Positions 1 to 64,000 of a DNA stretch of 64,000 nucleotides are shown here, piece after piece. The translations under genes were made by a program, and so were the position numbers. Positions within the stretch are counted from its first letter, which is position 1. Every line of letters begins with the position of its first letter. The stretch is from Linderina pennispora (lineage: Eukaryota > Kickxellomycota > Kickxellomycetes > Kickxellales > Kickxellaceae): assembly GCF_002104995.1 (NCBI RefSeq), contig NW_024468257.1, forward strand, positions 558,001 through 622,000, in the 5' to 3' direction. Under the pieces are notes generated by a model that was not told the DNA's origin, did not search any database, and was given only the letters and a program-made list of their open reading frames with translations.

Positions 1-807
1 GGACTCATTCATAATGGAATTGCCTGCATGGAGGAAAGGAAATCTAGGTATTGGAAAAAAGTTGCAGAAAGCTCCGCCAAAAAAAAACAGTGACAGGTTT
101 TTTTTTACCGCAGCGTAGGGTTTGTTTTTAGCTGCTCGATGACGTTGTTGTGTACTGCGTTTGGTGGCAGCCAATGGGTGGCCAGCAGTGGGCAGTTCAG
201 GGACATTCGCCAGCTGGCATGGTCGCTGGGGCACACTCTTTGCTAGAACATGGCAAATCTCCTGCAAGGTCCCATCACCACAGCGCAAGCTGAGAGCCGG
301 GTCACAACATCCCCGCTTCGAACACATTCCGTGGAACACATGCTCCAACAATTGCGTCTTGAACTGCTCGATTTGGCATGCCCTGAACGCACTGCAAAGA
401 ACAACAGCTCGCCAAGCCGGGGACAAGAATCGCCGGCCCACTAAATCATCACCTGTTTGTTTCCCGCATGCCAGCACACGTAAGGGAATTTGCAGTGGGG
501 GACGAGATTACCTGCTGGCAACAGGCAAGGCATTTAAATGTGCATGCTGCTGACAGCGGTTGGTTTAGAAGAAACCTGCGCCATTTCTGCTCTGCCAGTT
601 TTTTTCCTTTCTACTCTGCCTTGCTATCTTTCTAACCAATATCCAGCAGCATAGCACCACTCTTGTACAGATACTATTATTACTATTCTCACTTGGCATC
701 TCGCAGACACTGCCTTACGTAAACAGCACGCGATTGCCAACCCTCGCACGAAACTAACCCGACTGCGCTACGCTGTTTTTCGGTGGCTGGCATTTACCCA
801 CATCATA
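1..807. other. No gene recognised (left edge)
   Basis: The longest open frames (161-553) have no recognisable domain, no codon pattern like the neighbouring genes and no TATA or intron context. The stretch contains poly-A and poly-T runs around 80-110. I see nothing functional in it, although it may hold regulatory sequence for a gene outside the window. Confidence 0.5.
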
Positions 808-954
808 ATGTACATTCCTTCAGAGCCATCGCACAGGCTGCTGGTACTCCGCGCATCTGGCTCGGGGGGTGACTCGCAGTCGGCGTGGAACTACGTCGCG
901 TATGTTGCCTTCAGCATCACCATGCTCTTTCGGCCTGTTCTCAATGAAGAGTAA
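808..954 (+). CDS. Short hypothetical ORF, 48 aa, possible membrane segment
   Basis: An ATG at 808 opens a 48-codon frame with a hydrophobic stretch (NYVAYVAFSITMLF) and ends in TAA at 952. The stop overlaps a good splice-donor-like GTAAGG, so this could instead be the first exon of the RING gene downstream. The phase does not match a simple join to the next obvious acceptor (AG at 1445-1446), so I cannot connect them. Low confidence that it is a gene. Confidence 0.2.
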   Translation: MYIPSEPSHRLLVLRASGSGGDSQSAWNYVAYVAFSITMLFRPVLNEE

Positions 955-1295
955 GGTACAAACCAATTGCCTCCCCTCGCACTGGTAGATCTCGTCACAT
1001 GGCTGGCATTGCACGCAGAGAGCGCAGATCTGCCTGACCACTCTCATCGGCAGTAGTCCCTGCCCAAAAGGAGAAGGTCAGCAGGAGAAAGTCCGCTTGC
1101 ACATCAACTCCGTGATGGACGCAGCTTGCCTGTATCTTTTAGAAAAAGGCTGACTTTCAGCAAGGCCAAAGACGGAGGGCGAATCAAGAGGCGCAGCCTG
1201 CTCCTGCTTGGGACAGAGCGGAGGATTTGAGTAAACATGCATATATGCAGCCAAAGGAAAAAAATTCTCCTCGGCCGACTGGCTGCCCAAGGCAG

Positions 1296-1302
1296 TATAA
1301 AA
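1296..1302 (+). promoter_or_regulatory. TATA box of the first RING gene
   Basis: TATAAAA lies 57 bp upstream of the ATG at 1359. It supports that ATG as the true start rather than the longer upstream open frame, which begins without an ATG. Confidence 0.5.
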
Positions 1303-1358
1303 GCAAGGCGGTCGGGTGGCCAATGCGGCCCAGCAGCTGCTTTCCTTGTCTGCTTTGC

Positions 1359-2063
1359 ATGCTTATTCCCGCGTTCGCCTTTTTTTATCTTTTGCTTTTT
1401 GGAGCACCTTTTCATGCTAACATGCACCTCGCCGAAATGTTCCTAGGGGTCTACCACCGGCGGGCCGAGCGGCAGCGTGCGCGCGCAGAGCGGCACCGCA
1501 ACAAGCTGACCGAGGCCGATCTCGAGGTGCTCCCGCTCTACACCCTAACGGAGGACTCTATCCGGGACATCCTGCGGCCGCACGCCCACCGCAAGGAGCT
1601 CAAGGGCGCGGCCGATGCTCCAGGACCCAGTTCGAAATCACAGAGCCCGAAGCCGCGCATTTGCCGGAACCAAAAGCGGACGGGATTGCCGGCGCATCAG
1701 GCCGACGCCGAATTGGACGATAGCTCGCGGTATGCGCCGACCGAGACCGACGCCAGCTGCGTGATATGCCTTGAGGAGTACGTGCCTGGCAATTCGGTTC
1801 GTGTGCTGCCGTGCGGGCATGTGTTCCACAGCGACTGCATTTCGCACTGGCTGTTGCGGCCCAAGACCAAGGTGCATGAGTGCCCGATGTGCAAGACCCC
1901 GTGCTTCCCAGCCGACGTCATTGCCAAGGCTGAGGAAGGAGGCGAGGAGGCAGAGCGAGGAGTCGCACCGGAGAAATGCCCCGAGGCAGCTGGTGCCCGT
2001 GTTTTAGCTATACCGGCATTATTTATCCCGACTTTGAAGGGGGATTGGGAGATGCATGGGTAG
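1359..2063 (+). CDS. RING-H2 E3 ubiquitin ligase, membrane-anchored, 234 aa
   Basis: The protein opens with a hydrophobic segment (MLIPAFAFFYLLLF), a likely signal-anchor. A basic, Arg-rich linker follows, then a RING-H2 domain at about residues 133-175: CVIC, a 14-residue gap, CGH, FHSDC and finally CPMC. All eight zinc ligands are present. By family knowledge such proteins recruit E2 enzymes to ubiquitinate membrane or endosomal targets; the substrate is unknown. The tail is acidic (EEGGEEAE). A TATA box sits 57 bp before the ATG. A second RING-H2 membrane protein follows on the same strand, suggesting a local duplication or a functional pair. A PA domain typical of PA-TM-RING proteins is not visible, so this is either a short form or lacks upstream exons. 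Confidence 0.7.
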   Translation: MLIPAFAFFYLLLFGAPFHANMHLAEMFLGVYHRRAERQRARAERHRNKLTEADLEVLPLYTLTEDSIRDILRPHAHRKELKGAADAPGPSSKSQSPKPRICRNQKRTGLPAHQADAELDDSSRYAPTETDASCVICLEEYVPGNSVRVLPCGHVFHSDCISHWLLRPKTKVHECPMCKTPCFPADVIAKAEEGGEEAERGVAPEKCPEAAGARVLAIPALFIPTLKGDWEMHG

Positions 2064-2231
2064 TCATGTATATGAGCCACCGCGTAGGTGTGACTTGCGC
2101 AGACGATGTCAATGGGAGGCGACTGGCATTGGGGGCGAATATTAGTTAATGCAACACAGGATATACACGGCAACCGTCGCTTCGTGTGTCTTCTTTTGTA
2201 ACCAAATTTTTTGTACTAATACACACCCTAC

Positions 2232-2910
2232 ATGGCTGAGTTTGGTTTCAGTCCCAACAACCTGCTAATTTCAAACGTCGTAGGCGGTGTACTGGGCTTC
2301 GTTCTGCTCGTGCTTGTTTACGTGGTTCTCATGGGTAAGTGGACAGCAGCCCAATGCAGCACTGAGGAAATACCACGGCTACTTAACCAGGCCCCATTTG
2401 ATTAGCTTACGGAAACCGTAGCCAGACCACAGCCGGGTGCGCGCCTCACTGGTTCGCCTGCTTCGTCCCCAGACGCACCCGCCACTCCGCCACGCACAAA
2501 CCCCCACCATCGCAGACCTCAAGACACAGACGAGCTTGGAGACGAGGAAATACAGATCAATGCCTTCAATCGCATGCCGCTGGGACGCACCCAGCCACCG
2601 ACCCCAAAGCCCACGTGTCCAGAGGCTGGGCTGCCGGCGCCTGTGTACCACCGGCTGAGCGGGCTGGGCATATGCGATGGCGACGATGTAGTAGCGTGGG
2701 TGCGTGATAGCAGGCTGCGCAGGTCGTGGCTGCTGACGGGGTGTCCGATCTGCCTGGAGCCGTTCCAGAACCACCAGCTAATTCGCCAGCTGGCCTGCGG
2801 CCACCCATTCCATGCCATGTGCATTGACCGCTGGTTCGCGCAGTCCAAACAGCCGGTGCTGACAGTGCCCACTGTGCTTGACGCCCGATGACAGCGCTGT
2901 CCACGTGTAA
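2232..2910 (+). CDS. Second RING-H2 E3 ligase, membrane-anchored, one intron, frame break in the RING
   Basis: Exon 1 (2232-2334) encodes a short N-terminus and one transmembrane helix (NVVGGVLGFVLLVLVYVVLM). A GTAAGT donor at 2335 and an AG acceptor ending at 2421 give an 87-bp intron that keeps the frame. Exon 2 holds a Pro-rich linker, an acidic stretch (DTDELGDEEIQ) and a RING-H2 domain: CPIC, then CGH, FHAMC and IDRW. As written, the frame ends at 2891 without the last Cys pair. In the +1 frame from 2866 the DNA reads CPLCLTPDDSAVHV and stops at 2910, so one base near 2855-2865 is probably spurious, or the gene is recently broken. Otherwise it is organised like its upstream neighbour. 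Confidence 0.6.
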
Positions 2911-3079
2911 GTGCCTGAACACAACGGCGAGTGCAGTTGCGGCGATCTGCTTCTTCCGTGTGTCCCACGAATGATGTTGATAGAAAGATATAAAAGTTTG
3001 GAGTTCTAGAAAAATAAAAATGACATGTTTACGAGTGTGTTTGCTCCTGCACAGGTGCGAGTGATAGAAGGCCATGTTA

Positions 3080-5871
3080 TCACAAGTCGTTGGACACCTT
3101 CAGGTAGAAGTTGAGCACAACGGCGGCAATCAGCACAATGACCAGAATGGTCGGGCCCACGCGGTCGTCGTACGGACCCGAGTCGCGCTGGCGGATGCGC
3201 TCAGGCCCTCCACTGGAACAAGAAAAGGGCGTACAGCATGACAAACATGGCGATGACTGTGAACGCAGCACCGGCGATCCTGCCTGTCGAGTCAGCCAAA
3301 GTTCAGCAGGCCCAGAGCCAGCGAGCCCAGCACGATGGCAAAGTTGAGCCAGGACAGGAACGTGCGCTCGTTGGCAAAGAACACCTTGGGCTCGACGCGC
3401 ACGGGCACGGCGATACGCTTACTTGTGCTGGCGTTGGTCGGCTGGCGGGCAGCAAACGGAGCATCGCTGGGCAGTGGCTCGTACTTGCGCGCCTGCGAGA
3501 ACGGGTTCAGCGAGCGGATGAATCTCGACATTCCCGAGTCGCGGCTGCGCTGTCTCCGGCGCTCCCTGCGACGGTTGCGCAGCAGCGACGTCTCTTCGCC
3601 AACCATGCGCTCCTCATCCGAGTAGTGTGCGGATGGCGCCTGTGTGCGGCTGTCGCCCTGGACTCGATGCGTCTCCAGGCACTTCCTCGACGACAACCTC
3701 AATGTCGGGCTGGTAGTTGCTGGAGTTGGATCTGTTGGAGCGGTCGGACCTTGTGCTGGACCCGCGATGCCGGAGTCAGCCCCTCGATATCGGTCATGCT
3801 GGCGCGCGGGCTCGAGGTGCGCGAGATGCCAATATCGCGGCTGACGGGCTTGCGGATGTCGCGGTCCATCTGCGAGAACCAGAACGGGAACACGTCGACG
3901 CGATCCTCGAGCAGCGTCGACACGCCGTGGATGAACTTGCTGAACTTGGGCACCTGCCTCAACCAGGTGGCTGTTGATCAGGTCGTCAACCCACTGCGGC
4001 GGCTCGACACCCGACTGGGTCTGTAGCTTGACCTCCAGGATGGCGTACGGGAAGCGGCAGATATCCTTCTCGGGCAGCTGCGAGAACGGGTAGTCGATGC
4101 CAATGTCCTTGCGGCGCCAGTTGTCGCCCGCACGGGGCTTGCCATCAAAGCCATCCTCGCGAACCATGCTCAGCTCCGTGTCAAGCGAGATGCGGACGCG
4201 GGCATCGCCCGGGGATCTGAAATGCGGTGCGGTTATAGAATGTTCTCACGACTACATGGGTAAAAGCAGGGATTATGAGCAACAGCAGGTCTCGGCTAAT
4301 AAAAATATGAGCCGGCATGGGATTGTAGCAATCCTGGCCTCCCCCAAACTTCATGCTGGTGGCAGAGCGGAGGTCAGGGACATTGCTCATGCACAGGGCC
4401 GAGCATGCAAGACGTGCATTGGATAGCAGAAAATGCGTCAACATATTGCGCCGATTGTGCTCGAGATTCACAATGGGCAAAGTGCACATGTCAAGCCGAG
4501 CTCGCTCCACTACATGTCAGCCCTCATTGTGGTGCAAGCTCCGGATCTCCAAAATAGAGCACATGTCAGGCGGTGCTCTGACACGGGTGCAGCGAGAGTG
4601 GGACTTACCTGGAACAAGGCGCTTGCTTCTGACGCTCTCCTGGACCTCGTACGAGAGGGTCTCCATGTCTTGCAGGTCCTGGTCGGACTTTTTGCCCTCC
4701 TCGCGCAGCTTGCGGATCTTGGCGTCGAGACGTGAAGCTGCCAGAGAGATAGTCGTTGACATACTTCTCCTTGACCGAGAAGCGCTCCTTGACAGACTTC
4801 TCGCCAGTCCAGTCCTCGTGGTGGGTCTTGCGCTCGACAAAGATCTCGTTGCTCTCCATGTCGCCGTACCAGCGCAGACGGATGGCCTCGGCGCCCTCGC
4901 TCTTCTCGATGCGCCCCTGGTAGAGATCAAGATCCTCGTTGTCATAGTAGATGCTGGTGATGGCGGGGTTGGGCGGCTTGGTCGAGCCCTTGGTGCGGTA
5001 GATCAGCACCGGCAGGTATTTCAGGATGTAGAGCTTGAGCTCCATCACGTTGTCGGGGTGGACCCAGTACTTTGTCGTCTGGCGGACAAAGTTCTGGCCA
5101 TTGCCCGACTGCGGGTCCTTGTCTTGGTCGACGTCGACGCCGCCGTTGCGCACGATATTGTAGAGGCGCGACAGCTCGAGCAGCAGCTCGTCAAAGTTCT
5201 CCTTGAAGAAGGGCTTGCTGTTGAGGCGCACGGTGAACACCGGCTTCAGGACAAACGGAGCGTTCTTGTCGTGCTTCTTGACGATCTTGAGGAAGGCCGT
5301 AAAGTTGAGACGCGTGAACTTTGCCAGCTCATAGACCTCGCTGATGACTGCGTCGATTTCGCGCTCGATCACATCCAGCTGCTCGCGCTTGGCCTCGACA
5401 GGGGCCTTGTTTTCTGAGATGAGATCGACCTGCTTCTCGCAGTACTCGATCCGGCGCTTCATCTCGCCGCTCTTGGTCTGCTGGAAGTTGTGGACCTAAA
5501 CGATATTGCCGATGATTAGCTCCACTGATTCATCTGTGTGGCACCTGGAATCCACGGCCCGCACTGGGCCCAGCGGCAGTGCGGAGTGCGTGGTTTGGGG
5601 GAGTCCCTGGAAGCATCATCGTGCCGCGCCTGGTCCGCCATCGGCAGTCTGGGCGGACGCGTGTGCCTGGCAATATACAAAAGCTGTGTGCGCCATCACT
5701 CTTACCTTGTCGAGCTCACCCTCGAGGAGATTGACAAACTCGGCCTCGTCGTCGGCCGTGTAGCCCTTGTCTGTGCGCTCGTACAGGAACTTTTTGAGGC
5801 TGGCGTAGTCGACATAATAAAACTTCCACGCCGGGAAGAGCGAGTCGCGCAGCATGCTGTCCAAACTTCAT
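3080..5871 (-). CDS. VTC4: Vacuolar transporter chaperone subunit 4, polyphosphate polymerase (several frame breaks)
   Basis: VTC4 makes inorganic polyphosphate from ATP at the vacuolar membrane. The N-terminal SPX domain starts MKFG at 5871 ([19 protein letters not shown]). The central catalytic tunnel domain shows [56 protein letters not shown] and [11 protein letters not shown], so the nucleotide and metal-binding residues look intact. The C-terminal DUF202 membrane region ends [10 protein letters not shown]. Introns: 5496-5705 (GTAAGA...TTTAG) and 4252-4608 (GTAAGT...GTAG), both keeping phase. Frame breaks lie near 5856, 4735, 4212, 3954, 3294 and 3203. At 3294 and 3203, comparison with the VTC1 gene at 7973 shows one extra base each, so sequencing insertions are more likely than decay. 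It is divergent to the VTC1-type genes at 7.3-8.4 kb. Confidence 0.85.
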
Positions 5872-7269
5872 GGCAGGTGGAGGGAAGAATATTACGAGTA
5901 CAAGTATAAAGGTTTGCGGTGCTACAAAAGGAGAAGAGAAGAAGAGGGCCGTAGCGCAAGACGGGGGAGGAAAGGACAGTTTAGCAACAAAGGTTAATTG
6001 CGAGCGCGCGGTTTGGAATAGGGGAGCAAAAATTACTTTTTCAGCCGCGGCGTAATGATGGCGTGCGTGCGAACCCGACAGCACCAACAGCAACAGATCG
6101 ATAGGGGGCATGGCAAATAACAAAAAACATGAGGGCCCAACAAGTGGGATCAGCCGCAGCGTGCAGCTGTCGTATGGAAAAGTACATAGGAACATGCCAG
6201 CCTTGTGTTTCTGAACCACCCCCCAAAATGGACAAAGTGGTGGACACCATTGATGATGCGGAAACATGTTGGACACGGTGTTGCCAAGTAGCCCGTGAAT
6301 AGTGCAGAGACATTAGATACGCCACAGCCATAAGAGGCAGCCCGGGGGAGGCGTGGCGGGGGCCGTATATGAGGCAGCAGCATGCCATTCCCAGTGGCAG
6401 GAAGGACGATGGCAGACGATGGCAGACGATGGCGGCGGAGGAGAAGAGATATCGTCATGGGCGGGGCAGTAGTGCAACGAAGGCGGATAATAAGATCCCA
6501 GTACTCTACCTGAAAAAGAGGTCTTGAGCAGTAGATGTTAGGCGCTTCCCTACTGTTGAGCGAGGAGACAGAAAAAACAAGCGAGCGGTGTTAACAGGGG
6601 CGAGGTACCAATTGAGATTGGGCTGCGCTGACACGGGTTCCTTATATACCCCCCTGCTCGACGGATGCAGGCATTTGAGCTCTGTCTCCGAGCCGAGCGC
6701 ATTGCTATCGATTGTTGGCAGGGCGAACGAGGCTACATTGAGCTCCGCCGCACTTGGGGCAAAGCCAAAAATAAAACTTGCGCGGGTACAGGACGCAATC
6801 TTAGGTGGAGCCTGCTGCGCAGATCGACAGCGGTTAGCTCCAGAGTGTGTCTGTCTCTCGAGCTGGGACTGGCATTAGCTTGATTAGGCAAAGCAATGGA
6901 GGTGCAGGTGGCCCTGGCTGCCTAGACAGAAGGCCAGGGATGCCAGGAAGGCTCGATCCGTGGGCAGATTCTTGGCAGCCATTGGCCCCGGGTCTAGTTG
7001 CTGTTTATATCCAGACCGATGAGGGGTTTAAGATACAGGATTTCGCGCGCTGGAGATCTGCCGGGTCAAGAGATAATCCGTAGGGGAGCTGGTCTCAGGT
7101 CATCAGATGCTGGCAGGGGGGTGGTTCAGGGCCCGCACAGCCAACCGGGCAGGCGTGGGTCCGAGGAAAACGATCAAAAATCGCAGCGCTGGACAAAATA
7201 GCCGCCGAGCAAAACTTGTCTTCGTCTCTCCAGAAATTCATACAGCTTTTTTAAAACACTCTATTCGAA
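5872..7269. other. Intergenic region between divergent VTC genes
   Basis: About 1.4 kb without a convincing gene. It contains a short tandem GGCAGACGAT repeat near 6411-6432 and a TATATA-containing stretch near 6642. It presumably holds promoters for VTC4 (leftward) and the VTC1-like gene (rightward). I saw no CACGTG box here. Confidence 0.5.
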
Positions 7270-7696
7270 ATGCCGTCGCAGCAGACACAGCAGAACAAGG
7301 TCGACTTCTCGCTTATCCGGCCCAAGAACTACTTTGCCAACGAGCGCACGTTCATCAGCTGGCTGCAGCTGGCGGTGACCATGGGCGGGCTGGGTCTGGC
7401 GCTGCTGAACTTTGGCGGCTCGGGCATCCGCGTGCGCATCTCGGCGTTTGTATTCGAGACCGGTCGCGCTGGCACTGATCGTCTACGCATACACCATGTT
7501 CTGGACGCGCGCCGAGCGGCTCCGGCGCGGGCAGCGCGGGACGTGGGACGACCGGTTTGTGCCGGTGGTGGTGGTGATTTTCTTCATCTTCGCTACAGCG
7601 GTCAACTTTGGCCTGACTTTCCACAAGAAGGCATACACGCCGCCGCTCGACAAGCTCACCGTGTCGCTGCTGTCGTTTGGCAAGGCCGAGCACTGA
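7270..7696 (+). CDS. VTC1-like small membrane protein (DUF202), one frame break
   Basis: A protein of about 141 residues with the VTC1/DUF202 signature: basic RPKNYFANERTFISWLQLAV, then TM1 (GGLGLALLNFG), TM2 (VALALIVYAYTMFW), a basic RAERLRRGQ loop and TM3 (VVVIFFIFATAVNFGLTF). It resembles VTC1 at 7973 but is clearly diverged: it lacks the [11 protein letters not shown] leader and has a longer tail. The frame breaks near 7463-7468, between FVFET and VALAL, consistent with one extra base. By family knowledge these subunits form the membrane channel that moves polyphosphate into the vacuole. It lies about 280 bp upstream of VTC1 on the same strand. Confidence 0.75.
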
Positions 7697-7802
7697 CGAG
7701 CAAAAGTTTCAGCCTCCCACTCTTGTCAATAAAAGTATCCAACCTACTAACCCGCGCTGCAGCCAAAAAAAAAAAAAAAAACGTGCCTCATCCTATCTGG
7801 GC

Positions 7803-7810
7803 CACGTGGG
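7803..7810 (+). promoter_or_regulatory. CACGTGGG box upstream of VTC1 (Pho4-type site)
   Basis: A perfect CACGTGGG lies 163 bp upstream of the VTC1 start codon. In yeast this octamer is the high-affinity site of the phosphate-starvation activator Pho4, and VTC genes are Pho4 targets. Regulation here is inferred from one site only; CACGTG also occurs by chance in GC-rich coding DNA elsewhere in the window. Confidence 0.4.
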
Positions 7811-7972
7811 GAGGGTAGCTTCCCACCCCCTAGCTCCAATTTTTTGTTGGGCAAGCCCGCGGATGGATACCTCGGCCTGCAAGCGATGTTAAAAGCCAGC
7901 GCTTCTCTCCTTCAAGATCCTCCGACTTTTATTTTATTTTTCCATACTGTTTATCCCGCTCCGCATACAACC

Positions 7973-8410
7973 ATGAACGCCGACGCCAGTGTTATCGCCG
8001 TCCAGGGCCACCGCCAAGACAGCACGTCCTACGGCAGCGTGCCCTTTGTTGCCCGCCACGACCAGCCCGGCAAGCGTATCGCCGTGCCCGTGCGCGTCGA
8101 GCCCAAGGTGTTCTTTGCCAACGAGCGCACGTTCCTGTCCTGGCTCAACTTTGCCATCGTGCTGGGCTCGCTGGCTCTGGGTCTGCTGAACTTTGGCGAC
8201 TCGACAGGCAGGATCGCCGGTGCTGCGTTCACGATCGTTGCCATGATCGTGATGGTCTACGCTTTGATGCTGTTCCAGTGGAGGGCCGAGCGCATCCGCC
8301 AGCGCGACTCGGGTCCGTACGACGACCGCAAGGGGCCGACGGTGCTCGTGGCCGTGCTGATCTGCGCGATCCTGGTCAACTTCTACCTGCGCTTCACCCA
8401 CTCGGCGTGA
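7973..8410 (+). CDS. VTC1: Vacuolar transporter chaperone subunit 1
   Basis: A 145-residue, unbroken frame; yeast Vtc1 is about 129 residues. A short polar N-terminus precedes the hallmark [20 protein letters not shown], then three transmembrane helices: [41 protein letters not shown] and [17 protein letters not shown], with the conserved [16 protein letters not shown] loop between TM2 and TM3. It is nearly identical to the C-terminal membrane domain of the VTC4 gene at 3.1-3.4 kb, as expected for subunits of one complex. The ATG at 7973 is preceded by a pyrimidine-rich leader and a CACGTGGG box. Good confidence. Confidence 0.9.
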
Positions 8411-9132
8411 AGCGGGGCACGTAGGGAGGCCCATTAATCTGGATCCGTGCCTCGCTTGTAAACGCTGTAATAAAACAAATTCCAATCACCAGATGACTGC
8501 ATTCTCAAGAAACATGTCATGGCGGGGGATCGCCGTCGCATCATGCGGTCTACTATGTTTAGCACAGGGCTGTTTCTCATGGCAGACGTATTGGCCGCGG
8601 TCTTCTCTGTCGGCCGCAGGCTATGGCCTGTGGTTCTTGATGGGACCGTCGTAGCCCGGGCACTGCCGATGCAAAGGGCACCAGCCATTGCAGCCAGGCC
8701 CACAGAGGCGCATCTCAGAAAGGCAGTGTGGGTTGGGCACCACTAAGACTGGCAGCCGGTGGCATCAGCGCTCATCGCATAGGGAATCGGGTCGTCGGGA
8801 AATCCTGGCACTTGCGCTGCTTTGGGTCTCTGCACATATTGTTCATCGCCTACTACCGACACTCCACCTTGTCGGCCGTTGCCTTTAAAACCGCCTCACT
8901 GAGGCTTTCGCTCCATTTTTCTTCTCTTCATTCTCTGTTTATTGCCCTTCCCACCCATTTACCACCCTCTTCCTGTTTATAACCTTTTCTTACTTTCCTT
9001 CTCTCCCCTCCCTGTATTGCTCTGTGCTACGGTGTACCGCTAGACAGACCATCTTGTAACATACTTCCTGGCACCCATCCTGCCTCTAGCTGATAACGAA
9101 AAAGAAAGACTCTTGGCACTATACGCTGGTAA
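8411..9132. other. Intergenic; pyrimidine-rich leader of the next gene
   Basis: No gene is seen. The last 250 bp before the SPX gene are strongly C/T-rich, as expected of a promoter and 5' leader. Small open frames such as 8519-8746 have no supporting features. Confidence 0.5.
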
Positions 9133-11009
9133 ATGCCCGATACACCGCATGATAGCTACACGGTCCCGCAGCCCGTGTTTACCGAATGGAGCCACTACAA
9201 CATCGACTACCAACTGCTGCTCACATCACTGTCCACAGAACCCTGCAGTGATGCGCCGAGCGCCAGTTGCCAAACGCTGGTCAGAGAATACAGCACCGAG
9301 CTGGAACGGATCGGATCGTTTGTGCACTTGAAAGGAGCCGAGCTGGAAGCCGGCGTGCAGACATGTGCCCAGTACCTCGGATCGACTCAATGCGATGGAC
9401 TACGGCGAGCAGCTCGTGTATCTGGGCCAGGCCGAAGAGACCGTAGGCGCAGCGATGGCTCAGACCCTGGCATTGGCACGGCTCCGCCGAGCGAACTTCT
9501 CTGCGCTCTACCGGATCCTCGACAAGCTGCGACATGTGTGCCCGGTGCACCATGCTGAGCTCTTGGATGCTCTGGCAGCATCGCCGCTGTTTGGCGAGTC
9601 GTCGCTGGAGACCCAGCTGATGTTTCGCATTTCGCAGATATACGATGTTGTTCAGGGCGCCTACAAAGATGGCGTGCAGGACCAGTGTTTGGGCAGGCTG
9701 CAGGCGTTTCCGAATCTGGCGCTGTGGCGCGGCTGGGTCGATCCACGCAATGCGAGTCGAGTTCCACCGCAGACTCTGTGCTAAGCTCACCCGGGTGCCG
9801 CCGCCAGACCGCGCACCTCAGAATCAGCCAAAAGAAGACCTGTCGCCCCGCATGGACCCTCCCCCGTCGCCACCGCAGACCAATCCCTCGGTAGCCACTC
9901 AGTCGCCCGTGCCCTGCGCCACCCAAATCGACGACGCGCATGAGGGCCGGGCAACCCTGTACTTTGACACGAAGGATATGAGGTCGTACTGCGGCGGGCT
10001 CTCGCCAGAGACTGCAGACAGGGAGACGCTAGAGCTGTTTTGGAGCGAGCAGGACGCGCAGATCGTGACCTGTCGAGCAGCACGCGTGCTCAGGGCCCTG
10101 GCAGTCCACACGCACACCCAAGGCAAGCGCGCTCCTGGAGTCCCGCTTTGTGGTGCCATTCCTCAACAGCGAATTCAACTTTGACAACCTGCATACTCCA
10201 GCAGGTCGCCGAGTCAGAGACCAAAGCGCAGCAGCGGCAGCGCATCATCGAGGCACAGCGCATCCAGCGCAACATCATCATGAACGACCTCAAGCCCTTG
10301 CTGCTGGCCAGCGAGGAGCGCACCGAGTACGTGGATTTGGAGCATCCTGGGATCCGCGTCGTTTTGCGCCGCAATGTCACCATTGCCCACGACAGCCAGA
10401 TGGCTGATAGCAGCTGGCTTCGAGGCCGCCCTACGTGCGCACCCCACAGGTAGATCCGAGTCGCTGCCATTCGCTCTCTTTGAGCTCCACCTCGATGGCC
10501 ACGCCGAGTTGCCCGCCTGGCTCGGCCAAATGTTTTTTGAGAGCTCCTTGGTGCGCCCGGTCCTTGACTTTGACCTGTACCTGCACGGCATTGCCCTGCT
10601 GCGCGGCGACCTTGTTGACGATCTTCCATACTGGCTGGTCGACTACCACCGTGATCTACTTCATCCAAAATCAACCGTCCCGTCGCTGCGCACTACCTCC
10701 AGCCAATCCACCAAGTCGGTGACTATTGATGTACCACAGCTCCCGACAGAGACCACAGAGCTGCTGGGTGGGCCGCGCCGCAATCTGTCGCCGTGCCAGA
10801 GATTGTCCCTGGCGCATTCGTTGCGGTACTACCTTGGGATTGCGCTTTTGGCCGCGACGTTGATCAGCGTCGCCATGGCTTTGTGGCCGTATCACAGACA
10901 GCTGGTGGGAATCATGGCTGAGCTGGCAGATTTGCTGGCACAGTGGATTGCCAGGATGTTCCAGCTGGACGCTTCCGCCGAGGCTGTTGCTGGTGGATTG
11001 GGAACATAA
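9133..11009 (+). CDS. Divergent SPX-VTC-membrane protein (Vtc2/3-like), probably non-catalytic; frame breaks
   Basis: Read across frames, the order is that of Vtc2-4. An SPX-like N-terminus (FTEWSHYNIDYQLL) is followed by the SPX C-terminal helix (ALARLRRANFSALYRILDKL). A VTC-like domain has ATLYFDTKDMRSYCGGL, which aligns with the [11 protein letters not shown] strand, then TLELFWSEQD, IRVVLRRNVTI (aligning with the ISLDTEL strand) and LPFALFELHL. Two membrane helices near the C-terminus include YLGIALLAATLISVAMALW. The acidic and basic active-site residues seen in VTC4 (ERKTH, DWTGE, the Glu of LDTEL) are not recognisable, so I infer a pseudo-enzyme or regulatory subunit. Frame changes near 9390, 9755, 10130 and 10430 are probably sequence errors. 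It is the fourth VTC-family gene in this cluster. Confidence 0.65.
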
Positions 11010-11266
11010 CTTCCACTCTGGGAACTGGTAACAGAATCTGGCCTGGGTCCCGCGCTGTGAGCGAAAAAGCTGGATTAAGACTGAGGGATTGGCAAATCCA
11101 ACGGTTCCACAATTGGCAGGGGTATCCATAGATTTTCAAGTAATCGTTTTATATTCAACCTTCAATGCACAACCACCACTATTCAACAGCTCCACCTCAA
11201 CCTTTTTTTTTGCACCACCAGTCTTCTGCAGCTTATCCGCTTTTAATCCCATTGCGCCTTTGCATT

Positions 11267-11841
11267 ATGAACAACCCTTCTATCAGGATAGGGGTGTTGG
11301 GCGATTTGCACGCCGCCAAGTCCGAGCTCGTCCACAAAATCTGCCACCCACGCTCTGGCCACACTAGCCGCCACCAGCGACTGGGCCGGCCCAACAGTCG
11401 ACATCCTCAGTTTCCACCGACCCAGCGCCAACGCCTGACGCATGGATCGAATTCATCGTGTTCCCCAGCGAGACGAAGCACCCTTTGTCGCGCCAAATGC
11501 TGTACGGCGCACAGATCGACGCAGTCTTCCTCGTCTGTGACTGCACACTGCCGAGGACATTTGTGCACGGCTACAAGTGGATGGAGGAGGCCGTGCAGGT
11601 GCTGGAGGAAGGGGCGGCTGTGCCTGTGGCTGTGATCTTGGGCGGGCCAACGGCCATCGACATAGATGTAGCGGACGCCGTGCAGAAGCTCATTGAGCCC
11701 CTGGTAGATACGTACAAGGCAATTGTGCTGGATTTGTCGGGTTTCACAGGTGCACCGACGCTCGAGCCGAGGCAGCGATCCCAGCTGGGCGCATTTTTTG
11801 AGACTGTTTTACGCAAAAAGTTTCCCACAGCCTCAACATAA
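11267..11841 (+). CDS. RABL3-like small GTPase with degenerate P-loop; frame break
   Basis: The start MNNPSIRIGVLGDLHAAKSE places a P-loop-like GDLHAAKS where Rab-like GTPases have GDSGVGKS; Lys and Ser are kept but the preceding Gly is Ala. Then come TVDIL (switch-like) and, after a one-base frame change near 11400, DAWIEFIVFPSETKH, YGAQIDAVFLVCDCT (the aligned part of the G3/G4 core) and TFVHGYKWMEEAVQVL. This order matches RABL3-type atypical Rabs, which lack C-terminal prenylation Cys, as does this protein. NKxD is not evident. It converges with the F-box/LRR gene, with only 11 bp between the two stops. Confidence 0.5.
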
Positions 11842-11852
11842 AAGCCGTACTA

Positions 11853-12490
11853 TCACATGCATTCAGGCCGGGAAAGGGGCAAAGGCTTAGACTGCTTGGA
11901 GCTGCTGGAGGCGACGGATCCAGATCGGCGTGCTGCCTGGTTCTCCTCGATTTCCTCGCGGCTAATGTATCGGTTTGTGTCGCTGCGGGTCGTCAAGTGG
12001 TTGGTGTCATCGATCCAGCCGGCCTGCACTCGCTGGACAGAAGGGCAGAGGGCCGTTAATATAGCAAGCATCCGGCACTGTGCAAACACCATATTTCCGT
12101 CATACGTGCACCCATCCAAGATAGAGAGCGTTGTGGACAGCGGGTAGTACCGCGTGTAGAGTTCGTCGACAAAGCCCAGACTCGTGTAGATGTTTGGCAG
12201 ATGGTCAGTCATGAACGCTTTCAGCTGCTGGACGCCTTGGCCACAGCTAAGAAGGTAGTCACTGTAAAGATCGGCGCTGGCACTGCTGCTGGCATCCGAG
12301 TCGCTGTCATCATCGCTGTACTCCACGGCCTGTCTCCAGTCCAAGTAGCATTTGCCACGGCACCGTCTGTGAGCAAACGTATTCGTGCGCATCTCTCTTG
12401 TGATATGAATACCGGTACTCAGCTGTCGCAAGTACGGCAACGCGCTGATGAGCTGGAGCGTCTCGCCGAGAGTGAACTTGATTTTCGGCA
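11853..12490 (-). CDS. 3' part of an F-box/LRR-like gene split by the Helitron block
   Basis: About 211 residues in one open frame, with a leucine-rich start (FTLGETLQLISALPYLRQL), a polar Ser/Asp run (SDDDSDSDASSS) and a helical tail. Alone it looks like an orphan whose ATG lies at the Helitron edge. Deleting 12491-34692 joins it, in frame and without residue loss, to the minus-strand frame that ends at 34693 (GPNIIYLN meets MPKIKF). I therefore read it as the C-terminal portion of the 34693-35981 gene. Such leucine-rich proteins are an expanded, poorly understood family in Kickxellomycete fungi. Confidence 0.75.
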
Positions 12491-12640
12491 TCTTTATCTT
12501 TATCTTTACTTCTTTATCTTTACCTATATATAAGATTTATATAAGATTTATATCTTTACCTATATATAAGATTTTATAGTCCAAAAAGTGTCCGACCGTC
12601 CGCTAGAAATTATTTAATTGGTTAAAAAAAAAACAAATTT
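12491..12640 (+). repeat. Helitron-1 5' terminal region with tandem 5'-end copies
   Basis: A TCTTTA microsatellite-like run (12491-12516) is followed by TCTTTACCTATATATAAG at 12517 and again at 12553. The second copy continues into a block (ATAGTCCAAAAAGTGTCCGA at 12577, to about 12630) repeated almost exactly at 31374 in Helitron-2. Confidence 0.75.
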
Positions 12641-15600
12641 TTATAGTTTAACAATGGGTGTATATGCACGTGTTTTGTTAAATATGCATGTGTGACCTGT
12701 TAAACAATCATACAATACCTTACTATACCTGTCAAGTGTCATGACAACAACAAGAGCAACAACAACAACAACAACGACAAGAAAACCTGGTATATATATA
12801 TAAACTTTCTTTTTGTAAACGCTCATACTCTCTCTCTCTCTCTCTACATATTTTTGTGGTTTACTGTGACTTTGTTTTACTGAGATATATACTTATATAT
12901 ATACTCCTCATTTATTCCTTCATTTAAAAGCAATAACGATGGTATTCTATTCTAATAGTACGAATAATGCCTCGGTTTCTGATCGTCGTCGGATTGCTGA
13001 TCGTGCACGACGCCAACGTCAGAGGGCTTTGAGTGCTCAGGGGGACCGCTCCCATGAACTTGAACAGGAAAGATTACGAAGTCGGAGACGACGGGCAATG
13101 CAGAGCAATGAGAGCCGCAATGCTGCTAACAGACGGCGTTCTTCTCAGCGACAGGCTCAGCGTGCTTCTCAACGACAGATTCAGCGTACTGCATCAGGTG
13201 CACATCTGCCGCTTGCATTGCAGGTATCTGGTGCACACACGTTACCTCTCCGACTTGGAAGAATGGATGTGCAGTGCACCAGTTGTAGTGCCTTGCTATG
13301 GACTGCCGAACGAATCCAGCAGTCCTCTATGGCACGTCCAATTTTTCAGATCTGCTGTGCACGTGGAGCTGTAGTGCTTCCAGCTCTGCAACCGCCACCA
13401 GGAATACTACTTCGACTATTGACTGGCACTAACACTGAAGCGCGGCAATTCCAGCGAAATATCCGAATGTATAACTCGGTACTCTCCTTTACCTCAACAG
13501 GTGGAGTAGTTAATGGCGAAGTTAGCAGGCATCATGGTGGTAAGTACCAATATTCTATGTTTTATATTCTATATTCTATATTCTATATTCTATGTTCTAT
13601 GTTCTATGTTCTATGTTCTATGTTCTATGTTCTACGTTCTACGATTGTTTTATGAATAGCTATATAATTGTTGGAATCATCTCCTCTCATCTCAAATCAT
13701 ATTATATTATATCATAGGTGTCTCTAACTTTCGAGTTCGTGGTCAGATGTACCATAGAATTGGATCACTACTTCCAGTATATGGCAACGAGCAGCCGCAG
13801 TATGCACAGCTGTATATTTACGACACTGCCAATGTGCTTGCAAATCGAATGACTGCAATTCCTGGACTTGATGAGAATACTCTGTCTCTCCTCCAGCAGA
13901 TGCTCCATTCAGTTAATCCGTATGCTGCTCGCTTCCGTCAGGTTGCTGAAATTGTCCAGCAGAATCCATCCCCTGAGCTATGCATAGCAATTACAGCAGG
14001 TCGCAATAACGATTCGCGTCGCTACAACTTACCAACAGCGGATGAAGTAGCTGCAATTATACCCGATGGCCAATATACAAACAATGGCCGTGATATCATC
14101 CTACGGACAACTAATGGTACACTACAGCGGATTTCAGAGCTACATGTTGCCTATGCTGCACTGCACTATGTGCTTCTATTCCCACGTGGGGAGGATGGCT
14201 GGCATCCTGACATTCCTATTTCAGGTCATCAGCATACACGCCAAGACAGTATCCAAGCCCAGGATAATGTCTCAGAGATTTCAGAGAATGGTGTTGGAGA
14301 TGAAGCACTCTCTGGAACCCATCGCCAAAGCCGTGTAACTCAGATGGCCTTTTATGCCTACCGGCTTCAGTTTCGTGGTGAGGCAGCTCCAATCCTCCAC
14401 CTAAGTAGGAGGTTATTCCAGCAGTATATTGTCGACGCATATTCCACTATTGAGAGCAACCGCCTACGATGGTATGCAAGAAACCAAGACAATATTCGTG
14501 CTGAAATGTACCAAGGTATGTATTAGTTTCAATCATATATAAAATATAGTAAGAAATGATGCTATTGTTGTTGTTGTTGTTGTTGTTGGTTAATGCACAT
14601 TTAGTATGAATTATTATAATAGTAAGAAACTGCTGCTAACATTATTAATCAAATATATTTATCTATATATAGGCCTTCAAGATGCTGTCCAGCTATCTGA
14701 AGCCGATATGGTTGGTGCTAACCTTGGTCGTAGAGTGATATTGCCATCCTCATATACTGCTGGTCCCCGCCATATGTATCAGCTCTATCAAGATGCAATG
14801 GCTATTGTGAGGACATTTGGCCCCCCTGACCTATTTATTACCTTCACCTGCAACCCCCGTTGGCAGGAGGTACAGGCCGAATTACTCCCTGGACAATCTG
14901 CTGCTGATCGCCCAGATCTAACAGTTCGTGTCTTCAATATCAAGCTGAAGGAACTGATTAAAGATCTAACGAAGAGGCATGTTTTTGGTCAGGTTGCTGG
15001 TCATATTTACACTGTTGAGTTTCAGAAGCGAGGGTTGCCCCATACACATATTCTGCTTATTCTGGACAGTGAGTCAAAGCACCGAATTATCACAGAAATC
15101 GACCGAGTGGTATGTGCTGAGCTTCCTAATGAACAGCAGAATATGCAGCTCTTTAGAGTTATTGCCACTTCAATGATGCATGGGCCATGCGGGCCACTAA
15201 ACCCACAGGCACCATGTGTAAGAGAAGGCAACTGCACAAAGCGCTACCCAAGATTCTTTTCAGAGGCCACACAAATCACCAATAATGGCTACCCGATTTA
15301 TCGACGGCGTGAGGATGGGCAGTTTGCTTCTATAAGAGGAATGCAGCTTGATAACCGATGGGTTATACCTTATAACCCTTATCTAGCTGCAAAGTATGAG
15401 GCACATATTAATGTTGAGGTGTGCTCCTCAATCACTGCTGTCAAGTACCTTTTCAAATATGTGTACAAGGGCCATGATCGTGCAGCTCTCCATATAACAA
15501 GGGCAAGGACAACTGATACAACAAATACTGCAGTTGAGAATGAGATCCAGAGCTATGTTGATGGCCGCTATATCTCTACTTCTGAGGCAATCTGGCGAAT

Positions 15601-16974
15601 TTTTGCATTCCGCCTACATGAGGAGAAGCCCGATATTCAACGACTTCAAGTCCATTTACCAGGGGAGCAAATGGTTCTCTTTCATGATGGTGAGCTTATT
15701 TCTGAAGTTGTTAACCAGCAGCACCTTGCACATACTACACTCACACAGTGGTTTGCTTATAATGCTGCCCACCCAGAGGCCCGTGCATATACATATGCTG
15801 AATACCCACAGCATTTTGTCTGGAATCACCAACAGCGTGTCTGGAAGCCAAGGCAGAGAGGTAATACAATTGGGCATATCTACTTTGTTTCTCCTAGAGC
15901 TGGAGAACGATTCTACCTCTGAATGCTACTCAATGTAGTTCATGGTGCAATATCATTTGAAAATCTCAGGACTATCAATGGTGTTGTTTATCGAACATTT
16001 AGAGAAGCCTATATAGCACTTAGCCTGCTTGAAGATAACTGCGAATGGGCTAGGTGCTTAGATGAAGCTGCACAAGTCCAGATTGGTCACCAACTCCGAT
16101 ATTTATTTGCCACTATTCTTGCTCAAGAAAACCCAGTAAACCCATACGCACTGTGGATACAGCACCAGACAAGCCTAATTGATGATCTATTATATAGAGC
16201 CCTCATGCATACAGCTAATCAGGAAGCCGCTGAGCAATCTGCTATTAACAGTGCCCTTAGGGAGATTAACTCTATTCTTCTCCACTCTGGGCGCTCACTT
16301 AGTGACTATCCTGGCATGCCAGTTCCAATACCAGAACATGCAAATGGTGATAGTACTGAAAACTATTTAATTAGTGAGCAGCTATCATTTAATCAATCTG
16401 AGCTTGCTGATTGCACTGAACAGATGCTTCGTATGGCTAATACTGAGCAGTTAGCAGCCTATAATACCATTATGTCTGCTGTAGAAGGGTTAGCTAATAC
16501 TACAGCAACATTTTTCTTCCTTGATGGCCCTGGAGGAAGTGGCAAAACATTCCTGTATAAGCTTCTCCTTGCTCATATTCGGAGCCAAGGCTATATTGCC
16601 TTAGCAACTGCCTCCTCTGGCATTGCTGCTATGCTTCTCTCTGGTGGTCGAACTGCTCACTCTACATTTAAGATACCTCTAATTGTAGATAGTACTTCAA
16701 CATGCAATATCTCCCTTGGCACTAACTTGGCATCATTGCTCCAGGCCACAAGGCTGATTATTTGGGATGAGGCACCAATGATGCATCGTCATACATTTGA
16801 GGCCCTTGATCGCACACTGCGGGATATAATGTGCTCTGCTGATCCAGCCCTTAAGCATCAGCCTTTTGGAGGTAAGGTAGTAGTAGCTGGTGGCGATTTC
16901 CGCCAAATTCTCCCTGTCATTCCAAAGGGAAATAGAGCTCAAACTGTTGATGCAGCTCTTTGCCGATCTCCATT

Positions 16975-17370
16975 GGAGGTCATTCACAATCACTAAACTA
17001 AGTAAAAAATAATTAGAAATTGTAAAACTTTTTGTTCTTTTGTTTTTTTTGAACTTCTCCGAAACCCCCTTCGGCATCCTGAAAAATTTCAGTTGATACA
17101 CAATTAATATGCTTCTACTGAGATACAGGCTGGGTCACAAGAAATCAACTGAAATTTTTCAGGATGCCGAAGGGGGTTTCGGAGAAGCGTCTATTCTTAT
17201 ATTTTTGTTTATTTGTTAATCTAGTTGCTAAAATCTTTTTGGCCATCACTAAACATTCTGATTTTTAAAATATTTTTCAACTGCTAGTAATTGATTTGTT
17301 ATTTAATACTTGGTTATTCTGATACAAGATATTAAGTTTCTTTAAACTTTCTTATTTGTGAATGGCCTCC
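16975..17370 (+). repeat. Left terminal module M of copy A (fold-back, 396 bp)
   Basis: It is bounded by GGAGGTCATTCACAA and its near inverse TTGTGAATGGCCTCC. The core is an inverted repeat with roughly 44-nt arms (17053-17096 and 17144-17187, containing CCCCCTTCGGCATCCTGAAA) around a spacer of about 47 nt. It is repeated in the same orientation at 29805-30200. The ORF1 ATG (17362) lies inside its last 9 bases. Confidence 0.9.
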
Positions 17371-19006
17371 TTAAGAGTACATCTTAACTCCCTTTTGGGA
17401 CTTGAGTTGAAGAATAGAGATAATATGCCTGATATATCTGATGCAAGATATACTAGTAATGGCATCGAACAGCAAGGATTTGTTCAGCAATCTGATATCT
17501 TTATGGATTCATGTGTTGTTGAGATTCCTGACTCATATACTCTAATGGATCAACTTCATAATATCACTCCTTTTGATAGATTGCATAGAGTATTTGGTGA
17601 TGGTTATAGTTTTAAATACATAAGATGCAGCACAAGTGTGACAAATGGTAATGTCTCTGTGTATAAAGTATCTGCTCCAAATGTTGCAATAGCTGATCCT
17701 GCACTAACTGATATCTTTCTTAGGATGCATCAAGAACATGTATTTCTTCAAAACTATGATATTACAATGGATTGTCTAAATATTTCTTCTAGAGCTATTG
17801 TTAAGGAATTTCTTCTTGATAATGGAATCAGTAGCAAAGATATTCTTGATGATGAAAATAAAGTTGGAGCAAACTGTATTAGCTGGTTTACTGAAGAAGA
17901 TGAGATAAGAATAAGGAACAAGTTGTATAATAAATTTGTTCAACTCTTAGAAAGTGGTGAAGTTCGCAATCAACTTACTTCTAAGCTATCAGAGCTAGTG
18001 ATGCCAACTTCTCAACAGTTTGGTGAAACACTTGTTGCTTGTAGGAATGAAGGATTAATGAGACTTGAGCTTACTGTTCACTCTCCTGAGTTGAAGGAAG
18101 TAGAATGGAACACAAACTTAATTGTCAATACTCTTGAGTTTCTTCATAACTGCAGGACATTTGCAACATCTTATAAAAAGCAATGGATGGCACTAGTTGA
18201 TCAGATTCATAACAAACATACATTGTGTATTTACTTCCATAAAGAACATTCTCTTGGTTACTGCCATTGGTTCAATAAAACAACTAAGAAGAAACAAGGA
18301 ATAGCTAAAAAGTTGAAAAAGAATGAGGATATGATGACTGTTGTTTCTAATCTTACATTCAATGGATACCCAACTGTTCTTCTTACATATGCTACTAGTA
18401 GTGGTCCTCTTGAATCTGAAGTTGTTCTGAGAAGAGATATCACAAACATCACTATTGTTCCTAGTCAGAGAAACTCCTTCTGGCCAGTTGCTTCAAGAGA
18501 AAGACAACAACATACATTTGCTGAAATGGGACTTATTAACTATCGTGGAATACATATTGATTGGTTAACAGCTCAGCAAGCAAGAGAGAAAGTTAGACTT
18601 TCAACTCTCTCAATTGTTAGTGATAATACTGATGGTTTAGGAATAGATGACCTTCTTGCAGATATTAGCAATATTGAACTTGATGACCTAGAACCTACAT
18701 ATTTAAGAGAAAATACTGATCTCAAGCCAGCTAGATATAAAGTTGCTTACAACATACTTCATGTTGGTGATGAGTTCTTAGTTAGTTATTACTTCCTATA
18801 TACTTTTAGAGGATTACCTTTCTACTATCTAGATATTTCTATGATTCACAATGAAATAGTTAGTAGCACTCATACTACTTATCAAAGTACTGGTAAGTAG
18901 TCCATTTGGTGAATGTATTGCTTCTGTTATTGGCCAACCAAATCAAGAAGTAGTGCTTAAAGTAACTAGAATTCATAATCGTATTATCCATACTGAGAGA
19001 ATCTAG
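17362..19006 (+). CDS. Copy A ORF1: large transposon protein, replication-initiator-like motifs
   Basis: About 547 residues; an extra base near 18880 moves the frame, and the true end is TAG at 19004-19006. Function is not known to me. Across the three copies the most conserved block is residues 125-245: YDITMDC (D133), CISWFT, KLYNKF (Y189), QLLESGEVR, RLELTVH (R234). The order D-I-T-x-D, [RK]xYNK, RxEL resembles rolling-circle replication initiators of plasmids and phages, but I see no clear HUH pair, so this is a hypothesis. A later block reads QWMALVD and YCHWFN. It starts within the terminal module and converges on ORF2, the stops being 2 bp apart. Confidence 0.6.
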
Positions 19007-19008
19007 TT

Positions 19009-19248
19009 TTAAAATGGGCAGTTGGCAACCATTACTTCCATATCTGCACAACTGTAGTTGCATACATCAAACACATGCTTAATACTAACACCCCTATCTT
19101 CTGAAACATTCTTAATCCATGCTCTGATGTACACTGTTAATTTTCTGCTCATATTGAAATTTCTGCTAAGTAGTTGGACTAGCTTTTCTCTCTCTTCCTC
19201 ATCTAGCTCAGAAAGTTGAGTGTTGAAGAACTTATAGAATGGGCCCAT
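19009..19248 (-). CDS. Copy A ORF2: 79-aa helical protein
   Basis: A small acidic protein (MGPFYKFFNTQLSELDEEER...) with mostly helical composition. It has a 79-residue counterpart in copies B and C sharing the FF..QL.E...EER, FNMS and V.HV.DVC positions. An upstream in-frame ATG at 19263 exists, but the conserved start is at 19248. It is opposite in strand to ORF1 and ORF3, ends in the TTTTAAAA octamer shared with ORF1, and is divergent from ORF3 with 43 bp between start codons. It may be an accessory or DNA-binding factor; unknown. Confidence 0.6.
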   Translation of the reverse strand: MGPFYKFFNTQLSELDEEEREKLVQLLSRNFNMSRKLTVYIRAWIKNVSEDRGVSIKHVFDVCNYSCADMEVMVANCPF

Positions 19249-19291
19249 TATAATAAATGACAACTTTTAAATTTATTAGTACATCGCACAG

Positions 19292-20521
19292 ATGAATCAT
19301 CAATTACAAGAACTCAGAGAAAAGGAATATCATAAGCTCTACACAAATAAGTGGAAATTTCTGAATGATGACTGGGTAGTTCTTAAGCATACAAAATATC
19401 ACAGAAGTGAAGTTCGTGAAGTAAGAGAAATCAAACTTATAAAAGATACACTTCTTAAACATCTAGGGATGATTCCTGTTTTCTTCTTTCTGAATGTTTT
19501 ATTTGGCTGCACTCATTATCCATGTCCTTACAGAAGTATAGAAAAAGGATTGCTTATCTTATACCAACTTGTAGAAGGATTGTCAATCAATGAAATGGAA
19601 AGATTCCTTCCAAGAAGTAGCTATCAAGTTATTCACAATATGTTCTACATTTCAGAAATGCAAGATTTGAATAAGAAGCTGACATTCTATCTGCAAACAA
19701 TGTTTTCTACTCCAGAGCTACGACTACTTGCAGCAAAGATGCAGAATCCTCATGGGTTTAAACATATAACACTAATGTTAGATGGCCATGATTCAAGAGC
19801 TCTACACAATGGTGCATACAAACCAGGACTTTATTCCTTCAAGTTGAAGAAGTCAGGATATCGTACACAAGTTTGCATTGATATAAATGGAATGGTTCTA
19901 CTTGTTTCACCAACAGAAGACTGTAGAGATAATCCAGATTCAAGAATGATTAAAAACATGGGATTATTAAAGAGGATATCCCCTATAGATTGTATTGTGC
20001 TTGATGGTGGCTATCCACAGAGTGTTCTTCAAGAGATGACAGAGGAAGAAGAGCAGGAGGACTTTGGAATGCATAACTTTTGTTTGCCAATTAGAAAGCA
20101 GAGAGGGGTAAACTTACTAGAAGCAGAAGTAGAGTACAATTCCCATCTTGGATCATTCCGTTCAATGGTAGAAAACACATTTGGAGAACTAGGAACAACA
20201 TTCAAAAGGTTGTCAAATAAGGAGATTGTTCGAGTAAAGAATAAGAATGTTTACAATGTGCAAATGAAACTGTGCTGTGTATTATATAATATGAAGAAAA
20301 TACTAGCCAACAGTGATGTACAAGTAGAACATCATCATACTCTCTGGGTTATGACAAACTTTGACTATCCTGAATCACACAATGAAAGATCAACACAAAT
20401 GGAACCAACATATACTTTACCTCAAAAGGTTGAGTTTGAAGCATCAATGGTTGAACTACAAAATAGATTTCTACAATCTAAAATTGATGACAACTATGAC
20501 TGCTTTGTAGATATGGGGTAA
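19292..20521 (+). CDS. Copy A ORF3: DDE transposase, 409 aa, intact
   Basis: An uninterrupted frame. The catalytic triad is readable: D164 in LMLDGHDS, D238 in VLDGGYPQS and E294 in SMVENTFGELG. A DDE_Tnp_4-like context surrounds it (FKLKKSGYRTQVCIDINGM and FKRLSN). An N-terminal helical domain (MNHQLQELREKE; GMIPVFFFLNVLFG; GLSINEMERFLPRSSYQVI) looks like a helix-turn-helix. Family knowledge: such enzymes cut and join transposon ends. All three catalytic acids are present, so this copy could be active. TTTTAAAA follows 26 bp after the stop. Confidence 0.85.
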   Translation: MNHQLQELREKEYHKLYTNKWKFLNDDWVVLKHTKYHRSEVREVREIKLIKDTLLKHLGMIPVFFFLNVLFGCTHYPCPYRSIEKGLLILYQLVEGLSINEMERFLPRSSYQVIHNMFYISEMQDLNKKLTFYLQTMFSTPELRLLAAKMQNPHGFKHITLMLDGHDSRALHNGAYKPGLYSFKLKKSGYRTQVCIDINGMVLLVSPTEDCRDNPDSRMIKNMGLLKRISPIDCIVLDGGYPQSVLQEMTEEEEQEDFGMHNFCLPIRKQRGVNLLEAEVEYNSHLGSFRSMVENTFGELGTTFKRLSNKEIVRVKNKNVYNVQMKLCCVLYNMKKILANSDVQVEHHHTLWVMTNFDYPESHNERSTQMEPTYTLPQKVEFEASMVELQNRFLQSKIDDNYDCFVDMG

Positions 20522-20586
20522 TAACAGATATGATGCTAGCTACTTGATTTTAAAATAGCTAGTTCTTATCAATATTATTCAATATA

Positions 20587-20725
20587 GAGGGTATTCATAA
20601 CTGCTAAATTTAGTAAAAGATAGTTAGAACTTTTAAAACTTTATTATCTAATGCACATTCTACTCCTTCTCTTGTAATTCTTATAATTGATTGTTCATGG
20701 GTGGTAAGATAAGATAGACAACTCT
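20587..20725 (-). pseudogene. Relic copy D, part 1: module fragment and antisense ORF3 start
   Basis: 20587-20648 resembles the M module start (GAGGGTATTCATAACTGCTA against GGAGGTCATTCACAATCACT, then a shared GTAAAA...TTAGAA tract). 20651-20700 resembles the antisense start of ORF3 (CACATTCTACTCCTTCTCTT; ATG as CAT near 20696). It is directly followed by copy B and is the left remnant of an older copy. Confidence 0.5.
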
Positions 20726-21082
20726 GGAGGTCATTCAGAGATAGTTATCTGCACAACAATTATTTGTGCATATTGAAACTATTGGCAATTTCAGTGAAAT
20801 AAAAATTTCACCCAAACCACCATCGGCATCTTGGAAAAGTTTCAGTGAACATAATTTCAACCAGAAAGAAAAACTTTGCATATTTGGGGTTAATTATCAT
20901 TGGGCAACAAAAGTCAATATCTCAATAGATGTGGCTAAGCAACCACAAGGAAATTATGTTCACTGAAACTTTTCCAAGATGCCGATGGCGGTTTGGGTGA
21001 AATTTTTATTTCACTGAAATTGCCAATAGTTTCAATATGCACAAATAATTGTTGTGCAGATAACTATCTCTGAATGACCTCC
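20726..21082 (-). repeat. Terminal module N of copy B (357-bp fold-back)
   Basis: Nearly a single giant hairpin. The arms of about 125 bp run from GGAGGTCATTCAGAGATAG inward to TTTCAGTGAACATAATTTC and back, around a loop of about 110 bp. The inner arm has CCATCGGCATCTTGGAAAAG, homologous to the arm of module M. It is repeated in part as module Q at 28445. Confidence 0.85.
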
Positions 21083-21143
21083 TTATTGAAGCATTTTCTA
21101 TCAATGCAAAATTCTTACTGAAAATTCTTATTTTAAAAGATGT

Positions 21144-22374
21144 TTATGACATGTCAACATAGAAGTTCATTGACTCATCAATTTTAGCTTGAATCAGTCT
21201 ATCTTGTAGTTCTCTCATTGAAGCCTCTAACTCTACTTTTTGTGGTAAACTACTTCCAACTTCAGCATGTGTTGATCTCTCCTGATTGTTGCTTGGGTAG
21301 TCAAAGTTAGATAGAACCCAAAGTGTGTGGTGATGTTCAACAGGAACTTTACTAGCTGCTAGGATCTTCTTCATATTGTAGAGTAAGCAACAGAGTTTAA
21401 ACTGCACATTGTACACAGTTGTGTTTCTAATTCTCACAACTTCTCTATTTGATAGTCTCTTAAATGTGTTACCTAGTTCTCCAAATGTGCTCTCAACCAT
21501 TGATCTAAATGACCCAAGTTTGCTATTATATTCTAACTCTGCCTCACTTAAGTTGGTTCCTCTTGGCTTTCTAACTGGTAAGCAAAAGTTATGCATTCCA
21601 AAATTTTCATTCTCTTCTGCTTCTGTTAACTCCTCCAGAATACTTTGAGGATAGCCACCATCTAAACACAACACAATCTACTGGAGAGATATATTTCAAT
21701 AGTGACATGTTCTTAATCATCTTAGAGTCTGGGTGGTTTCTACATTCCTCAGTTGGTGAAACAAGGACAACCATTCCATTCAAATCAATGCAAACTTGTG
21801 TTCTATATCCTGACTTCTTCAACTTGAAGGAATAAAGATTTGGTTTGTAAGCACCATTATGTAGTGCTCGTGAGTCATGTCCATCTAACATAAGAGTAAT
21901 ATGCTTAAACCCTTTAGGATTCTGAATCTTTGCTGAGATCACTCGTAGTTCTGGAGTGGAGAACATTGTGTGCAAGTAGTGTGAAAGCTTCTTGTTCAAC
22001 TCACTTAACTCTGAGATATAGAACATATTATGAATCACTTGGTAGCTACTCTTAGGAATAAACCTTTCCATCTCATTGATTGATAGCCCAGCAACTAACT
22101 GGTACAAAATCAAGAGTCCTTTCTCAACATTTCTGTATGGACATGGATACTGCTTTCCACCAAACAACACATTTAAGAAGAAGAACACAGGGATCATTCC
22201 AAGTTGCTTAACAAGTGTATCTTTGATAAGCTTTATTTCTTTTACTTCATGAGCTTCACTCCTATAATACTTCTGCTGTTTATGCACTAACCAGTCGTCA
22301 TCAAGAAATCTCCACTTTGTTGTGTAGAGCACATTCCACTCCTTCTCTCTTAATTCTTGTAATTGATTATCCAT
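21144..22374 (-). CDS. Copy B ORF3: DDE transposase, one extra base
   Basis: About 86-90% like copy C ORF3 by eye. MLDGHDS, LDGGYPQS and SMVESTFGELG are all present. An extra base near 21672 (TTGTGTTTAG where copy C has TTGTTTTAG) shifts the frame just before LDGGYP. Length is 1,231 bp against 1,230 in copies A and C, so exactly one base is surplus. Confidence 0.75.
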
Positions 22375-22425
22375 CAGTGTGAGGTAGTCATAAATAAAAA
22401 TTTCAACTTTTATCAATTTTAGAAA

Positions 22426-22665
22426 ATGGGATCATTCCAGAACTTCTTCAAGCAACATTTAGCTGAGATGTGTGAGGAAGAAAGAAATATGCTTACTCTG
22501 CTACTTATTCATGATTTTAATATGAGTGATGACCTAGCAATACAAGTGCATAATTGGATCCAACATATTGCTACTGATTGTGAGGTAAGGGTTGAACATG
22601 TGTATGATGTTTGTCATACTTTCCATAGAGATATGGAGAGAATGGTTGCTTATTCTTTGTTTTAA
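22426..22665 (+). CDS. Copy B ORF2: 79-aa helical protein
   Basis: Begins MGSFQNFFKQHLAEMCEEER, nearly identical to copy C ORF2 and homologous to copy A ORF2. It ends in the TTTTAAAA octamer at 22660-22667, and its start is divergent from ORF3 with about 51 bp between ATGs. No known domain. Confidence 0.65.
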   Translation: MGSFQNFFKQHLAEMCEEERNMLTLLLIHDFNMSDDLAIQVHNWIQHIATDCEVRVEHVYDVCHTFHRDMERMVAYSLF

Positions 22666-23905
22666 AATGGACTGCTATTCAACTGTGATTGTTCTATATC
22701 CTATACTTATAACTCTTAAGTAGCTTTGTTGCTTTGTTTCTCCTAACTGTTGAGAAATTGCTTTTCCAATTGAACTATCTGCTGGTGTCCTGATAAGAGT
22801 TGGCTGTTTATCTCTCCCTTTAATAATAATATCTAGATAGAAGTATGAATATCCTCTGAAAGTATGGAGTGCATAATGTGTAACTGTAAATTCATTACCT
22901 AACTGAAGAACATTATAAGCAACTCTATATAATGATGGTTTCAGATCTGTATTCTCTTTGATATATATATGTCTAATTTCATCTAGTGTGATGCCTTCAA
23001 TTGCAGTTATTAGTGGATTGATATTTTGCTCATCTGCAGAATATTCAACCTCTGACATTTCTGATAGACATATCTTACTCTTTGCTTGCTTACTATCTAT
23101 CCAACCAATATGCATTCCTTTGTAGTTAACTAATCCCATCTCTTTAAAAGTATGATACTGCTTAGTTATAGGATAAGTAGACCAGAAGGAGTTTCTCTGA
23201 CTTGGAACAATAGTTATATTCTCATCAACTCTTCTAAGAACTTTTTCTATTTCAAGACCACTCTCAAGTGAATCATATATTTGATAAAGTGTAGGTCTAT
23301 TGTTGAATGAGAGATTAGCAACAACTACCATTGGATCTTCATTCTTAGTTTAGCTTCTTAATAATTCCTTGCTTCTTTGATGTGATAGAGTTAAACCAAT
23401 GACAATATGCTAGAGTATGCTGTTGTCTCACATAAATACAAACTGTATAACAACTACTAACCTTATCAACAAGTGCCATCCACTGCTTTTCATAAGAAGT
23501 TGCAAATGTTCTGCATCCATTCATAAAGTCAAGTGTAGTAAGAAGCAAGTTACTATTCCATTCAACTGTTTGCATCTGAGAAGAATGTACAGTTAGTTCT
23601 ATCCTAGTCAAACCAGAGTTTCTACAAGCATACAATGTTTCTCCAAAGTTGTGCAAAGTTGGCATTACAAATTCTGAAAGTTTAGAACTAAGAGGATTAC
23701 GAACTTCACCACTCTCAAGAAGTTGAATAAACTTATTGTAAATTTTGTTCTTAACTTTAATATCTCCTTTCTTTGTGAACCAACTAATACAGTTAGAACC
23801 AGACTTACGTAAATCATCAACTACATCTTTCTTTTCAATTCCTCTTTCTAAAAGGTATTTATAAATAATATTCCTAGAAGACACATTCTTACAATCCATT
23901 GTGAT

Positions 23906-24367
23906 GGGGGTTATACAGAGACACTTATCTGCCCATTAACTATTTATGCATGCTGGAAACTATTAGCAATTTCAGTGAAATAAAAATTTCACCCAAACCG
24001 CCATCGGCATCTTGGAAAAGTTTCAGTGAACATAATTTCCTTGTGGTTGCTTAGCCACATCTATTGAGATATTGACTTTTGTTGCCCAATGATAATTAAC
24101 CCCAAATATGCAAAGTTTTTCTTTCTGGTTGAAATTATGTTCACTGAAACTTTTCCAAGATGCCGATGGCGGTTTGGGTGAAATGGCAAAAAAAATATTT
24201 GTATTTTTAAAATCAATTATACACACAAAAACATTCTGGACACAATAACAAATAATAACTATAGAAAAAATAATTAGTAGCAAAAAATAGTTCTGAAAAC
24301 GATTATTCAAATATCTATCTAACAAAATTGCAAATAACTAAAATTTACAAGTCCAGGAATGACCCCC
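23906..24367 (+). repeat. Left terminal module P of copy C
   Basis: 462 bp, GGGGGTTATACAG...GGAATGACCCCC, with the same CCATCGGCATCTTGGAAAAG palindromic arms as module N and an extra AT-rich 3' segment. The ORF1 ATG (24359) overlaps the terminal ATGACCCCC. Confidence 0.9.
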
Positions 24368-25994
24368 TTCCAGAGTGAACTAAGAGCATTACTATCAAGA
24401 GTGTTATCAGAAAGAAGAAATATGCCTGATGTCGCTGATGCTAGGTATACTGCTAGAGGTATAGAGCAACTTGGATTTGAGCATTCTTCTGAAATATTTG
24501 TTGACTCATTCATTGTTGAGGTTGTTGTTGAGAAATGCAGTGAATCAGATATAAAGGTGAAGCAGAAGTCAGCTAGTGTTAGATTGCATAAAGTATTTGG
24601 AGAAGGTTTTGGTTATAAGTATGTTAGAAGTAAGATTAGTGAAAAATATGGTCCAGTTGCTATTTACAAAGTATCTACCCCAAATATTGCAATAGCTAGT
24701 TCTTTGTTAACAGTGAAGTTTGCTGCTATGGCTGATTACAAAATATATCTACAAAATTATGACATCACAATGGATTGTATGGATATCTCATCTAGAAATA
24801 TTATCTATAAATACCTTTTAGAAAGAGGAGTTGAAAAGAAAGATGTTGTAGATGATTTACGCAAGTCTGGCTCTAACTGCATTAGCTGGTTTACAAAGAA
24901 AGGAGATGTTAAAGTTAAGAACAAAATTTACAACAAGTTTATTCAGCTTCTTGAGAGTGGTGAAGTTCGTAATCCTCTTAGTTCAAAACTTTCTGAATTT
25001 ATAATGCCAACTTTGCACAACTTTGGAGAAACATTGTATGCTTGTAGAAACTCTGGTTTGACTAGGATAGAACTAACTGTACATTCTTCTCAGATGCAAA
25101 CATTTGAATGGAATAGCAGCTTGCTTCTTAACACAGTTCAGTTTATGAATAAATGCAGAACATTTGCAACTTCTTATGAAAAGCAGTGGATGGCACTTGT
25201 TGATAAAGTTAGTAGTTGTTATACTGTTTGTATTTATGTGAGACAACAGCATACTCTAGCATATTGTCATTGGTTTAACTCTATCACATCAAAGAAGCAA
25301 GGAATTATTAAGAAGCTAAACAAGAATGATGATCCAATGGTAGTTGTTGCTAATCTCTCATTCAACAATAGACCTACACTTTATCAAATATATGATTCAC
25401 TTGAGAGTGGTCTTGAAACAGAAAAAGTTCTTAGAAGAGTTGATGAGAATATAACTATTGTTCCAAGTCAGAGAAACTCCTTCTGGTCAACTTATCCTAC
25501 AACTAAGCAGTATCATCACTTTTGAAGAGATGGGATTAGTTAACTACAAAGGAATGCATATTGGTTGGATAGATAGTAAGCAAGCAAAGAGTAAGATATG
25601 TTTATCAGAAATATCAGAGGTTGATTATTCTGCAAAAGAGGAAAACATCAATGCATTAACAACAGCAATAGACAATATCACACTTGATGAAACTAGACAT
25701 ATATTTATCAAAGAGAATACAGATCTGAAACCATCACTGTATAGAGTTGCTTACAATGTTCTTCAGTTAGATGATGAATTTATAGTTACACATTATGCAC
25801 TCCATACTTTCAGAGGACATTCATACTTCTATGTTGATATTCATATTAAAGGGAGAGATAAACAGCCAACTCTTATTAGGACACCAGCTGACAGTTCTAT
25901 TGGAAAAGCAATTTCTCAACAGTTAGGAGAATCAAAGCAACAAATATATCTAAGAGCTGTAAGTGTGGGATATAGAACAATCACAGTTGAGTAG
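24359..25994 (+). CDS. Copy C ORF1: replication-initiator-like transposon protein, one extra base
   Basis: About 544 residues, the best copy of ORF1. Conserved blocks as in copy A: NYDITMDC, ISWFTKKGD, KIYNKFIQLLESGEVRN, GLTRIELTVHSS, FATSYEKQWMALVD, LAYCHWFNS. The frame shifts near 25507, where CATCACTTTTG has one base more than copy B (CATACTTTTA). It begins inside the terminal module and its stop (25992-25994) is 6 bp from TTTTAAAA. Function unknown; the replication-initiator resemblance is my inference from motif order only. Confidence 0.65.
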
Positions 25995-26002
25995 CAGCCA
26001 TT

Positions 26003-26242
26003 TTAAAACATAGTATATGCAACCATTCTCTCCATATCTCTATGGAAAGTTTGACAAACATCATACACATGTTCAACCCTTACCTCACAATCAGTAGCAA
26101 TATGTTGGATCCAATTACGCACTTGTATTGCTAAGTCATCACTCATATCAAAGTCATGAATAAGTAGCAGAGTAAGCATATCTCTTTCTTCCTCACACAT
26201 CTCAGCTAAGTGTTGCTTGAAGAAGTTTTGGAATGATCCCAT
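26003..26242 (-). CDS. Copy C ORF2: 79-aa helical protein
   Basis: Begins MGSFQNFFKQHLAEMCEEER, with DVCQTFHRDMERMVAY near the end. Conserved in length and sequence with copy B, which argues that it is a real protein. Its start codon is 51 bp from that of ORF3 on the other strand. Confidence 0.65.
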   Translation of the reverse strand: MGSFQNFFKQHLAEMCEEERDMLTLLLIHDFDMSDDLAIQVRNWIQHIATDCEVRVEHVYDVCQTFHRDMERMVAYTMF

Positions 26243-26293
26243 TTTCTAAAATTGATAAAAGTTGAAATTTTTATTTATGACTACCTCACACAG

Positions 26294-27523
26294 ATGGACA
26301 ATCAATTACAAGAATTAAGAGAGAAGGAGTGGAATGTGCTCTACACAACAAAGTGGAGATTTCTTGATGAAGATTGGTTAGTACATAAACAACAGAAGTA
26401 CTATAGGAGTGAAGCTCATGAAGTGAAAGAAATAAAGCTCATCAAAGGTACACTTGTGAAGCAACTTGGAATGATCCCTGTGTTCTTCTTCCTAAATGTT
26501 CTATTTGGTGGAAAGCAGTATCCATGTCCTTACAGAAATGTTGAGAAAGGACTCTTGATTTTATACCAGTTAGTTGCTGGGCTATCAATCAATGAGATGG
26601 AGAGGTTTATTCCTAAGAGCAGCTATCAGGTAATTCATAATATGTTCTATCTCTCAGAGTTAAGTGAGTTGAACAAGAAGCTTTCACACTACTTACACAC
26701 AATGTTCTCTACTCCAGAACTAAGAGTGATCTCAGCAAAGATTCAGAATCCACAAGGGTTTAAGCATATTACTCTTATGTTAGATGGACATGACTCACGA
26801 GCACTACATAATGGTGCATACAAACCAAATCTTTATTCCTTCAAGTTGAAGAAGTCAGGATATAGAACACAAGTTTGCATTGATTTGAATGGAATGGTTG
26901 TCCTTGTTTCACCAACTGAGGAGTGTAAAGACTACCCAGATTCTAAGATGATTAAGAACATGTCACTATTGAAATACATCTCTCCAGTAGATTGTGTTGT
27001 TTTAGATGGTGGTTATCCTCAAAGTATTCTGGAGGAGTTAACAGAAGCAGAAGAGATTGAGAATTTTGGAATGCATAACTTTTGCTTACCAGTTAGAAAG
27101 CCAAGAGGAACCAACTTAAGTGAGGCAGAGTTAGAATATAATAGCAAACTTGGGTCATTTAGATCAATGGTTGAGAGCACATTTGGAGAACTAGGTAACA
27201 CATTTAAGAGACTATCAAATAGAGAAGTTGTAAGAATTAGAAACACAACTGTGTACAATGTGCAGTTTAAACTCTGTTGCTTACTCTACAATATGAAGAA
27301 GATCCTAGCAGCTAGTAAAGTTCCTATTGAACATCACCACACACTTTGGGTTCTATCTAACTTTGACTACCCAAGCAACAACCAGGAGAGATCAACTCAT
27401 GCTGAAGTTGGAAGTACTTTACCACAAAAAGTAGAACTAGAAGCTTCAATGAGAGAACTACAAGATAGACTGATTCAAGCTAAAATTGATGAGTCAATGA
27501 ACTTCTATGTAGACATGTCATAA
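26294..27523 (+). CDS. Copy C ORF3: DDE transposase, 409 aa, intact
   Basis: The start MDNQLQELREKEW at 26294 matches copy A; the longer upstream frame runs through the divergent promoter. MLDGHDS, VLDGGYPQS and SMVESTFGELG carry the three acids. The same length as copy A and no frame damage suggest a functional enzyme. TTTTAAAA at 27529-27536 lies 5 bp after the stop. Confidence 0.85.
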   Translation: MDNQLQELREKEWNVLYTTKWRFLDEDWLVHKQQKYYRSEAHEVKEIKLIKGTLVKQLGMIPVFFFLNVLFGGKQYPCPYRNVEKGLLILYQLVAGLSINEMERFIPKSSYQVIHNMFYLSELSELNKKLSHYLHTMFSTPELRVISAKIQNPQGFKHITLMLDGHDSRALHNGAYKPNLYSFKLKKSGYRTQVCIDLNGMVVLVSPTEECKDYPDSKMIKNMSLLKYISPVDCVVLDGGYPQSILEELTEAEEIENFGMHNFCLPVRKPRGTNLSEAELEYNSKLGSFRSMVESTFGELGNTFKRLSNREVVRIRNTTVYNVQFKLCCLLYNMKKILAASKVPIEHHHTLWVLSNFDYPSNNQERSTHAEVGSTLPQKVELEASMRELQDRLIQAKIDESMNFYVDMS

Positions 27524-27584
27524 GCAACTTTTAAAATAGGAATTTTTTACAAACTTTACTTAATGATAGAAATATCTTCAATAA

Positions 27585-28045
27585 GGGGGTTATACAGAGA
27601 CACTTATCTGCCCATTAACTATTTATGCATGCTGGAACTATTAGCAATTTCAGTGAAATAAAAATTTCACCCAAACCGCCATCGGCATCTTGGAAAAGTT
27701 TCAGTGAACATAATTTCCTTGTGGTTGCTTAGCCACATCTATTGAGATATTGACTTTTGTTGCCCAATGATAATTAACCCCAAATATGCAAAGTTTTTCT
27801 TTCTGGTTGAAATTATGTTCACTGAAACTTTTCCAAGATGCCGATGGCGGTTTGGGTGAAATGGCAAAAAAAATATTTGTATTTTTAAAATCAATTATAC
27901 ACACAAAAACATTCTGGACACAATAACAAATAATAACTATAGAAAAAATAATTAGTAGCAAAAAATAGTTCTGAAAACGATTATTCAAATATCTATCTAA
28001 CAAAATTGCAAATAACTAAAATTTACAAGTCCAGGAATGACCCCC
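27585..28045 (+). repeat. Right terminal module P of copy C
   Basis: 461 bp, in the same orientation as the left module and nearly identical to it, except for one base less in GCTGGAACTATT (GCTGGAAACTATT on the left). Confidence 0.9.
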
Positions 28046-28444
28046 GATATCATAATTCTGTAAGTATATTTTGTGTTTAGCCATTGTAGCAAACTTCACT
28101 GTTAACAAAGAACTAACTATTGCAATGTTTGGTGTGGATACTTTGTAAATAGCAACTAGTCCATATTGTTCACTAATCTTGCTTCTAATATACTTATAGC
28201 CAAAACCTTCTCCAAATACTTTATGCAATCTAACACTAGCAGACTTCTGCTTTATCTTCATATCAGATTCAATGCATTTCTCAATAACAACCTCAACAAT
28301 GAATGAGTCAACAAACATTTCAGAAGAATGCTCAAATCCAAGTTGCTCTATACCTCTAGCAGTATACCTAGCATCAGCAACATCAGGCATATTTCTTCTT
28401 TCTGACAACACTCTTGTTAGCAACACTCTTAGTTCACTTTGGAA

Positions 28445-28905
28445 GGGGGTCATTCCTGGACTTGTAAATTTTAGATATTTGCAATTTACTTAGTTAGATA
28501 TTTGATTAATCGTTTTCAGAACAGTTTTTTGCTACTAATTATTTTTATCATGGTTAATATTAATTATTGTGTCCAGAATGTTTCTGTGCTTATAATTGAT
28601 TTTAAAAATATAAATATTTTTTTTGCCATTTCACCCAAACCGCCATCGGCATCTTGGAAAAGTTTCAGTGAACATAATTTCAACCAGAAAGAAAAACTTT
28701 GCATATTTGGGGTTAATTATCATTGGGCAACAAAAGTCAATATCTCAATAGATGTGGCTAAGCAACCACAAGGAAATTATGTTCACTGAAACTTTTCCAA
28801 GATGCCGATGGCGGTTTGGGTGAAATTTTTATTTCACTGAAATTGCCAATAGTTTCAATATGCACAAATAATTGTTGTGCAGATAACTATCTCTGAATGA
28901 CCTCC
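28445..28905 (-). repeat. Terminal module Q of copy B (P/N hybrid)
   Basis: Its ORF1-proximal end (GGGGGTCATTCCTGGACTTG) matches module P, and its outer end (ATAACTATCTCTGAATGACC) matches module N. The central palindrome is shared by all. It contains the start codon of copy B ORF1. Confidence 0.85.
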
Positions 28906-29535
28906 TATGTTTTAAAATGGTAGTTATATAACTGTGACCATTCTGTAGCCCTCACTTATAACTCTTAGATATATTTGTTGGTGTATTATTCCTTTCTATA
29001 GAGTAATTGCTTTTCTAAAAGAACTATCATCTGGTATCTAAATATGAGTTGGCTGTATATCTCTCCTATTAATATGAATATCTAAATAGTAGTAGGAATG
29101 TCCTCTGAATATACAGAGTGCATATTAGGTAACTACAAAACCATTACTGAAATAGAGAACAATATGAGCAACTCTTTACTAAAGGCTTAAGATCTAGATT
29201 ATCATATAATTATTACCCTTATTTCATCTAGTATGGCATCTTCAATCACTGTTGTTAGTGCATTGATCTTTTGTTCACCTATAGAAACTACACCTCAGAC
29301 ATTTCTTATAGACAAATCATAATATTTGCTTATTTGAGTACATTCAGTCTATCTAACTAATATGCATCTCTTAATAGTAAACTAATCACATCTTATCAAA
29401 AGTGTGATATTGCTTAGATATAGGATATATAGACCAGAAGTAATTTCTTGGATTTAGAACAATAGATATATTATCATCAACTCTTCTAAGAACATTTACC
29501 ATATTAAGCATATTCTTATGTGACTTGTATATTTG
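28906..29535 (-). pseudogene. Relic copy D, part 2: decayed ORF1 3' portion
   Basis: Recognisable by eye as a degraded version of 22661-23290: TTTTAAAATGG, GAGTTGGCTGTATATCTCTC, GTCCTCTGAATATACAGAGT and others, with many substitutions and stops. It is far more diverged than copies A-C, so it is the older element that copy B entered. Confidence 0.65.
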
Positions 29536-29559
29536 ATGTTTTAAACTAGCACAGTTTGA

Positions 29560-29783
29560 TGCTTTCTAAAATTGATGACATATATGATTGCTTGGTGCAT
29601 ATCTATTAATTACAGATGGGATTCTAACAACTTGATGAATTTATTATGATTTTTTAAAATGGCATAATTTGATTCTTTCTAAAATTGATGATATATATGA
29701 TTGCTTGGTATTAGAAAAATAGTTATAAATAGGATGATAACGACTTGATGACTAGAACATGATGTTTTAAAATGGCAGCATTT
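29560..29783 (+). repeat. Two tandem relics of the ORF3 3' end
   Basis: TTTCTAAAATTGATGACATA (29570) and TTTCTAAAATTGATGATATA (29674) each continue to ATGATTGCTTGGT and then to TTTTAAAATGGCA, in units of about 105 bp. They match the end of copy A ORF3 (CAATCTAAAATTGATGACAA) plus its TTTTAAAA. Confidence 0.5.
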
Positions 29784-29804
29784 GGAGGTTATTCACAATC
29801 ACTA

Positions 29805-30200
29805 GGAGGTCATTCACAATCACTAAACTAAGTAAAAAATAATTAGAAGTTGTAAAACTTTTTGTTCTTTTGTTTTTTTTGAACTTCTCCGAAACCCCCT
29901 TCGGCATCCTGAAAAATTTCAGTTGATACACAATTAATATGCTTCTACTGAGATACAGGCTGCGTCCCGAGAAATCAACTGAAATTTTTCAGGATGCCGA
30001 AGGGGGTTTCGGAGAAGTGTCTATTCTTATATTTTTGTTTATTAGTTAATCTAGTTGCTAAAATCTTTTTGGCCATCACTAAACATTCTGATTTTTAAAA
30101 TATTTTTCAACTGCTAGTAATTGATTTGTTATTTAATACTTGGTTATTCTGATATAAGATATTAAGTTTCTTTAAACTTTCTTATTTGTGAATGGCCTCC
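29805..30200 (+). repeat. Right terminal module M of copy A
   Basis: 396 bp, almost identical to 16975-17370 and in the same orientation. It is preceded at 29784-29804 by a 21-bp partial extra copy of its first bases (GGAGGTTATTCACAATCACT). Confidence 0.9.
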
Positions 30201-31321
30201 ATTATGGAGTCAAGCACAAATTCTACACCTTACTACCAATATGCGACTCCAACTTAGGGCTGGTGCCCAGGATTGTACAGCAATCCAATTTGCTGACTGG
30301 CTACTTCAAGTTGGGGAAGGAAGGTTACCCAGCGATGAATATGACCAAATTCAATTACCTGTGGGTACTGTAATACCCTCAGATAATGTTGAGCTATTGA
30401 TCAATGCAATTTATACTAATTTAGCATATCAATATAATCAAGCCAACTATATGGTCAATCGTAGCATCCTATCACCAACTAATGCCTCAGTGAATGATCT
30501 AAATAACAAGATCATTGACCATCTACCAGGCACTATCATTAACTACTATAGTGCTGACTCAATTGCAGATACTGATGGTGCAACTACAGAGACCCAGCAG
30601 TTGTTCCCAGTTGAATTTCTTAATTCACTAGATGTTGGTGGAACCCTACCACCTCATCACCTCCGCCTCAAAGTAGGGGCACCAATCATACTCCTACGTA
30701 ACCTAGATTCAGCCCATGGTCTATGTAATGGCACACGACTTATATGCCATAGATTACAGCCCCATGTGATTGATGCTGAAATTATAACTGGTGCTGCTTA
30801 TGGTACCAGGGTATTTATACCCCGAATGATATTAACAACTAAGCACCAGCAATTACCATTTGTTCTACGCCGATGCCAGTTCCCAATCCGCCTTGCCTTC
30901 TCAATGACTATAAATAAGGCCCAAGGTCAAACAATGGAACGAGTTGGGCTTTATCTTCCATCACCTATCTTTACTCATGGCCAACTCTACGTGGCACTTT
31001 CTCGCATACAATCATTTAGTAATCTCAAGATAATGTTAGGGTCAGCTACACATTATCCTGATAGTGAACCTAAGACTAAAAACATAGTCTATAAGGAGAT
31101 ATTTTCTTAGTTTAATTTTAGCTTTATATATAAATATATTTTTTATTAGCTAATACTAATTTCTACCATATACTATTATTAGTATTAAAATTATTAAATG
31201 TTTTATATTAAAACCTATTATATTCAAAAACAAATTTGTATTTATGTATTCAGCCCGCTGCAGGCGCTAGCAGTCTCCACCGAAATGTGTGACAAACAGC
31301 GTTTGGCACACATAGAGGTGC

Positions 31322-31349
31322 GCTTGCATCGCAAGCATGAGACTGCTAG
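31322..31349 (+). repeat. Helitron-1 3' terminus: hairpin plus CTAG
   Basis: GCTTGC-ATC-GCAAGC forms a 6-bp stem, followed 9 nt later by the terminal CTAG. GAGACTGCTAG here is also present inverted at 31266-31276 (CTAGCAGTCTC). Confidence 0.85.
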
Positions 31350-31955
31350 TCTTTACCTATATATAAGATTTTATAGTCCAAAAAGTGTCCGACCGTCCGC
31401 TAGAAATTATTTAATTGGTTAAAAAACTCTTAAGCTTCAACACGGGTTTGAGTGACTTGCTCTGTAAACTCCCTTTGGTTTTGTGCGGCATCTGACCTCA
31501 CCGGTGAAACCAGGGTGACAAGTTATTATTGTAGTGGTCACAGGTCTCTACTGGATATCTCCATTGGTTCAGCGCAAGAGCTGCTCTCATTGTCAGCTGG
31601 CCTGATAACTTCCATGGCATCATCATGGTGGTCATCGCCGGCTGCGCAACACTCAGGATATTTATTTATGAGCACCTATTGAATAAGGCCATATAGCTCT
31701 TCTAGCGGTCATGCAATATTTGTGGGTTTATTTTACAAATTAATTTGTCTTATGAACATGCGTAAGCGGTAGTATTTGAGCCACAATGGACCCAGTCTGT
31801 ATAGACTGATTCAAGAGACTGTATCAGTGCTAAGGGCCCCAAGAACCATGCAAGCCAGAAAATCTTTAATAAAAAGTTCTTAATGCTATGCATACGCAAT
31901 ACAGCAAAACTGAACAGCATCATTTCTCTTCTTACTTGCCTATTGAACTTCTCAA

Positions 31956-34541
31956 ATGGATATTACCCGCAGTACTACTGTCATAAAGACATCACTTGGT
32001 GGTATTGGCTTCCGTGATTCTATGTTGCCCCGCCTAGAGCAATTTGTACACAGCGTCAATATCATCAAAGAGCATACATACATGCTTGCACGATGGATAT
32101 TGCTCCATCAACTAGCTGACGACGATGCCTTTGACCCTTCAATACTTGTGAAAAAGGGATTCTTTCGTTTTATTTATTTATTTATTTATCGCAACCTGAA
32201 GGCGAAGACTGTCATATCTGCCGAGGATTTCGTCAACCGGAAGGACCGGCCAGAACTGTCGAGCGCAGATTTCGGTGATGTAATTAGATATCATATTTAT
32301 GATTATCTATTACATAATGGCGATATCGAGCTACATGGCGTACGTGAAATGAATCAGGTAGCGACATACGTGGATACCGAGCTGATGACAGCATACAAGA
32401 ACAACATTGTGTTGCACTATGGCACTTGCCTACAGCGGATTCTGGCCAAATTGATTGATATTCGCAGCCGCAAAACCACACTGCACAGTACAATGGGCAA
32501 TGTGTCTAAGGCTGAGTTCAATAATGCATGCCAAGTGTGTATTTATACACCTGCACAGAAGCTCCGCCAGGCAGTTGCCTCTAGGCACCCTGATCTCAGT
32601 GTGCTCACCCCACCGATGCTTGCAATCTACAACAAGCTGGCACCAGTCCTTAATGCCTATGATGCCAAGTACAGATTCGCCAAAGACAGCCGATACTATG
32701 ATGCCAAGGTAAATCCACTTAAGCATCTGCGTGCATACATTCGCCTATGCCAGCTTATCGAGAATGAGCAGCTTGGCAAGTCTCCTCCCCAATGCTTGCC
32801 TCTGCGGACATCATGGATCCCAGGCCATGTGCGCTTAGACAAGCAAATAATCAAGCAGGTGTTTGTTTCGAAAACCAGTGAGCAGGCTACAGAGATCAAC
32901 GCAGCAAAGAGGGCAGCAACAGAGGCAAGGAAAGCAGCAGAAAAGGGCGAAAAATTGGCCAAGAAGGCTGCACGCGAAGCAGCGAAGATGCCATCAGATG
33001 AAACAGAGGCCACTGCAGCAACTGCAGCAGTAGCGGCTGATTCGCTTGCTGCTGCATCGGCGGCAGCAGCAGACACTGTTGCAGCACTTAACAATGCATA
33101 TGCACCAGCACCCCCAGTCTGTGCACACGACTCGGTCCAAGGGATTGCACAATCTGTGTGGGATGTATGGGGCCGGGTCGCAGATCTAACATCAAAGCCA
33201 TTTAAGGCGCATGGTGATAGAAAATTCCACGGGATGGCGACAACAGATGGTGTAACGATATGCATTTTGTTACAAGACAAGGTACCTAAGGCTGGTGCTG
33301 CAGGAGGCAATGCTGCGGGAGGCAATGCTACAGGCGATGCTACAGGAGGCGATGCTACAGGAAGCAATGCTACAGGCGATGCTGTGGGAGGCGATGCTAC
33401 AGGCGATGTTGCAGGAGGTGATGCTGTGGGAGGCAATACTATAGCTGACTGTCGCTATATCCACCAGATCTCACAGCCAGAGCTGCAGAATCTGAAAGGC
33501 CGCTGTGTATTCATCGATCCAGGTCGGGGCGATTTGCTATACATGATGCACGAAAATAGCAGCAATGGGAAAGAGGGTGAGAGAATGCTCTACCGCTACA
33601 CACGGCAGCAGCGCAATAAGGAGCTCAAGCTGCGCCACTATGACAGGATTCGTCAGGCTACAAAGGATCAAGTCCCAGAAGATGCTGTCCGCAGAGCAGA
33701 GGCAGAGCTTTCCAAGCACTGCTGCCGGACCCTTAGCCCAGCAAAATTCCGTGCCTACGTTGCTGCCCGTGCATCTGTGCGGTGTGTCCTAGCACCGTTT
33801 TATGCCAACACGATGACAGCGCGAAGGCTACTAGAGCAGCAGCCCACTAAGTCAAACAAGCAGCATCAGAGGCGCTGGAAGGTCCATCCAGGTGTCGGGA
33901 CCAGTCCCAAGGTGTACCCGCTTCACCGCAAGCTGCGCCTTGATTCATTCATGAACCAGGCCCGTGCAGACCACAGGCTTGCCGCGAAACTCCGGAGCAA
34001 GTTCGGTCCAGATCCAGTGCTGATCATGGGCAATTGGAGTGCGCCGATGGCCCGGCACCATGCGCCGATTCGTGGCAAGGGATGGCGCGACAAGTTCAAA
34101 CACCATGGCTTTGAAGTCTATCTGATCGACGAATTCCGGACATCGTCGGTGTGCCCGTTCTGCTGCGATAAGTCACTGCAGACATTCCGGCATGTTCCCA
34201 ATCCGCGGCCCTACCAGAGATCGAAGAACCCAACTGTGAAGTGCCATGGCCTTCTCCGCTGTACAAGCGAGTCATGTAAGCGGGCCATGGCACAATACAG
34301 GCGAGCCTATTCGTCTCGACTCTTGAACCGCGATCTCGCAGCAGTTCTAAACTTCAGACTCATTTTCCAGTCACTCTGTGATTCAGGGAGTATTCCTGAA
34401 CGGTTCTGTCGTTCTACGGCCATTGCTGCCGATGCTTTTGGCACCACCCCTGAAACAAAGAGGCCACGCAAGAGGCGTGGACCAGCTGCAGGTGATTCTG
34501 CTGCCAGCAGCAGCGAGCCAGCCCTGAAACGTCTGCGCTGA
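31956..34541 (+). CDS. Fanzor (eukaryotic TnpB-like) RNA-guided nuclease, 861 aa
   Basis: A full, unbroken frame. The RuvC-like catalytic residues are in place: D521 (CVFIDPGRGD), E726 (LIDEFRTSSVCPFC) and D793 (NRDLAAVLNF). A zinc ribbon lies between the last two: C733, C736, C769, C774. GNWSAPMARHHAPIRGKGW near residues 690-710 is the usual Fanzor region before it. Residues about 312-382 are an Ala/Lys-rich helical segment, and 448-498 a low-complexity GGNATGDA-type repeat not expected in compact TnpB. By family knowledge Fanzors use an RNA encoded near the transposon end to guide DNA cleavage. The C-terminal KRPRKRRG looks like a nuclear localisation signal. Confidence 0.85.
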   Translation: MDITRSTTVIKTSLGGIGFRDSMLPRLEQFVHSVNIIKEHTYMLARWILLHQLADDDAFDPSILVKKGFFRFIYLFIYRNLKAKTVISAEDFVNRKDRPELSSADFGDVIRYHIYDYLLHNGDIELHGVREMNQVATYVDTELMTAYKNNIVLHYGTCLQRILAKLIDIRSRKTTLHSTMGNVSKAEFNNACQVCIYTPAQKLRQAVASRHPDLSVLTPPMLAIYNKLAPVLNAYDAKYRFAKDSRYYDAKVNPLKHLRAYIRLCQLIENEQLGKSPPQCLPLRTSWIPGHVRLDKQIIKQVFVSKTSEQATEINAAKRAATEARKAAEKGEKLAKKAAREAAKMPSDETEATAATAAVAADSLAAASAAAADTVAALNNAYAPAPPVCAHDSVQGIAQSVWDVWGRVADLTSKPFKAHGDRKFHGMATTDGVTICILLQDKVPKAGAAGGNAAGGNATGDATGGDATGSNATGDAVGGDATGDVAGGDAVGGNTIADCRYIHQISQPELQNLKGRCVFIDPGRGDLLYMMHENSSNGKEGERMLYRYTRQQRNKELKLRHYDRIRQATKDQVPEDAVRRAEAELSKHCCRTLSPAKFRAYVAARASVRCVLAPFYANTMTARRLLEQQPTKSNKQHQRRWKVHPGVGTSPKVYPLHRKLRLDSFMNQARADHRLAAKLRSKFGPDPVLIMGNWSAPMARHHAPIRGKGWRDKFKHHGFEVYLIDEFRTSSVCPFCCDKSLQTFRHVPNPRPYQRSKNPTVKCHGLLRCTSESCKRAMAQYRRAYSSRLLNRDLAAVLNFRLIFQSLCDSGSIPERFCRSTAIAADAFGTTPETKRPRKRRGPAAGDSAASSSEPALKRLR

Positions 34542-34665
34542 GCAGGCTATCAAGGTGGGAGATGTCCATGATCGACATTGCACCAACAGCCATCCGACAC
34601 GTTCAAATGACCGGTTCGCCGTGATGCCCTTATCGACGTGTCAACCCATGCTGACTAGCAGCCGA

Positions 34666-34692
34666 GCTCGCATCGCGAGCAGATATTTCTAG
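34666..34692 (+). repeat. Helitron-2 3' terminus: hairpin plus CTAG
   Basis: GCTCGC-ATC-GCGAGC stem, 8 nt, then CTAG. It keeps the ATC loop and GC..GC stem pattern of Helitron-1 with compensating changes in the stem, so the fold is under selection. Confidence 0.8.
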
Positions 34693-35981
34693 TATTCAAA
34701 TAAATGATATTCGGCCCAATCTCGCCGACTGAAACACCCAGCTCGCTAAAGATGCAAGGCTGGCCATTTGTATGTTTCACACTAGTTGCATTGGCACCCA
34801 AAGCGAATGCTCCCCTGATCTGCTCCTGGTTGGTGGCATCCGTCCCGTTGTAGTTGTGCGTCAATGTGCTGATGTAGCCCAGTGATGCAAATCGCCCAGC
34901 ACTGAATACGGAATGCCTCTTCAGATCTGAAAACAACTGACCGGTCATGTTAATGCTGAGGTACTCGAGGAATGCGCTGTTGCCGCTGAAAAGAATATCG
35001 TTTGAAAACGGATACCCACCCTCGCACACCAGCTTCCGGAGATTTCGGGAATGGAATGCCTGCTGGAGAATCGAGCTGGATAGCTCCATTGCGATGCCAC
35101 TGCGGTGGATAAAATGCAGTTTCCAGAGAGATCATGCGCGGGTACTCGATCGATGTGCCATCATCAGCGCAAACAATTTTTGTAAACAGCTCGTGCCGCT
35201 TACTGCTGATCTGGAGACGCTCAAGCGAGATGCAGTTCCGCCTAATGATCTCGATGGCTGGCGAATCCAAACGAAGACTGCCGAATTCCAGACAGCGCAT
35301 CTGCATCGTGTTCCTGGCAAAGTAATTGCCCATGTTCTCCGGTAGTGGGGTCGCTGAGACCGATGTGGCATGCGCAAACAAGCCTGTCAAGAGATTGCAC
35401 ACGAACGGCATTTCCAGATGGTTCTGAAAAAGCACAAAGTCAGAGATCGTGCTGCTCTTTGCGTTGGGGAATACTCGGTGGATTTGGCTGCAGAATGCCT
35501 CGGCAAAGTGTGTATCGCTAAGCAGGCTGTGCTCCTCCATGTATCCGGGATGTTCGAATTCAAACTCTAGAGCACTGACGCTTGGCAGAACCAGGTCGGT
35601 AAATGGGAAGGCGTGGAAGATCTCGCTGGCGGAGCCATCCAGCACCATCGAGTTGTCCCAGTGCATATTTACTGTTTTCACTCGCGAGTGGTTTCCAGTC
35701 TCTACTGCGTTGAGCAGGCTCCATGGCAAACACCGGTTGCAGCAGCGGTTCTTGCAGCACACATCACAGCCATCCACAATGCACCACCACACCTCCTGGT
35801 ACACCCTATCCAATGCAGCTTCTCGCCAATGACGGCACAGGGCAAGCATGGCCGCGATGCTCTTAAACAGGCTGCAATCGCAGCTGCATCGCTCGTACTC
35901 TCTCTTTGGCAGAACTCCAACGGTGTAGTCGACAATCCTGTTCAGGGCGAGAACTGGAACGTGCTGGGCAGGCGAATGCAT
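34693..35981 (-). CDS. 5' part of the F-box/LRR-like gene split by the Helitron block
   Basis: It starts MHSPAQHVPVLALNRIVDYT with an F-box-like N-terminus (HWREAALDRVYQEVW), then leucine-rich stretches (SLERLQISS; ALEFEFEHPG; NLRKLVCEGG; FLEYLSINMTG). A one-base break near 35090 separates two frames. The frame reaches the Helitron edge at GPNIIYLN, and its natural continuation is 12490-11853. The full gene would encode about 640 residues. Likely an SCF substrate adaptor or an LRR protein of unknown target. Confidence 0.65.
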
Positions 35982-36698
35982 GGTTGGCAGTGTGGAAATA
36001 GTGGCGTGGCGGAATGTCTACAGGTAAGTAACCTTGAAGCTGCTATGAAAAAAGGAAGTATTATTGTGTTGGCTTGGACATTATACGGCTAATTTTATAG
36101 CCAATGGCTAAACTATCATCTTCAGAACCGCAGCAGGCCATGATTTGTGTTTTGTTGTGGAAATCCCACCCATTAATTGCCACGTTCAGATACTGCAAAA
36201 TCCTTTCTTGATTACCAGAAGTATCTCTTCCATTAAATAATTAAAGTCTCGACAACACACAGTCGTGGTTCAGCACATATGCCTAACGACGTCGACATAT
36301 GCTTCCCTGAGGATCGCATTCTTTACCCTTGTATTGAAAAATATACCAAATCTTCAGAAGCCATTCATTGATTTGCAAAGTGCAGGATGCTTCTGCAAGG
36401 GTGAACAGTGGCTGCAGCACTACCTGTCGTTTGTTGGATCCAGGAGGCTATATCTCAGAGATTGTCGATCACTCGAAAGTGATGTCATTTGACGACCCCT
36501 TCACTCACGCAGTAGTAGACATGTTGTGCGTATAAGCCGGTGTGACTGTATACTCCGAACAGAGATGGGATCGGTAATTTAAAATGGAGCAATATATCAT
36601 AAATAAATTGTCTATTATTCTCGAGAATTTGGCCCAGTGTGTATGACGACAACCACTGTCTACCAAATGCCGGGTCTAGCTTCAATACGTGCTTCGAA
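35982..36698. other. No gene recognised upstream of the F-box/LRR gene
   Basis: It contains only short open frames without motifs. The first part is presumably the F-box/LRR promoter. Confidence 0.4.
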
Positions 36699-36790
36699 TC
36701 ACTATGTATATAAAACTTTATAGTCCAGAAAGTATCAGTCCAGCTAGAATGTTACTGGTTAGCTAAAAGGATTCTTGCTCTTCTGAGCTG
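36699..36790 (+). repeat. Decayed Helitron 5' end (third copy)
   Basis: TCACTATGTATATAAAACTT is followed by TATAGTCCAGAAAGTAT, CAGCTAGAATGTTACTGGTTA and AAGGATTCTTGC. These align step by step with the 5' end of Helitron-2 (TATAGTCCAAAAAGTGT, CGCTAGAAATTATTTAATTGG, AAACTCTTAAGC). No matching hairpin-CTAG end was found by eye downstream. Confidence 0.55.
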
Positions 36791-37188
36791 CACCACAGGA
36801 ATGCATGACCCGCTCTGCAGAAACAATATCTTGCCTTTCTTATATAAGCTCTCTCCATGCACACACAAATAAATTCGCTTTTCAAACTACACCAGCGCCA
36901 CACAGCTTGTGGGTGCCCAAAAAGATCACCCCAAGAGCCTGTGCAAGAGATATCACATGGCCAGACATAGCAGGCAGTTCAGAGTACAGAAAGCCGCAGG
37001 TAGTAGCAGCTCGTATCAGGAGAACGGCACGTATCAGTTCTCTCCAAAAGGTAATATGATTCTTCAGCCTGGCTCTTCATCCCACCCGCTTGACTCGGGA
37101 CCAGGCTACTCGATGGCATCAGTCCTGTGTTCCCATTTAGTGACAACTTCATTCGCTCTCTCACATCACTGCGACCCTTCCATGCGGC

Positions 37189-37195
37189 TATAAAA
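37189..37195 (+). promoter_or_regulatory. TATA box of microprotein gene 1
   Basis: TATAAAA lies 99 bp upstream of the ATG at 37288. The gene at 39294 has the same arrangement (TATAAAA at 39191-39197, 103 bp), including a similar following sequence (ATGCAATAGAGTCTTTGG against ATGCAGTCGCTGTTTGG). Confidence 0.45.
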
Positions 37196-37287
37196 TGCAA
37201 TAGAGTCTTTGGATTAGGAAGTTAGTGTCTACAGCTTCCTATACACAGCTTCGGTATTCAATCAACATAAATCATCCATCTGCTGCC

Positions 37288-37401
37288 ATGCCACCTTCTA
37301 CCTGCGTGAATAGTAACTTCACATGCGTTCGCTGTGGTAAAGAGTTTTCGTCGCCTGCTGACCTCGGCTGTCACATTCAATTATCCCATCAACATTACTA
37401 A
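37288..37401 (+). CDS. Single C2H2 zinc-finger microprotein, 37 aa
   Basis: Starts MPPSTCVNSNFTCVRCGKEF and ends SHQHY. Contains one complete finger, C-x2-C-x12-H-x4-H (CVRCGKEF...CHIQLSH), and little else. A TATA box is well placed. It is below normal gene-calling limits, but the finger, start and promoter agree. It is related to the next locus (CGxE...HIQLxH). A single finger would bind DNA weakly, so protein binding or competition with larger factors is possible; function unknown. Confidence 0.45.
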   Translation: MPPSTCVNSNFTCVRCGKEFSSPADLGCHIQLSHQHY

Positions 37402-37889
37402 TTGCTATTATCACAGATAATCTACCGCACCAAAGGAATATTATACGCGTTGCCTAGCATGCTATAACTTGTGGTATCGTGGCTGTAGAATGGCACAGTA
37501 TAGGAGTCAGTCTATGTGGTTGCAATAAATGTTGGCCATTTGGTTGTCTTATTTTTCTTTAGTACTTTATTCCTTCAAGGACTTTGAAATAGTATTTGTG
37601 CATTCATAGAATGCTCTCTCAGCAATAAGTTGCCTGTGACTTTACCAACAGTACAATTTGGGCAACAGTAATTGGCTAGTCTCTGCGAACACCAGCGATG
37701 ATAGTCTCCGTCACCTTTCCTATAAGACCAAGTGAGTCACCAGCAAACTGGAGTACTCTTCACAACATTTCCTCCTCAAGTTCTTATCATCTCGAAAGAC
37801 ATTTGTTTGCCCACACAAGCCCCTATACATTTACAATCACACGTACACGTTTCTCAATAATCAAGTATTTGGCCCAAATACTCACCACC

Positions 37890-38163
37890 ATGCCACCCCA
37901 AGACAAAAATTATGCTGGCTATTTCCTGCAGTGTTTGCGGTCTTGAATTGCTCTTGCAAGAACATGTCACCGACCATATTCAACTTGCCCATTCCTACAA
38001 GCTAGTATCAGGAATGTGTTTTATCAACTGTGATGCCATGCACTCACCTGTCATTAGAAAGGTAATAACCCCCTCTGTAGGTTACCCATGGCTTTACAAA
38101 TCACCTCGCCATGCATACCTGGTGAACATATCCAGTACCAACGCTGTCTTTCTCGTTCGGTAG
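37890..38163 (+). CDS. Second zinc-finger microprotein, frame break
   Basis: The ATG at 37890 gives MPPQDKN, matching the MPP start of its neighbours, but the finger is in the next frame (from 37912: CSVCGLELLLQEHVTDHIQLAH). The shift lies between 37905 and 37930. The finger shares CxxCGxE and HIQL[AS]H with the 37288 gene. The open frame continues to 38163, but a GTAATA donor-like site near 38060 may end the coding part earlier. Confidence 0.35.
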
Positions 38164-38565
38164 ACCTACCTTCTACGACTCACTGTTTGTAAGCAGGCCT
38201 CACCTTGTGTTTGCCCTCTGTTTTCTCCTTCTGTTTTATTGACTTTCCCTTCCCTTTCCCTGTTCCGTTCTCGATACATACAATTGGTATCCCGCACTTA
38301 TGATAAATCACTACATCAGTTGATTCAACCGCTCAGTATCATTTTTGCAGTCAGTCATGTAATAAACCGTTCCTCCACTCCACTTCCACCGGACAATATT
38401 ACTAGCTTGATAATAGAATTGCTTTGTATAGACGTATCTATCAGGATTGTCGCTACTCAAATCGCAATAGGAGCGGGATAGTACGGGCAAGAATACAGCC
38501 TATAAAACATGAATGGAAATACACCAATACACCAACTGTGTTTCTTGTCTTGCACCAGATTGTTC

Positions 38566-38700
38566 TATAAATACACACCCTTCAAGATCCTGAGCCTCTA
38601 TCGCCTCCAGCCAAAGCCGAGTGCTGGTAATGTGCATGCTGTTGTGTAATTTATCCTGATTTCGAACACTATGTCAAGCATCTCTGGTCATGCACCAGGT
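38566..38700 (+). pseudogene. Possible decayed zinc-finger microgene
   Basis: TATAAATA at 38566 is followed about 70 bp later by a frame reading CCCVIYPDFEHYVKHLW, whose EHxxxxH spacing resembles the finger at 37912. There is no start codon in frame. Weak. Confidence 0.2.
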
Positions 38701-39293
38701 CAATAAGTATATAGTCTAGTGCTATATTTTTGTCTAGGACTTGCAGAATGGTAAATATATATGGCGTGCTCAAAGTACAGCTAGACTTGTGTGCATACTA
38801 TTGAGTGGGTCTGTTAGTTTTATCAGAATACTAACTGCTACTGCGAGATGGCAAAGCGCACAGCAAAAATATAATCTTTTACTGAAATCACCAAGCACAA
38901 CAGAAGCAGTGGGTGCCTAGCTGAGGAATGTCTCGACAATGGTGGAGCATATTTTCTGTTACCTCTACCTTTTGCACTTGGACAATACTCGAGCAAGAAG
39001 CAAATGCCGTTGAAGCGCTCCTGGTGATGGTTGAGGAACCAAATACAGCGTGCCCACACAGTTACTAAGTGATATCAACCAAATCCTTAACAATAGATTC
39101 ATTGACTCTTATAACACCAGATATACCCAGGTCTTTGGGAATTGTGATTGGCTGCAAGTGATCACTCTCCAGTGATTAAACTTATTTACATATAAAAGTG
39201 AAATGCAGTCGCTGTTTGGCAACCTGAAAATTCTATTTCTTGTCCCATGAACAACATTTATAGCTTTCTTAGTATCCTTTTACACTGAACATC

Positions 39294-39404
39294 ATGCCCC
39301 CAGCATCATATACTACCATGAAGGTATGCTGTGCCACCTGTAGACAAGATAGTGGGAATGAAGTAGACACGCTTTGTGGTGACTTGAGTAATATGAATAT
39401 GTAA
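39294..39404 (+). CDS. Cys-rich microprotein, 36 aa
   Basis: Starts MPPASYTTMKVCCATCRQD and ends at TAA 39402. It has the MPP start and promoter layout of the 37288 gene (TATAAAA 103 bp upstream) and a CxxC knuckle, but no His pair. Could be a shortened paralogue. Confidence 0.35.
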   Translation: MPPASYTTMKVCCATCRQDSGNEVDTLCGDLSNMNM

Positions 39405-39599
39405 TGATGTCTAACATGTACAGCAATAAATTGACCATCCAGTTATTATCAAGGACATGGTGTCTGGACACAGCTCAGATGAGATGTGGTGGTTTATAGT
39501 ATTATTGCAGTATATTTCTGTCGACAAAATACAAAAGACTGGGGGAGGGATGAATAATTACATTCAGAAGCGAATGGCAGGAGTTGGCACTATTTTTCA

Positions 39600-39680
39600 T
39601 CAGTGAATCCAGAAGACCTGGGCATTGGCGGAGGCGACGGCGACAGCAGCGATGGCAAGGATGGTAGCGTAGGTGTTCAT
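39600..39680 (-). CDS. Tiny secreted peptide precursor, 26 aa
   Basis: The ATG at 39680 begins a textbook signal peptide of 20 residues (Ala/Val-rich, ending SANA) followed by only QVFWIH and a stop. ATATAAAAGG at 39751-39760 on the same strand is a strong TATA box 71 bp upstream, and a CA-rich leader precedes the ATG. Signal peptidase would release a hexapeptide. It may instead be the start of a larger secreted protein truncated by a frame break, but no continuing Cys-rich or repetitive frame is evident downstream. Confidence 0.45.
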   Translation of the reverse strand: MNTYATILAIAAVAVASANAQVFWIH

Positions 39681-39760
39681 TGTTGAAGTACGTTGGGTAT
39701 TGCAGAGTTGTTGGTTGGTGATGGTTGAGGGGCTGAGGGCAAATGGTTCGCCTTTTATAT

Positions 39761-40324
39761 GTGCCTATGCCAAAGCGCACGTTTCAGCCGACAGTCCAGC
39801 ATCATTGTAGGAGGGCTGATTGTGCCAATTGCTGCTCTGTCCACAATTATGTCGATGACCAATGCTGCATCTGGAGCGGAAAAGGAATCTGCGTGCATTA
39901 CCCACTAATAGCAAGACTCATGATTGCCGCAATAAGCTGGCTACACGCCGTAGCTTTAGGTATTGTCACATTTCTCTGATCCTATGCAATAAGGGTGGGG
40001 CAAATCACTGGTCAGGTTTGATGCTAAGCTGTTATGACAATTGGTACAATTAAAGCTAGAAACTCCCTCGTGGCAGATGGAGTCACATATGTGTACTCTC
40101 CTATTCTGGCAATTGGGCGCTGCAGATTAATTGCTTGCCCATGATCGGACGGCATGATAGATACCGCTGCCCATGTATCATTTCGCGATTGCGCGCATTG
40201 TAATCTGCCAGGCAATGAAGCATGGGGTTTTTCTAATCACAATGGTAGCAAAGAGCCATGTGTGCTGGCGCCGTGTATATAGTTCTAAAAGGGGATGGGC
40301 ACATAATACGCCAATAATGCTATT
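39761..40324. other. Intergenic; no gene recognised
   Basis: Short open frames only, between the micropeptide promoter and the 3' end of GatB. Nothing recognisable. Confidence 0.4.
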
Positions 40325-41867
40325 CTATTCAGGTTTGGAATCAAGAAACTCTTTGACAAGCCGGCTTACATCCTGCGGTTTGGCCTGGCCCTTGGTTGCC
40401 CCCATGACCTTGCCCACGAAAAAGTTCATTCTCCGCTTGTTGCCAGCACGGTAATCCGCGATTTCATTCGGGTGCTTCTCCAGCAGTACGGCGATGATGT
40501 TGCGCAATTCTGACTGGTCGTCCATGACCCGCCAGCCGTGCGCCTCGATCAGCTCACCCACCTTGCGCTTATCTCCGTCCATGAGCTCAATTAGCAGCTG
40601 CTTGGCCTGAGCTGATGTGACTTGGCTGTTGGCAAGCGCATCCAAGATGTCGTCCAAGAGCTGCGGCGTCAGCTGGCTATCGGCCAGTTTCTGGTTACGG
40701 TATGCGAGTTGACCAAAGATCTCCGAGGTAATCCAGGATGCAACACGCTTTGCGTCGTGCTTGCCAGTGGCCATCACGGCTTCAAAGAGCGCAATGCACC
40801 CGGGCTCACCCATCATTGTCTCGACCTCATCCCGCAACAGCCCGTAGTGCTCTGTGACACGCGCAAGCAGCCGGTCCGGCAGCTCTGGCATCGCGTTGCG
40901 CACAGCATCAACCCACGCTTCGGTGACCCTTACAGGTGGGATGTCAGGCTCGGGCATGTACCGGTAGTCTGGGGCAGTCTCCTTTGATCTCTGCAGGAAT
41001 GTTGTGTTGGTGCGTGCATCGTACCCGCGGGTCTCCTGGCCCACCGTCTGGCCGCTCTCGATCACCGCGATTTGCCGCGCCGACTCGGCTTCGATTGCGC
41101 CCCGAATGACCTTCAGGCTATTAAGGTTCTTCAGCTCGCAGCGCGTGCCCGAGAGCGGGTCGTCGCCGTCCCGGAACACCGATACGTTGACATCGCAGCG
41201 CAGCGAGCCCTCCTCCATGTTGCAGTTTGACACGCCAATATGCCTCAGCAGCGTCTGCATACGCCGTACATAATGCGCAGCCTCATCCGCCGTGCACATA
41301 TCTGCCTCGCTCACAATCTCCACCAATGCGACGCCAGCTCGGTTCAGATCCGACAGCACATAGCCTGGATAAACATTGTGGATGCTTTTGGCCGTGTCTT
41401 GCTCCAATTGTAGCTGGTGGATGCGCACCCGCCGCGTGTACGACAGGCCGTCCGCAGATCCGAGCTCGATCTGGCCGCCGCGCCCAATTGGGCGTGCGCT
41501 CTGGGTAATCTGGTAGCCGAGCGGCTGATCGGCGTAGAAATAGTGCTTGCGGTCGAATGCCGATGTGGGCTGGACCGTGCCGTCCAGCGCCAGGAATCGC
41601 CCGGGCTGCCAGGTGCACGCACTCCGGGTTGAGCCGCGGCAGCGAGCCGGGGAGACCTGCGTCGACCAAGTCAATGTTGGAGTTGGCTGGGTCGTCCCAC
41701 TTGGCGCTGGCCGGAGAGAACAGCTTCTGCTTGGCCGATAGCTGCACGTGGAGCTCAAGCCCGATCGTTGTGTTCCACTTTGGCGCCGGTGTTGTGTACG
41801 CACGCCGCAGCGCCGAGCATGCTGAATTGGGCGCGGAAATGTTTCGAATCCGCAAAACGGAGAGCAT
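40325..41867 (-). CDS. PET112: Glutamyl-tRNA(Gln) amidotransferase subunit B, mitochondrial
   Basis: Converts Glu-tRNA(Gln) to Gln-tRNA(Gln) in mitochondria as part of the GatFAB/GatCAB complex. A start at 41867 gives a basic presequence-like N-terminus (MLSVLRIRNISAPNSACSAL) followed by the GatB core: TTIGLELHVQLSAKQKLFS, DLVDAGLPG, ADQPLGYQITQ, HNVYPGYVLSDLNRAGVALVEIVSE, GSLRCDVNVS and DYRYMPEPDIPP. The C-terminal GatB/YqeY tail ends FLDSKPE. About 513 residues, of normal length. One frame break near 41600 (between AARAI and LALDG) is consistent with one extra base. Confidence 0.9.
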
Positions 41868-42523
41868 GAATTATGTAATATGGAAGGTACGCGATAATCG
41901 ACAAACAGCAGACAAAAGACAACGCTAAGCGATGCCACAGGTACATATCGCTGCGCGCCTCAGCCACCACTGCTGCGTTTTGAGTAAATCCGCCAATCCA
42001 CTAATATCAACGAGAGACCACATGGCCAGCAGACTCGGAGGGTTTGCTGACACCTGTTCTGTCAGTGCCCTTGCATGCAAACAATGGGCAGTAAAAGCAA
42101 GCCGTCGTCAGCGCATTCCAGTGCTGTCGAGCGGAGGACAGGTAGCGTGTTTCTGCATGCATCTGCTACGAGTGCGAACGGCGATGGCCGGCGACGAGCC
42201 ATGCCTGTACCCCACCCATCCATCTTGCTTTTCCCTTCAAGAAGCACATGTGCATGAAGAGTGCAGTTCCGCGTCATGCAAGATCGGTTCATCATGGACA
42301 GGACAAAAATTCTAGCGAAAGGCGGGTTTCTTTGCCTTTTGGCTGACCAGTGTTCCGAAAATAGAAGGGTTGTCAACTCTTCATTTCATAGGCCACCTAT
42401 TCATCCGCGCTCGCCCTACCTTTCGTCTAAATACCTCTTGCCTGTGGCTCCTCTTGTTTCTCGCTTTCTTCCCTCTTTTCCTCTGTTTGCACTCTATTGT
42501 TTAATCCCTTGTCACTCTGTGCC
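41868..42523. other. Intergenic between GatB and the Zn2Cys6 gene; one small ORF
   Basis: An ORF at 42084-42257 begins MGSKSKPSS, a possible N-myristoylation signal, and runs 57 residues without other features. The last 150 bp before 42524 are C/T-rich, like a promoter-leader. No confident gene. Confidence 0.4.
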
Positions 42524-44887
42524 ATGAACCCCTCCTTTGCTAACCAGCAGCAGTCTTCCTCAGACAGCAGCACGTCGCAGCGGCTGCCACCAATATCCTG
42601 GCTACTGTCAGATACGCAGCAGCCAAATGAAGCAGTATCACGGCCGATGCCACCCAGCAGGCCGGCAGTAGTTAACCCTGGGGCGCCACCACCAGCACAC
42701 ACAAGCGGATCTCAGCCCCGGCTCCACCTGCAGCCAGGTACATTCATACGGCAACAACCGGTGGCAGCTTACAGTGTTCAGTACACCGCGCGAGCAGTGC
42801 GCATAGATCACGAAAGCGTGGTTCCAGACCACCGGCACCAGCCCTACCCGGCTGGGGCCAGCGGGCCGGGGTCCATGCCTCAAATGGCCAACACCATACC
42901 GCAGCAAATAATTATAAACCCAAACCCAAACCCAACCAACGCACCGCGCAAGAACCGGCTGACGCAGGCGTGTGATAACTGCCACCGGAAGCGGGTGAGG
43001 TGTGATGGCAAGAACCCGTGCAGGAACTGCTCGCGGCGTGATATCAGCTGTGAGTGGCGGGCAATGAAGAAGCGCGGGCCAAAGCCCAAGGCGAATAGTG
43101 GAAATCAGACGGTGCGATCGGCGACCAGCATTGCAAATCTTGTGCTGAGCACATCGGAGGAGCCGCGGCCGCAGACCGATATATCGAATAATGGCTCAGC
43201 TGGCTCGCCGTCGGTCTCGGAGGACGATTCGAGCCACGAGGGGATTGTTGCCCCGCCTGTCGACAACCTGATCGCCGATTTCTACTCGGCCAAGGTCGAT
43301 GCGGAGCTGCGTGAGGCCATTATTGCGTTTTTCGACTACGCCTACGCGTACATGCCCATTGTGCATCCATCAACCTTTCTGCGCAGCGTCGTGGAGGGCA
43401 AGGTCGAGGCAGTGCTGCTGGATGCGATCCGGGCGCTGACAGCCAAATACATTATGTATGAGACCGGCCGTCGGATCCCCACCGCAGCGCTGATCGACAG
43501 CGTGAAATCGCGCGTGCTGCTCAATCTCGAGAAGCCAACTCTGAATACGGTGCAGGCGCTTGTGGTTCTAATAAACGTGGAGGTCCGCGGCAACCGCGAT
43601 GTGGCTGTGGCGACGTTCCTAGCTGCAGCCGTTGGGCTTGTGATGCGGCTGGGCTGGCATGAGATCGATCTGTACAAGACGCGGCAGCCAAAGACATGGG
43701 AGGAGTGGGTTGAGACCGAAACCAAGCGGCGGCTATTCTGGTCGATATTTCTGTACGACTGCTACTCGTCCATCATGCGTGGCCATCCGACGTTGATTCC
43801 GGAGCCGCTCATCTACGTGCGCTCACCGAGCGCAGACGAAGAGTGGGACGATGTTTCGTTTGTGCTGGCAAACACGGCGACCGATGCGCATCCCGCGGTG
43901 CGGCAAGCGCGGCCACAGACGGTTATCACGGGCGCGATATCACGGTCATTTGAGCTGCTATGCAAGATGGGGACAACAAACAGCCGGGTCAGCCACTTCC
44001 TGAACAGCGCCAAGGCCGGGCGCTGCGACCAGCAGATCAGCACGCCTAGCGACCGGCCATTTCCGGCGGTGGACTTCCTCACCCCGTCGCCAGAGTCCAC
44101 GCACCTTGTGTATTCGGTGCACCGCAAGGCCCGGGTGATCTCGGACTACCCCGAATTCAGCGTGTGTTCGCGGCTAGTGCAGGATCTGCACGAGAGCGTG
44201 CCGCATCCAGAGCTTTTACGCGGGATGACGTCAAATACGAGCGGGGCGCGGTTCTTTGGCAACGTGGACCATGGGCTGCTGGCCACACGCGTGCGGTACC
44301 TGTCGTTGAAGGTATATACATGCTCGACCATAGTGATTCTGCACATATCGAACCGGCGGTCGTTCTTTGACGAGTTCGAGCGGCCGCCGGACCTCGACCA
44401 GGTATTCAATGCTGTGGGCACTGCAGCGACTTCAGCATCTGACGTAGCGATCCGGCAGACAATCAGCTCCGCGCTGGGGACATTCTGGAGTCAGGGCCTG
44501 GTAGCGGATGACATTGAGCAGGAGTCGTGGGACACAGCAGTTGAGTATGCGCACAGCATGGCAGGATACCTGAAACGCAACGACGATCTGCCGCACAGCC
44601 GGCTGGAGTTCGCGGTGGGGCTGTGCATTTTCAATGTGGCGTGCGTGCTGGTGCGGCAGAACCGGCGGTGCCGGAATGCACTGCAGTCAGCGGACGACTC
44701 ACAGTGGACATTGCAGGAGTGGGATAACGAGCTGCATCGCACGGCAAAGAGCGTGCGCATCCTGTGGCAGGCGCTCAACCGGCTGGGAGCGTTCTGGAAT
44801 GTCGAGGGATTTACGTCGATGCTGCGGCTGATGAAGATTGACGAGTGCACCGAGATGGTAGGCAGGCTTGCAGCGGCATCTCTCTAA
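42524..44887 (+). CDS. Zn2Cys6 fungal transcription factor, 787 aa
   Basis: One unbroken frame. A Gln/Pro-rich N-terminus precedes a binuclear zinc cluster at about residues 149-177 (ACDNCHRKRVRCDGKNPCRN, then CSRRDISCEW: C-x2-C-x6-C-x5-C-x2-C-x6-C). An RGPKPK basic stretch follows. The fungal-specific transcription factor middle homology domain starts near FFDYAYAYMPIVHPSTFL and includes VGLVMRLGWHEIDLYKTRQP and KRRLFWSIFLYDCYSS. Nuclear DNA-binding regulator; targets unknown, and the neighbours give no pathway hint. The start at 42524 is the first ATG after the pyrimidine-rich leader. Confidence 0.85.
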   Translation: MNPSFANQQQSSSDSSTSQRLPPISWLLSDTQQPNEAVSRPMPPSRPAVVNPGAPPPAHTSGSQPRLHLQPGTFIRQQPVAAYSVQYTARAVRIDHESVVPDHRHQPYPAGASGPGSMPQMANTIPQQIIINPNPNPTNAPRKNRLTQACDNCHRKRVRCDGKNPCRNCSRRDISCEWRAMKKRGPKPKANSGNQTVRSATSIANLVLSTSEEPRPQTDISNNGSAGSPSVSEDDSSHEGIVAPPVDNLIADFYSAKVDAELREAIIAFFDYAYAYMPIVHPSTFLRSVVEGKVEAVLLDAIRALTAKYIMYETGRRIPTAALIDSVKSRVLLNLEKPTLNTVQALVVLINVEVRGNRDVAVATFLAAAVGLVMRLGWHEIDLYKTRQPKTWEEWVETETKRRLFWSIFLYDCYSSIMRGHPTLIPEPLIYVRSPSADEEWDDVSFVLANTATDAHPAVRQARPQTVITGAISRSFELLCKMGTTNSRVSHFLNSAKAGRCDQQISTPSDRPFPAVDFLTPSPESTHLVYSVHRKARVISDYPEFSVCSRLVQDLHESVPHPELLRGMTSNTSGARFFGNVDHGLLATRVRYLSLKVYTCSTIVILHISNRRSFFDEFERPPDLDQVFNAVGTAATSASDVAIRQTISSALGTFWSQGLVADDIEQESWDTAVEYAHSMAGYLKRNDDLPHSRLEFAVGLCIFNVACVLVRQNRRCRNALQSADDSQWTLQEWDNELHRTAKSVRILWQALNRLGAFWNVEGFTSMLRLMKIDECTEMVGRLAAASL

Positions 44888-46326
44888 AGTCCCGCTGGCC
44901 TTCAAGACCCCATTCCGCTACGAGTTCTCGGCTCTCCAGGCCACCACCGACACTATATTTGTAATGTTTAGCTAATAGGAACCACACAAACTAGCTGGTC
45001 TTACATTGAGATCATGGGATAGCTGGTAAGGGTTTGCTGTGTGCTGGATGCAGCAAAACCTTATGAAATAGCAATTTGGCATATGTACTTTGAATTTCGT
45101 CTTGGAAAGGGAGTACACTCTGCCAGCGGAAGAACATTTCTGCCAGGAAAGCACGAAACTTATTATGGACTGTTCCCACAGACAGCACTCAACAGATGAG
45201 GTTCGTGAAAGGTTCTTGTGCTGGTAGCATCGCCGGCGCCAATAGCTGCGTGCTTTGTGCACAGCAAGATCACGGTCAAGCAGGCGAGATATATGTTCCC
45301 TCTTGCACTGCACCATAGCCCGCTTATAAAATAATTGCGCTGGTCGAGCGTAGGAGGACTTGATACGCTGTATAGTTCTCATCCCTCTGCCAATAATGCA
45401 GGCACATTGTAGCCAGCGGCCGCCCAGGACGGCTTCGCAATACTGCTATACTGGGCTTTAGGAACGAAGGAGGAATTATATTACTTTGATTAACAAGTCC
45501 TATTGCACTCCGAGGTTTATATAACCCTTATATGTCTACCACAGTGTTCCACAGGGTACTACCAGTAGGGAAAGCCACGGCACTTTCTGTGGTTCCTTAG
45601 TATAGCAGTCCTGTCCTAAACTACTGCTCTATGAGGGTTTGCCACATTGAATCCTCAGCCGAGATATCGATTTAGCCGCTGTATTAACTACATGCGTTGA
45701 AATGATAGCCCTTTCATCTGAGAACAGCAGCAGCAGCAGTGCTGACATCTTGCGCCTACTGAGCACATGCTCACCAAAACTTGATACACCATCACCAGAG
45801 TCATTGCAATGCTGACATCGAGGACAGCTGCATCCAGTGTGCAATGCTAGTAGTCCCTTTTGCCGACCGTAGCACAAAATTACAAATCATTCCAGTGTGG
45901 AAATTGTGCTTGTTATCTAGGCACTTCCACATAGGCTCAACAAAACACAAAATGTCTGCCTCTGTCGAAGCGTATTGACATTCGTTCATTGGCTAACTCC
46001 CAATTATCATGATACTGGATTATATACCGGGTGACTGGCCAAAGGACTAGGCAAAAAACAGGTGGCGTGTGGGGTTTCATTCCTGGAATACAAAGTGTCC
46101 AATTGCGCATTAAAAATCGATTTAATGGGCAGCTGGCATTACTCTAGGCCTGCTGGTCATTTGGTATGTGCCGTGTCAGGGTCTGGATAACATGCTACAA
46201 TGTCGCAAGATTCTGGTTCTCGACCAGCCCTCTAATAATTAACTCTACACATTCAGGTATCAAAAACAAAAGGATAATAGGTTTTCTTAAATATTCCTTT
46301 GGTTTCTCTCCCGAATCGTCATCCAG
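44888..46326. other. Long intergenic stretch with at most weak small ORFs
   Basis: No confident gene. On the minus strand a TATATAA at about 46017-46023 precedes an ATG at 45989 and a Cys/His-rich 62-residue frame; the next frame reads CPRCQHCNDSGDG. This resembles the microprotein genes at 37-39 kb but is too weak to call. GTTTATATAACCC near 45517 is another TATA-like site. Confidence 0.3.
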
Positions 46327-47334
46327 ATGCTGCATCCAGTAAATAACCTCCAGTCACAGTATATACATTGCCAAAACCCCCTTACCATCTCTTCAAATGG
46401 CTGCCCCCTGACCGATCAAGCAAAAGTCATCCAATCTGTAAGCAGATCGCCGAGACATTTCGCACACCCGATCCGCTGCCCGATCCTGCACTACCCGGAC
46501 GAATACGGACTCGAATACGAAGACGTATTCTTCCCCTCTCTTGACGGCACGCCGCTCGAAGGCTGGTTCCTCCCGTGCAAAAGCTCCAGTCTTTTAGTAA
46601 TCTGCAACCATGTGCTCTGGATGAACCGCCAGGGGTTCCCCGGCCACCTCGAGCCCTGGACAAAGCATTGGTGCAGCCGGCGGCAATGATTTTGAAGTGA
46701 ACTTTATGCCTGACTACAAACACCTGCATGACGCCGGATACAACGTATTATGCTACGATTTGCGCAACCACGGACACTCAGGCACAGCCAACGGCGGAAT
46801 CACCGGCAACGGCTACTACGAGTCAAGAGACGTCGCGGCATCGATCAAGTACGTCAGGGGAAGGCAGGACTTGAAAAATATGAAGCTGGCATTGTTCAGC
46901 AGGTGCCATCGGCGCCAATTCGACGATTGTTGCGGCGGCCAAGTACCCAGAGTACTTTACTGAAATTAAATGCATGGTGGCACCGCAGCCGATCTCCATG
47001 GGGGCGATCTATAAGGCGGTGACGAAGCTACTGGGGATGCCCGAGAAGCTGCAGGAAATCGACCGGGACACGCAGCTGATTAATGGGTTTACGGCGGACA
47101 AAATGTCGCCGATTCCGTACGCCAAGGCGGTGACGTGGCCGACACTGCTCTTGCAGGTGCATGGATGACTGCATAACGGACCCAAGTGACGTTGAAGAGA
47201 TCTTCAACAGGCTCGGGACGAAAGAAAAGGAACTGCATTGGATCCACGGCACCACCAGGCGGTTTGACGGGTACAAGTACCTGCCGGAGCACCCGGAGGT
47301 GCTGCTCGGATGGCTGGACAAGTACATGAAGTAA
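46327..47334 (+). CDS. Alpha/beta hydrolase (several frame breaks)
   Basis: Read across frames: YEDVFFPSLDGTPLEGWFLP, a lid/oxyanion strand, YNVLCYDLRNHGHSG, then DVAASIKYVRGRQDL, the nucleophile-elbow region LALFSRC[x]IGANSTIVAA, CMVAPQPISMGA, TLLLQVH and a terminal HWIHGTTRRFDGYKYL with the likely catalytic His. The residue at the usual nucleophile Ser appears to be Cys (SRC-IGAN). Frame changes near 46660, 46910 and 47160 are probably sequence errors; at 46910 the reading is restored by removing one base. Start chosen at 46327. It converges with the PPR-like gene, 38 bp away. Substrate unknown. Confidence 0.55.
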
Positions 47335-47372
47335 GCTATTTATATTATGCAACAAATTAAACTGTTCTATTT

Positions 47373-49324
47373 CTATGATTTCAGCGCATGGCGGTACTGG
47401 TGCACCAGCAGCGCCAGGCGCTCTGCCAGCTGCGGAAACGCCTCGCGCGCCTGCTGCTGGTGCTGGCGCACCATGGCCAGTATGTGGCGGTGCTCCTCCC
47501 AGGCGCCCTGGGCATGCGTTGCTTGCAGTGCGCGATGATACATGGATGCAGTAGGAAACGGCAGAGCACCGCGGCTGTCGGAAAGCTGCACGGCCGGGTA
47601 ATGCTTGCGCAGCAATAACCGCATATATGTGTAATCGCATTGCTGCAACGCCGATTTCAGCACCACAGCGTAGCAACTCGCCCAGTGGTGCCCAGGCACG
47701 TGCATTTCAATGAACTCAGCCGCGCGCAGCAGATCCACATTAGCCAGTGCTTCAGTCAGCATACAGTTGATGGATCGCGATGGCCACAGCTTGCGCATGC
47801 GCATGGCCTTGTGGACAGCCAATGCGTCGTCCAGGCGACCGGCGCGCAAAAACGCATTCACGGCGATGGCATGCGTGGTCTTGCGGTCAGAGCTGGTGTG
47901 TTGCAGAGCCCACGGCAGGATCCGCGCAAGCACATCTGGCTGGATATCGTGCGATGTCGACAGGGCGTATTTAAGCACAGTGTCAGCCATGCGCGCGTCG
48001 ATCTTACCCGGCACCAGCGAATGCACCAGCGCCCAGGCACGCCGGTGGGCGGCCGAACTGTCCTGCATCAGCAGCCCGCGGACCAGGGACGTCGCAGGCC
48101 ACGGTATCGGGGCAGGGTAGCTGGCGAAAACAGACAATGGCTTGCCGCCATTCGCCCGCCCGCAGCAGAGCGCGCATCCGGATGGTTGTTGTGGCTGCGT
48201 CGGGCCGGATCCTGCACGTGTCCTGCATATATGCGAGTTGGCACTCCAGAAACTCCACCGAGAACCGCCCTGCCAACCTGATCAGCTATGGCCCCCAGGT
48301 ACGCATTCCATGCCTGGGCAGTCTGCAGCTCCGCTGGCGCATCCATTAGAACCTGACACGCCTCGTCCATGCGCGAGTTCCGACCCAGACCGCGCACAGT
48401 CTCGGCGACAAGCCGCGAGGTCACATGGGCAGGACTCAGACCGTTGTATAATTGCATAGCCCGGCGCCACTGGCCGGTCTGGAACATGGCCCGCAGAGCA
48501 TATTGCAGCAGCACGCAGTGCGTGGAGCTTGCGGCGGGCACAAGATCGCGGGCATCCGCATACGCCTGCATCAGAAACAGCGCCCCCAGACGCGCCGCGT
48601 CCCACCGGCGATCGGCACCACTCGGCACGCTCTCAGCCCGCACACTGGCATACACTAGCGCCTGGAAAACCCGGCACGATGGCGTCTGGTTGGCCTCTCT
48701 GATGGCTTTTAAAGCCCTATAGTACACGCTGCGCACCCTTGCCGGGTCCTTCATAGCCACGGCCGCCTGCACCGCCTGCACACCGGCCTGCCAATGGCCC
48801 TCCTGCTGCCACATCGCCAGTGCTTGCTCCGGCTGCCCCAGAAGATTGTGCGCCGCCATGCCCTCGGCCATGACCCGCCCGTCTACGCCCTCTTGCTGAT
48901 CCGCAACCACCCGCAAAACCACCCGCAAGAGCTTCTGCTTCGTCTCTTCAGGCGCTGCCTTTGCCGACCGCCGCAGTAACCGGCAAAACTCATAGGTCGT
49001 CTCGGTGTCCAGTGATCCAGGGCACATTCGTCGCCGCACAGTATCGTAGGACTTCACCGCCAACGCCAGGTCATTTGCCGATATCGCTGCCCGCAGCCGA
49101 TGCAGATCGGCGGAAATGCCAGTGTCGTTGGCCTGGATTTGCGCAGAAGGCGTGGCTGGCCAGCGGTCATGCAGTGCAATGGCGGTGGTGACGGGCCGGG
49201 CGCGGTGCTGGCAGAACGCGTGGGCGGAACGGAGCGGCGTGGCCGTCAGGAACTCGGCCAGACGGCTGGCACACGGTAGTCGTGCCAGAGCTCGGCTCCG
49301 GGCAGACAGCCCTGGAGCGAGCAT
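47373..49324 (-). CDS. PPR-like helical-repeat protein, probably mitochondrial (frame breaks)
   Basis: A basic, Arg/Ala-rich N-terminus (MLAPGLSARSRALARLPCAS) fits a mitochondrial targeting sequence. The rest is a string of paired helices of about 35 residues: ALAVKSYDTVRRRMC, RVFQALVYASVRA, QWRRAMQLYNGL, MDEACQVLMDAP, AQAWNAYLGAIADQ, TTIRMRALLRAGEWRQAIVCF, HAIAVNAFLRAGRLDDALAVHKAM, AAEFIEMHVPG. Such proteins bind organelle RNA for processing or translation; the target is not predictable here. Frame breaks near 48280 and 48130 divide the gene into three frames. About 650 residues. Confidence 0.6.
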
Positions 49325-49574
49325 TTCTGTTGAATTATTGTTGTGCTTTTCCTGCTGTTTTCCCGGATAGACACTCCTTCTCTCTCTCCTGACCGGTGAA
49401 CCGTCCCTTCTGAATTTGAGCCCTGCAGCGGTGGTGAGCTAGCCTGGGTGATTTGTATAAGCGGGGCTGAGAAATGCAGAAATGAGGGAAAAAAAGAAAT
49501 TTTAAAAGGCTAAAAAGATAAAGCTCAAACTAGTCTATTGAAAATCGCCTGATCATCTCGGATGAAGCTCCCCG

Positions 49575-51380
49575 TTAGGAGAACCCCTCCGGACCGCCAT
49601 TGAATCCCACAAAGCCCGACAGCAAGAAGACCGGGAAGTACGGCTTCTTCTCGATACTCGAGCACCAGTTCCAGGCCGACGTCAGCCGGCCGTCAATGCA
49701 CGACCCGGCGTCAAAGAAATTGTCGGCGCCCGAGCCATCAAACGCCGACCGGAAGAAATCAGCCAAAACCAGCTTGCGAGCCATCTCCGCGCCGCCAAAC
49801 ACCTGCTCCACGTACTCTCTGATATCCCCGCGCTCCTGGCCGTTCTGCAGGCGGTCCAGGAACTCGAGCACACGCACGACCGGGTTGAGAATGCTGGCGA
49901 CCTGGTTGTACTTGTCAATGAAGATCAGCGCGTTGGGCACATTGCGGTCGCCCAAGTGGATCACAGCCGAGCCCACCCACCGGCCGACGCTCTTCTGCGT
50001 GCGGTGCAGGATCTGGTGGGCAGCTCGTGACACGCGCTGGCACGGCTGCACGCGCTGCAGGCCCTGGCCGGTGTCCATCAGGCGGTAGGGGTTGCGCAGC
50101 GCCAGCATGTCTGAGTCAGCGCTGTGCCATAGCATGAACATGTCGTGGAGCAGCTCACGCCACAGCGCCAGCGTCTGGTGGACATACCGGAACTGGCGCT
50201 CGTGCGAATGCGACAGGCGGGCGCCATTGCGGCCGCTCAGAATGGCCAGCGACAGGCGGTCGGACTCGGCGCGCTGCGGCGAAAAGTCGCGCGTCAGATG
50301 GCTGAGCATCCGGTCGCAGGCGTCGCGCGTTGCCCGCAGGAACGCGTGGTTGTCGCCGATGCTATACAGGCACTGGCGTAGCACCTCGGCCGGGCAGTCG
50401 ATGGTCGCATAGGCCTTGCAGAGGTACTCGATCGCGCGCTCCTTCTGCTTGATCTCCAGCTGCACCTGCGCGCCGCGGCCGCCCCTCGCCCACAATCTCC
50501 TTGGTGGCCACCACCACCATCTCGTCCTCCAGAACATACAGCACGCCCAGCGACTCCAGCACCGAATGCACCGTCTTGATCGGCGCGACGATGCTGAATC
50601 CCAGCATCGCCTGCACGTCGCTGGCCTGCGCGTCCTGCAGCAAATGCATCAGCTTGCCGTACTCGCTGCGCATCTTCTCCGGATTCATGATCTTGTGCCG
50701 CCGCCCGATCTCAAAGATCTTCTGGAAGAACTGCTCGTTATCGGCGAACTGTCCGCTCCTGGCACAGCTGCTGCCCGGCCTTGTAGTCGCTGGCCACCAC
50801 CAGGCCCGACAGGATCGCGCATAGCTCCTTGATCTGCGCTACGATGCGCTTTGTCTTGTTGCCGTACTGCAGAACATCAATCCGGTCCGTGTACTCGCTC
50901 ACGTGCAATGCCGCCTCCAGCAGCCGCAGGTACTTGCGCTCCTTCAGCGTCAGCCGCAAGGGAATGAATTTGGTCCGCTCCGTGATCCACTCCCCGAACC
51001 CCTGCGCGTCCACCTGCCCGCTCTGCGCATTGAATGTCACCGATGATGCCCCGCCCGACAGCGCCGTCTCCTCGGGCTCCTCCATCGCCACCTTTTCTTT
51101 GTCGGTCTCAGCAAAAGCTGCTGCTCTCCTCCAACGCCCGCAGGACGTGCTGCCGCCGCCGGCCCGTGCGGTGGATCATGCCGCCGCACACCTCGCAAAA
51201 GTCCTCCTGGCACTGCTCGCAGAATACCTGTGCCTTCTGGTCCTTGCATTCGACGCAGCAGCCTTCAGGCGTCGTATCCTCGTTGCCGTCGTCTACCTCC
51301 TCAGTCACTGCCACCGCCAGGTCGGCGCTCGGGTCCGAGTTCAGGATGTCGTTTAGCGTCGGAGCCACCGGCATGCTCAT
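49575..51380 (-). CDS. B-box zinc finger / DUF2009 protein (UPF0652-like)
   Basis: The N-terminal B-box-like zinc finger (CCVECKDQKAQVFCEQCQED, then FCEVCGGMIHRTGRRRQH) is followed, after a one-base break near 51115, by the DUF2009 region: FIPLRLTLKERKYLRLLEAA, HVSEYTDRIDVL, KRIVAQIKELCAILSGLVVA, NPEKMRSEYGKLMHLLQDAQ, NHAFLRATRDACDRML, HTQKSVGRWVGSAVIHLGDR and the terminal PYFPVFLLSGFVGFNGGPEG. This is the S. pombe UPF0652 arrangement, widely conserved but of unknown biochemical role. Further frame breaks lie near 50760 and 50485. About 600 residues. Confidence 0.8.
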
Positions 51381-51562
51381 TGAAAAAAAAAAGAAGTAAT
51401 TCGAGAAAAGGAAAACTGTAAAGCGAGCTTGTCAAGAGAGGAGAAAGAGCTCCCGTCAAAAAAAAAAATTGGGGCGAGAAAACATACCAAGCTTCAGACT
51501 TCCAAATTGATGTGGTGCCTGCGGCCACCAAAAAAGTGTTACAGCTTGGCTTTATTATAAAG

Positions 51563-52061
51563 CTACGCCCGCACATCGTCCTGCAGCGACAGCGGCACCA
51601 CGCACTGCCCCACATCCTCCACATGCACTATCGTCACCGGCCTCCAGCACCATCGCAATCGTCGCATCCAGCGCCTCGACCTCCTGCTCCTCGATCCTTC
51701 CGCCTGCCAGGACTCCTGGCAATGTCCGCCTTTGGCCCCGGCAGTCTCGTCATGGGCAACGCTATCTGGCGGTTGAACGCCCGCAGTACCTCGGCGTATC
51801 CCGCGCCCGCCGTTATTGAACGACTGCCCGTGCATTATGCCCGCGTGGTGCGAGATGTTTATCAGCGACTCGGTCGTCCGCTTCTGCAGTGCCTGCAGTC
51901 CGCTCAGTCTCTTGCAAATGCGCTATCTCCGACGGGCTCTTGTTAGCAAACCGGTCCGGAACTGCTGGCGTGGCAGCGGGTTGCACGCCGTCCCCGGAGC
52001 GCAGCAAGGACGTCTGCTCGTCCACATCGTCAATTTCTGGCCGCGAAATGCACAAGCCCAT
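51563..52061 (-). CDS. LAMTOR1/Ego1-like Ragulator subunit (frame breaks)
   Basis: The N-terminus MGLCISRPEIDDVDEQTSLL has the Gly2 and Cys4 for myristoylation and palmitoylation and the acidic-dileucine signal that anchor LAMTOR1 to late endosomes and the vacuole. KSPSEIAHL, ALQKRTTESLINISHH and VLRAFNRQIALP follow in shifted frames, then RIEEQEVEALDATIAMVLEA and a short C-terminus. By family knowledge it scaffolds Rag GTPases for TORC1 signalling. Breaks near 51895, 51815, 51720 and 51640. About 165 residues, which is the expected size. Its start is divergent from nothing nearby; the DUF2009 gene is downstream on the same strand. Confidence 0.7.
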
Positions 52062-52309
52062 TGTGAGTATAATAGAGTAAGAAAAGGTAAAAAAGAAGAG
52101 GGAGAAGGGGAGAAGAGGCGTATGAAATGAAGGGTTTGTTGGTCGTAATAGATGGAAAGAAAAAAGTGCGAACAGTGGAGCCAAGAGAGCCTTGTGTGGT
52201 TTCTAGCCCTTCCTTGCAACACCTCCATCGGATCGACAGTAGAACTAAAAAAACAGATGGATAATGTAATTGCAAAAGAGACATATGTCAACAAGAATGG
52301 TACTGGACA

Positions 52310-54326
52310 TCACTTGGGGTGCTGCTGCGTATGGCGCTGCTGCTGCATCTGGCGCTGCATCTGAATCTGCTGCTGCACTGCCAGCTGTCTGGCCCAGTGG
52401 TAGTGGTACGAGCTGACCGCCTGCTGGTACGTCTGCCCGAACCGCGTCTGGTGGATCGGGAACTCGTGCTGGTACTGGCCTGGCAGCAGCGCCAGCGGGT
52501 AGTTGCCCGGCAGCCGGCTCCTGCCTGGCTCGTCCTCGGGCGGCTCGTCTTCGACAAACGCAACCAGCGGCTCCACCACCGTCGTCCGCACCCCGCCATG
52601 TGTCTTGTCCACGCGCTCGGCCCACGCCGCAGCCGGCTGCAGGCTCTCGGGGATCTGGCGGATGCCCGTGTGCGGGTCTATCCACGTCGACCCGTTGTCT
52701 TCGCGCCACATGCGCAGCGACGCGTTGAAATCGCGCGCCACCCCCGCCAGCGCCAGCGACTCCTCCTGCTCCGACCCGTCCACCCCGCGCCGCCGCTTGC
52801 CACCCAGCCGCGGCCACGACGGCGCCAAGCTCTGCAGCAGCGGCGTCCCGTCCACAAAGCTCACGTCGTCTGAGAATATCGCCCGGTGCGCTGCTATCGG
52901 GCCCTCAAACGCTGCCTCGGCTGTCTCCGCCCCGCGCGTCCGCCGGAACACGGGCTTGGCCAGCGCTAGATCGCCCGCCGATCCCTCGCCCGTCGCTGTC
53001 CCCTGCATGGCCTCCACCGGCTGCTGCAGCGCACTAGCAATTGTCAGCCCGCCAGGCACCATCCCCGGGCCAGTGCGTCCCCGGAATCCCCCCAATAGCG
53101 TGGGCGTGGCGGCTCGACTGGCTGACCCGTTGCCGGAGCCGTCAGCCAGCGATGTGATAGCAGTGCTGCCGCGGTGCTGCAGCGGTGTGCCCCGCCGCGG
53201 CTTCCGGGTCGGCCCCGGCAGCATGCCCGCAGCGTGGGCAGCCATCATGTCGCGGTACACATCCATACTGGCTACCATCGTGCCCTCAGGGAACCGCGCT
53301 TCCTCGCGGCTGCGGGCCTCCCAGTAGTCGTCGATGATGTACTGCCCGTCCTTGACCATCTTGGCGCCAAATTCAAGGAATGCGTCACGTGCGGTGATCA
53401 TGGCAATGGGCCGGAACCGCGTAACCTTCGGGATCATGTGCCGTTCAGCCAGCAGATCGCGCTCCTCCTGCGTCGTCTCGATGCGTGTCAGCCGCGGGTG
53501 CTGCTTGAACAGCATGTACGAGTCGCGCGCGCCCTGTGAACCGGCAGCAGTCCATCGACAGCACATACCGCATCTGCGTGTTCGCGCGGAATGGCGACTG
53601 GAACACTGGGCAGATGTACTCGCGCCCACCCAGCAGCTGCCCGTCCTCGCCAATCTTCGCTTCGCCCTGCCGCATCCGTCGGCTCATTCTCCTGGGCCAC
53701 CGCCAGTTCTGGCGCCGGGGACCCCGACATCCGCGCCCGCTTCCCCCGTCGCATCCGGTGTCGCCGATCCCTCGCCGCTCTCCAGCGCCGCTGCCGCCGC
53801 CCGCCGCCGCTGCTCGAGGATATGCTTCGGCGGCCGCCCGCGCTTGCCCGGCCGCCACTCACCCTTGGCCGGACTCCTGGACACCTCGGTCTTGACGTCT
53901 GCTATCCGCCGCTTTGCTGGCGCCGCCTTCTCCTTTTTTGCCGATCGCTCTCTGTCCTCCTCGCTCAGCTCTTGCCGCTCCACCTCGTCCTGGATTGCCT
54001 CGCTGGCGCGCGACAATAGCTCGGATACCGCGTCCTCGTTTGCCGACTCAGAGCTGTGCTCGGGTGGGGACGATGAGGCGTCGCGTTGCGCTACGCGTCG
54101 ACGACGTGTGCGGCTCTGTGGCTGTATGCTGGCGGGCGTTCGATATTGACGACAGCGGGGATGACGATACCGACCAGTCAATGCCCGGTGCTGTGCCGTT
54201 TTGCTGCTGGCTCGCCCCTTTGCTGCTCCCCGTGCGCTTCGAACGCGTCGCTTTTTGTGGTGTCTCTGCTTCCGCTGGCGTCTTGGCTGCCGCCGCTACT
54301 CTGGTGCTACGACGCATTGTAGGCAT
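52310..54326 (-). CDS. RSC7/Swp82-type chromatin remodelling subunit (frame breaks)
   Basis: The start MPTMRRSTRVAAAAKTPAEA leads a long basic/acidic disordered region with an AT-hook (KRGRPPKHIL). The CRC_subunit domain follows: KIGEDGQLLGGREYICPVF, MRYVLSMDCCRFTG, ARDSYMLFKQHPRLTRI, ERDLLAERHMIPKVTRFR, AIMITARDAFLEFGAKMVKD and QYIIDDYWEARSREE. The C-terminal tail is Gln-rich (QQQIQMQRQMQQQ). By family knowledge it is a subunit of the RSC or SWI/SNF nucleosome remodeller. Breaks near 54120, 53690 and 53540 look like single-base errors. About 670 residues. Confidence 0.8.
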
Positions 54327-54721
54327 CTACTCTAGCCGATTAGAAACGAGCACGCGTTTTTTATGTGTGCTTTTTTTTTTTGCCTGCCGGGCTGTTTATG
54401 CAGCCGTTTGCCGTATTGTGCTTGGAGCGGTGACGGGAATTCACGATTTGCCCAAAAGGGGTGTGTGTAGTATTAGGTATATGGTATTGGTTGAATGGGT
54501 GATACCGACAAGCCAATTAGCTTGCCGACTAGTACAAGGGGAGCTATGTATTTGTGTGTGGAGGACGAAAGACAGACTGGAACAGTCAGAAACGACGGGG
54601 CAACGAAAAATTATATACTTTTTTCTGTAAACGGGCGTTGAAGAAGAAAAATAAAGCTCACGCCTTCCTTTTCGCCAGCCTGCCACTAACCCCACACCTC
54701 AAAGAATGGCCCAAAAATTTA

Positions 54722-56281
54722 TCAAGCCGGCTCATCCGCCCCGGCCGTGCGAACCGAGTCAAATCCTCCTTTGCCCAGCACCACCAGCTGGACAACGTGC
54801 CGCGCTGCGACCGTCTGCGACTCCATTGTGCTGAACAGCGACTCCATGCCATTGACATAGTACACGCCGCCGCCCGCACGCTCGTCCATGACAATCGGGG
54901 GCATTCCAGGGCGGTCCGACCGGTACGCATGATCGCCATTTTCCTGCACATACCGTGCGTTGCGCGGAATCAGCTGCGGATACGAGTGCCACCTCTGCTC
55001 CCTCTGCCACTCGACGCGCTCAAACGCCGCGTCAAGGTCCACCGGCTCATGCGAGAATATCTTCACCAAGACCGTCCCTTGATGACACGCCAGCGCGTCG
55101 TCCAGGCATGCCAGGATCGAGAGGCAGTTGAATGGCGCCTGTGGTGTGGTATGTGGTGACCGTCAGCTGCGGAATGGCCCCTGGCGGGAAGAACCCGGGG
55201 CGCAAGACGCCTATGGCGAATGTCACATACATGGTTACGTACTTTACTGGCACATCCTTCTGCCCCAGCACGTCCAGCCCCGATACCGACAGCGGCGCTG
55301 CAATGATCACCGAGTCAAACGCCGCGGTTGTCTGGTTGCTGCCGAGCACCAGCGTGTATTTGCCGCCCTCTCTCTGCACTGCTGTGACCGTGGTGTTGAA
55401 ATTCAGCGTAGCCCGGGACTCCCGGACCATCCTGTCAAACACCTGCCAGTTCCCGCCCGCAACCGAGTAGACGTCCTCTGACGTGGGCGCCATGGAAACA
55501 TGTGCGCTCAATAGGTTGATTGTGTCAATGTCCTGCATGTAGTTGACCCGGGTTGCCAGCGTCACCACCTCGTCCAGGAATCTGCGGCGCACGCGCTCGC
55601 CTGCGCTCACATAGTACTCCAGCGCCGTTGTAGTAAAGCGACATTTTCATATACGGCCGCTGCGCCAAGTACTCGTCCCAAGATCGATACACCCTGGTCG
55701 CATTCCCAAACTCCTCATACGACGTCAAAAACTCCCTCAGCGCCATATCCTGTGCGCATCCTGACATGCTGCATATCCCCGAGGCCGCGGTACCGCCAGA
55801 GCATCTTCAAAGCGTCCTACCCAGAACCATCCATCGCGCTTCACCTGCCACACACCCTTTGCAACATCCCAGATCCCGTACTCGCCGAGCCCTGACAGCT
55901 TGCTCTGCAGCACATTTGCCTTGTTGTCGGCACCAAATGTGCATGGGTGGCTACAGAGCGTCAGGTTGAACTGCTTTGCCAAATCGTACATGTGCTTGTT
56001 GCTGCCAACGAACATCGATGCCCCGAGCTCAAAATGCAGCGTGCGGTTGTTGTATGTTACAGTTGAGGAGCGCACGCGCCCACCGGCCAGCCCGCTGCGC
56101 TCAAAGACGGCTTATGTCAATGTTGGAGCCGCGCTTTGCGCTCTCCTGCTGGAGAAAATACGCGGCTGCTGAGCCGGCTGGTCCGGCGCCAATGATGGCT
56201 ACGCGCCGCGGAGCGGGCTCCAGTGACCGCAGCCACGCCAAGCAGCGCCAGCGTCGACAGTGCAAGAATAATCGTTCGCAT
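54722..56281 (-). CDS. Prenylcysteine oxidase-like FAD enzyme (frame breaks)
   Basis: A signal peptide (MRTIILALSTLALLGVAAVTG) is followed by the dinucleotide-binding motif RRVAIIGAGPAGSAAAYFLQ, then VFERSGLAGGRVRSSTVTYN and LHFELGASMFVGSNKHMYDL. The C-terminal prenylcysteine lyase domain contains LLSAHVSMAPTSEDVYSVAG, GGNWQVFDRMV, VIIAAPLSVSGLD and VYYVNGMESLFSTMESQTVA. By family knowledge it cleaves farnesyl- or geranylgeranyl-cysteine released from degraded prenylated proteins, in the lysosome/vacuole. Frame breaks occur near 56215, 56115, 55790, 55630 and 55110. About 515 residues. Confidence 0.8.
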
Positions 56282-56491
56282 TTCGAATTGTTGGAAGTAT
56301 GCAGTCTGAGGAGTCCTAGAGAACACAAAGGCGACTCTGACGCAATCACAAGCCGCGGCCGCCAGGACTGGCAAAAAGGAGCGGACCTTTTATGCCACTG
56401 CCCTTGAAGGCTGGGCCAAGAAATAATTTGAATTTCACCTCTTCTTTTTGAAGTTTCACCCAATTTTCCCTCGTTTATTTCCAGCACTATA

Positions 56492-57174
56492 ATGTCTTCC
56501 GAGCTATTCGACAATTACGAGAACGAGTACGCCGGCCTGGTTGCCACCGTCAAGCAGCGCCTCGAGACATCCCTGCCCGAGCTGGTCGGCGACGAGCGCC
56601 GCACTGCTCTGCGCACCACCGAGCGCGAATTGGAAGAAGCCGCCGAGCTCGCCGGCCAGATGGAAATGGAGCTTCTGACGCTCCAGGGCCCGACACGCTC
56701 GCGCGCTGCTCCACGCGTGCGCCAGTACAAGTCCGATGTCGAGCGGCTGAAGCGCGAGCTCAATCAGGCGAGCCAGGGCCTGGGCAGCTACGAGAGCAAC
56801 CGCCGCGCGCTGCTGGGCTCGCCACGTGATCTGGCCATGGAGGAATCCTCTGCCGACTCGGACCAGCGCACGCGCCTGCTGTCCGGCAACGAGCGCCTGC
56901 TGCGTGGCAGCCAGCGCCTGCAGGATAGCCACCGGATCGCTATGGAGACGGAGGCGTGGGCGCCAGCATTTTGAATGACCTGAGGTCGCAGAGGGAACAG
57001 ATTGTCCATACGCGCGACACCCTGATGCAGGCCGATTCCCATGTCGACAGGTCGCAGAGGACCCTGCGCACCATGACGCGCAGGCTGATGACGAACAAGA
57101 TGATCACCACCGCTATCATCATTATTGCCATTGCCTTTGTCATACTCATCCTCTATATCAAGCTCACTCGCTGA
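56492..57174 (+). CDS. VTI1: Vti1 Qb-SNARE
   Basis: The start MSSELFDNYENEYAGLVATV and helices to about residue 100 form the Vti1 N-terminal Habc-type domain. The SNARE helix follows (RIAMETE, then ASILNDLRSQREQIVHTRDT with a central Gln layer). A single C-terminal transmembrane anchor (TTAIIIIAIAFVILILYI) ends in KLTR. It works in Golgi-to-endosome/vacuole fusion. One frame break near 56957, at an extra base in GGAGGCGTGGGCG. About 227 residues, the usual size. Confidence 0.9.
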
Positions 57175-58103
57175 GCTTGCCATTTTTATGTATTTTCTCC
57201 TTCCCCTTTCATCGCTTTCTCGTACTGCCCTTCGTGATCCAGTTTATGATGTTTTCAATAATGCTATTACATACAATATGCCTAGCAATGTTCTCTCAAG
57301 CCACCTCTGCCTCTAGATGCAATTCGCTCCTCTCATGTGGCTATATAGAAAGCAACCTCCTGATCTTGCCGTAATGCCTTCATCTATTCGCCTAATATTC
57401 CCCGAAACGGATATTGACTTGCACACTGCGTACTCCTTTTCTGGTGCTGTGCAATATGGATCAGCCGTGTTAGTTTCGGAATATTTGCACACATCGTGGC
57501 CAGAAGAGGAGTCTCCCAAAGTGGCTGCCCGCACACCAGCACTCCCTTGCCTCGAAGTTGCATGTAAACGCTACATATGCCACCCGCACTGCCTACATGC
57601 AACAGCAAGTACCAGATATAGTGTGTGTGGCGGGGGCAGGGCGATCGACAGCGTGCCAGACGATTTGCAGCACATGTAAGTTTATCTCTCCTAGCACAGC
57701 CTCATTAAATGGCCAACCAGCCTATGCCGGTGTTTCTCTGCCGACCATCGTCCAATTTTAATCCTGGCTTCTTGTTCCTGGTAGCCGCTGGAATAGGAGA
57801 TCTCCACCAGGCATCCATTGGTCGCTGGGCTGAAAAATAGACGGCACTCTCAGGCGTGTGTATGCATAGTTGCATTGCGCATGACCTTCTTTTTCTCCTA
57901 CCTTGCTACAGTTCTCCATTATGTTAAGCTCTACGGCTCTTTTCTTTTTTTCCTATTTTTTTATTGCTTTCTATCTTTTAACATTGTGTATTATTGTAAT
58001 TATTTTTTGTTATATATAGCAGACGAAGGGAAAGCCACGACGAGAAGCTCAGAAAGAAGCAGCACACGCATCTGGGATCTCACATACACACACACACAAA
58101 GCT
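57175..58103. other. Intergenic between VTI1 and the receptor-like gene
   Basis: AT-richer DNA with a T-rich tract (57885-58020) just before the receptor-like gene. No gene recognised; the open frames present have no motif. Confidence 0.5.
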
Positions 58104-59172
58104 ATGGACACGTCATACTCGTCATCGGCAAAGTGGCTAATAGACTACTATTGCGTGATATTCGATGTCATTTCGCCAGCGTGTGGGCTTGCGGTAGCGG
58201 TATCCGCGGCAGTGCTCATTTCCATGTACAAGGACATTGCCGACACAGTGACCGTGCGGGTATCCGGGATGATAGGGCTCTGCGACGCCATATACCAAAT
58301 CAGCCAGCTCATTATCCGCGAGCTCTGCACAAAGGAGGGCATGAACCAGCCGAGTGCAACAGCGCGGGTATTCGCTTTCGCGTCGTACTTTTTCCCGCTC
58401 CTGGTGTCGTTCATGACAAGTCGTGTCGCGCTGGACCTGGAGATGAACTTTCTCGGGTGGTGGTCAAGCAACCGGCTTCTGCGATGGGTTACGCGCCACT
58501 ACGCAAAGGTCTCAGTGGGGACAGCGTTTTTGTTCAGCTCGCCGTTGTTCTTCGCCACAGGCCAGCTTCAACCCGGCCCTTCTATACGTGCAGTGGACGT
58601 TCGGCAGCCTAACTTCAGACATCTGCTACATGGTGTTCGGGTTCTATCTCTGGGTGCTACTGCAGTTGCTCAATTTCGTTATCGTTGTGGCCATAGTCAC
58701 GCTGAGACTGCAGGCTAACCTGCCCGTCGACGCACAACCACGAGCATTCGCTGTCAACCGACGTGATGCGCACGCTGGAGCAGCGCATGCGCAGGAAGGC
58801 CCGCATTTTGATACCTCTACCCGCTCAGCCCAATGATTTTCTTCACGCCCTCGCTGATCTTCTACTGGTTCCAGTCGCTGCATCTGGAGCCGTCGCGAGC
58901 GGCACAGGCTGTATGGATGATGGGCCAGGTCATCGGCCCCCTGCAGTCCATGTTCGACATGGCTGTGTTCGCAGCACTGCCGCCGGTGCAAAGAGTCATG
59001 CGCTGGTACTGGGCCCTGCACAAGGACACGGTCACTGCAGCACTGTACGTGGCCATGTCTGGGTCACCGCGGGTCGATATTTGTCGGCCCTCCGCCCAAC
59101 CTGGCATTGTCAAATGAGGAGGCCTGGGTGCAGGAGGTCGCCGACCCGCGGATATCAAACTCCACATTCTGA
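58104..59172 (+). CDS. Putative seven-transmembrane receptor (cAMP-receptor/GPCR-like), frame breaks
   Basis: Hydrophobic segments in order: VIFDVISPACGLAVAVSAAV; VRVSGMIGLCDAIYQISQLI; VFAFASYFFPLLVSFMTSRV; VSVGTAFLFSSPLFFA; SDICYMVFGFYLWVLLQLLN continuing to VIVVAIVTLRL; then, after a basic loop (LEQRMRRKARILI), MIFFTPSLIFYWFQSL and VIGPLQSMFDMAVFAALP. Seven helices with a long third inner loop suit a GPCR of the class seen with Dictyostelium cAMP receptors and fungal nutrient sensors; no ligand can be inferred. Frame breaks near 58560, 58730, 58835 and 59085. The corrected C-terminus reads NLALSNEEAWVQEVADPRIS. About 350 residues. Confidence 0.5.
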
Positions 59173-59264
59173 ACCATGTAAGCTGTCACCTGTTAATATC
59201 AAAGAGTGCCTTCCATATATTTTGCATGAGTGGGTGTTTTTTCTTCTAAACTGCCTAGACATCT

Positions 59265-60041
59265 CTAAACAGACGACAGCATGTCCTTGACTGACTGCCA
59301 GTACGCTGGAGCCACAGTGCCCTCAACCTCCTCTCGCGTTGCCCACTTGAAGTCGGCCGCTAGCGACTTGCTCGGAGCAGCCTGGCCTGCCAGTATATGG
59401 CCCTTGACAAAGAATGTCGCACCATCCTTCGACTCCTCATGGCCCACCGGCCCACGGCCCACCATCCACACGCTCATCTTCTCGCCGCACATCTCCTTCA
59501 GGCTCCGCCGGGCCGCCTCGTGCAGCAGCTCCTCGCCCTGAACCGCACCAGCCGGCAGCACCCACTCGCCCTGTGTGTTCTTCACCAGCAAATACAATGT
59601 CCGATCGAGCTTGCGCTCCAGCGACCTCACGTCGCTCTTGGCGTCAGCCTCGGTCTCGCGCGAGTGCACCTCAATGCGCTTCGACACTTCGGGACCCGTC
59701 TCCTCGTCGCCCACTACGGGCTTCTTGACGCTCTTCACCTTGGGCTTGTTCTCTGGATCATATAGCCATTCGCCAGCCCGCTCGTCCTCGATATCCATCC
59801 ACTTCTTCTCCGCAGAGCTGCCCTTCTTCAGGAAGAAGTCCCGCGGGAAGGCCTCTGCTGACTGGTACTCGAGCCACTGGAAGTATTTGTCCGAGGCAAG
59901 CTCGAACCCCTTTGCCTGCTGGATCACGATCGGATCGCGCTGCAGGAGGACACCAGCACGCACGGCTCCCTGGCCCGCGACGCTGGTGCTGAAAGCGCGA
60001 ACGCTCCGCGCGAGAGTTGTGGCTACCGTCCGTCTGAACAT
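59265..60041 (-). CDS. MRPL17: Mitochondrial large ribosomal subunit protein mL46
   Basis: The ATG at 60039-60041 gives a presequence (MFRRTVATTLARSVRAFSTS), then VRAGVLLQRDPIVI, RDFFLKKGSSAEKKW and the degenerate Nudix-like fold typical of mL46: LYLLVKNTQGEWVLPAGAVQ, HEAARRSLKEMCGEKMSVWM and ATFFVKGHILAGQA. 258 residues, unbroken, of normal size. An upstream in-frame ATG at 60114 is less likely because the presequence starts cleanly at 60041. It acts in mitochondrial translation. Confidence 0.85.
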   Translation of the reverse strand: MFRRTVATTLARSVRAFSTSVAGQGAVRAGVLLQRDPIVIQQAKGFELASDKYFQWLEYQSAEAFPRDFFLKKGSSAEKKWMDIEDERAGEWLYDPENKPKVKSVKKPVVGDEETGPEVSKRIEVHSRETEADAKSDVRSLERKLDRTLYLLVKNTQGEWVLPAGAVQGEELLHEAARRSLKEMCGEKMSVWMVGRGPVGHEESKDGATFFVKGHILAGQAAPSKSLAADFKWATREEVEGTVAPAYWQSVKDMLSSV

Positions 60042-60183
60042 TATACCAGGTGTAAATTCTGCAAGATAGAAAAGATAATTCGGGAAGAGACGATTTGCTA
60101 AAGCGAAATTGGCCAAGCGCCTGCAGGCCAGCGGTGAAAAAAAGGGCGTTTATCGTAAAGCGAGAGCTGATTCGTCGATCGGA

Positions 60184-61728
60184 TTAATGTGTGATCTGGG
60201 CCATGCAGAGATATGGCCGGAGCTCTTGTGAGATGTGAACGGCCAGCGAGCTGGGGCTGGGCAATGTCTTCAGCGGCAGCGCATTGACATCAAGCGCCAT
60301 GAGCGTGCCGCCGACCTCGAGCAAGCACATGTGCGCCCTGTTTTCTGCATCAAAAACTTGCTGCCGGAGCGTTCCTGCGCCAGCAATGCGGCCATCAGCC
60401 ATGAGCCAGCAAATGACTCGAGCAGGAGCATTACTGCTGACAGCAGCATCGATTATTGGCGAGCTCAGACTCCAGAATGCCTTGGGAATACGGAATGAGT
60501 CTGGCCCATTGCTCGGGACCTGCAGGCCTAGAGGGTAGGTTGGCGTGTGCCTGAAGCTGTGCAGCTGCGGTACCGACACACTCTTGGACATTCTGCCAAC
60601 CTGTCTGCTCTTCGCTGGCGCCGTGGTCTGGGAGTTTGTTCTCCTCAGTGCGGGGGCTTTGCTTTGAGGTTTGGCTGCTTGTTTGACGAGTATGACTTTC
60701 TTGTCCTTGGTAGCTACTTCGATGAGTGCAGAAATCTCGGCCTCAATATCCTCAGCAATGGCTTGGCTGGCTAGCAGGGGCGCGCGTGAGCTACTGTCGA
60801 GAACTCGCACAGGGAAGCTAAAGGACAGAATGCCAACAAACAGCTTCTTTGCAGATACAGCACCACTATCCATACCCATGCTACTTAGAGTTGTTCGAAT
60901 GTTTGGGAGCAGGCTTATGCCACATGGCGTTCTGTTGACAGATACAGAGAGCGACGGGAGACGCTTTGCCATGATCATCGCTCCTTCCCTTGCAAATACA
61001 CCGGCAACCGACGCGCCCTTCAGCTCACCATCAGTCCACTGGTGCTCGAATGAAATGAGACTATCGCGGGATCCGCTACCTAAGTACATCTCCGTGGCCT
61101 CCCTCAAATCCTGTGCAGCGCTGAGCATCAACCGAGCACCATTACCACTAGCCACGCCAGAAGATAAGCTTATTGCTGTGTAGTGGTTGGCCATGTAGCA
61201 GCGAACCAGCCAGTCGTAAATATCCCGCCCGATCCCTGACAATTGCGACTTTGCAAACTTGTAGCGGACTGGGACAACGCTAAGCGGCTGCAAAACAGTG
61301 ACTGTCGTACCAACATTGCCCGCAACTGCACGCTGGTCCGAATGGACCCCGCGAGCATCAAACGATAGCATTGTTGCCACGTCGTCGTTAGCAGTCCTGG
61401 TGCGGATCTTGATCTGCCTCGACACGGCGCATATAGAAGCCAATGAGTTACCGCGGGCACGCGATATTGGCGATTTGGAAGTACAGCCATGTCTAGCTAG
61501 CAAAGCAAAGCTCTCCTGGATAATTCCATGGCCATTGTCGACCACTGTGATGCTGCTGAGCCCACCACCAGTCAGTGAAACAGAGATCCTCGTTGCAGAT
61601 GCATCCAGCGCATTGGAAACCAGCTCCTGGACAGTGCTCAGTAGAGAAGGGATCTCGGCAGCTGACTGTATCTTCCGTGCCGTATCCCCCTCGAGGGCAA
61701 CAATTTTCGGAATACTTTTAGCAAGCAT
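60184..61728 (-). CDS. Short MutL homologue (PMS/MLH-type GHKL ATPase), 514 aa
   Basis: The start at 61728 (MLAKSIPKIVALEGDTARKI) fits the MutL family better than an upstream ATG at 61803. The ATPase core has TVQELVSNALDA (the Asn/Asp motif), SITVVDNGHGI and RHGCTSKSPIS, but the usual GFRGEAL is RGNSLAS. FVGILSFSFPVRV and basic/Ser linkers follow. The C-terminal dimerisation-like region (QQVFDAENRAHMCLLEVGGT, then LMALDVNA) has DVNA where endonuclease-competent MutL proteins have DQHA. It is unbroken. Family role: mismatch repair or meiotic recombination. The small size and altered motifs suggest a divergent, possibly non-nucleolytic paralogue. Confidence 0.75.
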   Translation of the reverse strand: MLAKSIPKIVALEGDTARKIQSAAEIPSLLSTVQELVSNALDASATRISVSLTGGGLSSITVVDNGHGIIQESFALLARHGCTSKSPISRARGNSLASICAVSRQIKIRTRTANDDVATMLSFDARGVHSDQRAVAGNVGTTVTVLQPLSVVPVRYKFAKSQLSGIGRDIYDWLVRCYMANHYTAISLSSGVASGNGARLMLSAAQDLREATEMYLGSGSRDSLISFEHQWTDGELKGASVAGVFAREGAMIMAKRLPSLSVSVNRTPCGISLLPNIRTTLSSMGMDSGAVSAKKLFVGILSFSFPVRVLDSSSRAPLLASQAIAEDIEAEISALIEVATKDKKVILVKQAAKPQSKAPALRRTNSQTTAPAKSRQVGRMSKSVSVPQLHSFRHTPTYPLGLQVPSNGPDSFRIPKAFWSLSSPIIDAAVSSNAPARVICWLMADGRIAGAGTLRQQVFDAENRAHMCLLEVGGTLMALDVNALPLKTLPSPSSLAVHISQELRPYLCMAQITH

Positions 61729-61824
61729 GAGAAGTAGATGAGGAAAACTCTGGTGGCTGCATGTCGCTGGCGAGTGAATATATAGGTCATCTATTGCTAG
61801 CATTAGTGATACGCTACCAAAACA

Positions 61825-63516
61825 CTAGCCAAACAGCCGCATGCCGTCGCCGCCTACGCTGATCTCTCCCGAATTGACCATCGTCTCGGTAACTGACCGT
61901 CCTGGCCTGTGCCCCTCGCTGTCGCTGTCCTCCTCCAGCATGTTCTTGGGCACCCGCTGACCGAGCAGCGACGAGAACAGCTCATTGACCATGTCTTCAT
62001 GCCACGATCCGATGGGGATCGGAGGCATAAAGTTCTGCAGTTTCTCAATGACGTGGTACCGCACCTTGCGGCCCTTGGATGCCTTTGTGTCGACATTGCG
62101 CTTCTTGCTCTTCGACTGCTGTTTGACTGCCGCCCACTGCACGCCCAACGACGCTGTTGGATCATTGCTATCAACCATGCGGCTCTCAATCAGCTCCCGG
62201 AGCAACTGCTGGTAAAAGTCCGTGTCATCAAAGATCTCCGGGTTGCGGTCCTTCAGATGCGCATCGGCAACAGCAGCAGGCTTTTCAGAGGTGTCTGACT
62301 GGCCAATGATCTTGTACTCTGTACGCTTGAGCTGCGTACGCTCAACTAGCCGCTCCTCGGAGGCCAGTGCTTGGCTGATCTGGTGCATGATGCCCTGGTT
62401 GACCGCCTTGAACTTTTTGCTGCTGGTAACGCCTGCCGAGACCTGCACCTTGTTGCCCCACTTTTCCAGCGACTCGTCCCGGAACGGTTGGAACCCCGAG
62501 CGCACCTCCTCCAGCTCCTTCCACATCGCCTCGACGTCACCGTCCTCGCCCTCGTCATCATCTTCGGACTTGCGTTTCTGGCCAGCCATCGTCTTCTTGG
62601 CTGCAGGGTGTTGCTCGGCAAGGGCCCGACGCAGTTCGACCAGTGAGCTGATCAGTAGTAGCATTGACTGGCGTGCCTTTTCCAGCTCATTCATTTCATC
62701 CTCACCATCGTCGTTACTGAACCGGGACTCAACAAGGGGCTCGAACTGGTCAAAGGAGGGAAGCTCATCAGCCGCAGTCACAATCTTCTGCAAGCGGATA
62801 CGGGCATCAAGGGCGCCTTCCCACAGACGGGTTTGGTTCAGAACATGATGGCCCTTCTCGACGTCGCTCTTGGCTGTTTGCGTGATCGACTGCAGCAGCG
62901 CCCTCTCACCCTCCTCCAGCTTGCGAATGTCTTCCCTGACACGATCCTGCTCCTGCGCGGCCTCAGCACCAGCATCATCATTGAACCCCATGCCGTCGTC
63001 ACTCTCGTCTGCATCGCTCTCATCACTACCCACTTCACTGTCCTCCTCCCTGGTTTGCGAGACCCTCGAGGCGATATCTTCTTCGGAGTCTTCACTGATA
63101 CTCTCGCTACCCTCATCAGACTCAGCTTCCTCCTCGCTCGCATCTTCGTCGCTGCCGTATAGTGCCTTGCGGCTGGTCCTGGACCCAGTGTACTTGGGGC
63201 CAAGGTTTCCAATCCCCTGCTGCTGCCGAAGAGAACTCTTCCCCATCTCTATGTAGTGCTCGCGACGCAGCTCCTCATCTTCCGACTCTGACTCGGAGTC
63301 TGATCCCCGGTCGTTCGCAGCATCGTTCAGGTCCGCGTTCTCGATATCAAAGTCCTTGGGCTTAGGATCCGAGATATCTGCGATCTGCTCCAACAGCGAC
63401 TTTTTGGACCGTTTGATAGCTACAAAGTTCAAAAAGACTGTGTTAATCTGTCATGCGAATAAATGTGCATTATCCGTGCTGGTGCCGCCGCTCGTCTGTT
63501 TCTTACCTTTGGGCAT
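61825..63516 (-). CDS. BFR2: Bfr2/AATF/Che-1-type ribosome biogenesis protein
   Basis: A 10-bp first exon (63507-63516, MPK plus one base) joins 63419-61825 after an 87-bp intron (GTAAGA...TTTGTAG), giving MPKAIKRSKKSLLEQIADIS. An acidic N-terminal region (SDSESESEDEELR, EEEAESDEGSESISEDSEED) is followed by the AATF leucine-rich middle (KGHHVLNQTRLWEGALDARI, EERLVERTQLKR) and the TRAUB C-terminal domain: DDTDFYQQLLRELIES, KGRKVRYHVIEKLQNFMPPI and ELFSSLLGQR. 534 residues, unbroken. It acts in the nucleolar small-subunit processome. Confidence 0.9.
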
Positions 63517-64000
63517 TATTGTATTTACGAGCTCTGAAAATGAGGCAATTGGGAGGTTTGAAGTGAGAAAAGCGTTGGGCACTTTGAAAAAATTCAAATA
63601 AAAAACGCAGCCATAAAAAATTGAATGATCATATAATCTTAATCTAGTGATACTGCGTTTTGATGCCTTTTGGCTCCCTGTTCTGCAGGATCAATCTATG
63701 ACGGGTCGCATGTGCTTGCTCACACTTCCAGGTCAGCCCAAATATATGTGACTTGCCAGGGTGTAGAGCACGTATAGTTCATTGGCCGGCTCTGCGAGAT
63801 CGAAGAAGCCATATTTAATGAACAAATCGCACCCCGTTGTGGATATGATGCTGGACGATTAGACAAAGGTGGTCTTGGGCAGGCGAAGCGCACTTGACTC
63901 TTGAACTTGAAATGAATTTCGCTTTCATAAAATTCTACTCAAAGCCTCTTAATATGGTTAGAAATGGTATGTTCCGGAAGCTGGGTCATATTTGGCCCTT
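63517..64000. other. No gene recognised (right edge)
   Basis: The Bfr2 promoter and AT-rich DNA; no motif-bearing open frame. Confidence 0.5.

Follow-up and report, generated by a model that had tools for sequence, protein, structure and literature searches.

DDE cut-and-paste transposons and rolling-circle replicons are as a rule distinct, and in the element described here they would be joined if the product of its first gene, ORF1, is an active initiator. Helitrons and Replitrons are eukaryotic elements with rolling-circle-type HUH Reps and hairpins, and Helitrons insert without target duplication. In the hairpin termini of parvovirus/AAV genomes, flip and flop forms of the inner palindrome arise by nicking at the hairpin. 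In rolling-circle plasmids, replication that starts from one origin terminates at a second only if the two have the same orientation. The initiators closest to ORF1 are the Rep_trans proteins (PF02486), among them RepSTK1, RepD/RepDE of pT181-type plasmids, inovirus RstA-like proteins and MobT relaxases. The published catalytic residues are Y191, R189 (Y-2), K193 (Y+2) and E196 (Y+5; Q in RepSTK1), with D46, D142 and E214 at the metal site and also D146 and R212 (PMC4797284). In the portion available of one account, Rep_trans-type initiators are described as confined to bacteria and one archaeal relative, Rep-Arvir, which serves archaeal viruses and plasmids (PMC13107129). As described there, Rep-Arvir resembles ORF1 in being a TBP-fold relative of Rep_trans missed by sequence and in working with a DNA hairpin; unlike ORF1 it is archaeal, it does not keep the YxxK-type context and no DDE partner is described (PMC13107129).

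In this study, we describe a transposon family of the fungus Linderina pennispora whose distinguishing features are ORF1 and flipping terminal modules. On balance we incline to the view that a rolling-circle-type replication initiator is encoded here by a DDE transposon. The literature searched holds no other report of a Rep_trans-like initiator in eukaryotes. If ORF1 is an active initiator, the range of Rep_trans-type initiators would extend to eukaryotes. New beyond the initial annotation of this DNA are the solo modules, the inversion of module loops, the tandem units, the position of the ORF1 start codon in the module end and the resemblance of ORF1.

Nested copies and their terminal modules

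The window (the whole stretch analysed, 64,000 nucleotides) contains three nested copies, A, B and C, with a common gene order of ORF1, a reversed ORF2 and the DDE gene ORF3 (Table 1). The initial annotation had recognised this order, the opposite-strand 79-codon ORF2 and the DDE enzyme; the coordinates are sharpened here. The ORFs of B and C are partly broken in the window.

Table 1. Coordinates of the nested elements, their modules, genes and target duplications in the window
Feature	Position	Strand	Details
Element A	16975..30200	+	whole; B and C nested inside
A target duplication	16972..16974, 30201-30203		ATT, left and right
A 5' module	16975..17370	+	396 bp; arms 17054-17097 and 17144-17187, loop 17098-17143
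A ORF1	17362..18900	+	512 aa, Rep_trans-like; ATG inside module end
A ORF2	19009..19248	-	79 aa, no assigned function
A ORF3	19292..20521	+	DDE_Tnp_4 transposase, 409 aa from ATG
A 3' module	29805..30200	+	
Element B	20726..28905	-	degenerate, C inserted within; no matching target duplication
B 3' module	20726..21082	-	extended palindrome, arms 133 bp
B ORF3	21144..22431	-	broken
B ORF2	22426..22665	+	
B ORF1	22675..23905, 28046-28474	-	in two parts
B 5' module	28445..28905	-	
Element C	23906..28045	+	4140 bp, inside ORF1 of B
C target duplication	23903-23905, 28046-28048		GAT
C 5' module	23906..24367	+	arms 23986-24039 and 24131-24184, loop 24040-24130
C ORF1	24359..25994	+	frameshifted here (frames 24359-25525, 25455-25994); open in other copies
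C ORF2	26003..26242	-	79 aa
C ORF3	26294..27523	+	DDE_Tnp_4 transposase, 409 aa from ATG
C 3' module	27585..28045	+	

Each module is 396 bp (A), 461-462 bp (C and the 5' module of B) or 357 bp long (the 3' module of B, an aberrant extended palindrome), and both modules within one copy lie in direct orientation. This agrees with the earlier description of modules of 360-460 bp, each a large inverted repeat, pointing the same way; the ends given there, GGAGG/CCTCC or GGGGG/CCCCC, generalise to a GGRGG start and a CCYCC end among the modules of the window. The outer 11 bp form an imperfect inverted repeat that encloses a hairpin, with arms of 44 bp and a loop of 46 nt in the 5' module of A, and arms of 54 bp and a loop of 91 nt in C. 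The start codon of ORF1 sits inside the module end, and the inner junctions fall on the identical base within each family.

The layout is not a chance product, as the genome holds at least 85 matches to ORF1 and at least 104 to ORF3. The co-occurrence of all three ORFs, a check that the initial annotation had proposed, was found in 15 of the 15 complete copies with interior sequence examined, a count that drew on 100 of the 104 ORF3 matches (four short ones were omitted) and that includes nested copies, whose span also takes in the ORFs of the inner element although the outer copies' own ORFs are listed too.

ORF1 and its partner genes

The model of ORF1 has a TBP-like fold, which the fold search finds in bacterial Rep_trans rolling-circle initiators, where it is the catalytic fold; TBP itself ties with or exceeds Rep_trans in that search. 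ORF1 keeps the Rep_trans tyrosine with the basic residues on either side of it, and three acids of the metal site. In an alignment of 16 sequences Y189, K187, K191, Q194, D133, E236, D137 and R234 are invariant and D49 nearly so, and in the model these residues fall on a helix and on strands that follow the order seen in Rep_trans. The likeness comprises the YxK motif, in which K187 supplies the basic residue at Y-2 (R in the published proteins) and K191 stands at Y+2, the Q/E position at Y+5 (Q194), an RxE motif and the acids, of which D49, D133 and E236 are the putative metal ligands by order and strand. The core pattern [RK]xYxK..[EQ] arose in 1 of 200,000 column shuffles and the full ordered pattern in none of 200,000, K and Q having been admitted to the pattern after ORF1 had been seen.

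There are also differences from Rep_trans. ORF1 is carried by a eukaryotic DDE transposon, its Y-to-R spacing is 45 residues as against 15-21 in the published pair, and it lacks the arginine two residues before the metal aspartate (R140, invariant in nine Rep_trans controls), the column holding N, S or D. Moreover, no sequence-profile match was detected: PF02486 matched neither ORF1 nor 15 members of its alignment, nor anything in the genome at E<=1, and hhalign of ORF1 against four and nine Rep_trans proteins gave E-values of 0.037 to 0.92, not significant. Among these controls, PF02486 was confirmed on the VfO3K6 protein piece, which has the same sequence as the corresponding part of the first control, and the rest were taken by similarity and annotation; phage Cf1c was dropped from them, its replication protein looking like the HUH type. 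ORF1 itself had been guessed early on to be an HUH Rep, an idea dropped when the fold search indicated Rep_trans. Searches with ORF1 gave no family with a usable E-value in Pfam, PHROGs or NCBIfam, no PDB relative by sequence, no relative among viral contigs, prokaryote genome contigs or, with tblastn, plasmids (where two weak matches lay in a transposase), and nothing usable by Foldseek against a viral library.

ORF2 has exactly 79 codons across the three families compared and dN/dS values of 0.09-0.39, which are rough in comparisons with family C (dS >1); neither Pfam nor PDB gave a match to it with a usable E-value. ORF3 contains a DDE_Tnp_4 domain (E 1.1e-13 and 2.5e-13), which we take to be the Pfam DDE domain of IS5/PIF-Harbinger-type enzymes. 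Pfam models of reverse transcriptase, Helitron, PIF1 and Myb/SANT matched none of the three ORFs, the YqaJ model matched neither ORF1 nor ORF2, and an Rfam search of the window gave no match.

Loop inversion, tandem units and a possible replication cycle

Loops of either orientation are present between the hairpin arms, as read from the assembled sequence and scored in 92 of 96 modules (the B 3' module, one module that was ambiguous and two in which no hairpin was detected were omitted); module counts are lower bounds, since the best 40 candidates per search were taken, opposite-strand hairpin self-matches were omitted when stretches were chosen, and part of the copies was covered. In family C, 30 of 53 modules are flip and 23 flop. 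Eighteen of them are identical apart from the loop, 11 flip and 7 flop, though not independent, several being pairs out of one element; module pairs with zero other differences are divided into 80 of the same and 80 of opposite orientation. Two 4140-bp copies on contig C35 show no difference across the 3216-bp interior and have opposite loops at both ends. In family A the loop is rarely flipped (2/25). Furthermore, tandem 3678-bp units with one shared module occur at two places, on contigs C133 and C1.

It is likely that DDE insertion is combined with Rep-like nicking at the module hairpins to give copy-out replication; the anatomy is observed, and the chemistry would run as follows. ORF3 would cut the outermost GGRGG/CCYCC ends and insert the element. 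ORF1, as its model suggests, would nick the module hairpin, extruded as a cruciform, and prime strand displacement up to the next module of the same orientation. Such displacement could release a unit circle of one module and three genes (3678 bp in family C) or build tandem units, and a loop would be inverted when the hairpin is cut and resealed at its base. Action at hairpin origins has been published for pT181-type Rep, and ORF1 would likewise act at the module hairpins. The direct orientation of the modules matters because rolling-circle replication from one origin terminates only at an origin of the same orientation. The full proposal, in which a eukaryotic transposon would replicate as a rolling-circle/hairpin replicon through a Rep_trans-like initiator and integrate by its DDE transposase, with the flip-flop modules as origins and the one-module circle as the replicating form, is more tentative, and we rate it a little short of even. 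If ORF1 is active, this would explain how a DDE transposon could gain copies by replication.

The flip and flop loops recall those of parvovirus/AAV genomes, but here the hairpins belong to direct-oriented modules within an integrated element, and ORF1 is modelled with a fold other than HUH. The element resembles LTR retrotransposons in that its terminal repeats are direct, solo repeats carry target duplications, tandem copies have a repeat in common and a gene begins beside the repeat, but it has no reverse transcriptase match, its repeats are hairpins and its enzyme is of the DDE_Tnp_4 kind.

A rather unlikely alternative, though the strongest, is that ORF1, with its TBP fold, binds DNA without catalysis as a partner of the transposase, in a role like that of the Harbinger Myb/SANT protein, and that the element moves by DDE cut and paste only, its loops being inverted by host recombination between the arms. 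The rank of TBP in the fold search and the non-significant profile comparison speak for it, and recombination between inverted repeats can proceed without enzymes of the element. However, the invariant tyrosine, lysine and acid set of ORF1 corresponds to the published catalytic residues, and inversion is 50:50 in otherwise identical C modules as against the rare flips of family A, although the arms are similar (54 vs 44 bp). Near-identical pairs (<=2 differences) are fewer in family A (9/300, all of the same orientation) than in family C (232/1378, half opposite), which suggests that the A copies are older, so that a uniform host-driven inversion rate fits poorly.

Insertion sites, solo modules and relatives

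Element A lies within a Helitron, whose PIF1 domain it splits at profile position 173, and when the flanks of A are joined the reading continues in frame (one stop counted in 653 codons). The initial annotation held that 3-bp duplications prove transposition of the whole unit; such duplications flank A, C and most complete copies, but not B, whose flanks read ATA and AGA. Of 24 complete copies, paired by hand out of the 96 modules, 18 have exact 3-bp duplications at their flanks, as do 15 of 25 solo modules, giving 33 of 49 insertions, vs 4.4 of 49 with shuffled flanks; 6 of 49 match at 2 bp. Ten solos show no such duplication; of these at least C1 3001534 is probably a 3' module whose inner flank has changed, and C157 1110554, scored as solo, was counted as a 5' module, its sequence stretch ending at the module edge.

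PHIS transposons, in the available parts of their description, have a broadly similar DDE transposase, duplications that are mostly of 3 bp and common GG ends, but differ from the Linderina element in its long direct-oriented hairpin modules and in its duplications, which fit none of the six groups (PMC4482050). ORF3 has the DDE_Tnp_4 transposase of PHIS elements. The TWA duplication of PIF/Harbinger occurs once among the 33 matching duplications, as TTA, and the Myb/SANT ORF of that group has no counterpart among the matches; the ANT of Pangu occurs in 6/33, the CWG of NuwaI in 0/33 and the TNA of NuwaII in 3/33. The predominance of exactly 3 bp fits neither ISL2EU (2-bp AT duplication and a YqaJ ORF) nor Spy (no duplication), nor does it fit Helitrons, with their HUH Rep-helicase and no target duplication. 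The earlier statement that no named superfamily has this layout holds for the literature searched, Repbase and Dfam being outside its scope, although ORF3 does belong to DDE_Tnp_4.

It is improbable that the element is a composite in which two self-mobile, MITE-like modules bracket a gene block, the transposase moving one module or the whole and the direct orientation being accidental and then fixed. The duplications around solo modules and the short terminal inverted repeat that every module possesses favour such an origin. However, the constant inner junctions and the ORF1 ATG in the module end indicate an integrated arrangement, recombination between an element's two modules can also yield solos, and both loop inversion and ORF1 are left unexplained.

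Assembly error as the source of the loop orientations is very improbable: a short-word assembler could pick either orientation between identical arms, but long reads are suggested by a contig of 3.3 Mb and by near-identical nested copies that lie on single contigs, a 6mA methylation paper includes Linderina in its comparison of fungi (PMC8298701, in the parts available), and family A, of the same design, is not randomised. The flip and flop loops would offer a cheap readout, since their orientation in long reads would report hairpin processing in vivo.

The three-gene set is shown in Linderina only, because ORF1 relatives elsewhere are few (12 found). Four of these 12 lie on contigs of 3585, 3698, 3700 and 3846 bases, close to the 3678-bp unit, a length that assembly collapse of direct repeats would equally yield. 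The longest contig is 3698 bases for both an ORF1-like (P0017) and an ORF3-like protein (P0098), which may share one contig, although coincidence among many lengths is possible. Relatives of ORF3 number 184, and among the 120 listed many come from Mortierellomycota/Mucoromycota and many carry a chromodomain.

Gene content and organization of the elements

ORF1, ORF2 and ORF3 were all found in each of the 15 complete copies with interior sequence examined. All three look to be maintained as genes: comparing families A, A2 and C gives dN/dS of 0.21-0.32 for ORF1, 0.09-0.39 for ORF2 and 0.10-0.12 for ORF3 (comparisons with family C are rough, with dS above 1). The genome surveyed (26.17 Mb, 222 contigs), in which the window spans positions 558001-622000 of contig C212, holds at least 85 ORF1 and at least 104 ORF3 matches. 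An ORF3 match lies 350-480 bp away for 60 of the 85 ORF1 matches (47/52 among those above 1380 bp in length). Conversely, 61 of the 100 ORF3 matches taken into the spacing analysis, which left out four short ones, have an ORF1 match at that distance (47/58 among those above 1180 bp).

B lies in reverse within A, and C within ORF1 of B. ORF1 comprises 512 aa in element A, and open frames of 547 occur in several other genomic copies. The module end of A, GAATGGCCTCC, includes the ORF1 ATG (M-A-S), as does that of C, GAATGACCCCC (M-T-P). Since the ATG is part of the module end, one module together with the three genes makes a closed unit. Tandem units share a module: the one that closes a unit as its 3' module also opens the following unit as its 5' module. 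The period is 3678 bp, and the two sets, on C133 and C1, extend to contig ends.

Window positions 28906-29800, between C/B and the A 3' module, hold remnants in inverted orientation whose similarity to family C ORF1 is about 57-59%, and similar remnants are found upstream of the A 3' module on contigs C35 and C2. Judging from this recurrence, family A seems to carry the fossil of a different family.

Coordinates and sizes of element A, its host Helitron and the tandem units
Feature	Position	Size or identity	Remark
Element A	window 16975-30200		encloses B and C
A modules	window 16975-17370 and 29805-30200	98.2% identity between the two	direct-oriented
ORF2 of A		79 aa	strand opposite ORF1
ORF3 of A		409 aa	counted from its ATG
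Helitron hosting A	window 13660-16996 and 30166-31110		Helitron_like_N and PIF1; several frames
Tandem units, contig C133	5513, 9191
Tandem units, contig C1	3296763, 3300441

Insertion sites and target duplications

Element A interrupts the PIF1 helicase domain of the Helitron (profile positions 3-173 in the left ORF, 173-220 in the right), and its flanks, once joined, read through with 1 stop counted in 653 codons. Another ORF in the window, 31947-34541, is open for 864 codons and has no Pfam match; at 33290-33442 it contains short tandem repeats (12-15 bp) that are imperfect.

Both ends were recovered for at least 96 modules, in sequence stretches covering part of the copies; these include 24 complete 5'/3' pairs and 25 modules scored as solo, the others belonging to broken or partly covered copies. 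Flanks match exactly over 3 bp in 18 of the 24 pairs and 15 of the 25 solos, and are without a match in six pairs (B among them) and ten solos. Of the 49 pairs and solos together, 33 have flanks matching over 3 bp, six over 2 bp, one over 4 bp and none over 5 bp; shuffling the flanks 10,000 times gave 4.4 matches on average and at most 13. Among the matching triplets, TAT occurs 8 times, ATA 4 times, AAT and TTT 3 times each, TGA, GAT and ATT twice each, and nine others once. Insertion at the outer ends with a 3-bp duplication is well supported. Solo modules fit either transposition of a single module or recombination between modules.

Inversion of the module loops

A hairpin was detected in 94 of the 96 modules. 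The stems of families A and C are each self-complementary and look related, both containing TCGGCATC and TTTCAGT; their loops differ. Loops occur in both orientations, flip and flop, and those of family C are 95-100% identical. After all loops were turned to one orientation, flip and flop numbered 30 and 23 in family C (n = 53), 9 and 5 in A2 (n = 14), and 23 and 2 in A (n = 25). Family C module pairs with zero other differences divide into 80 of the same and 80 of opposite orientation; 18 modules identical except for orientation comprise 11 flip and 7 flop; and two insertions on C35 (14-4153 and 16005-20144), whose 3216-bp interiors show 0 differences, have opposite loops at both ends. Because orientation varies between otherwise identical modules, flipping in family C is much faster than substitution. 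The 5' and 3' modules are unlike in orientation in five pairs (C1 at 2110337, 2993462 and 3002854, C112 at 392039, C135 at 54580).

Host recombination alone might invert the loops; against this, inversion frequencies in A and C are unlike, though their arms measure 44 and 54 bp, respectively. Inversion driven by ORF1 must also explain why flipping is rare in A despite A copies with open ORF1. In the B 3' module (window 20726-21082) an inverted copy of the first half takes the place of the second, with arms of 133 bp, as if one half had been copied from the other by something like fold-back synthesis; B also lacks a duplication.

Putative roles of ORF3 and ORF1

ORF3 matches DDE_Tnp_4 and contains LMLDGHD, VLDGGYP and RSMVE, which we take to hold the D, D, E triad. 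Among the matches listed, its nearest relatives are a protein on a 3912-base contig (54%) and one from Coemansia (57% across two thirds), followed by many chromodomain-DDE proteins, the named ones mostly from Mortierellomycota and Mucoromycota. From its transposase family, ORF3 would perform insertion with the 3-bp duplication. The target duplications found here fit none of the PHIS (PIF/Harbinger-ISL2EU-Spy type) groups of Han et al. (PMC4482050). A literature search whose scope excluded subscription papers, Repbase and Dfam found no comparable element.

ORF1, Rep_trans-like by modelled fold, would replicate the element, as we infer from that fold, its residues, the hairpins, the direct orientation of the modules, the placement of the start codon, the tandem units and loop inversion.

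A 14-bp unit, AGAGGGGTTTAGAA, forms arrays of about 50 copies at two contig ends, one on C13 (stretch L018, 1971-2677) and one on C24 (stretch L021, 9090-9832). The arrays probably represent telomeres whose repeat is unusual. Modules of the elements lie about 20 bp from the array on C24 and about 160 bp from the one on C13.
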